The position numbers were made by a program, and so were the translations under genes. DNA of 40,017 bases from a virus. The stretch covers positions 1-40,017 of IMG/VR virus record IMGVR_UViG_3300034200_001065. The stretch is one strand, 5' to 3'. Below are positions 1 through 40,017 of the stretch, one piece after another. The first letter of the stretch is position 1; each line of letters begins with the position of its first letter. The notes beneath the pieces are model-generated. The model was not told the DNA's origin, made no database searches, and saw nothing but the letters and a program-made list of their open reading frames with translations.

Positions 1-183
1 TATTTCTTTAAAGAAAAATTCAAGTTCTGAATTATGGTGGAAAAAAAGATCAGCATGTTCTCCGTCTAGTCCTTCGGGATGAACATATTTTGACATATTA
101 TTGTAAAATGCAGTTTTGAATTGATCGTGTGTCTGGCTTTCAAAATCACATATCAATGTGGGGAACCAACCTTGAGCGTTCAT
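1..183 (-). CDS. 2OG-Fe(II) oxygenase-like protein, N-terminal part (cut by window edge)
   Basis: An open frame runs from an ATG at 183 off the left edge, giving 61 residues that begin MNAQGWFPTLICDFE. The opening, an aromatic-Phe-Pro-Thr turn followed by a short strand, is how phage proteins of the 2OG-FeII_Oxy_5 type usually begin. The iron-binding His and Asp residues would lie outside the window, so the assignment rests on the N-terminus alone. The SprT-like gene upstream stops 7 bp before it, so the two are probably co-transcribed. It could be another virion or hypothetical protein. Confidence 0.45.
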   Translation of the reverse strand, partial: MNAQGWFPTLICDFESQTHDQFKTAFYNNMSKYVHPEGLDGEHADLFFHHNSELEFFFKEI

Positions 184-190
184 TAAGTAC

Positions 191-652
191 CTACTTTATA
201 AAGTGTTTATAATGTTTATCCCAGTAGATTTGTTTTAATTCTTTTTCCTGGCCAAAGGCTTCCTTTTCCCAAGGTGTTTTACGATATGCTAAACGTCTAC
301 AATCATACGGACCACGTTGGCCTCGCCAAATAAGGTTACGTTGATTTATTTCGCCCCTAATAAATTGTTTAGCATGTATGAGTTCGTGTGCTAATGTTTC
401 TATTAGCTGGTCTCGACGTGTTCGTCGCTTTCTGTTTTTCTTGCCTTTAACAGCCCTAGCTAATTCTATTGTGACTTCGGATCTGGTCCCATAACACCAT
501 CCCCAATCTCCGTCTAAATAATCGACTACTTTAATTGTAATAGGTACTGTACGCTTTATTCTGTCCTTAAAAAAATGATACAGAATGTCCTTAGCGTACC
601 GTTTTAAGTAGCGTTTGTGTTCCACCTTACCAACGATTGTTACTTCAAACAT
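191..652 (-). CDS. SprT-like zinc metalloprotease domain protein
   Basis: This 153-residue basic protein has a zinc-peptidase helix HELIH at residues 89-93, followed by a PWEKEAF segment near 127-133 that can supply the third ligand. This is the layout of SprT/Spartan-like metalloproteases. A GTG lies one codon upstream, but the AGGAG Shine-Dalgarno sequence sits 6 bases before the ATG at 652, so I start there. A TGATAAATA octamer at 691-699 is about 40 bases upstream, which suggests late expression. A second protein with the same HELxH and PWE layout is encoded at 27610-28011. The substrate is unknown. Such proteins may process DNA-bound or virion proteins, but nothing here decides this. Confidence 0.7.
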   Translation of the reverse strand: MFEVTIVGKVEHKRYLKRYAKDILYHFFKDRIKRTVPITIKVVDYLDGDWGWCYGTRSEVTIELARAVKGKKNRKRRTRRDQLIETLAHELIHAKQFIRGEINQRNLIWRGQRGPYDCRRLAYRKTPWEKEAFGQEKELKQIYWDKHYKHFIK

Positions 653-690
653 CACGCTCTCCTGTAAGTGTACTTTTGGGTCTGTACTAA

Positions 691-699
691 TATTTATCA
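691..699 (-). promoter_or_regulatory. Late-promoter-like octamer (TGATAAATA)
   Basis: Read on the minus strand this is TGATAAATA, one base from the T4 late-promoter core TATAAATA. It lies about 40 bases before the SprT-like start. Its TGA is also the stop codon of the upstream SGNH gene. The same nonamer recurs before six other genes in this window. Confidence 0.55.
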
Positions 700-1536
700 G
701 GTTTTAAATGACTCGCTACCTACTTTGTTTGTTACCATATATTGCCAGTTACACACGGAACCTACTTTTTTGCCTCTAATACGTGAAAACTCGTTATTTT
801 GCCAATTTGCTTCTTGACTGGAAAGATCAATACTGTTATGTAGAAGATCAATGTATTTTAGCGTGTTTTCGTTGCAAAATTCATGTAGATATTTTAAAGC
901 ATACAATCCATGCATTTTAATGGTAGGATGCTGGTCTGTGCCTACATCATTAAATGTATAGAAGTCATTATCATTGAAGTTTTTCCTTGACCACTCTAAC
1001 AAAGGTATATCAACATTAAACATAGCTTTAATTTGTTCAAAGTACGGAGTAATAAAACTGTGATTTGTAATATCTAATGGTTTAGTTTCTTCTGTGTTTT
1101 GAAAACTAATACCTGGCAAAAACTTATAAGCAACTTTTTTAGTGTCAAGTAATTGTTTAACAGATTTCATTGCAAGCCACATATTCATATAGCTTTGTTC
1201 CGGAGACCAAAATTGTCGTCGCCATTGTTCTGTATAAAGTGCCTCATTAGAAGGTTGATATATAAAGCCACGTGGTTGCCAACGTAACTGATCATCATGA
1301 GTATCTGCAATAAATGAATCATTTCTAAAAGGATTAGTAAACATAACAAGCACAGTATCATCTTCGGTAAAATCAAAAATACTGTTAGCTTCGTAAATAG
1401 TATGCTGGATAAACTGATTACCCATTCCCATTACACCAAAATTATAATAATCATCGAAGTTGGTGCCGATTAAATCAGCCCAAGTAGGCCATGAATAATA
1501 TGTTAAACTACAACCAAATGCAAAAAGTCTTTTCAT
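697..1536 (-). CDS. SGNH/GDSL-type hydrolase-like protein
   Basis: This 279-residue protein has the ordered blocks of the SGNH hydrolase fold. GCSLT at residues 8-12 gives the nucleophile Ser10, with Cys where GDSL enzymes have Asp. GMGN at 37-40 supplies the Gly/Asn oxyanion block, and DQHP at 201-204 supplies the Asp-x-His pair. Such enzymes are esterases or deacetylases, and phage members are often linked to surface glycan processing. There is no signal peptide, so it acts in the cytoplasm or in the virion. The start ATG at 1536 has no Shine-Dalgarno sequence; instead ATTAAATA ends 5 bases before the ATG inside an inverted repeat. A strong terminator at 1573-1598 separates it from the upstream gene, so it needs its own promoter. 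Confidence 0.65.
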   Translation of the reverse strand: MKRLFAFGCSLTYYSWPTWADLIGTNFDDYYNFGVMGMGNQFIQHTIYEANSIFDFTEDDTVLVMFTNPFRNDSFIADTHDDQLRWQPRGFIYQPSNEALYTEQWRRQFWSPEQSYMNMWLAMKSVKQLLDTKKVAYKFLPGISFQNTEETKPLDITNHSFITPYFEQIKAMFNVDIPLLEWSRKNFNDNDFYTFNDVGTDQHPTIKMHGLYALKYLHEFCNENTLKYIDLLHNSIDLSSQEANWQNNEFSRIRGKKVGSVCNWQYMVTNKVGSESFKT

Positions 1537-1538
1537 AT

Positions 1539-1553
1539 AACTATTTAATAGTT
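1539..1553 (-). promoter_or_regulatory. Inverted repeat and ATTAAATA element abutting the 1536 start codon
   Basis: The 15 bases AACTATTAAATAGTT form a perfect inverted repeat (6-bp arms, 3-base centre) ending 2 bases before the ATG. They contain ATTAAATA, which resembles the late-promoter core and is spaced 5 bases from the ATG. It could be a late promoter giving a leaderless mRNA, an operator, or an RBS-masking hairpin. Confidence 0.35.
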
Positions 1554-1572
1554 ACAGATATTAAAGTCAAAA

Positions 1573-1598
1573 GAAAAGGCACGTTGCCGTGCCTTTTC
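1573..1598 (-). terminator. Rho-independent terminator, GCAA loop
   Basis: An 11-bp perfect stem (GAAAAGGCACG with its complement) closes a 4-base loop that reads GCAA on the minus strand. The stem is followed on that strand by TTTTG and further T residues. It lies 40 bp after the stop of the winged-helix gene and before the SGNH gene, so it ends the transcript of the former. Confidence 0.85.
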
Positions 1599-1637
1599 AA
1601 ACCTTTTGTTATTAGGAGAACTAAGGTTTAGTAGGTC

Positions 1638-1907
1638 TTAGAGACCCTGTGCGAGCGCACGATAACCGGCAGCAACAACTGCGCGGCTTGGTGTACCTAG
1701 ACGATAGAAAGTCTTAGTACGACCCTTTGTATCAGTATGCTGGTTTGCATAGATTGCGAAACCCTTCATACGAAGTGCTGATACAGTTGAACGAGCATTA
1801 CCTACACCAAACTGGCTTTCAATCTGAGCGGCGGTAAGACCACGTGAGTTAGCACGAAGTGCTTCGAGAACACGGTTCTCTTTAGTTACAGTATTTGTAT
1901 TAGACAT
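1638..1907 (-). CDS. Small winged helix-turn-helix DNA-binding protein
   Basis: This 89-residue basic protein carries a helix-turn-helix with the pattern LTAAQIESQFG (about residues 26-36), then a second helix ARSTVSALRMKG and a beta wing with YANQ and TFYRLG. This fits a winged-helix regulator or DNA-packing protein. The frame stays open to 1973, but AGAGGTGA lies 7 bases before the ATG at 1907, so I start there. The gene is a single transcription unit, with a near-consensus sigma70 promoter at 1965-1992 upstream and a strong terminator at 1573-1598 downstream. Strong isolated expression of a small DNA-binding protein suggests an early regulator; that is inference. Confidence 0.65.
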   Translation of the reverse strand: MSNTNTVTKENRVLEALRANSRGLTAAQIESQFGVGNARSTVSALRMKGFAIYANQHTDTKGRTKTFYRLGTPSRAVVAAGYRALAQGL

Positions 1908-1964
1908 GTTATTGTCACCTCTTTTTAAAGTTATGTGCAGTCTGTTAGTCTGCAACATATATAC

Positions 1965-1992
1965 ATTATACACTAATGCAAGACAAAGTCAA
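1965..1992 (-). promoter_or_regulatory. Sigma70-type promoter of the winged-helix gene
   Basis: On the minus strand TTGACT (1992-1987) is followed after 16 bases by a perfect TATAAT (1970-1965). The expected start near 1958 would leave a leader of about 50 bases before the ATG at 1907. Confidence 0.75.
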
Positions 1993-2005
1993 GTCTTTTT
2001 TTAAA

Positions 2006-2398
2006 TTATTTTGAAGAAATTTTGGAGAGCAATAATGCTTCGTCGAGTTTATCCAAAACGTGCTGTAGTGCAATTGTTTCCTGATTGGAACCTGCTGTAA
2101 TACACTGCTTTTGAATTGCCGCGCAACGATCAACAATAGATGTTAGAAGGTTGGTGTCAGTTGGTCCAAATGAAGGACACCAATTTGAGTTGTTTAAATT
2201 AGCAAAACTAATTGTATCCTCATCGAACAAAGGCGGTATCCATTTATCAAAACCTGACATAGTAACTGACATACTATTTAGATTATAAGAGGGAGTGAAA
2301 GAACTCGAAAAGTCATTAATCTTTTGAGTCCTTTCCTTTGTAACACTACTCTTACGTTCTTTTGTAGGAAACTCTACAATGTTATCATTGTCGTTCAT
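2006..2398 (-). CDS. Hypothetical phage protein, 130 residues
   Basis: I do not recognise this family. The N-terminal 40 residues are polar and Ser/Lys-rich and look disordered. The C-terminal 50 residues, with a pattern like IVDRCAAIQKQC followed by ALQHVLDKLDEALLL, look like two amphipathic helices. Its ATG overlaps the stop of the HNH nuclease gene upstream in an ATGA, so the two are translationally coupled. It ends about 40 bp before the -35 box of the winged-helix promoter. Confidence 0.6.
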   Translation of the reverse strand: MNDNDNIVEFPTKERKSSVTKERTQKINDFSSSFTPSYNLNSMSVTMSGFDKWIPPLFDEDTISFANLNNSNWCPSFGPTDTNLLTSIVDRCAAIQKQCITAGSNQETIALQHVLDKLDEALLLSKISSK

Positions 2399-2901
2399 AG
2401 ATAGTCTTTCCAGCTTGGATGGCGCATATCAAAAGGTAGAGTCTTACGAATATTGGCTAATTCGTAATAACTAGGCTTGTACGGCTCACGCATAGGTTTC
2501 ATATGCATATCACTACCTTTTTTACTGTTGCAAGGACCGCATGCCGCGACAATGTTTCCCCAACATGTCTTACCGCCTCGGCTAATTGGTAACACGTGAT
2601 CCATTGTTACTGTGTTTGTACCAACATGAGTTTCGCAATATTGGCATGTGAAGCGGTCACGTAGAGTAACATTGTACTTGCTGAAACGTGGGTACTTTTT
2701 ATTCTTTACATAATCCTTAACCATCATAACTGCGGGCACACGAGTTTCCCAACTTGGACTGCGAACAATCCAGTCGTCATACCATTCGAGTACATGAACT
2801 CTGTCGAGCCACATATACTTGATAGCTTCTTGCCAGCCGACTGCGCTCAGCGGAAGAATGCTGATTGGCTGTGCGTCTTTGTTTAAAACCAATGTGTCCA
2901 T
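2395..2901 (-). CDS. HNH endonuclease
   Basis: The 168-residue protein has a complete HNH/McrA-type nuclease domain. A zinc pair CQYC lies at 86-89, DH at 101-102 supplies the metal-binding and general-base His, an Asn is at 116, and a second zinc pair CGPCN is at 121-125. The N-terminal 70 residues are an uncharacterised segment seen in stand-alone phage HNH proteins. There is no sign of an intron or inserted gene around it, so a role in phage DNA processing fits as well as a homing role. It follows a hypothetical gene by 6 bp, and a TTGACA/TATTAT site inside that gene (3010-3038) could supply a second promoter. It is coupled to the 130-residue gene downstream. Confidence 0.85.
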   Translation of the reverse strand: MDTLVLNKDAQPISILPLSAVGWQEAIKYMWLDRVHVLEWYDDWIVRSPSWETRVPAVMMVKDYVKNKKYPRFSKYNVTLRDRFTCQYCETHVGTNTVTMDHVLPISRGGKTCWGNIVAACGPCNSKKGSDMHMKPMREPYKPSYYELANIRKTLPFDMRHPSWKDYL

Positions 2902-2907
2902 AATAAC

Positions 2908-3303
2908 TTAAATGCTTTCTACATACCTTTTTATACTGTTTCCGTTTAATCTAAACCAGGCCGCATCCTCTTCGCTGTAGAATACGATATAATTACTCCT
3001 AGTACCTAAATAATAAGGCCAACGCATGGATTTGTCAAGAGTTACGAAGACAAAATTATTAATTTCATCTTGAATGGGATACTTATAAAAGTCGAAATGT
3101 TTGGATAGAACTTTGTTACCAAAATTCGTTAGACGAAGACCTTCAGGGCTTCCAGAAACTACGCGATAATTTGCAAAAACAGTTCTGAAGATTTCGTCCT
3201 TTGAGTAATTTGTAGGAAATAGATTGTTTGTTTGTAAAGAGTCTAATACATCTTTTTCAATTTTAGCTAACAGTTGTTCATGAAAACTAACTTGTGTTGC
3301 CAT
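2908..3303 (-). CDS. Hypothetical phage protein, 131 residues
   Basis: No family is recognised. The protein is mixed alpha/beta with aromatic-rich C-terminal strands (WPYYLG, YIVFYSEEDAAWF). It has no membrane segment, signal peptide or metal motif. GAGG lies 8 bases before the ATG at 3303. The motif TAATAAATA at 3321-3329 begins 18 bases upstream, its TAA being the stop codon of the preceding gene, so late expression is likely. Confidence 0.65.
   Translation of the reverse strand: MATQVSFHEQLLAKIEKDVLDSLQTNNLFPTNYSKDEIFRTVFANYRVVSGSPEGLRLTNFGNKVLSKHFDFYKYPIQDEINNFVFVTLDKSMRWPYYLGTRSNYIVFYSEEDAAWFRLNGNSIKRYVESI
3010..3038 (-). promoter_or_regulatory. Possible intragenic sigma70-type promoter before the HNH gene
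   Basis: TTGACA (3038-3033) and TATTAT (3015-3010) are spaced by 17 bases on the minus strand, inside the 131-residue gene and about 110 bases before the HNH start. The match is good, but the coding location allows chance. Confidence 0.4.
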
Positions 3304-3320
3304 AAATCTAGCCTCATAGA

Positions 3321-3329
3321 TATTTATTA
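3321..3329 (-). promoter_or_regulatory. Late-promoter-like octamer (TAATAAATA)
   Basis: A variant of the TGATAAATA element, 18 bases upstream of the ATG at 3303 and overlapping the TAA stop of the upstream gene. Confidence 0.45.
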
Positions 3330-3644
3330 TTCTTTGTGCGTTAGAGCTAAAATATCCTGTTCATTGACAGCTTCACCATGGGTCATACGCACCACAACAA
3401 ACTCTTTAGTTTGAAAAATTTTGTTTAACCTTTCAGCTAAATTAAATGCATGTCCTGGATTGCTAAAACTTACTTTTTTATATTTAGGTCCTGGGTAATT
3501 AACCAAAGTATGTATAATACGTAAGTTAATAGGTTTACCTAAATAAAACACGCTGTAAATAGCATCGGCAACAAGAACCTGCTCAGCTTTATAGGTAGTT
3601 TTATTCAATGCTTCTAGCAGCACTTCTGGCTTTGGTCTACTCAT
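3327..3644 (-). CDS. Hypothetical phage protein, 105 residues
   Basis: Not recognised. The protein is basic and apparently a compact globular domain, with a Pro-Gly-Pro-Lys segment (NYPGPKYKKV) near the middle and an alternating hydrophobic strand (FVVVRM) near the C-terminus. AGGAG is 8 bases before the ATG at 3644, and a TGATAAATA element at 3664-3672 lies 20 bases upstream. The gene therefore begins a probable late transcript. Confidence 0.65.
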   Translation of the reverse strand: MSRPKPEVLLEALNKTTYKAEQVLVADAIYSVFYLGKPINLRIIHTLVNYPGPKYKKVSFSNPGHAFNLAERLNKIFQTKEFVVVRMTHGEAVNEQDILALTHKE

Positions 3645-3663
3645 ATGTGTGTCTCCTTACACA

Positions 3664-3672
3664 TATTTATCA
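3664..3672 (-). promoter_or_regulatory. Late-promoter-like octamer (TGATAAATA)
   Basis: Located 20 bases before the 3644 start and followed by a good AGGAG ribosome site, so position and context fit a late promoter. Confidence 0.6.
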
Positions 3673-3699
3673 TTTTAAGCCAATTAAAGTATCTGTTAA

Positions 3700-3969
3700 T
3701 TAAAGCAAGTGTGCAAGCTCTAACTTAGTTTGTATTAGATCAGTTTGATCTTCAAACGTTATTATTAGTGTTTGATCTTTATACCAATCTGTCCTATGGT
3801 AGTCCATATTCTTATGTGGTTTAAAAGTCCAGCCCCATCTACGATTTTCCGTTATTCGATCAATCATACCAATAACATGCATAGGAAGTGCATTAGTATT
3901 AGTATGCCATTGATATCTAAATATTGCGTTATACCCGCATCCTTCGCGCGAACTCGATTTAGTCTGCAT
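3700..3969 (-). CDS. Hypothetical phage protein, 89 residues
   Basis: Not recognised. It is rich in aromatic and basic residues (RRWGWTFKPHKN, YHRTDWYKDQ) and ends in a likely amphipathic helix. It begins inside the last codons of the upstream 64-residue gene (11-bp overlap), which suggests translational coupling. It contains no obvious catalytic motif. Confidence 0.55.
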   Translation of the reverse strand: MQTKSSSREGCGYNAIFRYQWHTNTNALPMHVIGMIDRITENRRWGWTFKPHKNMDYHRTDWYKDQTLIITFEDQTDLIQTKLELAHLL

Positions 3970-4153
3970 CGCTAAAACTGCCGCCGTCTACGTCGAGCCC
4001 AATTTTATCAAATCTTGGTACAGTGGGTTTGGGTTGTTCTTTAGGTAGCGCATTTAAAACACCAAGTAAAAACAAAACATCGAATGTTGCACTCTTTGTC
4101 TTAGATTTAGCAAGATTTTGCAAGTGCAAAATTAACTTTTCACGCTCTGTCAT
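3959..4153 (-). CDS. Hypothetical phage protein, 64 residues
   Basis: A small protein with a basic helical N-terminal half and an acidic tail ending GGSFSDAD. It overlaps the upstream gene by 14 bp and the downstream gene by 11 bp, consistent with a tightly coupled run of small phage genes. No family is recognised. Confidence 0.5.
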   Translation of the reverse strand: MTEREKLILHLQNLAKSKTKSATFDVLFLLGVLNALPKEQPKPTVPRFDKIGLDVDGGSFSDAD

Positions 4154-4670
4154 TCTTTCGCTTTTTCTTGTTTAATTCTTTTAGACGCTGACGCATTTCT
4201 ATTTCTGTTTTATATGGGCCTTCGTATCCATATCTGAGCAGTGTTGCTAGTTTTGGACCGTGAGACTTTTTCCAACCTTTTTCAAACTGAATGCAATAAT
4301 ATCCGGCTGCATAGTAAATTCCTTTACCTTCTACTTTTGCATAGATAGGCAAGTCATCTCGGAAATCTGGGTGAGTAGAGTCAATAATAATAGGATTTTC
4401 GTGATCTACTTCAAAACCTTTAATAAAAATCTTTTCAGAGGTCTGAGTAGGTACATTAACAATTTCGGTGAATAGTTTTAAATTTCCAAAATGTTCAACT
4501 ACTGCATCCTGGTCGTTAAATTTTACTAATTCTTTACCGGTGATGTATGTGTAATGTTCTTGTACATCTTTGTTAAGAATGCCTAGTTTGCTAGGCCCTT
4601 GGTGTACTAACCATGCTACATCTGATATTTGTTGTAGAACTGCTTTTTCGTGTGTCATAATGTTATCCAT
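4140..4670 (-). CDS. Hypothetical phage protein, about 176 residues
   Basis: I recognise no family. The protein is mixed alpha/beta, with a very basic C-terminal helix (RQRLKELNKKKRKN) that may bind nucleic acid. The frame is open back to a GTG at 4697, but that codon overlaps the late-promoter-like element at 4688-4696 and would lie upstream of the expected transcript start. The ATG at 4670 or the one at 4658 (preceded by GGA 7 bases before) is more likely. It is followed by two overlapping small genes. Confidence 0.6.
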   Translation of the reverse strand: MDNIMTHEKAVLQQISDVAWLVHQGPSKLGILNKDVQEHYTYITGKELVKFNDQDAVVEHFGNLKLFTEIVNVPTQTSEKIFIKGFEVDHENPIIIDSTHPDFRDDLPIYAKVEGKGIYYAAGYYCIQFEKGWKKSHGPKLATLLRYGYEGPYKTEIEMRQRLKELNKKKRKNDRA

Positions 4671-4687
4671 GTGTTGTTCTGCGATAT

Positions 4688-4696
4688 TATTTATCA
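4688..4696 (-). promoter_or_regulatory. Late-promoter-like octamer (TGATAAATA)
   Basis: TGATAAATA on the minus strand, 18 bases before the ATG at 4670. Its TGA doubles as the stop codon of the upstream 100-residue gene, the same arrangement as at 691-699. Confidence 0.55.
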
Positions 4697-4996
4697 CAGA
4701 GAAAATTCAACTCTTTTTACGTTAGCTAGTACAAAACTGCGCCAGCCATTTGCGTTCAAATCCCAAACACTAATAGTGTTATCGTTACGTTTTTTAGGTG
4801 TTTCGCCTTCAGCTAACACTTTAGGTCGCGATTCAATAGGAATATCAACCTCTTTTAACGTGCAAGTCATTACACGTTCTTCACCATCCTTTTTGGTAAA
4901 TGTTACAGTCATAGGACCCATGTGTAGCATATCTCGTAACCAAGTTTTTCCTTGCTCGGTATCAAACGGGTGCTCTTCTTTAGTAATTACATTCAT
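4694..4996 (-). CDS. Small Sm-like/SH3-barrel (WYL_2-type) phage protein
   Basis: The 100-residue protein reads as successive beta strands: TWLRDMLHMGPMTVTFTKKD, then RVMTCTLKEVDIP, a hydrophilic loop, ISVWDLNANGWRSF, and VKRVEF. This strand order and the final W-R-S-F segment resemble the phage Sm-like SH3-fold family formerly called DUF2693 (WYL_2). The family has no firm function, though such barrels often bind nucleic acid or ligands. It overlaps the upstream 77-residue gene in an ATGA. Confidence 0.6.
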   Translation of the reverse strand: MNVITKEEHPFDTEQGKTWLRDMLHMGPMTVTFTKKDGEERVMTCTLKEVDIPIESRPKVLAEGETPKKRNDNTISVWDLNANGWRSFVLANVKRVEFSL

Positions 4997-5226
4997 TTCA
5001 TTTCATCCAGTATAATTAAATCAATTTGTTTTCCAACAATTTTGTTAGTTACTTCTTCTCTTTCTGTGCTTACCCATGGAGGCAATTTTGATCCTGGTGC
5101 GGCAAACGGTCTGCGATAAACTATATCACCGTTGCGTTCAAATATCCAAGCATAGTCAGGCTCGCCGTGTTCTAAAATCCAAAACGCTTTTTCAGTTTCG
5201 GTCCATTTAGTTACGTCTGAATGCAT
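4993..5226 (-). CDS. Hypothetical phage protein, 77 residues
   Basis: An acidic small protein with Trp-rich N-terminal helices (KWTETEKAFWILEHGEPDYAW) and a C-terminal strand (IDLIILDEMK). It begins within the last codons of the glycosyltransferase-like gene (16-bp overlap) and ends in an ATGA overlap with the next gene. The function is unknown. Confidence 0.55.
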   Translation of the reverse strand: MHSDVTKWTETEKAFWILEHGEPDYAWIFERNGDIVYRRPFAAPGSKLPPWVSTEREEVTNKIVGKQIDLIILDEMK

Positions 5227-6257
5227 TCTAACATCCAGCTATATAAATTATTATAAATTTTTTTTCTACCTTCCCAGTAAACACTCATATTATGTCTTCT
5301 AGATTGCATAGTCTTTTCATAGATATCTTCTAACAGTGACTGACTTGAAGTTATCTCCTCAACCACACTTAAAAATGAATCAAATCTATCTACATCGTTG
5401 GGTATATTATCATAATCAGCTGGATAGTTAGTAAAGTCAAACCCATATCGTCCTAAATATGATGTAAGTGCTCGGGATGCATACCAACAAAAAAATCTTC
5501 CTGTGGCTAGAGGCTTTGCTGTTTTTTCAGTGAGAAAATTGTGATCGTTTTTTACAAAAGTTTCGGTAACAATATCAAAATGAGTATTTGTATATATTCT
5601 TTCTGGAACGACATGAGATATAATACATTGTTGATTTTCTCTTTTCACTTGATTCATAGTATTGAGTTTTTCAACTTCAACATTTTGATTAATTAAGTTA
5701 TGCTGTATATCTTCATCGTCTAAAAATGTTGAAGAATCGTTTTTAAATTGAGGATGTCCTAAGTAAGAGGAATAAATTTTATTATTGTCTTTTAGATATT
5801 TAAAACTTAGTGTTCGATAAGATTTTTTAGATCCTAACATTAAATTAAATACGTAAGGTTTTTCTCTATAAATTATATCCGGTCGAAAAGTAGATGGTAC
5901 AAACAATGGGGATTTATAGAACCACGGAGAGTAAAAAGATTTACTATCTAGAGGTTTTACAGAAAGTGTATTGTCCTCAGAAAATAAAATATAGTAAACA
6001 TTATACTTATTAAGCAATGTAAAAACATCATTTATATCTATATTAGAAAATTTACCAAAAATTTCTTCGCTTAGAAAAAAACATATATCTTGACGTTCGA
6101 CAAAAGATTTTAGATTGTCTAACATACTTTCATCGTTATTTAACCACCACCAATTTATAATACCAACTCTTTTCAAAGGGTCGATATTTTGACATGACAG
6201 TTGACCAAGGGTTTGTGTAATAGCTGAATAAGGGTCGCCGTAGTGTTCGACTATCAT
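5211..6257 (-). CDS. Glycosyltransferase-like protein (GT10-like C-terminal motif)
   Basis: The 348-residue protein is divergent, but residues 238-256 read DHNFLTEKTAKPLATGRFF. This resembles the N-F-x-T-E-K-x-x-x-P-L-x-x-G-x-x-F motif that binds the nucleotide sugar in fucosyltransferase-like (GT10) and related phage glycosyltransferases. The N-terminal 230 residues are AT-rich, low-identity sequence and could be the acceptor domain. It is coupled by ATGA to the nuclease gene upstream. With GalE and a GT-B enzyme elsewhere in the window, it could glycosylate DNA bases, virion proteins or host surface sugars. The family call is moderate and the acceptor is unknown. Confidence 0.5.
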   Translation of the reverse strand: MIVEHYGDPYSAITQTLGQLSCQNIDPLKRVGIINWWWLNNDESMLDNLKSFVERQDICFFLSEEIFGKFSNIDINDVFTLLNKYNVYYILFSEDNTLSVKPLDSKSFYSPWFYKSPLFVPSTFRPDIIYREKPYVFNLMLGSKKSYRTLSFKYLKDNNKIYSSYLGHPQFKNDSSTFLDDEDIQHNLINQNVEVEKLNTMNQVKRENQQCIISHVVPERIYTNTHFDIVTETFVKNDHNFLTEKTAKPLATGRFFCWYASRALTSYLGRYGFDFTNYPADYDNIPNDVDRFDSFLSVVEEITSSQSLLEDIYEKTMQSRRHNMSVYWEGRKKIYNNLYSWMLECIQT

Positions 6258-7264
6258 GCATCTACCATTTTAGAATCAGTTATTCCTTTACCCAGTATTT
6301 CTGCAAACTCGGTCGGATTCTCACTAAGTCGTTGCATATTCCACTTCGAACAAAACTTCATAAAGTGAATACCGACTTGCCCTACATGAGGTTTATTAAC
6401 GGCATCGCGTATAATAGTTCGACATGCTTCTTTAACGTCATCGGGTTGTGCAGTAAGATCAATGAGTATGCGATTACGGTCATAGTCATCGCGCACACGA
6501 TGCTCTACATCCTCATGGTCAACCCAACGCTGTAGCATGAAGTTGTTGAAATTATATCCGCCACGTTCACGGTCTTCAAACGCTTCTGTAATACCAGTCT
6601 TGTTCTTAGTACCCTTTAGTCGTGCACCAGGAAACGCACTAAAGACGTTATCTGTAGGATCACCGCGTACACATTTCTCAAACAAAATAAACGCAGGGTC
6701 ACCTACACTCTTAGGCTTGCCAGTCTTTTTATCAATCACAGCTTTACCAGTTTTAGCATTTGTGACACCTTCTAACGCAACAATCTCATCTGTAGTACCG
6801 TTATACTGTTTTACGTTATGTGCCAATAACTGGTAAAAATCACTGTCTGTGCTGACAATAATATGGTTATCATCTGGATGTGTTTGTATCCATGTAGCAA
6901 TAAGATCATCGGCTTCTGCGTTAGGGCAACGAATAACACTACAATTAGTCTTATCGTTAAAGTATTTAACAATGTCTTCGTATGCTTCAAAGAACAATGC
7001 ATCGTCTTCAATTTCTCTAGGACTACGTTTATCTGCAATTACTTTACGGTTAGCTTTATACTGCGGATAAAAGTCCTTACGCCAGCTACGACCTTCGAGG
7101 CAGAACACGACGTGATCTCCGTTAAAGTCTCGCCAAGCCTTCTTAACACTATTAAACATAATATGCATCGCCATGCCTACACGCATGTCAATGTCCTTGC
7201 CGCCGCCTACATGCTTGGCACGGAAAAACATATTAAGTGTATCAACTAGAATATAATTAGCCAT
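6254..7264 (-). CDS. rnh: T4 RNase H-like 5'-3' exonuclease / flap endonuclease
   Basis: The 336-residue protein carries the acidic metal-binding set of the FEN/5'-3' exonuclease family: Asp8 with Asn11, AEADD at 116-120, STDSD at 138-142 and GDPTDN at 201-206. It also has the basic KANRK element at 70-74. T4 RNase H is about 305 residues, so the length agrees. It would remove RNA primers and flaps from lagging-strand fragments, alongside the DNA polymerase and clamp encoded at 19-22.6 kb. GGTGAG precedes the ATG closely. A TTGACA/TAAAAT site at 7348-7376 inside the upstream gene could start its transcript. It ends in an ATGA overlap with the glycosyltransferase-like gene. Confidence 0.9.
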   Translation of the reverse strand: MANYILVDTLNMFFRAKHVGGGKDIDMRVGMAMHIMFNSVKKAWRDFNGDHVVFCLEGRSWRKDFYPQYKANRKVIADKRSPREIEDDALFFEAYEDIVKYFNDKTNCSVIRCPNAEADDLIATWIQTHPDDNHIIVSTDSDFYQLLAHNVKQYNGTTDEIVALEGVTNAKTGKAVIDKKTGKPKSVGDPAFILFEKCVRGDPTDNVFSAFPGARLKGTKNKTGITEAFEDRERGGYNFNNFMLQRWVDHEDVEHRVRDDYDRNRILIDLTAQPDDVKEACRTIIRDAVNKPHVGQVGIHFMKFCSKWNMQRLSENPTEFAEILGKGITDSKMVDA

Positions 7265-7490
7265 TTATCTCACCATTTAAAATATCATCTAACGGACTTG
7301 AAGTTAACTTAGTAGTTCTTGCCTTTTCTAAGTCTCTCTCTATGTCTATTTTAAGATACTTTCGATAATTTGTCAAGATATAATCTATCTCCGGAGAACT
7401 TAAATCGGAGATATGTTTATCAATAATTGGTTGCACCTCTGCCATGAGGTGTGCCAATTTAATCTTGGCTCTTTCTTGTGTACTGGACAT
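7257..7490 (-). CDS. Hypothetical phage protein, 77 residues
   Basis: A small helical charged protein. The frame is open to a TTG at 7517, but the ATG at 7490 gives a smaller overlap with the upstream gene and is preferred, although no strong Shine-Dalgarno sequence supports either. Heptad-like Leu/Ile spacing around IDYILTNYRKYLKIDIERDL suggests helix pairing. It overlaps the nuclease start by 8 bp. The function is unknown; the position suggests a replication accessory role. Confidence 0.5.
   Translation of the reverse strand: MSSTQERAKIKLAHLMAEVQPIIDKHISDLSSPEIDYILTNYRKYLKIDIERDLEKARTTKLTSSPLDDILNGEING
7348..7376 (-). promoter_or_regulatory. Possible intragenic sigma70-type promoter before the nuclease gene
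   Basis: On the minus strand TTGACA (7376-7371) and TAAAAT (7353-7348) are separated by 17 bases. The site lies inside the 77-residue gene, about 85 bases before the nuclease start. Five of six -10 positions match consensus. Confidence 0.45.
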
Positions 7491-7947
7491 CTTCTCGAGC
7501 CGCCTCTTCCAATCCAAAATCTAAATCTGCTTTTTCTTGCAGTAGTACAGTTTTGCATACACCGTTGAACCATTTGTTAACGATTTCTTCATCACTCATA
7601 CCTTCAATGCCTGCTTCTTGTAGCATAACAATAAATTCTTCGTTCCAATCGAGTTCAAAGAATCCTTGAGTAACATTAGTTGGATTTACACCCATTTTAA
7701 CTACATTGACCCAAGGTTCTTTTTTAATTGTTGCAACTGCTTTATCATAAGCATCTTGACTAATTTCTTCATGTTTGAGCTTAACTGCTAATTTAGCAAT
7801 TTCTTTTTCTTCAGGTGTAGTAGCATTAATTTCTGCTAGTTTTTCCTCAAGTTCTTGCCCTTCGTGATAATATTCAGCTTCGGCAATTTCTCTAGTTTTT
7901 CCTTTTAGCCCCCAACTAGCAGGTAGCATCCAAAATGGTATTTTCAT
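7459..7947 (-). CDS. Hypothetical phage protein, 162 residues
   Basis: AGAGGAAT lies 7 bases before the ATG at 7947, so the protein starts MKIPFWMLPASWGLKGK rather than at the upstream in-frame codon. The body is acidic and helical (EAEYYHEGQELEEKLAEI), ending in a very acidic helix before a basic tail. There is no catalytic motif. The N-terminal WMLPASWGLKGK patch is distinctive and may be a docking sequence. It follows the 2OG oxygenase gene by 2 bp and so belongs to the folE-queE transcript. Function not recognised. Confidence 0.6.
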   Translation of the reverse strand: MKIPFWMLPASWGLKGKTREIAEAEYYHEGQELEEKLAEINATTPEEKEIAKLAVKLKHEEISQDAYDKAVATIKKEPWVNVVKMGVNPTNVTQGFFELDWNEEFIVMLQEAGIEGMSDEEIVNKWFNGVCKTVLLQEKADLDFGLEEAAREDVQYTRKSQD

Positions 7948-7949
7948 TT

Positions 7950-8528
7950 TTATGATTCCTCTATATCCCAAACAACAGATTTATCTGCTGTTCTTTCTTT
8001 TTTATCAAACACAAAAAGTTGCAATGTAAATCTTACATCATCCTTAACTTTTCGAACTTCGTGACTTGCACCCCTAATAAAATTTTCATAACATGCAATT
8101 ACTGCATTGTTAACTTTAGGAGTAACAACATGCTCGTTATTGCTTTCGTCCCACCAAACAAACTCTCCGCCAACCGGCGCTGACAAAAATACTGTTAAGC
8201 TAAAAATACAATGGTCTGTATGCTTAGGTATATATCCGCCTATAGGTAATTTTTGAACTGCAATATCGCAATCTTTTAACCAACTTTTTTTATAGCATGG
8301 TAATATAGAATTATTATATAATTCATTGATAATTTCTAATCTATCTTTACCTAAAATATCGCATGTAAAACATTCTGGCGCTGTATTATTATTTGTTGCT
8401 TCCGAAGGCCATACATTGTAGCTACTTTTATCACCTGGTAGCAATTTGGCGTAAGACTCTATTATAGTAAGAGTATTACTAGAAAATAAATTTTCAAAAA
8501 CTTTATATTGTTTATTTTCCAATTGCAT
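7950..8528 (-). CDS. 2OG-Fe(II) dioxygenase (prolyl-hydroxylase-like fold)
   Basis: With the start at 8528 the protein has 192 residues and a complete 2OG-Fe(II) facial triad: HTD at 103-105, His156 in GASHEVRK, and Arg166 ten residues later to bind 2-oxoglutarate. GGEFVWWDE at 120-128 is the usual strand between them. These enzymes hydroxylate proteins, nucleic-acid bases or small molecules. The frame opens further upstream to 8594 inside queE; ATGs at 8534 and 8528 fit better, though neither has a strong ribosome site. The 17-bp overlap with queE suggests coupling, so a substrate related to the modified base is possible but not shown. Confidence 0.8.
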   Translation of the reverse strand: MQLENKQYKVFENLFSSNTLTIIESYAKLLPGDKSSYNVWPSEATNNNTAPECFTCDILGKDRLEIINELYNNSILPCYKKSWLKDCDIAVQKLPIGGYIPKHTDHCIFSLTVFLSAPVGGEFVWWDESNNEHVVTPKVNNAVIACYENFIRGASHEVRKVKDDVRFTLQLFVFDKKERTADKSVVWDIEES

Positions 8529-9402
8529 TACCATAAATGTGTACATGTACACGACTTGTATAGTTATACCCACGCTGTATTGCTTCGTCTGCAATCATGG
8601 CTTCTGTAATTTTGAGGCCTTCTAACGTACCACCAACACCCATAATCCATACTGGAAAATTACAGCCAGCATCACGAAATAGTTTCGTATTTTCTTCTAC
8701 TTCCCGCCAGCTCTCCTTGCTGCCATTTACAACAAACTTTAATTGTCCGTGCTTTGATACACGATCATATGAGGCAAGAACATCTGGCTTGATAGCCCTG
8801 TTGTGCTTTTCGCCTGCTGTACTCCAGAGTTTAGGACTTACGCTCCAGTACCAATCTCCACCATACTTCCAAAAGTATTCAGTGATAAACTGTTCTAATT
8901 CAGGTGTAAGTGGTTGTGTGCCATTAGTTTCAACTGTGATATTCTTAGGCATGTTAAGTCTACGACCAAACTCATTGAGAATAGCAATCATGCCTTCCTG
9001 AGACTTCTTAAGCATAGGCTCGCCACCAGTAAACACCATATGCGCCCATTGAGAACTCTTAGGATGTTGAAAGGTCCCGTTTGGTAATAGTGCTGTTAGG
9101 TTATCAACCGTTTCTTCGACACTACGCTCTGTAATAAGGTGGCTGTAGCGTTTACTCCAGGTATAACTGCTATCGCATCCCTTTTCAAAAACAGGCAAAT
9201 CCTCAACACGTTTGATATTACTAATATCAACTGTTTCAAACGGCAATTCATATGTATCAGGATTTGTTGGATCGCATTGACCAAATCCGTTACACTGTAA
9301 ATTGCAAAGGAAAAATCTTAGCCAAAGACTAGGAATACCTACATATTTTCCTTCGCCTTGAGCACTATAGAATAGTTCGCTGTATTTAATTGGTTTTTGC
9401 AT
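8512..9402 (-). CDS. queE: 7-carboxy-7-deazaguanine synthase QueE (radical SAM)
   Basis: QueE turns 6-carboxy-tetrahydropterin into 7-carboxy-7-deazaguanine using S-adenosylmethionine and a 4Fe-4S cluster. The 296-residue protein opens with the family sequence YSAQGEGKYVGIPSLWLRF, then CNLQC at 33-37, and has GGEP at 126-129 for SAM binding and a KFVVNG strand later. The third cluster Cys does not follow at the usual spacing. Phe40 stands there, and GCDSSYTW (Cys76) looks like the displaced equivalent of the usual CDTxYTW segment, so about 36 residues are inserted. A further Cys43 lies in the insert. At 296 residues it is longer than many bacterial QueE proteins (about 210-250). It overlaps the gene on each side. 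Confidence 0.9.
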   Translation of the reverse strand: MQKPIKYSELFYSAQGEGKYVGIPSLWLRFFLCNLQCNGFGQCDPTNPDTYELPFETVDISNIKRVEDLPVFEKGCDSSYTWSKRYSHLITERSVEETVDNLTALLPNGTFQHPKSSQWAHMVFTGGEPMLKKSQEGMIAILNEFGRRLNMPKNITVETNGTQPLTPELEQFITEYFWKYGGDWYWSVSPKLWSTAGEKHNRAIKPDVLASYDRVSKHGQLKFVVNGSKESWREVEENTKLFRDAGCNFPVWIMGVGGTLEGLKITEAMIADEAIQRGYNYTSRVHVHIYGNAIGK

Positions 9403-9925
9403 GTTTCATTTGTCTCATTAAAGATTGATGATCTAACTGTTCAAGAATATGTGTAATGTTAGATGAATCGATGTTACCATATGAATCTCTAAAAGCATCT
9501 AATACAACACTATGCATACTCATAGGATCATTATCTGTACTATCCTTCAAATCTAGGACTGCTTCGATAATAATCAAGTTTAAAGAATAAGTAAACAGTT
9601 CTTGCAAACAGTCAGCTTCAAAAAATATACGACCATAATTTAATATACTGAAATACATTTTATCATTAATTTCAGTTGTTTCAATGCCGTAAATATCGGA
9701 GCCGTTGGGATCAGCAGTACAATTTAACTTAATTACAAATGGTGTTTTGTCTGTTAGATCAACATATGTGTCGAGGCATTCAAACACTTCGTCATCAGTA
9801 ACTAAAAATCTATTCTTAATCCAATCAATAGATTTATGATCAGCTACTGAATCGCATACTTCTGATATAGGTACGTTATTTCTATCAATAACGTGGATGT
9901 TATGTGGTCCTTTAGTTTTAATCAT
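9386..9925 (-). CDS. Hypothetical protein between folE and queE, 179 residues
   Basis: I recognise no family. The protein is acidic, with beta-rich N-terminal and middle parts (HNIHVIDRNNVPI, PFVIKLNC, KMYFSILNYGRIFF) and a helical C-terminal third (EQLDHQSLMRQMKHAKTN). It has no metal, nucleotide-binding or membrane motif. It starts 3 bp after folE and overlaps the queE start by 17 bp, so it belongs to the same operon and is translated in step with queE. This makes it a candidate partner in 7-deazaguanine synthesis or simply an embedded phage gene. Confidence 0.6.
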   Translation of the reverse strand: MIKTKGPHNIHVIDRNNVPISEVCDSVADHKSIDWIKNRFLVTDDEVFECLDTYVDLTDKTPFVIKLNCTADPNGSDIYGIETTEINDKMYFSILNYGRIFFEADCLQELFTYSLNLIIIEAVLDLKDSTDNDPMSMHSVVLDAFRDSYGNIDSSNITHILEQLDHQSLMRQMKHAKTN

Positions 9926-9928
9926 AAC

Positions 9929-10738
9929 TTACCTTGGCGCAAATTCTTGTTGTAGTTTAATGTTGTCAAAGAACTCTTTCTTTGCGCCGGGATCTTCTTT
10001 GAAGGAACCTTTAAGCACAGTAGTCTGTGTTAAACTACTGTGTGCCATAATACCTCGGTTCTCACAACAACCGTGTGTTGCTTGAATATATACACCTAAG
10101 TTTTTTGCTCCGGTGGCCTTTTCGATTTCCCTAGCAATGTCATTAGCAAGTTCCTCCTGGAGAGTTCCACGTCTAGCGCACCACTGGGCGATACGGGTGT
10201 ACTTGCTGAGGCCGATAAGTTTCTCGGCAGCAATAATGCCAATATAAGCAACGCCACTAACGGGTTGGTGATGATGGCTACACATACTGCGAAGCTCACT
10301 GCGAACAACAAGCATACCTTCGTAACGGTCCGCCGAGTCATTTGGAAACGCTGTTGCGTCTGGTGCTGGTTCATATCTTCCTGCCATTATTTCATTAAAG
10401 TACATTTTAGCTAATCGACGAGCAGTACCCTTACTGTTAGGATCGGTATCACGGTCAATAAGTAATCGATCTAATACTAACTCGAAAGCTTCAGTAGCTT
10501 CGTCAATTAGTTTATGCTTAATATCTTCTGTAACATAATCTGAGACATTGTCACCTGCCCAGAATCGTTTGTTATCGCGCCTCATTTTAAAGCGAATAGC
10601 ATCTGCTAGATAGCCTTCTTCGTAATTTTTATCGCTCATATCGCCGGCGCCTTTTTCTATTGTAACATGCTCGTCTATCCTAAACGGTTCTCTTTGATCT
10701 CCGTTTATTAAATTATCAAGTTTAAATTTTTGTGTCAA
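9929..10738 (-). CDS. folE: GTP cyclohydrolase I (FolE), TTG start
   Basis: The enzyme opens GTP to dihydroneopterin triphosphate, the first step shared by folate and 7-deazaguanine synthesis. The catalytic core is plain: TARRLAKMYFNE at 105-116, the zinc site CSHHH at 153-157 with Cys224/225 in THGCCENRG, and the family segment GLSKYTRIAQWCARR at 176-190. An N-terminal extension of about 75 residues precedes the core. The start is a TTG at 10738, chosen because GGAG lies 8 bases upstream; the first internal ATG at 10639 has a weaker site. A near-consensus promoter at 10781-10809 lies upstream. It is the first gene of the run folE, unknown, queE, 2OG oxygenase. Confidence 0.93.
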   Translation of the reverse strand: MTQKFKLDNLINGDQREPFRIDEHVTIEKGAGDMSDKNYEEGYLADAIRFKMRRDNKRFWAGDNVSDYVTEDIKHKLIDEATEAFELVLDRLLIDRDTDPNSKGTARRLAKMYFNEIMAGRYEPAPDATAFPNDSADRYEGMLVVRSELRSMCSHHHQPVSGVAYIGIIAAEKLIGLSKYTRIAQWCARRGTLQEELANDIAREIEKATGAKNLGVYIQATHGCCENRGIMAHSSLTQTTVLKGSFKEDPGAKKEFFDNIKLQQEFAPR

Positions 10739-10780
10739 GTTAAAATCTCCGAGTTATAGACGTGGATGTCTAGTAAGTTA

Positions 10781-10809
10781 ATTATATAGACAAAAATATG
10801 TTTTGTCAA
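10781..10809 (-). promoter_or_regulatory. Sigma70-type promoter of the folE-queE operon
   Basis: A perfect TTGACA (10809-10804), 17-base spacer and perfect TATAAT (10786-10781) on the minus strand. The expected start is near 10774, leaving a leader of about 35 bases before the TTG start of folE. The site lies in a clear intergenic gap. Confidence 0.85.
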
Positions 10810-10833
10810 TGTTATTTAGGCAAACAATAAAAT

Positions 10834-11292
10834 TTACCACCATTTTTCCCATGGAAAAATGAACCATTGTGTATCTTCTGTACGACTAATTTCTCTAGAC
10901 GAGTAATCACAGCTAAATGGGCTTTCTAGGTTTTCAATAGCAACAGCAAAAATTAAATTTGTTTGATCCATTGTTAATGCTACTTCTGCTATTTCTTTTA
11001 GTGTAGCACCAGAATCACAAATATCGTCGACAATTAAAATACACTGTTGATCATATTTTTTGAATAGGTACTGTAGCTGTTCTACATTACGTTCATTGCC
11101 ACTACGTGTCTGCCACTGTATAGATTCAAATGGAATGTCGTAGTAATTACTTACTTTAATTCCAAAATCAGCGCCGCCACGCATAGGAGCAAACACTACA
11201 TCCGGCTTTATATTGTCTTTGGCTAGTTTGCGAATTACATCAGCGTAATAACCATTCATATCTTCGTGTGAAAGGTATTCGTACTTTTGCAT
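10834..11292 (-). CDS. Type I phosphoribosyltransferase
   Basis: This 152-residue protein has the PRPP-binding loop ILIVDDICDSGAT at 85-97 and an early APMRGGADFG segment at 35-44, as in purine (guanine/xanthine-type) phosphoribosyltransferases. The C-terminal FPWEKWW resembles the end of bacterial xanthine-guanine enzymes. It would join a base to PRPP in the cytoplasm. It directly follows galE (no gap), with AAGG 8 bases before its ATG. Near a 7-deazaguanine pathway, a role in salvaging guanine or a deazapurine base is attractive, but the substrate cannot be read from the sequence. Confidence 0.85.
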   Translation of the reverse strand: MQKYEYLSHEDMNGYYADVIRKLAKDNIKPDVVFAPMRGGADFGIKVSNYYDIPFESIQWQTRSGNERNVEQLQYLFKKYDQQCILIVDDICDSGATLKEIAEVALTMDQTNLIFAVAIENLESPFSCDYSSREISRTEDTQWFIFPWEKWW

Positions 11293-12273
11293 TTATTTGA
11301 CCTTTTGAACTTTCTTTTCCCATTCATACGAATGTTTAACGATGTCATCTAATTTATAAATTGGCGACCAACCAAATGCCGCAGATGCTTTAGTAATATC
11401 AGCATATGTTTTAGCAACATCTCCTGGTCTGCGTGACACAACCTCATACTTAATATCAGTATTGTTAACAGCATTAAATGTATTAACAACTTCTAATACA
11501 GATGCACTGTTGCCGGCACCTATGTTAAATGCTCCGCTATCGCCACCATCTTGCAAATAATTCATAGCAGACAAATGTGCTGTAGCAATATCAAATACAT
11601 GGGTGTAATCTCGTTCAGCGGTACCGTCGTTAGTAGGATAATCATCGCCAAAAATTTGTACTTTTGAATTATCAATTGCGGCTCTAGCTAAGATAGGTAC
11701 TAGGTGTGAGGCAGGATCTTGTGTGTAGCCGTGTTTAAGAGCTGGATCAGCACCTGCGGCGTTAAAGTACCTCAAAGCCGCAAAATTTAATCCATATGCT
11801 TTATGATAATCAACAAGAATGTCTTCTACCATCTTCTTTGTTTTACCATATGGAGAAACAGGATCTCTATCTGTAGGTTCTGGAGTTGGGAATACATCAA
11901 CCAACCCATAAACTGTGCTACTACTGCTGAATACAAAATTCTTTACTCCGGCCTTAACAGCTTGGTTAAGTAACGCAATTGTGTTAGCAACATTGTTCCA
12001 ATAGTATGTACCTGGATCTTCAACGCTTCTTGCAACTTCATGATCAGCGGCAAAGTGCATAATAGTATCAGGTTTAGTTAATTGAATAACACCCTTTAAT
12101 TGATGATTATCAATATCAAACGGATATTGTGTTACACCATCGATATCTTTTTTACGTCTATCAACGTTGATAACATTATGACCTGCATCAACAAGCAAAC
12201 GACATACCATGCCGCCTACAAATCCGCTGCCGCCTGTAACTAGTACTGTTTTTTGTGTTTCTTTATTTGCCAT
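11293..12273 (-). CDS. galE: UDP-glucose 4-epimerase (GalE-like extended SDR)
   Basis: The 326-residue protein has the NAD-binding GGSGFVG at 14-20, the SSSSTVYG segment at 116-123, and the catalytic pair Tyr142/Lys146 in PYGKTK. RYFNAAGADP further on is typical of UDP-hexose 4-epimerases. It interconverts UDP-glucose and UDP-galactose or the N-acetyl forms. AAGGAG precedes the ATG at 12273. Its first codons overlap the end of the glycosyltransferase gene by 11 bp, so the pair likely supplies and uses the same nucleotide sugar. Length is normal for the family. Confidence 0.9.
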   Translation of the reverse strand: MANKETQKTVLVTGGSGFVGGMVCRLLVDAGHNVINVDRRKKDIDGVTQYPFDIDNHQLKGVIQLTKPDTIMHFAADHEVARSVEDPGTYYWNNVANTIALLNQAVKAGVKNFVFSSSSTVYGLVDVFPTPEPTDRDPVSPYGKTKKMVEDILVDYHKAYGLNFAALRYFNAAGADPALKHGYTQDPASHLVPILARAAIDNSKVQIFGDDYPTNDGTAERDYTHVFDIATAHLSAMNYLQDGGDSGAFNIGAGNSASVLEVVNTFNAVNNTDIKYEVVSRRPGDVAKTYADITKASAAFGWSPIYKLDDIVKHSYEWEKKVQKVK

Positions 12274-13345
12274 GTTGCCTACTCCTTAAGACTTCGTAAA
12301 GCGCATTTCCACTAAAGAAGTCATTAGATAATTTCTCTCTTTGTGTTGTTAAATCATTTTTTAAACTATCGTAATTATCCATTAGTTGAATAATTTTATT
12401 AATAATATGTTCTCTATTTTCTAAATAAGATTCGTAATTTGTAGTCCAATCAGCCGGATATTTAAAACTGTCGATAGCCATTTCACTGTAACTTAATCTA
12501 TCCGGTATCAAAGGAATAGCATCTACAAGCACCCCCTCATACCAACTAATACCTAATGTTTCTTGCAAGTTGGCAGAGAATACCATCTTTGACTGCCCTA
12601 GTAAAGTATGATATTCATGCTTTGTTAATTTCTTATTTTGACAAATAACAAAATCATACTGCGGTAAATGTTTTGCTAAATCTTCAAAAATTTCAACTTG
12701 TTTTTCTGGCGCAAGTCTATGTGGAAAAAGAATTAAGTTTTTCTTTTCTAAATTCTTATAAGCATCTAAACTGTGCTCTAAGTACTCCATAGGCCAACCA
12801 ACTCTACGAATCTTGTGCAGTAGTTGTCTATCGATATCTCTATCATCATTCCAGAATGTATTTGTAAACATATCAATATGGAAATCTGTGGCATAAAAAT
12901 TATCGTCGAAGCATTCATACATACTCATTTCTGCATGACGCACCCAAGGTGCTTTGCCAATCAATCTACCTAAAAAGTCTGCAGGATCATAACTGCCGGC
13001 ATGCCACATACCACCGATCTTAATCTTAACACCTAGTAGTTCAGCCATATACTTGAGCTGTAACACAGTTGGATTCCAAGCATCAGTGTAAAGGAAATAG
13101 TCACCATCATTGACCTTACCTTCGGCAAACATCTTAGAAATTGTTTTAAGTTGTTCACTCTTCCAATAGTTAGTACCGCTAAAATTCAAAAATGCGCCTG
13201 GCGTTGTATCTTGCGGCGCATCGCCCGGCCCTGCAATAATCTCAACATCAAACCCTGCAGAACAAAGTTGCTCAGGTAAAAATTTCTTCCACTGAGCAGT
13301 ATATCGAGTTTCAACTGGTTCTAATTCTACTAGAAATATTTTCAT
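12263..13345 (-). CDS. GT-B glycosyltransferase
   Basis: The 360-residue protein has a Rossmann-like N-terminal domain and a C-terminal donor-binding domain with FPHRLAPEKQ at 207-216 (Arg210 and Lys215 contact the donor phosphates). ETLGISWYE at 262-270 follows the E-x7-E pattern of GT4-type retaining enzymes. There is no membrane segment. It is coupled to galE by an 11-bp overlap, so a UDP-hexose donor is likely. The acceptor could be phage DNA, a virion protein or a cell-surface glycan. There is no clear Shine-Dalgarno sequence at 13345, where the ATG lies 2 bp after the preceding small gene. Confidence 0.8.
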   Translation of the reverse strand: MKIFLVELEPVETRYTAQWKKFLPEQLCSAGFDVEIIAGPGDAPQDTTPGAFLNFSGTNYWKSEQLKTISKMFAEGKVNDGDYFLYTDAWNPTVLQLKYMAELLGVKIKIGGMWHAGSYDPADFLGRLIGKAPWVRHAEMSMYECFDDNFYATDFHIDMFTNTFWNDDRDIDRQLLHKIRRVGWPMEYLEHSLDAYKNLEKKNLILFPHRLAPEKQVEIFEDLAKHLPQYDFVICQNKKLTKHEYHTLLGQSKMVFSANLQETLGISWYEGVLVDAIPLIPDRLSYSEMAIDSFKYPADWTTNYESYLENREHIINKIIQLMDNYDSLKNDLTTQREKLSNDFFSGNALYEVLRSRQHGK

Positions 13346-13347
13346 TT

Positions 13348-13524
13348 TTACTTTTTCTTTTTGCTATCTTCAAGTTCAAGATTGCCATAATCTACTACGT
13401 GTGTAATAGGATCATTTAAACTCTGTGCATAGTTATTTAGACTATCAGCAGTAGCCCTATCAACTTTTTCAGGTTGAGGGACTACTGCTTTGTCGTCAGC
13501 ACTATTATCTGGTGCTGTACTCAT
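13348..13524 (-). CDS. Small polar, probably disordered protein, 58 residues
   Basis: AGGAAG lies 4-5 bases before the ATG at 13524, so I use that start rather than the in-frame codon 18 bases upstream. The sequence is Asp/Ser/Pro-rich with a lysine tail (EDSKKKK) and no hydrophobic core, so it is probably unstructured. It sits 1 bp after the Bax-inhibitor gene and 2 bp before the glycosyltransferase gene. Function unknown. Confidence 0.5.
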   Translation of the reverse strand: MSTAPDNSADDKAVVPQPEKVDRATADSLNNYAQSLNDPITHVVDYGNLELEDSKKKK

Positions 13525-13525
13525 T

Positions 13526-14203
13526 TTACTTCCTATCACCAAAAAGATTTAGTAAGTTAAGGAATAGGTTAATGAAATCCAAGTACAATGTTAATGCACC
13601 TGAAATTTCAGCACTATCATCAAAGTTACTGTACATAATCTGCTCACGGATCTTTTGAGTATCGTATGCAGTTAAACCCAGGAAGATGATGATAGCTAAT
13701 GCGCTTACAACCATTTGTATAAGTGTGCTACCAATAAAGATATTAATAAGACTTACAATAATAATTGCAATTAGTCCTACAAACATAAATTTGCCCATAC
13801 TATCTAGGTTAGTTTTTGTAAAATAACCGTACACGCTCATTGTACCAAATAGTACAGCGGCACCCATAAAAGCACTAAAAATACTGCCCATAGAGTACAC
13901 AGCAAAGATAGTTGCAAAGCTCAAACCCATCAAGGCCGCAAAGCTATGCAATACTAGTAGCTTACCTGAGCGACCAATACCTGAGTTAAGCAGTACTGGT
14001 ACAGCAAAGATAAATGCTAGCGGTGCAAAAATTACAATCCACTTGGTAATACCAGTAAAGAAAAATTGCAATAGGTCAGGTGATGTACCAACAAAGTAGC
14101 TTACTACCATGCTGGTAAGCACGGCAAAAAACATATTGTTGTACACACGAGCCATAGCAAGATTAATATCACTAGCTGTCTTAATGGTTGTATCAAACGA
14201 CAT
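13526..14203 (-). CDS. Bax inhibitor-1 (BI-1/YccA/TMBIM) family membrane protein
   Basis: The 225-residue protein has about seven hydrophobic segments and the family C-terminal signature: GLTAYDTQKIRE near 178-189, then GALTLYLDFINLFLNLLNLFG close to the end. Bacterial members include YccA, which inhibits the FtsH protease, and BsYetJ, a pH-dependent calcium leak channel; the conserved Asp residues of the second half fit that family. In a phage it would sit in the host inner membrane and could modulate FtsH, ion balance or lysis timing. AAGGAG precedes the ATG. It lies 11 bp after the histone-like gene. Confidence 0.88.
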   Translation of the reverse strand: MSFDTTIKTASDINLAMARVYNNMFFAVLTSMVVSYFVGTSPDLLQFFFTGITKWIVIFAPLAFIFAVPVLLNSGIGRSGKLLVLHSFAALMGLSFATIFAVYSMGSIFSAFMGAAVLFGTMSVYGYFTKTNLDSMGKFMFVGLIAIIIVSLINIFIGSTLIQMVVSALAIIIFLGLTAYDTQKIREQIMYSNFDDSAEISGALTLYLDFINLFLNLLNLFGDRK

Positions 14204-14214
14204 TATACTTCTCC

Positions 14215-14403
14215 TTAGGCTGCGCTGGCAGCATTCTTCTTGTCTTGAATCTCGGCGCGACGAACCTTTGACAACTTGCCAATTTCGCCTAGTGCCTTAC
14301 GAGCACGAGCCGCCGCGGCCTTAACGCCCTTGACTTCAAATGCATCTGATTCTTTAACATACTCTTCAAAAAGAGCTTTTAATTTTAAGTGTGTCTCGGT
14401 CAT
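14215..14403 (-). CDS. Histone H1-like (Hc1-type) small basic protein
   Basis: The 62-residue protein is helical, starts with a conserved acidic helix (KLKALFEEYVKESDAFE) and continues into an Ala/Lys/Arg-rich helix (KAAAARARKALGEIGKL). This matches small bacterial proteins annotated as histone H1-like or Hc1-like. Such proteins bind and condense DNA non-specifically. AGGAG precedes the ATG at 14403. A TTGACA with a weak TATTTT lies at 14422-14449, overlapping the end of the QueD-like gene. It could help pack or protect phage DNA, but the family call rests on composition and pattern. Confidence 0.55.
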   Translation of the reverse strand: MTETHLKLKALFEEYVKESDAFEVKGVKAAAARARKALGEIGKLSKVRRAEIQDKKNAASAA

Positions 14404-14421
14404 GTTTTTCTCCTATTATTT

Positions 14422-14449
14422 AAAATATGTTGGACCATTTACCTGTCAA
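14422..14449 (-). promoter_or_regulatory. Possible promoter and inverted repeat at the end of the queD-like gene
   Basis: On the minus strand TTGACA (14449-14444), 16 bases, then TATTTT (14427-14422). The -35 lies in one arm of an 8-bp inverted repeat (14442-14449 with 14459-14466) that spans the queD-like stop codon. There is no T-run, so I do not call a terminator. Confidence 0.35.
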
Positions 14450-14451
14450 TC

Positions 14452-14826
14452 TTATTGCTTGACAGGAAAATCAATTTCGCAGCCGTTTTCATTATCTTCG
14501 GCTACAGAAATCTTTAGCCAGCGGTTAGGATACTTCTTAGTAATCTCCACTGCTAAATCTTCTGCGATCATCTCGCAACTCTTATGATTCAATTCAAGCA
14601 CGCCTTCGCTGTACTGGCGTTCTAACCAACGCTTGAACTGAATAAATTCAATGTCTCGGTCATCGTGGAATACTTCGATCCAGACTTTAAAATGGAAAAT
14701 GTGCCTGTGCGGCACACCTAGAAAACTTACATCATCCCAGCCGCCTGTGGCTAACTTAGGATCAGTATCGGCACCTGGATACATATGGATGCCTTCTTTT
14801 TGGAATGTAACCCAAATAGTTTTCAT
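14452..14826 (-). CDS. queD: QueD / 6-pyruvoyl-tetrahydropterin synthase-like protein
   Basis: The T-fold family converts dihydroneopterin triphosphate, the FolE product, into 6-carboxy-tetrahydropterin. In this 124-residue protein His14 (GIHMYPG) and His40/His42 (PHRHIFHF) align with the three zinc ligands. IEFIQFKRWLE matches the usual IIDFAELK region, SCEMIAEDLA replaces PTSEVLA, and Glu110 (VAEDNENGC) fits the base-binding Glu. The catalytic Cys before the second His and the LDHxxLN Asp-His pair of E. coli QueD are absent. It may use other residues, catalyse a variant step, or be a non-catalytic relative. It overlaps the 63-residue membrane protein gene upstream in an ATGA. Confidence 0.6.
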   Translation of the reverse strand: MKTIWVTFQKEGIHMYPGADTDPKLATGGWDDVSFLGVPHRHIFHFKVWIEVFHDDRDIEFIQFKRWLERQYSEGVLELNHKSCEMIAEDLAVEITKKYPNRWLKISVAEDNENGCEIDFPVKQ

Positions 14827-15014
14827 TTATTTTCCTTGTTTTCTTTTACTCGCTTTAACAGCTCTTCGTGAATATCGTGTTCGTAATACTTACCTGTTTC
14901 TTTTCTTAAGCGATTACGTTCTGAAATATACTGGTTTGATTCAATAATAAACCAAATTAGCACAATACAAAATATACACACCGCGATTGCTGTTGCTACT
15001 TCGTATAAGGTCAT
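14823..15014 (-). CDS. Small single-span membrane protein, 63 residues
   Basis: One hydrophobic segment at about residues 6-24 (VATAIAVCIFCIVLIWFII) is followed by a charged tail of 39 residues, so it is probably an inner-membrane protein with a cytoplasmic C-terminus. It is coupled by ATGA overlaps to the 60-residue gene upstream and the QueD-like gene downstream. It could be a spanin-, holin- or anchor-like protein, but no family is recognised. Confidence 0.55.
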   Translation of the reverse strand: MTLYEVATAIAVCIFCIVLIWFIIESNQYISERNRLRKETGKYYEHDIHEELLKRVKENKENK

Positions 15015-15193
15015 TTGTTAAACTCCTTTTCAATCTGATCTAACTCTTCTGGAAACTTAGCACCACACTTGCGAATGAATTTAATAAACTTCATAAAAAC
15101 TTCTTGTAGTTCTTGTTCAGTTTCCAAGCTATCAATCTTTAGTGTAGTGCTTACTACCACTCCGTCATCGTCACATTCTAATTTTATATTCAT
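15011..15193 (-). CDS. Small hypothetical protein, 60 residues, nearly leaderless
   Basis: An acidic N-terminal beta hairpin (KLECDDDGVVVSTTLKI) is followed by helical FMKFIKFIRKCG. There is no Shine-Dalgarno sequence before the ATG at 15193, and the putative promoter at 15202-15230 leaves a leader of at most a few bases, so translation may be leaderless. It heads an operon of a small membrane protein and the QueD-like protein. Function unknown. Confidence 0.55.
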   Translation of the reverse strand: MNIKLECDDDGVVVSTTLKIDSLETEQELQEVFMKFIKFIRKCGAKFPEELDQIEKEFNK

Positions 15194-15200
15194 ACTAGTT

Positions 15201-15214
15201 TATAGTATACTATA
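15201..15214. promoter_or_regulatory. 14-bp perfect palindrome over the -10 region
   Basis: TATAGTATACTATA is its own reverse complement and covers the -10 of the promoter at 15202-15230, ending 8 bases before the ATG at 15193. It is a candidate operator for a dimeric repressor, although AT-rich palindromes also occur by chance. Confidence 0.4.
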
Positions 15215-15230
15215 ACTCCTGGGTTGTCAA
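15202..15230 (-). promoter_or_regulatory. Sigma70-type promoter before the 60-residue gene
   Basis: TTGACA (15230-15225) is perfect and overlaps the stop of the upstream gene. The -10 is either TATACT at 15209-15204 (15-base spacer) or TACTAT at 15207-15202 (17-base spacer). Confidence 0.55.
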
Positions 15231-15754
15231 TCATTTTCTGTATTAATATCAGTATCTTCGGTGTATTGATCCCAATATGTATATTTGTCCTTGGTCATTA
15301 ACTCATTTAATTGATGAGTCCATACACCCGGGTTACTGAATCCCCAAGTTCTATCGTCAATCTTTACGGTTGTATTATAATTGAACGATTTAATATATGG
15401 TATCTTCACACTAATCATAGGAACAAATTTATCATGTTCGCACCAACCGCTGTCATGAAACCAGGGATGATTAGCATAATCAACATCAAAATCTAAAGTG
15501 ACCCAAAACTTTTCTTTTAGGCATCCAGTAATAACTTTGTCCCATTCATCCCAATCATCGTTTGTTGGGTTGAAACTTTGGCTAGTACCAAAATAAATTT
15601 GCTGTACATTATGTTTTCTAGCCTCTGTAAGGATTTCTTCTAGAGGCGGAGTACCAACAACAAAGAGCGTAAACATACCATGGCATACAGTATGCTCAAC
15701 TTCGTAGCCTGTAAAATAAACTATGTTTTGTCTTTCTTCAGTATTTAGTCCCAT
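15227..15754 (-). CDS. Hypothetical phage protein, 175 residues, end of the dpdA operon
   Basis: Not recognised. The N-terminal half has alternating strands and helices (NIVYFTGYEVEHTV, FTLFVVGTPP, ILTEARKHNVQQIYFG) suggesting an alpha/beta fold. The middle is rich in Trp, His and Asp (DYANHPWFHDSGWCEHDKF), residues that could bind metal. The tail is acidic. It overlaps the dehydrogenase gene by 10 bp and so is the fourth gene of the chain dpdA, Gfo/Idh/MocA, dehydrogenase, this gene. A link to base modification is guessed only from position. Confidence 0.6.
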   Translation of the reverse strand: MGLNTEERQNIVYFTGYEVEHTVCHGMFTLFVVGTPPLEEILTEARKHNVQQIYFGTSQSFNPTNDDWDEWDKVITGCLKEKFWVTLDFDVDYANHPWFHDSGWCEHDKFVPMISVKIPYIKSFNYNTTVKIDDRTWGFSNPGVWTHQLNELMTKDKYTYWDQYTEDTDINTEND

Positions 15755-16644
15755 TTAATATAGCCTCTACTATAGCCCTGCGGGCGATTAATTCCGTCAG
15801 CAAATGCTTGCTGCCATTCGGTTTTTCTATTATAACCTTTTGTCCAGAAACTGTCAACATTAATATGATTGTTTTCAATCATCCAAACAGCATCTTCCAT
15901 GCATCGATGAAATCCGTGACTGCGAGGACTTGGTCTTATTGTAGTACATGCCTTCCACAACTGCGCTTGTGCTTCATTTTTAGAAATCGCTTTTCCGATT
16001 CCGTCGATGATTAGTGCATTGTTATTGAGATTAATTTCGGTTCCTAATTCATATTTGCCTGATAAATCAATAACAACATCATATGAGGAAGTTGTGTGTA
16101 ACAACAAATTATCTCCCCATAACTCTTGATTGCTTGTACCTAACACATCGATAATAAATTTTAAATTTGATGAAATAAGTTTATGGTATGCAACCCATGC
16201 TAAAAATCCGCTGCCAATAATTAACAAATTACTGTCCACACCTTGTCTACTTTTGATTTCATTGATTGCTTGGTCGACAATATTAATACCACAAGCTACT
16301 GGCTCGATGATATACTTAGGGTGTACTTCGGGAATAGTGACATATTCATTGACACGCACATTGTAAAAATCTGCATAGGCAGGCTCGCCACGTGTAGCAA
16401 CAAAGTCGCCGACTTGTGTTGTGCCAATGCCACTACCTACTTTGGTTACAACCCCAAGGCCTTCATGACCTTGCATGTGTAAAGGTAGTGGACCAAAGTT
16501 ACCTTGCATCATGTCAATGTCACTGCGACATACACCAGTCATTAGTGCTTTGACCTCAATCTCGTATTCATTAAGTTTCGGTTTACTGTATTCTACTTCT
16601 TCAAAGTAGCCCTGTCCGTTAGTTTGTAAGCATTTAACTATCAT
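15745..16644 (-). CDS. Medium-chain (zinc-type) dehydrogenase
   Basis: The 299-residue protein has the GroES-like domain of alcohol dehydrogenases, with catalytic-zinc ligands Cys39 (GVCRSDID) and His60-Glu61 (QGHEGLG), and VGDFVATRGEP after them. A Rossmann segment LLIIGSGFLAW lies near 141-151 and Glu114 (IIEPVACG) fits the family. The four-Cys structural zinc loop is missing and the protein is shorter than the usual 340-380 residues. It overlaps the Gfo/Idh/MocA gene in an ATGA. Fusions of these two enzyme types occur in bacterial surface-sugar clusters, so a sugar substrate is one option and the modified base another. Confidence 0.8.
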   Translation of the reverse strand: MIVKCLQTNGQGYFEEVEYSKPKLNEYEIEVKALMTGVCRSDIDMMQGNFGPLPLHMQGHEGLGVVTKVGSGIGTTQVGDFVATRGEPAYADFYNVRVNEYVTIPEVHPKYIIEPVACGINIVDQAINEIKSRQGVDSNLLIIGSGFLAWVAYHKLISSNLKFIIDVLGTSNQELWGDNLLLHTTSSYDVVIDLSGKYELGTEINLNNNALIIDGIGKAISKNEAQAQLWKACTTIRPSPRSHGFHRCMEDAVWMIENNHINVDSFWTKGYNRKTEWQQAFADGINRPQGYSRGYIKWD

Positions 16645-17522
16645 ATTTGTTCAATTTGTCTATGGATCCACATATCTTGTTCATATTGTGACTTCCAGAA
16701 TTTATCATTATTTAGGTTTTCGACAGCAGTCTTAATCATTTTTTCGTATGCTTCTTCAGGACACAAACCTAGATTAAACTTTAAAATATTTCCATCCTTT
16801 AAGTGAAAAGAAATACTACTATCATCTTCTTTATTATTTTTCCAATTTGCTGTAAGCATCCAATTTGTATTTTCAGTATCAACGAATTCAAATGAACAAA
16901 AGTCATCTACATTATAAATTCCGTCCTTATTAACAACACCATAGTCTGTATCATCGATATCACTTAAGGTATATTGTTGATGTGCAAGTACATAGTTTTT
17001 TGTAGATGCAATATAGTCTGTTAATGCTGTAAAATAGCTTAACATATGAGGGATAAGATCCCTACTCACACCGCCAAATGCTAAATTTTTTGTTGTGAAC
17101 CAACTGCCCGGTTGTGGAATTCTATTTTTACTATCCCAACGAATGTTTACAGCATTGCTTTCTTTAGCAAGACGTTTAAACTCGTCAATTTCTGCTCTAT
17201 ATTGGTTGTTTTTAACCATCATAACCCTAGCGTCAAAATCTTTAATAAGATTGTGCCAAGCAGTATGATTAATAACTCCAGGCTTTTCAACAAAAATTAT
17301 ATCGGCATATGGAGCAACTTGTCTTGCAAGATTTTCATGTGTGTAGTTGGGCGTACAAATATGCACTATATCAAACTTGCCGTGATCTCTAACTGCATGA
17401 TCAACATTAGTGTAATTTGCACCGTCTTTTAAATCAACAGTGCAAATTTCATAACCAAGTTTAGAAAGTATAGGTTTATAAACTGCTTGCCCAAAACCTA
17501 AACCTACTATAAGTGCTTTCAA
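16641..17522 (-). CDS. Gfo/Idh/MocA-family oxidoreductase
   Basis: The 293-residue protein has the N-terminal Rossmann sequence VGLGFGQAVYKPIL at 6-19, then VHICTPNYTHENLA and the signature EKPG at 79-82. The C-terminal domain keeps GGVSRDLIPHM, placing a His where family members have a catalytic residue. These enzymes oxidise or reduce sugars and cyclic polyols with NAD(P). The gene begins inside the stop codon of dpdA (ATGA) and ends in an ATGA with the dehydrogenase, so all three are made together. The substrate is unknown. Confidence 0.85.
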   Translation of the reverse strand: MKALIVGLGFGQAVYKPILSKLGYEICTVDLKDGANYTNVDHAVRDHGKFDIVHICTPNYTHENLARQVAPYADIIFVEKPGVINHTAWHNLIKDFDARVMMVKNNQYRAEIDEFKRLAKESNAVNIRWDSKNRIPQPGSWFTTKNLAFGGVSRDLIPHMLSYFTALTDYIASTKNYVLAHQQYTLSDIDDTDYGVVNKDGIYNVDDFCSFEFVDTENTNWMLTANWKNNKEDDSSISFHLKDGNILKFNLGLCPEEAYEKMIKTAVENLNNDKFWKSQYEQDMWIHRQIEQI

Positions 17523-19084
17523 TTTAACGACTCCGGATCGAAATCACCAGACATAGCAGGATCCATCATTTCATCTTCACGACTGACCGATTCGTCATGC
17601 ACCGATGTAGTAGATTCTTCAAAGAAACTAACATCTAGATGTGTCTCGGAAGCAAAGCTACCAAAACTGATCTCTTCTAAGAATTTACTGTACTTGTCAA
17701 TAAGTTCATAAGGATTCGGACATGCTGGATCTAGTACTTCTTTTACAAAGCTATCAAAGTAAACAACACTGTAAGGAACATAAGGACTAAACTCGTTTGT
17801 CCCTTTACTTGTTTTGTCATTGATCCAATCACTGTAGTGAACAGGTGCTCTAAACTTTTCAATATCAGCCAATCGATTGGCTTCTTGAACGGCAGTAATA
17901 TGATTGTAAACGCTGTGAGACATATAGTAGAGATAACTCTGTGTGTCCCAGCTTGTACTATCTTTACCCTTAGGTTTGCCGTTACGATCCAAGTCGCCCT
18001 CTTCCATACAGCAAAGATCACCTGCAACTAGACGCTCCATAATAGGACTGTTAAATGGCATAGGCATTGTACTACCTTTTAGCTTTTGATTATCAAAAGC
18101 GCGATCCATAAAATAACCAAATCTCTTAGGAGAAAAATAGTTGTATGCGTATGTTTGACCATACGCTGTATTAACGAATGGACTGGCAGCATCAAAGCTA
18201 AGTGTAATATTTGGACTATCGTGCTTACGTAGCATACGTTGGATACTGGTTAGATAACAAGCCCAATTAAGTTTACCTGTACCAAGGAAGTGAATCCAAC
18301 CTTTGCCTTCAAGCAAACCATCTTCACGTAGTTTAAGTAAACGCTTTAGCGCGATAGGCATGTTACGCATGTTAATACCAGCAAACGCATAACCTTCCAG
18401 TGTGCGATTAGCGTCACCATAAGCAGTAGCAACAAATTTAGGGTCACTAAAATGTTTAACACTTTCGTACCAGTCATCTGCGCTCTTTTGATCGGTACCA
18501 GAAAGAACATTTAAAAACTTAGTAGCACCTGGTACACGATTGCGTACAAAGTAATCTAAGTTAAGTAAACTGATATCAATAGTATCTTGAATCTTAGTTA
18601 GTCCTGTCTTTTTACTAAAAGGAGGAACAGCCGCAAAGCCTGGGATATCTAGTGTCATAGCCCAATCGGACGTATGTTCGAGCCAACGAAGAATCTTTTC
18701 ACATAATTCAATTCTGCTAGGATCATTTGGATCTTTAGCATTAGTCCAGTCTAGTTTTAGTACGCCTTTAGCAACCTGGAAACCGCCAGAGTCACCTAGT
18801 ACAGTTGTAATTCCTCTGTTACGCTTTTGAACCATAGGTTCTTCGGCATCGCTCTTAGCAGGATCTAGATGAGCATGGCCTGCTGAGTATAGTCCATATG
18901 GATAATGATAATATCCGACACTCGGATCTAAAAAGTCTAGACCGGCATTACCTCTTTCAAATCCTGGCGGAGTTCTCCAGTCGGAAGGGTTAGATAGTAA
19001 CTTGTGTAGCTGTTTTGTATAAAAGCTACTGATAGCAGGTAAGTATACCGCATAGTCGCTTTGACGTTTTCCTAAGTCTTTCAT
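17519..19084 (-). CDS. dpdA: DpdA-like DNA (or tRNA) guanine transglycosylase
   Basis: The 521-residue protein resembles tRNA-guanine transglycosylase (TGT). GDSGGFQ at 97-103 matches the substrate-binding Asp segment, LDIPGF (Asp146) lies in the pocket region, HFLGTG at 265-270 matches the backbone-binding loop, and LSFDAASPF puts Asp298 where TGT has its nucleophile. Phage relatives (DpdA) exchange guanine in DNA for a 7-deazaguanine, protecting it from restriction enzymes. FolE, QueE and a QueD-like protein in the window support that reading over tRNA editing. The canonical TGT zinc site of Cys/His is not obvious. A weakly conserved acidic C-terminal tail of about 40 residues follows. AAAGG lies 7 bases before the ATG, 3 bp after the clamp gene. 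Confidence 0.85.
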   Translation of the reverse strand: MKDLGKRQSDYAVYLPAISSFYTKQLHKLLSNPSDWRTPPGFERGNAGLDFLDPSVGYYHYPYGLYSAGHAHLDPAKSDAEEPMVQKRNRGITTVLGDSGGFQVAKGVLKLDWTNAKDPNDPSRIELCEKILRWLEHTSDWAMTLDIPGFAAVPPFSKKTGLTKIQDTIDISLLNLDYFVRNRVPGATKFLNVLSGTDQKSADDWYESVKHFSDPKFVATAYGDANRTLEGYAFAGINMRNMPIALKRLLKLREDGLLEGKGWIHFLGTGKLNWACYLTSIQRMLRKHDSPNITLSFDAASPFVNTAYGQTYAYNYFSPKRFGYFMDRAFDNQKLKGSTMPMPFNSPIMERLVAGDLCCMEEGDLDRNGKPKGKDSTSWDTQSYLYYMSHSVYNHITAVQEANRLADIEKFRAPVHYSDWINDKTSKGTNEFSPYVPYSVVYFDSFVKEVLDPACPNPYELIDKYSKFLEEISFGSFASETHLDVSFFEESTTSVHDESVSREDEMMDPAMSGDFDPESLN

Positions 19085-19087
19085 TAA

Positions 19088-19843
19088 TTAACCTTTAGCC
19101 GGAAGTAGATATGTGTATTCGCTGATACCGCTATCAACTTTAATTTGAAGTAGACCTTTATTGTTAATGCTGAGTACAACATTTGCATTATCACCTAAAC
19201 GCAAAATCTTAAGTACAATATCCAGTGGCCAACGGAATTCGTTCTTAGTCTCTCCGTCAACTCCTTCAGCAATAAGGATCTTTGTACGATCGCTAACGCC
19301 GTCGCCAATATGGAAAAACAATTTATTGCCTTCTGTCTTTGGCATAAATGTAGATTCATATGCACCTAGTACACTATTAAAGTAGCCCAGGTCCTTTAGA
19401 TTCTTTGCAGTAGGTACAATATTAATATCAAACTCTGCGCCTTTAAACGTAATGTCCTTAAGTTGCTGATTAACTACGTCAGCAAGCATAAAGCGATAGT
19501 TTGCATCAGTGCCATCAGCACTAACAAACTTAACCTCAACCGGAACGTCAACTTCGTTACGCTTTTGCGTAACAACAGCAACAGTTGCGGCTTCATCATC
19601 AAACCCTGGATACTTCAAATATCCATCCAGTACGCTCATGCGACTGAGTCCAACAGTAGCATCAACAAAGTCTGCTACAGGATTAATTGTCTTGCCTTTA
19701 AAGATAACAGTCTTGTCTGCGTCAACAGTTTCAATTCTTGTTTCTTCAAGTGTGCCGGAAATCTTCACCATTTCGAAGATGCCTAGACTGTGCGTATGTT
19801 TAATAACGTCTTTGAGTGTGTCTTTGATATAATTATTTGCCAT
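19088..19843 (-). CDS. 45: DNA polymerase sliding clamp (T4 gp45-like)
   Basis: At 251 residues (T4 gp45 is 228) the protein has two similar beta-rich domains, with strands such as FEMVKISGTLEETRIETVD, KLFFHIGDGV and NVVLSINNKGLLQIKVD. It ends in YTYLLPAKG. Trimeric clamps of this type tether the polymerase and, in T4, also activate late transcription. It is followed by dpdA and lies 70 bp downstream of the polymerase gene. TAGGAG precedes the ATG, and a near-perfect promoter at 19866-19894 serves it separately from the polymerase. The late-promoter octamer elsewhere agrees with clamp-dependent late transcription, which is inference. Confidence 0.85.
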   Translation of the reverse strand: MANNYIKDTLKDVIKHTHSLGIFEMVKISGTLEETRIETVDADKTVIFKGKTINPVADFVDATVGLSRMSVLDGYLKYPGFDDEAATVAVVTQKRNEVDVPVEVKFVSADGTDANYRFMLADVVNQQLKDITFKGAEFDINIVPTAKNLKDLGYFNSVLGAYESTFMPKTEGNKLFFHIGDGVSDRTKILIAEGVDGETKNEFRWPLDIVLKILRLGDNANVVLSINNKGLLQIKVDSGISEYTYLLPAKG

Positions 19844-19865
19844 ATGATGCTCCTAAGTTAATGAT

Positions 19866-19894
19866 AGTATACATAGTTTATTTAGATTTGTCAA
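19866..19894 (-). promoter_or_regulatory. Sigma70-type promoter of the clamp-dpdA operon
   Basis: Perfect TTGACA (19894-19889), a 17-base spacer and TATACT (19871-19866), in the gap between polymerase and clamp. It would drive the clamp, dpdA and the two oxidoreductases. Confidence 0.82.
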
Positions 19895-19913
19895 GTGTTT
19901 TTATTTGATTTTT

Positions 19914-22595
19914 TTAGAAAGTAAAGAACTCTTGAAGTGCTTCACTTTCTTTTGTTTGAGATAAATCCCATCCCATTTGTCCTAGAACGTTTTCAATTTT
20001 CTTGTCCAACACAGCTTCTTCCATGCCAGCGTCATCGAAGGGCATATCTTTGAACCATTGAGGTAGATTAAGTTCGTCAGTTGGATATGCAATACTGCTA
20101 TAACCCATAGCATTATTTTTTAAGCGACAAACAATAACCTTCATACCATCTGTGATAGTCATGCTATAGTTGTCACCAAATGCTTTCTTAATATCATTCC
20201 AATTAATACTTGCTCTTACATGTCCTGGAATCATGTTATTGCTAGATTCTTCCTTAAGCGCATCTAACTTATACAACTTCATATTTTCTGTTTTTCTGGT
20301 ATTACGAAGTTTTTCAGTATAGTTAGTTAGGTTATTAACACGCTTAGGCATGCCTTTCTTCCAAGATTCTAAACTTTGGAAATTCTTTTTAAAACCTTTA
20401 ACCTTATCGATAACATCCTTTTCAGACACACCGCTTAGTGCATCGTTGAGTACTTCTTCTAAAAAGTCTTGTACAAATTCTGGCGTATCACTGCGCTTAA
20501 TTTCCATGCCCATGATCTTTAGCTTACCCCCTTCTGGTTGGTAACCTTCGATATCAAGACACTTGATTGCGTAACGCTTTTTAGTAATAAACAGTCCTGA
20601 ACGACCAACTACTTCTCGGCCTGCCTTAAGAACCTTACCATTCTCGTAAGGAACATTAAATTCCTTATTTAAGAATTCTGGAAAGTCGTCACTTACTGTA
20701 TCACTGATATGGTCGTACAGTTTAACAGCACTGTCTAGATCAAGTTCACTGCCTTCTGGTAATGCAGGTACCGCAGTAAAATACACAGAGTCAGTATCAC
20801 CATAAATGATACAATCACCTAGGTGGTCAAATTTACCTAAAAGCAATTCATTTGTCTTACCGGCCATGAATCGTGTAATACGTCTACCGGTTAGTGTAGT
20901 TGACTGTCCAATGCGCTTATCGAAGAAACGACAGCCTGGATTCAAAATAGCACCATACAAGCTGTTCAAGTTAATTTTCTTAACCAGCTGACGCTTATCC
21001 CAGAACGCTTTTTCTTCTGATGTTGTTGCATCTTTCTTCTTAGCTTGTAGTTCTTTACGTTCACTGTACCAGCGTTCTAGCAACCCTGGAACAATGCCTT
21101 GGAAGTCTGTTTTAAAGATAGTCCCATTAGCACTGATGTTCCACGGTTGGCCGCTGTTGAAAATAAGATTGTAAACATCCGCACCGGTAACGTCAATGGA
21201 AGAACCATCCTCCATATCCAGCTTCATTGTATGATTAACATCTTTATCAATTACAAATTCAAACTCGTTGGTACCAAACTTACCTAACCAAGCATCAGCA
21301 AAACTTGCCTTTTCAAGTTTAATTTTATTGTTGATTTCTTCATCAGTATAGTCTGGGCGTAACTGACCTACAATGGTTTCAGCAGCCATGTTTAGTGCGC
21401 GGAATACGCTAGGATATAGACTGTTAATGTCCATACTACCTACCCATTCGTGATAGCCTTTCTTTGGAAAAGCCACATATGCACCTGCGGCTTGCGTATC
21501 GCCGCGCTCGCTTCTATTACGATCAGGCACGATAAATCCACGTCGATGGGCTTCGTTAATGATAGCTTGCTCAGTAGTTGCCACAGCACCCATTGTTGTA
21601 GGCAACAGCACAGTATTATCGTGTGCAATGGTGTTAGCAAGGTCAATGAACTGTAGTTTCTTATCCAGCTTGTTAAGTAGTACAGTATCTTGAATGTTAT
21701 ATTCTAAGAACTTTTCAAAATCGTGATTGTAAAGTCTATCTAACGAACCTTCATAAGCAACCTTACGTTCGCCAATTTCCATCTCACCGATATAGTCTAG
21801 TCGATAACTGTGACGCTCTTCATAGTTATACTTACGATATAACTGCATATAGTCTAGGTGGACACGACCAACTAAATCATAAGTTTGACGCTGACTTCCG
21901 TATGCTTCGTATTCACGCACTGTGGGCATTTGATCCCACAGGCATAGTTTACGTAGCTCACTCTTACCTAGTGTCTTAATGATTCGGTTGGTCGTGTAAG
22001 GAATATCATAGCCTTCGCTGTTCCAACCACTGAGAATGTCTGCATCTTCAATAAGAGTAAGAAATACTTCAAGCATTTCTTTTTCTGTCTTAAACAGCAA
22101 CACTTCTGGCATGTTACTAGCGATGCTTTGCGCCTGTTCCCAAGTAAGAGTCTTGGGTGGTACAGCAAGACAAATCATTGCATCTTGCCATTGGAGATAC
22201 ACACCGATAGCAGTAATGGGCATGAATGCTTCCTCTGGATCAGCATAACCACGAGCTGGATCAAAGTCCACCTCGATATCGAAAAATGCTGTTTGCAGTT
22301 TAGGCGTATCAGCACCAGCGTAATGCTTGGCTATAGTTTTGTTGATTGGCTTAATGTCGCTTTCAAACTTTTTAACATGGCTGTTAATTGCAACATTTTT
22401 ACGGAAGTCTTTGATGTTCTTACATCGTACTTCGCTTACTGGATCACCGTAAATACTACGGTGACTTCCACGTGGATCGGCAATATAAAAATTATATTCA
22501 GGCTTGTAATCTACAAGTATTCTTTTGCCGCTAACTCGTTCAACTACGCGAATCAAATCCGCAGATTTGTCGTAGAACGCATCTACATAACTCAT
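19914..22595 (-). CDS. 43: Family B DNA polymerase (T4 gp43-like)
   Basis: The replicative polymerase has 893 residues from the ATG at 22595 (T4 gp43 has 898). An upstream in-frame TTG at 22613 is possible, but the GGAG there serves the ATG, if with a longish spacing of 12. The 3'-5' exonuclease motifs are DIEVD at 106-110, SGWNSEGYD at 189-197 and YNIQDT at 299-304. The polymerase motifs are MDINSLYPS at 388-396, INLNSLYG at 541-548 and YGDTDS at 598-603. The end EALQEFFTF resembles a clamp-binding tail, fitting the sliding clamp encoded just downstream. All catalytic residues are present. Confidence 0.95.
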   Translation of the reverse strand: MSYVDAFYDKSADLIRVVERVSGKRILVDYKPEYNFYIADPRGSHRSIYGDPVSEVRCKNIKDFRKNVAINSHVKKFESDIKPINKTIAKHYAGADTPKLQTAFFDIEVDFDPARGYADPEEAFMPITAIGVYLQWQDAMICLAVPPKTLTWEQAQSIASNMPEVLLFKTEKEMLEVFLTLIEDADILSGWNSEGYDIPYTTNRIIKTLGKSELRKLCLWDQMPTVREYEAYGSQRQTYDLVGRVHLDYMQLYRKYNYEERHSYRLDYIGEMEIGERKVAYEGSLDRLYNHDFEKFLEYNIQDTVLLNKLDKKLQFIDLANTIAHDNTVLLPTTMGAVATTEQAIINEAHRRGFIVPDRNRSERGDTQAAGAYVAFPKKGYHEWVGSMDINSLYPSVFRALNMAAETIVGQLRPDYTDEEINNKIKLEKASFADAWLGKFGTNEFEFVIDKDVNHTMKLDMEDGSSIDVTGADVYNLIFNSGQPWNISANGTIFKTDFQGIVPGLLERWYSERKELQAKKKDATTSEEKAFWDKRQLVKKINLNSLYGAILNPGCRFFDKRIGQSTTLTGRRITRFMAGKTNELLLGKFDHLGDCIIYGDTDSVYFTAVPALPEGSELDLDSAVKLYDHISDTVSDDFPEFLNKEFNVPYENGKVLKAGREVVGRSGLFITKKRYAIKCLDIEGYQPEGGKLKIMGMEIKRSDTPEFVQDFLEEVLNDALSGVSEKDVIDKVKGFKKNFQSLESWKKGMPKRVNNLTNYTEKLRNTRKTENMKLYKLDALKEESSNNMIPGHVRASINWNDIKKAFGDNYSMTITDGMKVIVCRLKNNAMGYSSIAYPTDELNLPQWFKDMPFDDAGMEEAVLDKKIENVLGQMGWDLSQTKESEALQEFFTF

Positions 22596-22656
22596 GTGTG
22601 TATCTTTCTCCAAGCATCATTTTAAGGCTGACGCACCACCAAGTATATTTAAAATT

Positions 22657-22920
22657 TTAAAGTGTCTTACCGACAGCTTCTAGGATAGTTTCAAGCTCGT
22701 CAAACTTATCACGCTCTTCACCGAACTTTGCCTTGTGTGCAATTTTGATAGCTTTGTTTAGTGTAGCAGCCTTGATATCCATTTCTTCAGCAATGGCTTT
22801 GACGGTATCGCTCAAACCTTCCTTGAGAGTTTCAATCTCATAGGTAACTTGCATGCCTTCTTCAATTAGGCGCTTAAGACGTGCTCGTTCTTCTTCATTA
22901 AAAGATCTGTTATATGCCAT
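22657..22920 (-). CDS. dsbA: DsbA-like phage DNA-binding protein
   Basis: An 87-residue, highly charged helical protein. The segment TLKEGLSDTVKAIAEEMDIK followed by AATLNKAIKIAHKA, an acidic helix and a C-terminal LETILEAVGKTL resembles the T4 DsbA type of double-stranded DNA-binding protein linked to late transcription. In T4-like phages this small gene commonly sits near replication or transcription genes, as here beside the polymerase. It has two upstream promoter candidates: sigma70-type at 22968-22995 and a late-like AATAAATA at 22948-22955. GAGGA precedes the ATG. Confidence 0.65.
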   Translation of the reverse strand: MAYNRSFNEEERARLKRLIEEGMQVTYEIETLKEGLSDTVKAIAEEMDIKAATLNKAIKIAHKAKFGEERDKFDELETILEAVGKTL

Positions 22921-22927
22921 ATGTTCC

Positions 22928-23134
22928 TCAAGTGTTTTGTGTGTTAATATTTATTTTAACATTGTTCATTATAACAGGATTCTGGTTTCTGTCAACTTCT
23001 ATGTAGTAGGAAGTTTTAAAACCTGGCATTTGATCAAAACTGATTTGTTCTAGTATAGATCGATCTTTGATTTGGTTACCCTGTTCATCATATGCAACAA
23101 ATTGGTTGCCAATAAAATGAACTTCAACTCGCAT
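22928..23134 (-). CDS. Hypothetical phage protein, 68 residues
   Basis: A small beta-rich protein (RVEVHFIGNQFVAYDEQGN, SYYIEVDRNQNPVIMNNVKI) of unknown family. It follows the virion gene by 0 bp. Its 3' half contains the promoter of dsbA (22968-22995), so the sequence is under double constraint. Confidence 0.55.
   Translation of the reverse strand: MRVEVHFIGNQFVAYDEQGNQIKDRSILEQISFDQMPGFKTSYYIEVDRNQNPVIMNNVKININTQNT
22948..22955 (-). promoter_or_regulatory. Late-promoter-like octamer (AATAAATA) before dsbA
   Basis: A variant of the octamer, about 28 bases before the dsbA ATG and just downstream of the sigma70-type site, so dsbA may be both early and late. Confidence 0.35.
22968..22995 (-). 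promoter_or_regulatory. Sigma70-type promoter of dsbA
   Basis: Perfect TTGACA (22995-22990), 16-base spacer and perfect TATAAT (22973-22968), inside the 3' half of the 68-residue gene, with about 50 bases to the dsbA start. Confidence 0.72.
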
Positions 23135-24838
23135 TTAGTAAATTTCTCTCCATTGAATAGTAGCACCAACTTGTGTTGATTGGCTATTACTCAAATTGGT
23201 AACAACTACTGCATATATTTCGCTGTCTGTGCTATCAAAGTTTTGAACAATGTAATTCTTTTTAGCAGAACTTGGCGTACTAAGTTGTGTTGTATTACCA
23301 CTACCATTAGATGTGCCAGCTGGAGAATAACCACCGATTAAGAAATCTTCATTCGCAGAACTAAATGTTGTTGCAGTAACATTATATTGCATACCGCTGT
23401 CACCGTCAACTTCTACCCATGTATTACCGGTTAACGCGGCTTGATTTGGTAATTTAACAACTCTGAAATAAACGTTCTCTGTAGTAGTGAACACACTCAA
23501 GTTTTCCAACCTTGCAATTATTCTGTTATGGTCATAACCTCTGAAAGTATTCTTAAGTTTTACTGCTAATACTGGAACAGTAGCGCCGCTAGCAATTGTT
23601 CTTAGTGTACCATGGTTGGCTACACCCCAATCTTGTCCTGCTTCAACATAACCACCTTCACTCATAACAGTGGTACAAATTTGGTCAAAGTAACCACCGG
23701 CAGTAGCACCGGTGTTAAATATTTCACAACGAATAGGTAAGTTAGGGTTGCTCATGTACACAACATTTAAGTTGTCGCTGTGGTAGAATGTATGGCAAAC
23801 AATATATTGTTCATCGTGAACAAAGCCTACGCGAACTCGTCCGACACCTAACCATTGGAAGTCACACCACCAAAGCTGTGTCTTAGTGATGTCCATGTCC
23901 CAACCGCTGGCGCCGGTACCGTCTACAGGATCGCCATTCCAGCCAGTATCACCTGCACCGTATACTCCGCCCTGTTGGCTAATTCTTGTATCAACTGGGC
24001 TACCTGTTACATAACTACGTATTACCATAGCCAGTGTACCATTGCCGGTTTGTTCAAAGAAGATACCATTACGATCATCGAAGTAACCAGTACGCTTTGT
24101 TACATTGGTTACTGCGCTGTAAAAGTTAAACGATGCTAAAATTAACTGGCTTTTGCCAGGCATGTAATGATGATAAAATTTAGTTTGGTGAACTGAACGA
24201 CTTGAAGTATTTGATGTGGTGCTTAATCTTGCACATGCTTGGTTATTTTGGAAAGCAATATTGCCGCCATTTACCATATAATCAATAAAGTTAGGATCTA
24301 GTCCATACAAGTGTTTGTAGTCACCTAGTGTAAACGGCTCACTGGTTCTTGTGCGACCAAACGCATCACTAGCGCCTGGACCTGGTGTTGTTATTGCATT
24401 TATAGTGCCGGCAACGTTCCAAGGATCTGTTCCTTGTGTGACTCTAACATTACCGCCAGTAATGTTTGCATTCACTGTGCCTGTTATTGGCGGAAGTGAT
24501 GTAATACCGGAAATATTACCCGACACAGCAACAGTACCGTCAACAGTTATACTGCCGCCGCCGTCTACAATCGTAACATTGTTTGTGATTGAACTTACTG
24601 TTACTGTACCAGTTACTGCGGCATTTACGTTACCGCTATTGACTCTTACATTAACAGGATTGCTAGTTGGGTTATCTACAGTAACATTACTAACAATAAC
24701 ATCGCCTTCTAAACTGATGCCATCAACGTGAACCCTTAGGACTGGCTCTCCGCTGTTGTTATAATCCATTGCATTAGTTAAATCTCTTAGCGGATGCGGA
24801 CCATCTGGTGGTAACATCGATGGGTGATCGTAGCTCAT
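23135..24838 (-). CDS. Virion structural protein, tail-fibre or tail-spike type
   Basis: The 567-residue protein begins with a Val/Thr/Asn-rich repeated region (about residues 40-150; VTVDNPTSNPVNVRVNSGN and similar), typical of fibre shafts. It continues as an aromatic-rich beta domain with GYFDDRNGIFFEQTGNGTL and WDMDITKTQLWWCDFQWLG. I recognise it as a T4-like phage structural protein, not a specific one. GAGG lies 7 bases before the ATG. It follows the acidic 102-residue gene by 2 bp, in the transcript that probably begins at the late octamer at 25553-25561. Confidence 0.7.
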   Translation of the reverse strand: MSYDHPSMLPPDGPHPLRDLTNAMDYNNSGEPVLRVHVDGISLEGDVIVSNVTVDNPTSNPVNVRVNSGNVNAAVTGTVTVSSITNNVTIVDGGGSITVDGTVAVSGNISGITSLPPITGTVNANITGGNVRVTQGTDPWNVAGTINAITTPGPGASDAFGRTRTSEPFTLGDYKHLYGLDPNFIDYMVNGGNIAFQNNQACARLSTTSNTSSRSVHQTKFYHHYMPGKSQLILASFNFYSAVTNVTKRTGYFDDRNGIFFEQTGNGTLAMVIRSYVTGSPVDTRISQQGGVYGAGDTGWNGDPVDGTGASGWDMDITKTQLWWCDFQWLGVGRVRVGFVHDEQYIVCHTFYHSDNLNVVYMSNPNLPIRCEIFNTGATAGGYFDQICTTVMSEGGYVEAGQDWGVANHGTLRTIASGATVPVLAVKLKNTFRGYDHNRIIARLENLSVFTTTENVYFRVVKLPNQAALTGNTWVEVDGDSGMQYNVTATTFSSANEDFLIGGYSPAGTSNGSGNTTQLSTPSSAKKNYIVQNFDSTDSEIYAVVVTNLSNSQSTQVGATIQWREIY

Positions 24839-24840
24839 TT

Positions 24841-25149
24841 TTATACCTCAATTGATGCTTCGAAATCAAAATCAAAGTCAAACGCATCGGATAATTGTTC
24901 GGCAATATTATCGCCTTCTTCGGGATCAATTACTTCTGATAAAATAATTTCGTATATATTTTTATATCTATTATTAGGATCTGCATATGCAATAACTTCT
25001 ACACTAACAACTTCTTTGCTATCAGCAGTGTATGCGGTTATTAATTTTGTTGAAACAACACTTTGCACAATGTCGAAAAACTCGATGACATCGGAGTCAT
25101 CGAGTTCCTCGTTGGTTAATAATCTACAAAAGTGTTTAACAAATGCCAT
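24841..25149 (-). CDS. Acidic hypothetical protein, 102 residues
   Basis: Strongly acidic, ending in an Asp/Phe repeat (DAFDFDFDFEASIEV). The middle has beta strands (KEVVSVEVIAYADP). It lies between the EF-hand membrane protein and a virion protein, so it may be a tail-associated chaperone or an assembly protein; no family is recognised. Confidence 0.55.
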   Translation of the reverse strand: MAFVKHFCRLLTNEELDDSDVIEFFDIVQSVVSTKLITAYTADSKEVVSVEVIAYADPNNRYKNIYEIILSEVIDPEEGDNIAEQLSDAFDFDFDFEASIEV

Positions 25150-25151
25150 GT

Positions 25152-25520
25152 TTATTCTTCGCTAGATTTAGCCTTAACGTAACCTTCTTTAGCATAGAAC
25201 GCGGCAACAATCGCCGCTACAGAAACGAAATAAGTAGCTGCCATATCACCTAAGATCTGACTAGCGTTTGATAGCCCGATGAATTCTGCGGCTACAACGC
25301 AAGCTGGATATAATAGCATGCCGCCTAGTGCGAACCATGCCATATTACGCTGTGCGTCTTCTTTCTTATCTTCGTTTTCAAAACGAACTCGTTCTTCTTC
25401 TAATGCCATAAGTTTTTCTGCTTGAGCCATTTCGTCATCAGTTACTACTCCGTCGCCATCGTGATCAAACTGTGCATATTTTGAACCGTTTTCTAACGTT
25501 TTACCTTTACCACCTACCAT
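25152..25520 (-). CDS. EF-hand, two-span membrane protein (holin-like?)
   Basis: The 122-residue protein has a complete EF-hand loop DHDGDGVVTDDE at 19-30 with Asp/Asp/Asp ligands at positions 1, 3 and 5 and Glu at position 12. A charged helix (residues about 33-56) follows, then two hydrophobic segments near 60-83 and 90-112, and a charged end. This suggests a membrane protein that senses calcium on the cytoplasmic side. Holins often have two spans, but EF-hand holins are not a standard class, so the role is a guess. GAGGAG precedes the ATG, and TGATAAATA at 25553-25561 suggests late expression, which fits lysis or assembly. Confidence 0.65.
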   Translation of the reverse strand: MVGGKGKTLENGSKYAQFDHDGDGVVTDDEMAQAEKLMALEEERVRFENEDKKEDAQRNMAWFALGGMLLYPACVVAAEFIGLSNASQILGDMAATYFVSVAAIVAAFYAKEGYVKAKSSEE

Positions 25521-25552
25521 GTTAACTCCTCTACAATAGTGTTCCTACATAC

Positions 25553-25561
25553 TATTTATCA
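25553..25561 (-). promoter_or_regulatory. Late-promoter-like octamer (TGATAAATA)
   Basis: Lies 33 bases upstream of the EF-hand gene ATG and directly after the terminator of the upstream operon, so it must start a new transcript. This is the best positional support for the octamer as a promoter. Confidence 0.65.
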
Positions 25562-25576
25562 AAAAGAGGATACAAA

Positions 25577-25598
25577 AAAGCCCCCATGAGGGGGCTTT
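25577..25598 (-). terminator. Rho-independent terminator
   Basis: A 9-bp stem (AAAGCCCCC with its complement) with a 4-base loop, followed on the minus strand by TTTTG. It lies 20 bp after the stop of the possible OB-fold gene and ends that transcript. Confidence 0.85.
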
Positions 25599-25618
25599 AA
25601 GTTAACAAGAACAACAGA

Positions 25619-26281
25619 TTATTTAGAAATCTTAACCCTATTAATCATTGTTTCCTTAGCATTACTATACTTGCTAATTGACTGTCCTTTTACAAATCCT
25701 GCAACATTGATAATATCGCCAACCTCACCGATCTTTGATACATTAAAAAACTTTAGAATATTTTTGTTATCAACACTACAACTTACTAGATAAGACATTG
25801 TCTTAGCGATATACCTCAAGTTTTCAATCTTAGCAGTGAACTCACAACGTGCGCCAACCTTGCCAATGTAATCGCTACTACGACCAAGTTCAGCTTCTCG
25901 AATAGCCCAAGTATCTGCTTCTAACTTGTTTCGATAAACATTTGGCAAACTAGCCGCAATACCTAGTTGACTTTTATTAACAGTCTCAGAACCAACAAAG
26001 TTTAGAACGTTAGTTTCAAACTCTGTGAGTTTTCGTTCAAGGGCCTTAAAACTAAGTCCCTTAAGATAGTCAACAATTTCTTCTGCCATTTCACGGTCAG
26101 CATCTAAAATTTCAACTTTTTCGTTATTGCAAAAATGCTCATACAAAAATGAGACGTTAGGTTTCTTATTAGCATTTTCGCCGTATCCAACTTCTGTCTT
26201 TTTGACAAAACCATTTACTCGGTCAACAGCACAAGAAACTGCTACAACTTCTTTAGTATCGAAATCAATCAGTGATGACAT
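25619..26281 (-). CDS. Hypothetical phage protein with a possible OB-fold C-terminal domain
   Basis: I use the ATG at 26281, with AGAG before it, rather than an open extension to 26344; it overlaps the HAD gene by 17 bp. The 220-residue protein has a helical N-terminal half and a C-terminal beta-rich region: GARCEFTAKIENLRYI, MSYLVSCSVDNKNILKFF, GDIINVAGFVKGQ, and a final TMINRVKI. This strand order is typical of an OB fold that binds nucleic acid, and phage proteins with this C-terminus are usually uncharacterised. It is followed by a terminator. The fold call is tentative. Confidence 0.6.
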   Translation of the reverse strand: MSSLIDFDTKEVVAVSCAVDRVNGFVKKTEVGYGENANKKPNVSFLYEHFCNNEKVEILDADREMAEEIVDYLKGLSFKALERKLTEFETNVLNFVGSETVNKSQLGIAASLPNVYRNKLEADTWAIREAELGRSSDYIGKVGARCEFTAKIENLRYIAKTMSYLVSCSVDNKNILKFFNVSKIGEVGDIINVAGFVKGQSISKYSNAKETMINRVKISK

Positions 26282-26864
26282 TGTAAATCTCTTCCCAGTT
26301 TTTAACAACAGTTGCATTACCCTCATAGTCCATGTTGTGACCATGTTCTACAAGAATGCCCTTAAACCCAACTTCAATACCAGCATCTACGTTAGCAGGC
26401 TTGTCTTCAATCCACCAGTTGCCTTTGTATGTTTTTGCTAGCTCTGCTAGGATCTCATCCTTGTCTGCACCAGTATCCAAACAGATAACATCCATAAACG
26501 TGTCGTTACCAAAAATTTTCATCAAGTTACGAATACGTAATTTCTTAGCATACGGATCCAAACTCAACGAAGTAACAGCAAGAAAACGATACTGATGTTT
26601 TTCTGCCAGCAACTTTACATAGTACTGTGCATCACGTACCGGAGGCAAAAAGCCAATAGCCGCACTCTCGTTAAACTGTTTAACTAATTGGTGACCTTGA
26701 TTGTTTGAAATACTATAACGGTCGCCAATCTTATAAATGAGCTTGCCGCCCTCTACCATAGTATGACCGTGATGTTCCATCCAAACACCAAAGCCTTCTT
26801 CCCAGTCAAGAAGCACACCATCAACGTCAGTTAAAATAATTTTGTTTTTAATTACGCTAAACAC
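26265..26864 (-). CDS. HAD-superfamily phosphatase (5'-nucleotidase-like), GTG start
   Basis: The 199-residue protein has the HAD nucleophile motif DVDGVLLDW at 13-21 (Asp13, Asp15), Thr98-Ser99 in VTSL as motif II, and WIEDKPANVDAG at 151-162 with Asp154 as a motif III-IV acid. Together with its size this fits a 5'(3')-deoxyribonucleotidase-like phosphatase. The start is a GTG at 26864, because the catalytic Asp lies near the N-terminus and the first ATG would cut it away. It could trim nucleotide pools during phage growth. It follows the 75-residue gene by 3 bp. Confidence 0.75.
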   Translation of the reverse strand: MFSVIKNKIILTDVDGVLLDWEEGFGVWMEHHGHTMVEGGKLIYKIGDRYSISNNQGHQLVKQFNESAAIGFLPPVRDAQYYVKLLAEKHQYRFLAVTSLSLDPYAKKLRIRNLMKIFGNDTFMDVICLDTGADKDEILAELAKTYKGNWWIEDKPANVDAGIEVGFKGILVEHGHNMDYEGNATVVKNWEEIYNVITD

Positions 26865-26867
26865 AAT

Positions 26868-27095
26868 TTATCGACCCCAGTCCTTAAAGTTACCGTCAGC
26901 TTCATTATCACGATAGCCTGCGGTATAGGCTACAATTTCTTCAGCAGTCATATCTTCCAATTTTACTTCAGGTGTGCTATATGTAGCACCTTGATAATAA
27001 TGAGGATTAAAAGCACGACCATAGTAACTATCTGCTGAGCCACGGTCATACGGACCACCATGGCGTGTGTCGTATTCAATTTTATTATCAACCAT
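26868..27095 (-). CDS. Conserved small phage protein, 75 residues
   Basis: The sequence has a Tyr/Gly-rich N-terminal region (DTRHGGPYDRGSADSYYGR) and a C-terminal helix with EEIVAYTAGYRDNEADGNFKDWG. I have seen this kind of pattern in small T4-like phage proteins, but I know no function. It starts 1 bp after the 48-residue gene. Confidence 0.6.
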   Translation of the reverse strand: MVDNKIEYDTRHGGPYDRGSADSYYGRAFNPHYYQGATYSTPEVKLEDMTAEEIVAYTAGYRDNEADGNFKDWGR

Positions 27096-27096
27096 T

Positions 27097-27243
27097 TTAC
27101 ATTACCTCGGTATACAAAGGGTTACGGATACGCAAGTGAGCCAGTGCGGCCTGCTTGCTTTCAAAACGGCCACTGATGGGAGTCTGGTGACGTCCACGAA
27201 CAATGTACCAACCGTTGAGCAAAGGATTAAAAACAATCTTCAT
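27097..27243 (-). CDS. Small basic protein, 48 residues
   Basis: An ATG at 27243 opens a 48-codon frame (MKIVFNPLLNGWYIVRGRHQ...) ending in TAA at 27097, too short for most gene calls. GGAG lies 9 bases before the ATG. It fits exactly in the gap between the 91-residue gene (ends 27246) and the 75-residue gene (starts 27095). It contains many Arg and His residues with a GWYIVRGRH beta-like start. Function unknown. Confidence 0.7.
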   Translation of the reverse strand: MKIVFNPLLNGWYIVRGRHQTPISGRFESKQAALAHLRIRNPLYTEVM

Positions 27244-27245
27244 AA

Positions 27246-27521
27246 TTACATGCTCCAATAAGATTCAGAACTGGCTGAGCAGTAGTAGGGCGTGTCGTAA
27301 CGCTCCTGAAACGTCTTACCGCTCATTGCATTAGTGCGGGTTACCATAGTTTCAATGATATTGAAAATGTAACCGTCTTTGGTTTTGTAAGTGGGGTAAA
27401 GTGCTTGGACTTCACGCTCCATGCTAGCACGATCCTTGCGATCGTAATCGTATTTGCCAACCAGGCGCTGACCCATCTTGGTGCGCTTGTCGGTCTTGTA
27501 AATTTCAATTGTATAAAGCAT
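27246..27521 (-). CDS. Hypothetical phage protein, 91 residues
   Basis: A basic mixed-fold protein (IEIYKTDKRTKMGQRLVGKYDY, then AMSGKTFQERYDTPYYC). AAGGAG precedes the ATG at 27521, and the strong sigma70-type promoter at 27554-27581 makes it the first gene of an early operon: this gene, 48-residue, 75-residue, HAD, possible OB-fold, then the terminator at 25577-25598. Family unknown. Confidence 0.6.
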   Translation of the reverse strand: MLYTIEIYKTDKRTKMGQRLVGKYDYDRKDRASMEREVQALYPTYKTKDGYIFNIIETMVTRTNAMSGKTFQERYDTPYYCSASSESYWSM

Positions 27522-27548
27522 TCTTCACTCCTTATTTCTCATCCTACT

Positions 27549-27559
27549 TATACAGTATA
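27549..27559. promoter_or_regulatory. Short palindrome at the -10 of the 27554-27581 promoter
   Basis: TATACAGTATA has 5-bp arms around a single central base and overlaps the -10 hexamer. It resembles the palindrome at 15201-15214 in placement and core bases. Confidence 0.3.
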
Positions 27560-27581
27560 GCAGAATTAGAACTGTTGTCAA
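27554..27581 (-). promoter_or_regulatory. Sigma70-type promoter
   Basis: Perfect TTGACA (27581-27576), 16-base spacer and TATACT (27559-27554), about 33 bases before the 27521 start, in an intergenic gap. Confidence 0.78.
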
Positions 27582-27609
27582 CCATTTTTGTGTTGTTTTT
27601 ATACTACAA

Positions 27610-28011
27610 TTACTGCTCAATTGCCCTACGGAACACGATTTCTTGCTGTGCAAAAGCCTGTATTTCCCAGGGCTGGCTTAGATACGGAACATTACGTCCG
27701 TAATATTTTCCCTTCCAACGCTTACCCTTCGGAGTCAATTTTAGCGTACCTTTTGCAAATTGGGCGACGTGGGTAAGCTCGTGTGCCAGTGTTGCACCCA
27801 GTGACATTAAATCTCTAGTTGGCTTAATTACAACAAGATAGGTATTCAAGCCATTTAACGGAATAGTAGTACCAAGTTCTTCAATACTAGGATCTAGTAT
27901 AATTTGTAACAGTTTTTTACTTTTGGTAAGTTTTAACTGTTCTAGCATAGATGGGAGAAGTGCTGTAATAAACGCTTTAGGTTTAGCGCGACCTTCTATG
28001 TGAAATTCCAT
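27610..28011 (-). CDS. SprT-like zinc metalloprotease domain protein (second copy)
   Basis: A 133-residue protein with HELTH at 77-81 and PWEIQAF at 114-120, the same order as the SprT-like protein at 191-652, and a shared RWKGKYYGRNVP segment between (RGQRGPYDCRRL in the other). The two are clearly related but diverged. AGGGA precedes the ATG and a strong promoter lies at 28042-28069. The first is under a late-type element and this one under an early-type promoter, so they may act at different times. The substrate is unknown. Confidence 0.7.
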   Translation of the reverse strand: MEFHIEGRAKPKAFITALLPSMLEQLKLTKSKKLLQIILDPSIEELGTTIPLNGLNTYLVVIKPTRDLMSLGATLAHELTHVAQFAKGTLKLTPKGKRWKGKYYGRNVPYLSQPWEIQAFAQQEIVFRRAIEQ

Positions 28012-28041
28012 GTTTTCCCTTGTTTCTTACTATATGTATAT

Positions 28042-28069
28042 ATTATAACACAATTTGAGTACCTGTCAA
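28042..28069 (-). promoter_or_regulatory. Sigma70-type promoter of the second SprT-like gene
   Basis: Perfect TTGACA (28069-28064), 16-base spacer and perfect TATAAT (28047-28042), with a leader of about 24-27 bases to the ATG at 28011. Confidence 0.82.
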
Positions 28070-28111
28070 CCGTGGTTTATTCCAGAATGCTATTATATTA
28101 TATGATTATCC

Positions 28112-28124
28112 ATTAAATAATAAT
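28112..28124 (+). promoter_or_regulatory. ATTAAATA element directly before the plus-strand gene
   Basis: ATTAAATA (28112-28119) is followed by 5 bases and the ATG at 28125, with no Shine-Dalgarno sequence. The layout matches that at 1539-1553, so a late promoter giving a leaderless transcript is possible. Confidence 0.35.
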
Positions 28125-28715
28125 ATGAAATTAAATTCGACATTATCTAGTTATCCTTTATTCCCTGATTGGGTTTTTGAAGGAGAATTACAAATAGAAG
28201 ATGATACCGTTGCTAATGCGATATTAAGTGAGGTTCAAATTAGTAAAACAACACAGCATTTTTATAATACAAATTTTGGTTGGATTACTAATAAAAATAT
28301 TACTCTAGGCAAAAACATTGCTAAACTAAATTCACTAATTGGTAATATGTTTGTAGAAAATGCTGGCCCACATTTTAGAATTAGAAAACAAAATTGGACA
28401 GATATCGAAATCCGCGATACATGGACTATGGGTATCAAACCAAGTCATAGCTATCCTCAGAGTTTACACAGACATCGTTGGTATCATTCAGTACTATTTT
28501 TAAAAGCTGACGAAAACAGTAGTAACTTGTATTTTGATCAATACGGTCCAAAACTATATTCTTGTCCGTCGAGAATTCAAAGCCACGAACACATCGTTAC
28601 AGCAAAGACAAATAAGATTGTATTTTTCCCTGCACACATACCATGGGGATTTACACCGAACAACTCAGATCAAGATTGTGTGATTTGTTGTAATAGTTTT
28701 GTCATAAAGCAATAA
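28125..28715 (+). CDS. 2OG-Fe(II) oxygenase-like protein, only plus-strand gene
   Basis: The 196-residue protein has HRHRWYHSVLFLKADE (residues 115-130) and FFPAHIPWGFTPN (167-179). The latter reads like the FPS-x-x-x-H-x-V segment near the C-terminal His of 2OG-FeII_Oxy_5 phage oxygenases. In place of the usual HxD it has His115-Arg-His117, so either a His ligand replaces Asp or the iron site is lost; His171 would be the distal ligand. The gene is divergent from the early unit and ends 4 bp before a hairpin terminator. It looks like an independently acquired moron gene. Its target is unknown. Confidence 0.6.
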   Translation: MKLNSTLSSYPLFPDWVFEGELQIEDDTVANAILSEVQISKTTQHFYNTNFGWITNKNITLGKNIAKLNSLIGNMFVENAGPHFRIRKQNWTDIEIRDTWTMGIKPSHSYPQSLHRHRWYHSVLFLKADENSSNLYFDQYGPKLYSCPSRIQSHEHIVTAKTNKIVFFPAHIPWGFTPNNSDQDCVICCNSFVIKQ

Positions 28716-28719
28716 AAAG

Positions 28720-28741
28720 AAAGGGCTCCGAAGAGCCCTTT
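28720..28741. terminator. Bidirectional terminator between convergent genes
   Basis: A 9-bp perfect stem (AAAGGGCTC with its complement) and a loop that reads CGAA on the plus strand and TTCG on the minus strand. The minus strand has a T-run after it (CTTTTT), so it ends the long tail-fibre transcript. The plus strand lies directly after the oxygenase stop and has only a short T-run. Confidence 0.8.
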
Positions 28742-28771
28742 CCAAACTTCCCATCCCGAAAGTTTAATTTA

Positions 28772-31700
28772 TTATGCGTACTTGTAGTGTACGCTTACAG
28801 TCATTGCACCTGCTGTTGTTACTGCGGCAGTTGTACCGTCACTTTGTTTGAACTGTACTTGTACACCTGCATTCTTAGTAAGAGCAGTTGCACCGTCTAG
28901 TTCAACAATGTATGTACCTGCTGTTGATGCATCGGCATCGTCGGCTGCTACTAAGGTTGTACCTGAACCAGCATTGTCCTTAACTAGGATGTGGTTGAAG
29001 CTACCACCGCTAAATGCTGTGGCTACCTTAATAACAATCTTATCCGCATAGTAAGTTCTTGCACCTACATTTGGTACTGTACCAACTGTAAAGCTACTTG
29101 CACTGCTATTTGCTGTAAATGTACTGCGTAGTAATAACCCGTCGCCAGAGTTGTTAGAGATATAATCAATAACGGCTGCTGTTGTCGGAATCGTTGTATC
29201 GTTGTCATTGTTAGCAATACCATCTGCTTCGTTAACAAACTTAGTAATAGAAATGCTATTACCAGTATCTGTTAGCGTACCGAATGCAACATCACCATTT
29301 GCAGTTACATTGCCACTAAATGAACCGTTTACTGCACCAGTTAATGAACCGCCACTTAGTGTGGCTGTACCATCTTTCAATGCACCTGCACTAACGTTAC
29401 CACTGAATGTACCATTAACTGCACTGGCAATATTACCTGCGCTAATTGTTAAAGTACCGTCAGTTAAGCTACTACCTGTAATTCTACCGTTAGCAGTTAC
29501 GTTAATAGCACCTGTTAAGCTACCACCACTTAGTGTAGCAACACCATCAGTTAAGCTATTAGCTTGGAAGCCGCCGGCAACTACTAGGTTACCAACTTCT
29601 AATGTTTCACCGTTAAGTGTCCATTTACCAGCTGGTGTGTAAAGGATCTGCTTCATGCTGCCACCAACGTTAGCTTCGAAGCCCACGTTAGCACCAGTTG
29701 TACCATTGCTGTTTACACGGAAGATTGCATCAGCTGTTTGAACAGTTGTTGAATCGACAATTGTTTGTGTACCTTGAACTCTCAAGTTACCAGTAATTAC
29801 AGCATCACCTGTAACAGTTACTTGGCTTGATGTAATATCATCCGAAGTAAATGTACCTGTAACAGTTAAGTTAGCAATACTTGCACCGTCAACAATAGCA
29901 ATTTGAATTTGATTATTTGTAATTGCTGTTGAAATTTGATTGTTTGCACCAACTACTGTTAGTGTTTCACCGCCATTAACAACATCTGCGTTACCGCTGT
30001 TACCAGCAATAGTGAAGTTTGTTGCTACAGCAATATTACTTGCGGCAGTAACACGACCTTGTGCATCAACTGTAAGTTGAGGAATGTTAGTTGCACTACC
30101 ATATACACCTGCTGTTACTGCGGTGTTATCTAAGTTAACCGTTAGAGTTTGTCCGGATACACTGGTTGTTAAACCTACGCCACCCGCTACAGTTAATGTC
30201 TGACTATCTAGGTCAATATTACCTGTACCACTGTCGCCAGCAATATCTAGTGCAGAACCACCTAGCTGTGCATCAACATATGCCTTAATAGAACCTGCTG
30301 TTGCAATATTATTTGCAGCCGCAAGTGCCATAGTGTTATCATTGATAAACTCAACAATACTAATTGTACCGTCAGTTAATGTACCAAACTGCACTGTACC
30401 TGAAACATTAGCTGAAGCTGCTGTTAGTGTAGAATTTGCAGTAATGTTGTTAGCAGTTAAATTGTCACTGAATGTGCCGTTCTTACCACCAGTAATATTA
30501 CCTGATGCAATTGTTAAAGTACCATCAGTTAAGCTACCACCTTGTAGTGTGCCACTAAATGTGCCGTTGACTGCATTTGTAATATTGCCTGATGCAATTG
30601 TTAAAGTACCATCAGTTAAACTGCCGCCTCGTACTGAGCCGCTGAAGTTAGCTGTGTTACCACCAGTTAGATTGCCACCTGTGATAGTTAATACACCATC
30701 AGTTAGTGTGCCACCTTGAATATTACCTGTTGCAGTTACGCTGTTGGCATTTATTTTATCAGCATTTACGTTACCGCTAAGTGTAATAGTGTTATCTAAA
30801 TCAATAGTTACAGTATCACCACTCACAGTAGTTGTAATGTTTCTTCCGCCAAGAACGTTAGCAGTATCACCACCAGCAATTACGCTATTGCCGGTGTCAC
30901 CTGCTAAGGTCCACTGAGTTGAAATTGCAACATTACTTGCGGCAGTAACACGACCTTGTGCGTCAACTGTAAACTGAGGAATGTTAGTTGCGCTACCGTA
31001 TACGCCTGCTGTTACCGCTGTGTTGTCTAAGTCAACTGTTATGTTTGCGCCAGAAGCACTTGTTGTTAAGCCAACGCCACCAAATACAGTTAATGTTTGA
31101 GTAGCTAAGTTAACAGCACCAGTTCCGCTATCACCTGCAATATTTGCATTTGAACCACTTGACTTAGCGTCAACATACGCCTTAACAGATGAAGCTGTTG
31201 GAAGTTTTACGTTACTTGCTGTAGCAAATGTATTGTCATCTACGAACGTAATACCACTTATTGTACCATCACTAAATGAACCAGCTGTGATTGAATTACC
31301 TGTCCAAACGTCGTCGCTGAATTCCCAGCGGCCGTTTACTGGATTGAACAATACGCTTTCAATTGTGCCGCCAACGTTAGCTTCTAAACCTGCACTTACT
31401 ACGTTACCGTCACTGTTAACACGAACTACTGCATCATCAACACTTACTGTTGTTGAGTTAACAATTGTTTGTGTACCGTTAACAGTCAAGTTACCTGTGA
31501 TAGTTGCATCGCCTGCAATTGTAACAGCATTTGATGTAATATCATCTGAATAAAATGTGCCAGTTACTGTTAAGTTAGCAATTGAAGCACCATCATTGAT
31601 ACTGTATGTTACTGTATCGTTGGCTACTGTTGCTGTTAGCTGTCCGGCTGCGCCAGCAAAAGTTAATGTATCTGCTAGTAGGTCAACACTTGTATTGCCT

Positions 31701-32488
31701 GTTGTACCAACAATGTTTAATGTTGTTGCAATATTTGCTGTACCAGCGGCAGTTAAGCGGCCCTTAGAATCAACTGTGAAAGTTGGAATTGCTGTAGCAC
31801 TACCATATGAACCTGGTGTTACCGCAGTGTTAGCTAATGTTAGAGCAATGTTTGCTTGATCGCCAGCATTCTTAAATGTTGCCGTACCTGTAGCATCACT
31901 GCTGATGTTAATTGTTACGTTACTGCTTAGTGCCTGTGCTGTAGCAGCGGCACCTGCAATATTACCAACGAACCAACCGGTTGTTGAAATGTTACCTGTT
32001 GCGGTAACTGTTGCGAAGCTAGCATTAGCGGCTGTTGTGCCACCAATTACAACACCATCAAGTGTACCACCAGTAATAGTAACATTGTTGTCAGCTTGGA
32101 CAGCAAGGTTACCTAGTCCTAGGTTAGTTCTAGCGGCAGGAGCTGTGTTTGCACCGGTACCACCATTTGCAACTGGTAGTGCGCCTGTAACAAATACATT
32201 ACTTGCTAAATTTATTGCGGCGGCGCTTGCAACACCGCTGTTAATTTGTACTACACCATTTGCAGTACTAAAATCTTGTCCAGTACCACCATATTGTGTA
32301 CTAATTGCTGTGCCGTTCCACGCACCTGATTTGACTGTACCAAATCGAACGTCTTCGAGTGTAGAGCCATTACTCTGCGTGAAATCAAAACGGTTATTAG
32401 CGGCGTCGTACTTTAAACGACCACCACTTTTGCCCATTTGGACATCAGCTGCAAGACCTTTGATACCAAAGTTCTTAATATCAGCCAT
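28772..32488 (-). CDS. Large repeat-built tail-fibre protein
   Basis: The 1238-residue protein is Gly/Ala/Thr/Asn-rich with beta repeats. There are many copies of a unit like GGSLTDGTLTIASGNI, two copies of TVDAQGRVTAASN with AGVYGSATNIPQ before it, and two copies of NLTVTGTF with GTQTIV after it. Its start (MADIKNFGIKGLAADVQMGK) and globular C-terminus fit a trimeric fibre with a receptor-binding tip. AGGAGA lies 7 bases before the ATG, and a TGATAAATA octamer at 32539-32547 is upstream. Recombination between repeats could change its length. Confidence 0.85.
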   Translation of the reverse strand: MADIKNFGIKGLAADVQMGKSGGRLKYDAANNRFDFTQSNGSTLEDVRFGTVKSGAWNGTAISTQYGGTGQDFSTANGVVQINSGVASAAAINLASNVFVTGALPVANGGTGANTAPAARTNLGLGNLAVQADNNVTITGGTLDGVVIGGTTAANASFATVTATGNISTTGWFVGNIAGAAATAQALSSNVTINISSDATGTATFKNAGDQANIALTLANTAVTPGSYGSATAIPTFTVDSKGRLTAAGTANIATTLNIVGTTGNTSVDLLADTLTFAGAAGQLTATVANDTVTYSINDGASIANLTVTGTFYSDDITSNAVTIAGDATITGNLTVNGTQTIVNSTTVSVDDAVVRVNSDGNVVSAGLEANVGGTIESVLFNPVNGRWEFSDDVWTGNSITAGSFSDGTISGITFVDDNTFATASNVKLPTASSVKAYVDAKSSGSNANIAGDSGTGAVNLATQTLTVFGGVGLTTSASGANITVDLDNTAVTAGVYGSATNIPQFTVDAQGRVTAASNVAISTQWTLAGDTGNSVIAGGDTANVLGGRNITTTVSGDTVTIDLDNTITLSGNVNADKINANSVTATGNIQGGTLTDGVLTITGGNLTGGNTANFSGSVRGGSLTDGTLTIASGNITNAVNGTFSGTLQGGSLTDGTLTIASGNITGGKNGTFSDNLTANNITANSTLTAASANVSGTVQFGTLTDGTISIVEFINDNTMALAAANNIATAGSIKAYVDAQLGGSALDIAGDSGTGNIDLDSQTLTVAGGVGLTTSVSGQTLTVNLDNTAVTAGVYGSATNIPQLTVDAQGRVTAASNIAVATNFTIAGNSGNADVVNGGETLTVVGANNQISTAITNNQIQIAIVDGASIANLTVTGTFTSDDITSSQVTVTGDAVITGNLRVQGTQTIVDSTTVQTADAIFRVNSNGTTGANVGFEANVGGSMKQILYTPAGKWTLNGETLEVGNLVVAGGFQANSLTDGVATLSGGSLTGAINVTANGRITGSSLTDGTLTISAGNIASAVNGTFSGNVSAGALKDGTATLSGGSLTGAVNGSFSGNVTANGDVAFGTLTDTGNSISITKFVNEADGIANNDNDTTIPTTAAVIDYISNNSGDGLLLRSTFTANSSASSFTVGTVPNVGARTYYADKIVIKVATAFSGGSFNHILVKDNAGSGTTLVAADDADASTAGTYIVELDGATALTKNAGVQVQFKQSDGTTAAVTTAGAMTVSVHYKYA
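29330..30670 (-). repeat. Coding repeats of the GGSLTDGT type
   Basis: A unit of about 29 codons, encoding SLTDGTLTIASGNI and a short link, recurs in tandem. A clear pair starts at 30493 and 30580 (period 87 bp). Degenerate copies lie around 29330-29530. They encode fibre-shaft beta repeats. Confidence 0.7.
30035..31130 (-). repeat. Long internal duplication in the tail-fibre gene
   Basis: The segment encoding VDAQGRVTAASN and the flanking NIPQ and SGTG blocks occurs twice, with the near-identical core at about 30038 and 30935 (897 bp, 299 codons apart). A second long pair encodes the GTQTIV and DDITS region near 29750-29890 and 31430-31560. Confidence 0.65.
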
Positions 32489-32502
32489 TTTTGTTTCTCC
32501 TA

Positions 32503-32516
32503 ATAATACGTATTAT
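32503..32516. promoter_or_regulatory. 14-bp palindrome in the leader of the large tail-fibre gene
   Basis: ATAATACGTATTAT is its own reverse complement and lies about 15-28 bases before the ATG at 32488, between the late-promoter-like octamer and the ribosome site. It may be an operator or an mRNA hairpin; there is no T-run for termination. Confidence 0.35.
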
Positions 32517-32538
32517 AAACGAGACTAATCGTTATTGA

Positions 32539-32547
32539 TATTTATCA
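32539..32547 (-). promoter_or_regulatory. Late-promoter-like octamer (TGATAAATA)
   Basis: On the minus strand, 51 bases before the ATG of the large tail-fibre gene, in a noncoding gap. Confidence 0.62.
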
Positions 32548-32559
32548 AAAAATGAGTTT

Positions 32560-34590
32560 TTAGGCGTATGTGAGCTTAACTGTGACGTTTCCTGAGGTTG
32601 CACGATAGTGGTTGCAACGAACACGAATTTGAAGGTCTTGACCACTGTTTGCTGGGTAAACGTACTCTGGATTTACGTAAAATTCTGTGCCGTCAGTTAA
32701 ATCATTAGTAGACGATGATACAAATTCAGCGGCTGATCCTAGTGTACCAACTTCAATATTAGGAATAACATTACCTGTATAACCACTAAATGCTGAGTGT
32801 ACTTCAAAACTTACACTGATAATTTTACGTCCAGGACTAATATTACCTAATGTATTTGTTGTACTATTGCCAAAACCAGCTGCCGGCATAGTAAAGACTG
32901 TGGTCATGGTTTTAGCATCAGTAGTTGCACTATCTGCATTAGCTACCTGCACCCAACTAGTGCCGTTATAAACATATAAGCCCCATTCACCATTGCCTGC
33001 ATTTAGAACATAAGCCTGGTCGCCTGTCTGTGGATTCAGCGCATCTCTAGCGGCAATATTTGCTACCACGCTTGTGCCTGCACTTCTCAATCCACGTTCG
33101 ATATTCATCGCTAGTGGATACATACCATTATGTCCACTAGCTACGCCGGTGCCAACACGGAAAAATTCTGTGCCTTCGTAAATTAAAATTTCACCGCCAT
33201 CATTTCTGGATAGCACAAGTTTTCTGGCACCTGTTGCACTAACTGATTCAGGTAAACCTGATACGTTACCCGGGCCTACAACAGTATAACCATTAGCATC
33301 AGCATTAGCGTTTGTTATAGTTATTGAGTTACCATTAGCTTCAGACAATGTTAATGCTGTTGTGGTAGCTGTAGCAGTTAAGTTTGCTATGTTGGCTGCA
33401 TTGATATCAATTGCCATATCAGACGAAATTGCGACTGGCAAACCAAATGCAACTGAGCCGTCTGTATCAGTTGTAAAATTAACTAGCGTATTTCCGCTAC
33501 CACTGTTTATGTATGCACTAAAAGGAACAAATCCACCGACTAGACCATATATGGTATTATCTGGATCACTGGACATAGTGGTCGGTGTAGGCACACTGGA
33601 TGCAGTAACAAAATGATTACTGGTATCAGAATTTATTGTTGATACAATTTGATTGATATTTGCATTGGCACCGCCTGTGCCTGCAAATGTAACTGTAACA
33701 CCATTCATCACAATTTCATGAGCGTCAGGTACCTCTGGATTGTCAACAGTGCCATTTATCTCTGTGGAGATAGCATCTTGTATCTTTAAGAAAACAATTT
33801 TACCTGTTGCATCACTAGCAGTTAAATCACCGTCAGTATCTAAATAGATATAATCGCCCTGATTACCTGGAATGCTAGGCTCAAAATCAATGATGCGATT
33901 GTTTGGGGAAATCATGAAGAAGTTTGGTCCAGGACCTGTTTCAATAACAGTGCCGATCATCTTATCCATTGTTACTGTATTTGCTACAGAAAAACCATTT
34001 GCTGTAACAGCGATAACATCGCCCTTACTAAATCCGTGATTGTCTTGTTCTAGTACATAATTTAGTAGAGGATTTAGATATTGAAACCTACTCATTACAG
34101 TAGGATAAAAGTCTGTGCTTACCGTACCAGGAACAGGATCTAGCAGAGGCAAACCGTTTTCGTTTAAACTGAATATAACCGCTGAACCTGTATTAAAAAT
34201 ACCATTACCAGTAGCACTTTTAAAAGTATTATAGCGCAACCAATCTTCAACAATACATGTAACTGTATTTGCAGTCTTTGATGTGATACTTACAATCTTA
34301 AGACACTGGCCACTTGTCGCACCTGCGATCCAATCACCCACAACAATGTCTAAACCATTGTAGGTAAAATCATCGCGGGTCAAATGGCTACCATGGCTTT
34401 GTGCAGTTACACTAAATGTAACTGACCATCTATAGTATTTTTTTGTACCTGAACCGGAGTACCAAAGGTCTCCTGCACCATTAGCATAGTCCCAATAGCT
34501 ATCACCCGAAATACTTGATACAGATACGGGTAAAACTTTATTGGGGATGTTTAATTTAATCTGACTAGATTTGTAATTAATCAGTGCCAT
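32560..34590 (-). CDS. Virion protein, probably tail fibre or baseplate-associated
   Basis: The 676-residue protein is beta-rich with Asn/Thr/Gly-rich runs (NSITITNANADANGY, SGSGNTLVNFTTD). It has a Trp/Tyr-rich N-terminal domain (GDSYWDYANGAGDLWYSGSG) and a C-terminal domain near VYNGTSWVQVANADS. Sequences of this kind are virion structural proteins in T4-like phages. AGGA lies 5 bases before the ATG at 34590. It follows the 1171-residue fibre gene by 8 bp and belongs to the same late transcript. Confidence 0.7.
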   Translation of the reverse strand: MALINYKSSQIKLNIPNKVLPVSVSSISGDSYWDYANGAGDLWYSGSGTKKYYRWSVTFSVTAQSHGSHLTRDDFTYNGLDIVVGDWIAGATSGQCLKIVSITSKTANTVTCIVEDWLRYNTFKSATGNGIFNTGSAVIFSLNENGLPLLDPVPGTVSTDFYPTVMSRFQYLNPLLNYVLEQDNHGFSKGDVIAVTANGFSVANTVTMDKMIGTVIETGPGPNFFMISPNNRIIDFEPSIPGNQGDYIYLDTDGDLTASDATGKIVFLKIQDAISTEINGTVDNPEVPDAHEIVMNGVTVTFAGTGGANANINQIVSTINSDTSNHFVTASSVPTPTTMSSDPDNTIYGLVGGFVPFSAYINSGSGNTLVNFTTDTDGSVAFGLPVAISSDMAIDINAANIANLTATATTTALTLSEANGNSITITNANADANGYTVVGPGNVSGLPESVSATGARKLVLSRNDGGEILIYEGTEFFRVGTGVASGHNGMYPLAMNIERGLRSAGTSVVANIAARDALNPQTGDQAYVLNAGNGEWGLYVYNGTSWVQVANADSATTDAKTMTTVFTMPAAGFGNSTTNTLGNISPGRKIISVSFEVHSAFSGYTGNVIPNIEVGTLGSAAEFVSSSTNDLTDGTEFYVNPEYVYPANSGQDLQIRVRCNHYRATSGNVTVKLTYA

Positions 34591-34598
34591 GCTAATCC

Positions 34599-37500
34599 TT
34601 AATCATACATTACAAACTGGATCCAAGCATGTGTGGGTGTACCAAAGGCACGACTGGCTCCTGTTTCTGCTTCTCTTAATTTTAATTTTACTGTAATGTT
34701 GTTTACATTGTCGAACGCTGTTGGCGAACCTGCGCTACCACCGCCCGGAACTTCTCTTTGACCCATTGTGGTTTCTAAGTTAGAAATTAGATATTTGTTA
34801 TTAGTTCTATCATAGCCATAGAGCATAATGCCGCCAGGTGGATAACGGAAACCTGTAAATGACACAGTAACTTCACCGCCACTAGCACTATCAATGGTAA
34901 CGTTAGAAATACCGCTCGACAAGTTGCTAGTGTTTGCTAGTGCGCCAGTAGTGTTATAGTTTAACTTAAATCTTTGGATAGTTGCACCGCCGCCGCCTCC
35001 ACCGCCACTCACTGAAACGTTACTGACGCTGGTTACACGACCATAAGTGTCGACAGTAATCTGTGGTATCAACGATGCGCTACCATAAGTCTTAGCGCCT
35101 GTTGTGATAATATTGCTGGTTAATGCTATGTTATCTGAGTTTACAGTAATACCTGCGCCGGCGCCCACGTTGAGAGTAACATCGCCAGTAAGTCCGCCGT
35201 CAATTAGACCGTTACCTGCTACAACACTAGTGATGTCTCCTGAGCCGCCGCCTCCGCCACTAATAGATACATTAGTTACACCTGTAATTCTACCATAAGT
35301 ATCAACTGTGAATTGTGGAGTGGTTGTAGCATTACCATAAGTACCTGCTGTTACACCGCTAGTACCTAAACTTAGTGTAACTGTTCCACTTGTGCCGCCG
35401 CCACTTAGTCCTGTGCCCGCTGTTACACCTGTGATATCACCAGTGGTACTTAAGTCGGGTGGTGTAAATGTGAATACACCAGTAACATTACTATAGCTTA
35501 AACTGCCGTTACCGCTAGCTGCCGCTGTAGTTACACTTAAATTCGATAATAATATACCATTAGCACCGTTGGTGCCATTAGTACCACGCACATTGCCTGC
35601 ATCAATAGTTGCGGCATTGCTTAATGTTAGGATTAAGTTTCCACCAACATTAACTGTAGCACTAGAAACATTTACGCCGTTAGTACCAGCATTACCCTGT
35701 GGACCACGAATATTGCCGACATCTTGTGATGATGTGTTGCTATAGTTAAGAACTAAGTTACTGCTTACTAAACTTACACTAGTAATACCTACACCATTAG
35801 TACCATTTGCACCTGCGTTGCCTTGCGGGCCTATTGGTCCACGTACATTACCTGCATTTACATATGTACCGTTTACTAGACCAATAATTAGATTGTTATT
35901 GCCTGCTACTGTGGCATTAGCAATACCTGCATTACCATCACCTTGTAAACCTTGTGGACCAATTGGTCCACGAACATTACCTGCATCAATTGTAGTTGAA
36001 TTGCTTAGTGTAATGATTAAATTGTTTGTCGATATCGATGCATTACTTACGGATATACCGTTGGCTCCGTTAGTACCGTTAGTACCGTTAGTACCTCGAA
36101 CGTTACCAACATCTACCGTTGACGCATTGCTTAACGTTAGTATTAAATTGCCGCTGCCATTTACAGTACCTGATGCTACACTTACACCAGTGTTACCCTG
36201 AATACCTTGCTGACCAATTACACTCGATAAGTTAACATTTGAGCCGTCATATAACAAATATGTATTTGATGCAAGACTCATTGTTGGTCTATTTGATAGA
36301 CTCGAATGATTACCTGTAAATGCTACAGTAGCAAGTGTTGAGTTACTGTTGTTTAGCGCATTAGCTATTTCGGCTAGTGTATTTAAAGCCGCTGGTGCAC
36401 CAGCTGTTAATGTATTGATTTGAGTAGTAACGTATGTTTGTGTGGCATAGCTATTATCGCTCAAGTATAACGCAACATTAGAATTTCCGTAGTTACCGGC
36501 TGCGCCAGACACTGCACTGGTAACATACGATTCTGTTGCTAGATTTGAACCGTTGTATTTTAATTTAGAATCACCACTTACTGTTGCACCGGCAATGTAG
36601 ATAGTATTACCAGATAAGTGTAGTTCTTTCCATCTATTTGAAGAACTACCTAAGCTGTATATATTATTGGCACTCGGAATAATATTTGCACTAACATTTC
36701 CAAGCAGTGTTACAACATTGCTGTCACCATAATTTCCGGCGACATTTCCTAATGCAGAAGTTAAGTTAACTGAACTGTTACTACCGCTGATAGTAATAGT
36801 ATTACCGCTAAGACTTAATGTTTGAGCACCACCGCCACTAACATTGCCTAATACTGAAGTTAAGTTAACTGAACTATTACTACCGCTGATAGTAATAGTA
36901 TTACCGCTAAGACTTAATGTCTGTGCATCAGTGTTATCTTTTAGTACGCTTAAGTCAACACTATTTCCGCCGCTGATACTTAGATTATAAGTTGATGCGT
37001 TCCAGCTTAGACTTTGTGTTACTGCTGACACCGCCGCCGGTGTAAATGTAAACACACCTGCATTGTTATATGTTAATGAGCCGTTGCCGCTAGGGCTTGC
37101 TGTTGTTATACTAAAATCTGTTAGGTCAACATTACTGCCGCCGCCTCCAGACATATTGCCGGCTTCAAATTTGCTTGTACTACTATTCCAAATTAATACT
37201 TGTCCATTAGTAATACCTGAAGCATCAACGTCTCGCAAATCAGCAACGTCGATATTGTTTGCAACACTGGCAGCTAAAAATGAAACATTAGTTGCAAATG
37301 TAACTGAATCAGCATTTGCATTTGTTGTAATAGAAATCCCAGAACCAGCAACCAGTGTTAAAGTATCTTCTGCTACTTCGGCAGCTACTTGAGTTTGACC
37401 AGCAACAGTAATTTTTGAGAAGCCAAGTGATGACGTAACATTACCACCGGCACCCGCGCCAGTAATTTCAACAGTATCAACCTGTTGTATTCTTCCGTAT

Positions 37501-38114
37501 GTATCTACGGTTATTCTTGGGGTATGGGTCGAGCTACCGTATGTACCTGCTGTTACGCCTGTAGCAACAAGATTAAGTGTGGCGTTTGAATTATTTCCTT
37601 TACCGCCTACGACACTGATCTGACCTGATGTACCGTTAACATTACCTACAAATGAATTGGTAATTGTTGTAGCTTGAGTAGCAGTCAATAAAGTAGGAGT
37701 TACACTAGTGATTTGACCCTTACTGTTAACCGTAATTACCGGAATATAACTTGTATTACCCCATGTACCTGAAACATTGGAAATATCGGTGATAAACACA
37801 CCGTTTGCATTTGATGTTAAACCGCCCCCGGTGCCGGCTGCAACATTAAGTGTTAATGCGCTTTTGCTTAAACCGTTCCCTGCGCTGTAAACATCAAGAG
37901 AACCTGGACGCCATACACCAGCGGCTGCGCTATAGATTAAAGTTTGACCTGCACTAGGTACATAGGCTGCATTGGTTTGAACATCGGCTAAATCATTTAA
38001 TTCAACTTGCCCAAAAACTAGTTCGGTCGCATCGGCATTGACTCTTACGAATCTAGAGCCAAACCCAGTATAATCTGAAGGGGTATCGTTTAAATCTATG
38101 AATGTATTTGCCAT
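34599..38114 (-). CDS. Large tail-fibre protein with collagen-like triplets
   Basis: I start at the ATG 38114 (AGGAT about 6 bases upstream) rather than an in-frame TTG 18 bases further back, giving 1171 residues. The N-terminal region has the motif MANTFIDLNDTPSDYTGFG, typical of T4-like fibre proteins. The middle has Gly-x-y triplets (RGPIGPQGLQGDG, RGPQGNAGTNG) interrupted by beta segments, and the C-terminus is a globular domain. Collagen-like stretches form trimeric shafts. A pair of 99-bp coding repeats is at 36742-36920. The long serine/asparagine-rich beta spacers repeat many times. Confidence 0.85.
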   Translation of the reverse strand: MANTFIDLNDTPSDYTGFGSRFVRVNADATELVFGQVELNDLADVQTNAAYVPSAGQTLIYSAAAGVWRPGSLDVYSAGNGLSKSALTLNVAAGTGGGLTSNANGVFITDISNVSGTWGNTSYIPVITVNSKGQITSVTPTLLTATQATTITNSFVGNVNGTSGQISVVGGKGNNSNATLNLVATGVTAGTYGSSTHTPRITVDTYGRIQQVDTVEITGAGAGGNVTSSLGFSKITVAGQTQVAAEVAEDTLTLVAGSGISITTNANADSVTFATNVSFLAASVANNIDVADLRDVDASGITNGQVLIWNSSTSKFEAGNMSGGGGSNVDLTDFSITTASPSGNGSLTYNNAGVFTFTPAAVSAVTQSLSWNASTYNLSISGGNSVDLSVLKDNTDAQTLSLSGNTITISGSNSSVNLTSVLGNVSGGGAQTLSLSGNTITISGSNSSVNLTSALGNVAGNYGDSNVVTLLGNVSANIIPSANNIYSLGSSSNRWKELHLSGNTIYIAGATVSGDSKLKYNGSNLATESYVTSAVSGAAGNYGNSNVALYLSDNSYATQTYVTTQINTLTAGAPAALNTLAEIANALNNSNSTLATVAFTGNHSSLSNRPTMSLASNTYLLYDGSNVNLSSVIGQQGIQGNTGVSVASGTVNGSGNLILTLSNASTVDVGNVRGTNGTNGTNGANGISVSNASISTNNLIITLSNSTTIDAGNVRGPIGPQGLQGDGNAGIANATVAGNNNLIIGLVNGTYVNAGNVRGPIGPQGNAGANGTNGVGITSVSLVSSNLVLNYSNTSSQDVGNIRGPQGNAGTNGVNVSSATVNVGGNLILTLSNAATIDAGNVRGTNGTNGANGILLSNLSVTTAAASGNGSLSYSNVTGVFTFTPPDLSTTGDITGVTAGTGLSGGGTSGTVTLSLGTSGVTAGTYGNATTTPQFTVDTYGRITGVTNVSISGGGGGSGDITSVVAGNGLIDGGLTGDVTLNVGAGAGITVNSDNIALTSNIITTGAKTYGSASLIPQITVDTYGRVTSVSNVSVSGGGGGGGATIQRFKLNYNTTGALANTSNLSSGISNVTIDSASGGEVTVSFTGFRYPPGGIMLYGYDRTNNKYLISNLETTMGQREVPGGGSAGSPTAFDNVNNITVKLKLREAETGASRAFGTPTHAWIQFVMYD
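36742..36920 (-). repeat. 99-bp-period tandem repeat in the fibre gene
   Basis: About 80 bases beginning at 36742 recur at 36841 with only a few differences, encoding QTLSLSGNTITISGSNSSVN each time. The near identity indicates a recent duplication. Confidence 0.75.
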
Positions 38115-38157
38115 CTGCCATCCTATCAGCAAAGTTAATATAGCTGTTAATTACAAC

Positions 38158-38166
38158 TATTTATCA
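38158..38166 (-). promoter_or_regulatory. Late-promoter-like octamer (TGATAAATA)
   Basis: Begins 44 bases upstream of the ATG of the collagen-like fibre gene, in the gap after the 137-residue gene. Confidence 0.62.
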
Positions 38167-38169
38167 CTT

Positions 38170-38583
38170 TTAGCTAGATAGAATAACTCGACTAATCTGA
38201 CCGTAGGATGAATCATATGTTTCTCCATCACCTATGTGTTCACGGTCCATATATACACGAATATATGTGAAGTTTCCTTGGAAACTGTATGCTTCAGAAA
38301 GATCTGCAGGATTGTTGCTATTAAATTGTACGTAACCTGATGCGTTCCAACTAGTACCACTTGTAGTAGTTGCAATAATATCAAACCAATCAGAACTTGT
38401 TGGGTTCAGACTCAATGTACCTTGTAGCCTTAAACGGCCAACATATTGGTTATACGTTACTTGAATTGTATGGTAGCCATCCGTATAGCCGTAGTAACTG
38501 TCACCCTTGACAGTTTCGCTGTATTTGTTCATTTCCGTGCCTGTGGCACTCATTATTGTTACACTTCTACGATTGATTGGCAT
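38170..38583 (-). CDS. Small virion-like protein, 137 residues
   Basis: A beta-rich protein with a Ser/Thr/Tyr-rich pattern (DSYYGYTDGYHTIQVTYNQY, QGNFTYIRVYMDREHIGDG), as found in small T4-like virion proteins. The first residues MPINRRSVTI look like a basic strand. CGGGAAT precedes the ATG by 4-8 bases, and a TGATAAATA octamer lies at 38610-38618. It sits just before the fibre gene, so it may be a fibre-associated or connector protein; the specific role is unknown. Confidence 0.65.
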   Translation of the reverse strand: MPINRRSVTIMSATGTEMNKYSETVKGDSYYGYTDGYHTIQVTYNQYVGRLRLQGTLSLNPTSSDWFDIIATTTSGTSWNASGYVQFNSNNPADLSEAYSFQGNFTYIRVYMDREHIGDGETYDSSYGQISRVILSS

Positions 38584-38609
38584 AGTGATTCCCGGTAGCT
38601 ATTTCAATA

Positions 38610-38618
38610 TATTTATCA
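38610..38618 (-). promoter_or_regulatory. Late-promoter-like octamer (TGATAAATA)
   Basis: Lies 27 bases upstream of the ATG at 38583, and its TGA is immediately upstream of the 38620 gene end. It would start the late tail transcript. Confidence 0.6.
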
Positions 38619-38619
38619 C

Positions 38620-39297
38620 TTAGCTATTGAGTATTGCTTTTGTAATTAACATAGTGTGCTTTGGATAACTTAACCGTAAGAACGGTAAAATTTCTATAAA
38701 CTCATCAAATTTACAATATATTGTAGTTGTGTAGCGTCCAGTCCAATGTTTTGGAATATGAGCATTTATGTTATCTTTAATATAGTTGATAACTGATTTG
38801 ATTTCTTCTGCATCCTCTTTGCTAGGTGATACATAACTGTGTCGATAGCGCATAGGTAGCCAAGTTTCAATTTTGCAATCATACATATTATACCAAAGCC
38901 TATCCTTACTTTGGCATTTATAGTTGCTAGAAAACAATAAATTTAAATGTTCTGTAGAAATTGGCCCACATACTTGATGCACAACATCTTTATACATTGA
39001 TATTGTTAATAGCAAATCTTTGTAGTCCTTTATAAAAAGACTTGGCAGTTCAGAAGAAATTAATTGTCTAGTAGGATGTTTGAGTACATCTTCTATGAAA
39101 TTTGTTAAATCTAATTTAAAATTTAAAAGTTGTTCCCTATATTTTTTTGTAGGATCGAACTTTAGATTAAACACTACCTTATAAGGATAGCGTCTAAAAT
39201 AGATACTATTAGAAGGCAATAGATCAAAACCTATTGCCTTCTTTTTGAGTACTTTAACTTCCGACGGAGAAATTATAGGAGCTTGTTTCTTTATCAT
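38620..39297 (-). CDS. Hypothetical phage protein, 225 residues
   Basis: Not recognised. It is basic, with N-terminal KKQAPIISPSEVKVLKKK, helical and beta segments, and the motif ETWLPMRYRHSYVSPSKED near the middle. It overlaps the end of the ClpA-like gene by 44 bp without a Shine-Dalgarno sequence, so it is probably translated by coupling to the ATPase. This is an unusually long overlap for the window. An adaptor role for the ATPase is conceivable but only from position. Confidence 0.55.
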   Translation of the reverse strand: MIKKQAPIISPSEVKVLKKKAIGFDLLPSNSIYFRRYPYKVVFNLKFDPTKKYREQLLNFKLDLTNFIEDVLKHPTRQLISSELPSLFIKDYKDLLLTISMYKDVVHQVCGPISTEHLNLLFSSNYKCQSKDRLWYNMYDCKIETWLPMRYRHSYVSPSKEDAEEIKSVINYIKDNINAHIPKHWTGRYTTTIYCKFDEFIEILPFLRLSYPKHTMLITKAILNS

Positions 39298-40017
39298 AAT
39301 TAATTTCTACTGTACATGAATTAAGATTATCAAACAGTATCTTTTTACTAAGCGGCTTTTTAATCTTTTCTTCAAACACACGTTTTAATGGTCTTGCGCC
39401 CATGCTTGGTTCGTAACCATCTTCGGCTAGTTGCTGTCGACAAATTTCTGTAATGTTAATACGTACACTACTATCATTGCTTGTTAGTAGCTTGTTTGTA
39501 TCAAGCACTAGTCTATCAACAATCTTAAGCATCATATCCTTGTCTAGCTTACTAAATTCTACAACAGCATCTAAACGGTTTCTAAATTCAGGTGTAAAGA
39601 AAGTTTCAATAGCTTTGTTGATTTCGCCAGCCTTGACGCTGTCGCCGAAACCAATCTTACGCTTTTCTGCATTGGCAGCGCCCAAGTTAGATGTCATAAT
39701 AAGAATGACGTTAGTAAAGTCTACAGTCTTACCTGTAGCACTTGTTAGTCGTCCATCATCCATAACCTGTAGAAGAACCTGTAGCACTTCTGGTGCTGCC
39801 TTTTCAACTTCGTCTAACAGTAGCACACAGTTAGGACTATCTTCTACAGCCGCAATAAGTTGTCCTTGCCCCATCTTGCCTTCAGCATGACCTACATATC
39901 CAGGAGGCGCACCAATTAGTTTAGCCACACTATGACGCTCTTGATATTCGCTCATATCAAACTTGACAAGTTTAGCCTGCAACTCATTTGCTAATGTACG
40001 TGCTGTTTCAGTTTTAC
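39254..40017 (-). CDS. clpA: ClpA-like AAA+ unfoldase, C-terminal part (cut by window edge)
   Basis: The frame stays open to the right edge and reads (G)KTETARTLANEL at the cut, so the Walker A of the D2 ring lies at the boundary. It continues with KFDMSEYQERHSVAKLIGAPPGYVG, a pore loop with G-Y-V-G, then VLLDEVEKA (Walker B), MTSNLGA (sensor 1) and GARPLKRVFEE (sensor 2). These mark the D2 AAA+ domain of ClpA/ClpC-type unfoldases. About 254 residues are visible. A phage copy could redirect host ClpP or remodel protein complexes; the N-terminal and D1 parts would show which. An IGF/IGL-type ClpP-docking loop was not clearly found: the segment EKRKIGFGDSVKAG (after MTSNLGA) contains IGF, which fits ClpP binding. 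Confidence 0.85.
   Translation of the reverse strand, partial: KTETARTLANELQAKLVKFDMSEYQERHSVAKLIGAPPGYVGHAEGKMGQGQLIAAVEDSPNCVLLLDEVEKAAPEVLQVLLQVMDDGRLTSATGKTVDFTNVILIMTSNLGAANAEKRKIGFGDSVKAGEINKAIETFFTPEFRNRLDAVVEFSKLDKDMMLKIVDRLVLDTNKLLTSNDSSVRINITEICRQQLAEDGYEPSMGARPLKRVFEEKIKKPLSKKILFDNLNSCTVEINYDKETSSYNFSVGS

Follow-up and report, generated by a model that had tools for sequence, protein, structure and literature searches.

A T-fold gene in the place of QueC in a viral cassette predicted to insert a 7-deazaguanine base into phage DNA

Results

A phage 7-deazaguanine cassette that probably bypasses QueC and preQ0

The stretch analysed here (the window) is an entire IMG/VR record of 40,017 bases, and it carries a gene cassette that probably makes a 7-deazaguanine base and inserts it into phage DNA by a branch avoiding QueC and preQ0. 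In the pathway we propose, FolE would produce dihydroneopterin triphosphate, from which a true QueD, coming either from another part of the genome or from the host, would give CPH4, and QueE would convert this to 7-carboxy-7-deazaguanine (CDG). A QueD-fold (T-fold) protein would then take CDG, not a pterin, as its substrate; its most likely reaction would be loss of the carboxyl group, leaving 7-deazaguanine. A DpdA2-like transglycosylase would finally swap guanine in DNA for this product. A dedicated GT4-type glycosyltransferase, sometimes accompanied by GalE, may belong to the same pathway in the window lineage and five others.

The original prediction had named folE, a queD-like gene, queE and dpdA, and all four were found at the positions it gave, on the minus strand. 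Its proposal that these genes form a 7-deazaguanine system of the phage, one that includes FolE, QueE and a TGT-fold, DpdA-type transglycosylase, was upheld, but not the assignment of the T-fold protein as the QueD of an encoded route from GTP to CDG. It had also overlooked that the T-fold gene occupies the QueC slot and that a glycosyltransferase and a UDP-glucose 4-epimerase lie in the same cassette. The gene order is repeated across dozens of related records, and the cassette is therefore not a chance arrangement; relatives are encoded in at least 599 IMG/VR stretches. When loci were fetched by the T-fold gene alone, DpdA was a neighbour in 57 of 59 testable loci, the glycosyltransferase in 53 of 54, FolE in 38 of 44 and QueE in 38 of 41, many of the loci being from related phages and not independent. 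Counts out of 99 given below were taken over T-fold loci of at least 10 kb.

FolE, a GTP cyclohydrolase I (9929–10738, minus strand), matches Pfam PF01227 at 6.5e-38 and retains the zinc Cys/His/Cys in the alignment. The CDG synthase QueE (8512–9402, minus strand; phrog_2076, 4.9e-49) has the three cluster cysteines (CNLQC ... GCDSSYTW), with an insertion of about 45 residues between the second and the third that is common to PA5oct, X1, BUCT-ZZ01 and Ahp1 and absent in 9g, CAjan, phiST and ACP17. A purine-type phosphoribosyltransferase (10834–11292, minus strand; PF00156, 6.6e-16; PRPP motif LIVDDICDSGAT), present in 69 of the 99 loci and also in BUCT-ZZ01 and PA5oct, could recycle the guanine freed by DpdA.

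Two further minus-strand genes have no function assigned: one at 15227–15754 (80/99 loci), whose ACP17 homolog lies between FolE and DpdA2 and whose product had no family match in Pfam, PHROG and NCBIfam searches, and a small one between FolE and QueE (9386–9925; 27/99 loci). Between DpdA and the T-fold gene lie a Gfo/Idh/MocA-type oxidoreductase overlapping the DpdA stop (16641–17522, minus strand; PF01408, 7e-7) and a zinc-alcohol-dehydrogenase-like protein (15745–16644, minus strand; PF08240, 2e-10). These two were considered as base-tailoring enzymes and set aside as accessory, each being present in only 6 of the 99 loci. A 2OG oxygenase at 7950–8594, found in only 7 loci, and a macro-domain neighbour in RHph_I1_18, which lacks Pfam support, were also rejected. 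Upstream of DpdA, on the same strand, are a conserved gene that by synteny would encode a sliding clamp (19088–19843; phrog_12062, function not given; the Phosso homolog is annotated as sliding clamp) and, as context, a family B DNA polymerase (19914–22613; phrog_262, 5e-201).

A T-fold gene occupies the slot of QueC

As originally stated, a search of the window found no queC. The window is a piece of a larger phage, so that absence from it alone weighs little, and we turned to relatives. Eleven T-fold phages were searched whole (PA5oct, phiST, ACP17, Phosso, RHph_I1_18, X1, Ahp1, Bakedbeans, D479, BUCT-ZZ01 and MA9V-3), and canonical QueC was found in none of them with PF06508, the match in X1 being an NAD synthase and that in D479 partial. 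The same search on the full records of the window's relatives was negative or returned NAD synthases (L030, L070) or divergent PP-loop proteins. QueC-like PP-loop proteins of three relatives (L069, L164, L165) match the zinc end of QueC in part, and on reading they do not have the VPxRN and YPDC motifs; they could conceivably serve a QueC-like role. Given the lack of canonical QueC in related complete genomes, the suggestion that queC lies in another part of the genome has become unlikely, and insertion of CDG or a derivative of it, also raised in the original prediction, is favoured. P. aeruginosa and other such hosts would be expected to possess QueC, so that DpdA could still use host preQ0.

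The slot beside DpdA2 holds QueC in nt-1 and in Stenotrophomonas phages (Ps15), while in the similar operons of ACP17, X1 and BUCT-ZZ01 it holds the T-fold gene and the glycosyltransferase. Judging from this gene order, the T-fold gene appears to stand in place of QueC in DpdA2 operons.

A glycosyltransferase is tightly coupled to the T-fold gene

The GT4-like (GT-B) glycosyltransferase (12263–13345, minus strand) was assigned from its coupling to the T-fold gene and from the Pfam matches of its relatives. The window protein has no Pfam match, while an X1 protein of the same family matches PF00534 at 8e-12; homologs of X1 and BUCT-ZZ01 match Pfam Glycos_transf_1/Glyco_trans_1_4, and that of ACP17 does so weakly. 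It is the tightest neighbour of the T-fold gene, at a median distance of 704 bp, and lies adjacent or nearly so to it in the window group, PA5oct, Phosso, ACP17, X1 and BUCT-ZZ01. All 16 phage records with this glycosyltransferase at 80% coverage or more, from five lineages, were T-fold-positive, and the family is almost confined to T-fold phages. The neighbouring UDP-glucose 4-epimerase GalE (11293–12273, minus strand; NCBIfam TIGR01179, 7.4e-100, above cut-off), found in 64 of the 99 loci, is a possible supplier of the sugar donor.

This coupling (53 of 54 loci, 16 of 16 records) makes a glycosylated deazaguanine possible. In a tentative extension of the QueC-free branch, compatible with it, the T-fold product might, once in DNA, serve as a handle for a sugar that the GT4 enzyme adds from a GalE-supplied pool. 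A gene of the thymidylate-synthase superfamily (PF00303) is absent from ACP17, X1, BUCT-ZZ01 and three large window-type records, which would therefore not have the usual hydroxymethyl-pyrimidine acceptor, and this favours the extension; PA5oct and Phosso, however, do have PF00303 genes. It is further weakened in that 7-deazaguanine, having no hydroxyl, offers no known acceptor group, that phiST, RHph, Ahp1, D479 and MA9V-3 have the T-fold gene without a neighbouring glycosyltransferase, and that the enzyme could instead modify a different base, a surface glycan or a protein. We know of no sugar-bearing deazaguanine from DNA, and a literature search for one found none. With this reserve, the T-fold protein, DpdA and the GT4 enzyme might form a dedicated module (tailor, insert, add sugar) for glycosylated 7-deazaguanine in phage DNA, present in hundreds of aquatic viruses and across six phage lineages, the Pseudomonas jumbo phages among them.

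The T-fold protein has the fold of QueD without its catalytic residues

The T-fold protein (14452–14826, minus strand) has no Pfam match, PF01242 included, and its sole family match is phrog_17812, function not known. A PDB sequence search with its profile gave nothing useful, and structure prediction was brought in after such searches with both the DpdA and the T-fold profiles had been fruitless. The AlphaFold2 model matches PTPS/QueD structures (Foldseek; E. coli QueD 4ntk/4ntm, E ~1e-4, prob 1.00). What it shares with the QueD/PTPS family is the T-fold and the three zinc histidines, H14, H40 and H42, which are invariant in the T-fold alignment together with E110. In contrast to phage QueDs, which retain both the catalytic Cys and the Asp-His dyad, all aligned T-fold members lack these residues, with Leu36 at the Cys position, and the family has invariant residues of its own, S83-C84-E85.

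The retained fold and zinc histidines are what a second, divergent CPH4 synthase (a QueD isozyme) would show, and the system would then insert unmodified CDG, or preQ0 through host QueC. CDG in DNA has been listed as an LC-MS target (PMC8306585), and its presence has been proposed for a phage without queC, Mycobacterium phage Bipper (PMC6884629). We regard this as improbable given the missing catalytic residues, the operon place of QueC that the T-fold gene takes and the separate QueD that coexists with it in relatives. Indeed, all 11 phages searched whole have a separate PTPS/QueD-family (PF01242) match, weak in Ahp1 and D479, and in four large window-type records, tens of kb from the cassette, there is a QueD gene whose product has the motifs C..HGY and DH; in the 250- and 256-kb window-type records, the profile used found no QueD. 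A further argument against the isozyme is Faecalibacterium phage Roos, where the T-fold gene occurs with a TGT-like gene and a YhhQ-type transporter, and where own-profile searches for FolE and QueE and a PF01242 search for QueD were negative.

Judged by its residues and its coexistence with QueD, the T-fold protein is thus not the pathway QueD, and the "QueD-like" phage genes comprise at least two families merged by annotation. We regard it as a candidate 7-deazaguanine-tailoring enzyme. From the gene content of Roos, its substrate is probably a 7-deazaguanine base that is already complete; decarboxylation of CDG ahead of insertion by DpdA would be the most likely reaction. CDG decarboxylation is reportedly assigned to DpdL by Cui and colleagues (NAR, 2023), on which our decarboxylase assignment leans; a CDG decarboxylase here would be a candidate for the published DpdL or an analogue of it. 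What the Roos transporter brings in may not be CDG but another base.

DpdA is a probable divergent relative of DpdA2

The 521-residue DpdA (17519–19084, minus strand) had no match in Pfam, PHROG, NCBIfam or PDB sequence searches. Its AlphaFold2 model (pLDDT 86) has TGTs as best PDB matches in Foldseek (prob 1.00), with the DpdA structure 7ui4 at rank 17 (prob 0.99), at modest TM-scores of 0.3–0.5. Two catalytic aspartates, D98 (DSGGFQ) and D298 (FD(C/A)ASP), are invariant in 45 DpdA sequences. The window profile aligned with a DpdA2 profile including nt-1 (hhalign 93.9%, E 1.6e-7), while aligning it directly by hhalign to E. coli TGT or to the DpdA of 9g and CAjan gave weak results, so that the link goes via DpdA2; among the matches listed by tblastn from ACP17 DpdA2, phages of the DpdA clade to which the window belongs were absent. 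Identities to reference DpdA and TGT are too low for a trustworthy tree.

The protein is predicted to be a TGT-superfamily transglycosylase whose target would be DNA. That it acts on tRNA instead, the cassette raising queuosine precursors for translation, would agree with the TGT fold and has been discussed for phages without DpdA (Hutinet 2019; PMC6884629), but it is very unlikely, as the window contains no tRNA gene, the TGT zinc cysteines are not among the conserved columns, the closest characterised relative appears to be DpdA2 of nt-1, whose DNA carries dPreQ0, and the gene has a DNA polymerase nearby, an arrangement shared with 9g and CAjan.

Discussion

Where a T-fold family stands in for QueC, the base in the phage DNA is probably something other than preQ0. 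It may be unusual, perhaps sugar-bearing, and a novel modified base could be what the glycosyltransferase acts on. With the number of IMG/VR stretches found, the route may be a common DNA modification in large environmental phages, and it yields a concrete prediction for the culturable P. aeruginosa jumbo phages PA5oct, MIJ3 and Paride.

Among known systems, Vibrio phage nt-1 and Stenotrophomonas phage Ps15 (preQ0/dG+) share with the present one FolE, QueD, (QueE) and, probably, a DpdA2-family transglycosylase, and the Ps15 operon (FolE, DpdA2, QueE, helicase) is similar to T-fold operons; the difference lies beside DpdA2, where they have QueC and the phages described here have the T-fold gene, with the glycosyltransferase. 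By description, the DpdL phages come close as well, since a QueC-less route to CDG or 7-deazaguanine in DNA, as proposed here, is said to operate in these dDG/dCDG phages.

The islands of 9g and CAjan (DpdA1) have the order polymerase, clamp, DpdA, FolE, QueE, as in the window, yet their DpdA could not be confidently aligned with that of the window and a T-fold homolog was not found in them. They encode a separate canonical QueD, together with QueC in CAjan and Gat-QueC in 9g (PMC6884629), and for CAjan an anti-restriction role has been demonstrated (PMC6884629).

In the Arenbergviridae jumbo phages PA5oct, MIJ3 and Paride, which like the window have no QueC, the cassette is mostly annotated as hypothetical proteins, with FolE and two PTPS genes about 55 kb off. 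Their order (polymerase, clamp, DpdA, glycosyltransferase, T-fold, phosphoribosyltransferase, QueE) is close to that of the window, where the T-fold gene instead precedes the glycosyltransferase.

Organization of the 7-deazaguanine cassette

The window is an entire IMG/VR record, a linear fragment of 40,017 bases in which ARAGORN found no tRNA genes. The 7-deazaguanine cassette is located on the minus strand, as are all window genes named here. Upstream of it lie a family B DNA polymerase gene (19914-22613, phrog_262) and the gene of a putative sliding clamp (19088-19843), named from its synteny with the annotated clamp of Sinorhizobium phage Phosso. FolE (9929-10738) and QueE (8512-9402) were clearly identified. 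The original prediction was right in its gene list (FolE, a QueD-like protein, QueE and DpdA) and in the kind of system, which is predicted to belong with the phage 7-deazaguanine DNA modification systems already known. Between its cluster cysteines 2 and 3, QueE carries an insertion of about 45 residues, common to PA5oct, X1, BUCT-ZZ01 and Ahp1; QueE occurs in two forms among phages bearing a homolog of the QueD-like protein (T-fold phages).

A purine-type phosphoribosyltransferase (10834-11292), also present in BUCT-ZZ01 and PA5oct, might salvage the guanine that DpdA frees. The cassette also contains a Bax1-I membrane protein of the BI-1/YccA type (13526-14203; Pfam, 2e-48), present at 12 of 99 T-fold loci. 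A Gfo/Idh/MocA and alcohol-dehydrogenase-like pair (15745-17522), whose first gene overlaps the DpdA stop, occurs in few relatives only (L013, L111, L115 and L119), and an ORF weakly matching 2OG-Fe(II) oxygenases (7950-8594; PF13640, 1.7e-4) overlaps the end of QueE and is found at only 7 loci.

The transglycosylase DpdA

Even with the E cut-off relaxed to 10, neither the TGT-like protein (DpdA, 17519-19084) nor the QueD-like protein matched a Pfam family, and both therefore called for structural work. The AlphaFold2 model of DpdA (pLDDT 86) matched TGT structures first, with the DpdA structure 7ui4 at rank 17 (probability about 1.0, TM-scores 0.3-0.5). With hhalign, the window protein matched the DpdA2 family profile including nt-1 DpdA2 (YP_008125322) at 93.9% (E 1.6e-7), and DpdA2 matched E. 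coli TGT at 89.5% (E 1.9e-6) in a profile comparison. An alignment of 45 IMG/VR homologs has two invariant aspartates, D98 of DSGGFQ and D298 of FD(C/A)ASP, which by position and motif are the predicted catalytic aspartates of TGT. It has no invariant cysteine, and the zinc site of TGT therefore seems not to be conserved.

Among cultured phages, homologs were found in Pseudomonas jumbo phages, PA5oct, MIJ3 and Paride among them (51%), in Phosso (31%) and, over part of the length, in Vibrio phage 2.275.O (35%). In two records the DpdA frame is in two pieces (L093:7465-9004 and L011:10001-11557), by frameshift, stop or insertion. A 260-290 aa protein adjoins the T-fold gene in phiST, MA9V-3, Ahp1 and D479, and from its motifs we take it for another DpdA, the best profile match being weak (41.7%).

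A QueD-fold protein in place of QueC

The QueD-like protein (T-fold protein, 14452-14826) had been read as the QueD of the pathway, a reading supported neither by its residues nor by its relatives. Its AlphaFold2 model (pLDDT 88) matches PTPS and E. coli QueD, and the family retains H14, H40, H42 and E110, which by alignment and position appear to correspond to the zinc histidines and anchoring glutamate of QueD. Leu36, however, occupies the position of the catalytic Cys, and the Asp-His pair is absent from the family alignment; canonical phage QueDs aligned beside it retain both. An invariant Ser83-Cys84-Glu85 is kept even in phiST and MA9V-3 at about 30% identity. A separate PF01242 match exists in the whole GenBank records of 11 T-fold phages (weak in two, Ahp1 and D479), and four large window-type records, from relatives of the window, have a QueD with correct motifs far from the cassette. 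No QueD was found in the window or in the 250- and 256-kb window-type records, where it may lie off the record, have diverged or be supplied by the host.

The T-fold domain is C-terminal in longer ORFs of Vibrio phage Bakedbeans (L062:7215-8366, 383 aa) and Chryseobacterium phage MA9V-3 (L065:7398-8279, 293 aa), neither with a Pfam match. In PA5oct (NC_071039.1, 168575-171944; L043, L048 and L050), FolE and two PTPS-family genes lie close together, about 55 kb from the DpdA/T-fold cassette.

The PF06508 profile found no QueC in the window. The proposed search for queC elsewhere in the genome, made on relatives' records, gave no PF06508 match in PA5oct, phiST, ACP17, Phosso, RHph_I1_18, Ahp1, Bakedbeans, BUCT-ZZ01 or MA9V-3, and otherwise NAD synthases or partial PP-loop matches. 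The matches in Xanthomonas phage X1 (L070:1369-2199) and the window relative G004 (L030:1030-1950) were rejected as QueC, both being NAD synthases (NadE). D479 and two window-type records encode QueC-like PP-loop proteins partially matching the C-terminal part of QueC (L069:1336-2142, L164:1045-1692 and L165:970-1713), in which the QueC motifs VPxRN and YPDC (PMC13329287) were not found by reading. In L164 and L165 this protein is followed by one that reads as radical-SAM-like. Among 65 phages with DpdA and upstream genes, QueC was missing in two (Hutinet 2019, PMC6884629). That the T-fold protein belongs to a separate QueD-fold family standing in for QueC may be new.

In Faecalibacterium phage Roos (54 kb) the T-fold protein shares the HRH and SCE motifs. 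It is followed by a 303-aa protein, in which DSGLF and CTSADSTSW read as TGT-like motifs, and the genome also encodes a transporter of the YhhQ family (PF02592, 2.4e-42). The FolE and QueE profiles and PF01242 had no match in the Roos genome; FolE and QueD matches from the same search (L175-L177) belong to other phages. We infer that the T-fold protein acts on a base, not a pterin, and most likely tailors 7-carboxy-7-deazaguanine (CDG). Our first choice of reaction is decarboxylation, a prediction we hold at about even confidence. CDG decarboxylation has reportedly been proposed for DpdL.

A dedicated glycosyltransferase

Eighty T-fold loci were fetched by T-fold sequence alone from at least 599 IMG/VR stretches, and genes were counted only at loci with enough flank, many from related viruses, though with DpdA identities as low as 35-45%. 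On this basis DpdA was present at 57 of 59 loci, FolE at 38 of 44, QueE at 38 of 41, and the GT4-like glycosyltransferase (GT, 12263-13345) at 53 of 54 (median distance 704 bp). A search of 50,697 phage records with the GT of the window gave 20 matches. All 16 at ≥80% coverage were T-fold-positive and came from five lineages (11 PA5oct-type, two ACP17, Phosso, X1 and BUCT-ZZ01); the remaining four were partial, and the single one inspected sits within an operon for amino sugars. The BUCT GT query returned five records, all T-fold-positive, and the X1 and BUCT homologs match Pfam glycosyltransferase group 1 models. The neighboring GalE (11293-12273) is a genuine UDP-glucose 4-epimerase (TIGR01179, 7e-100). 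PF00303 (thymidylate synthase and hydroxymethylases) had matches in PA5oct and Phosso but none in ACP17, X1, BUCT-ZZ01, phiST or three large window-type records, which therefore do not make the usual hydroxymethyl-pyrimidine acceptor. In six lineages the module includes a dedicated GT, which is new.

Comparison with known phage systems

In Vibrio phage 2.275.O, a DpdA of the window's clade occurs together with QueC, a gene annotated as QueF and a transporter of the YhhQ type, and there was no T-fold homolog among the matches listed. Stenotrophomonas phage Ps15 has a myo-inositol-1-phosphate synthase gene (L171:2520-3770) in its deazaguanine operon. Unlike the T-fold phages, the DpdA2 phages nt-1 and Ps15 carry QueC directly beside DpdA2: the order in Ps15 is FolE, three other genes, QueC, DpdA2, QueE, a small gene and a helicase, and that in ACP17 is QueD, a small gene, FolE, gp122, DpdA2, GT, T-fold, QueE and a helicase.
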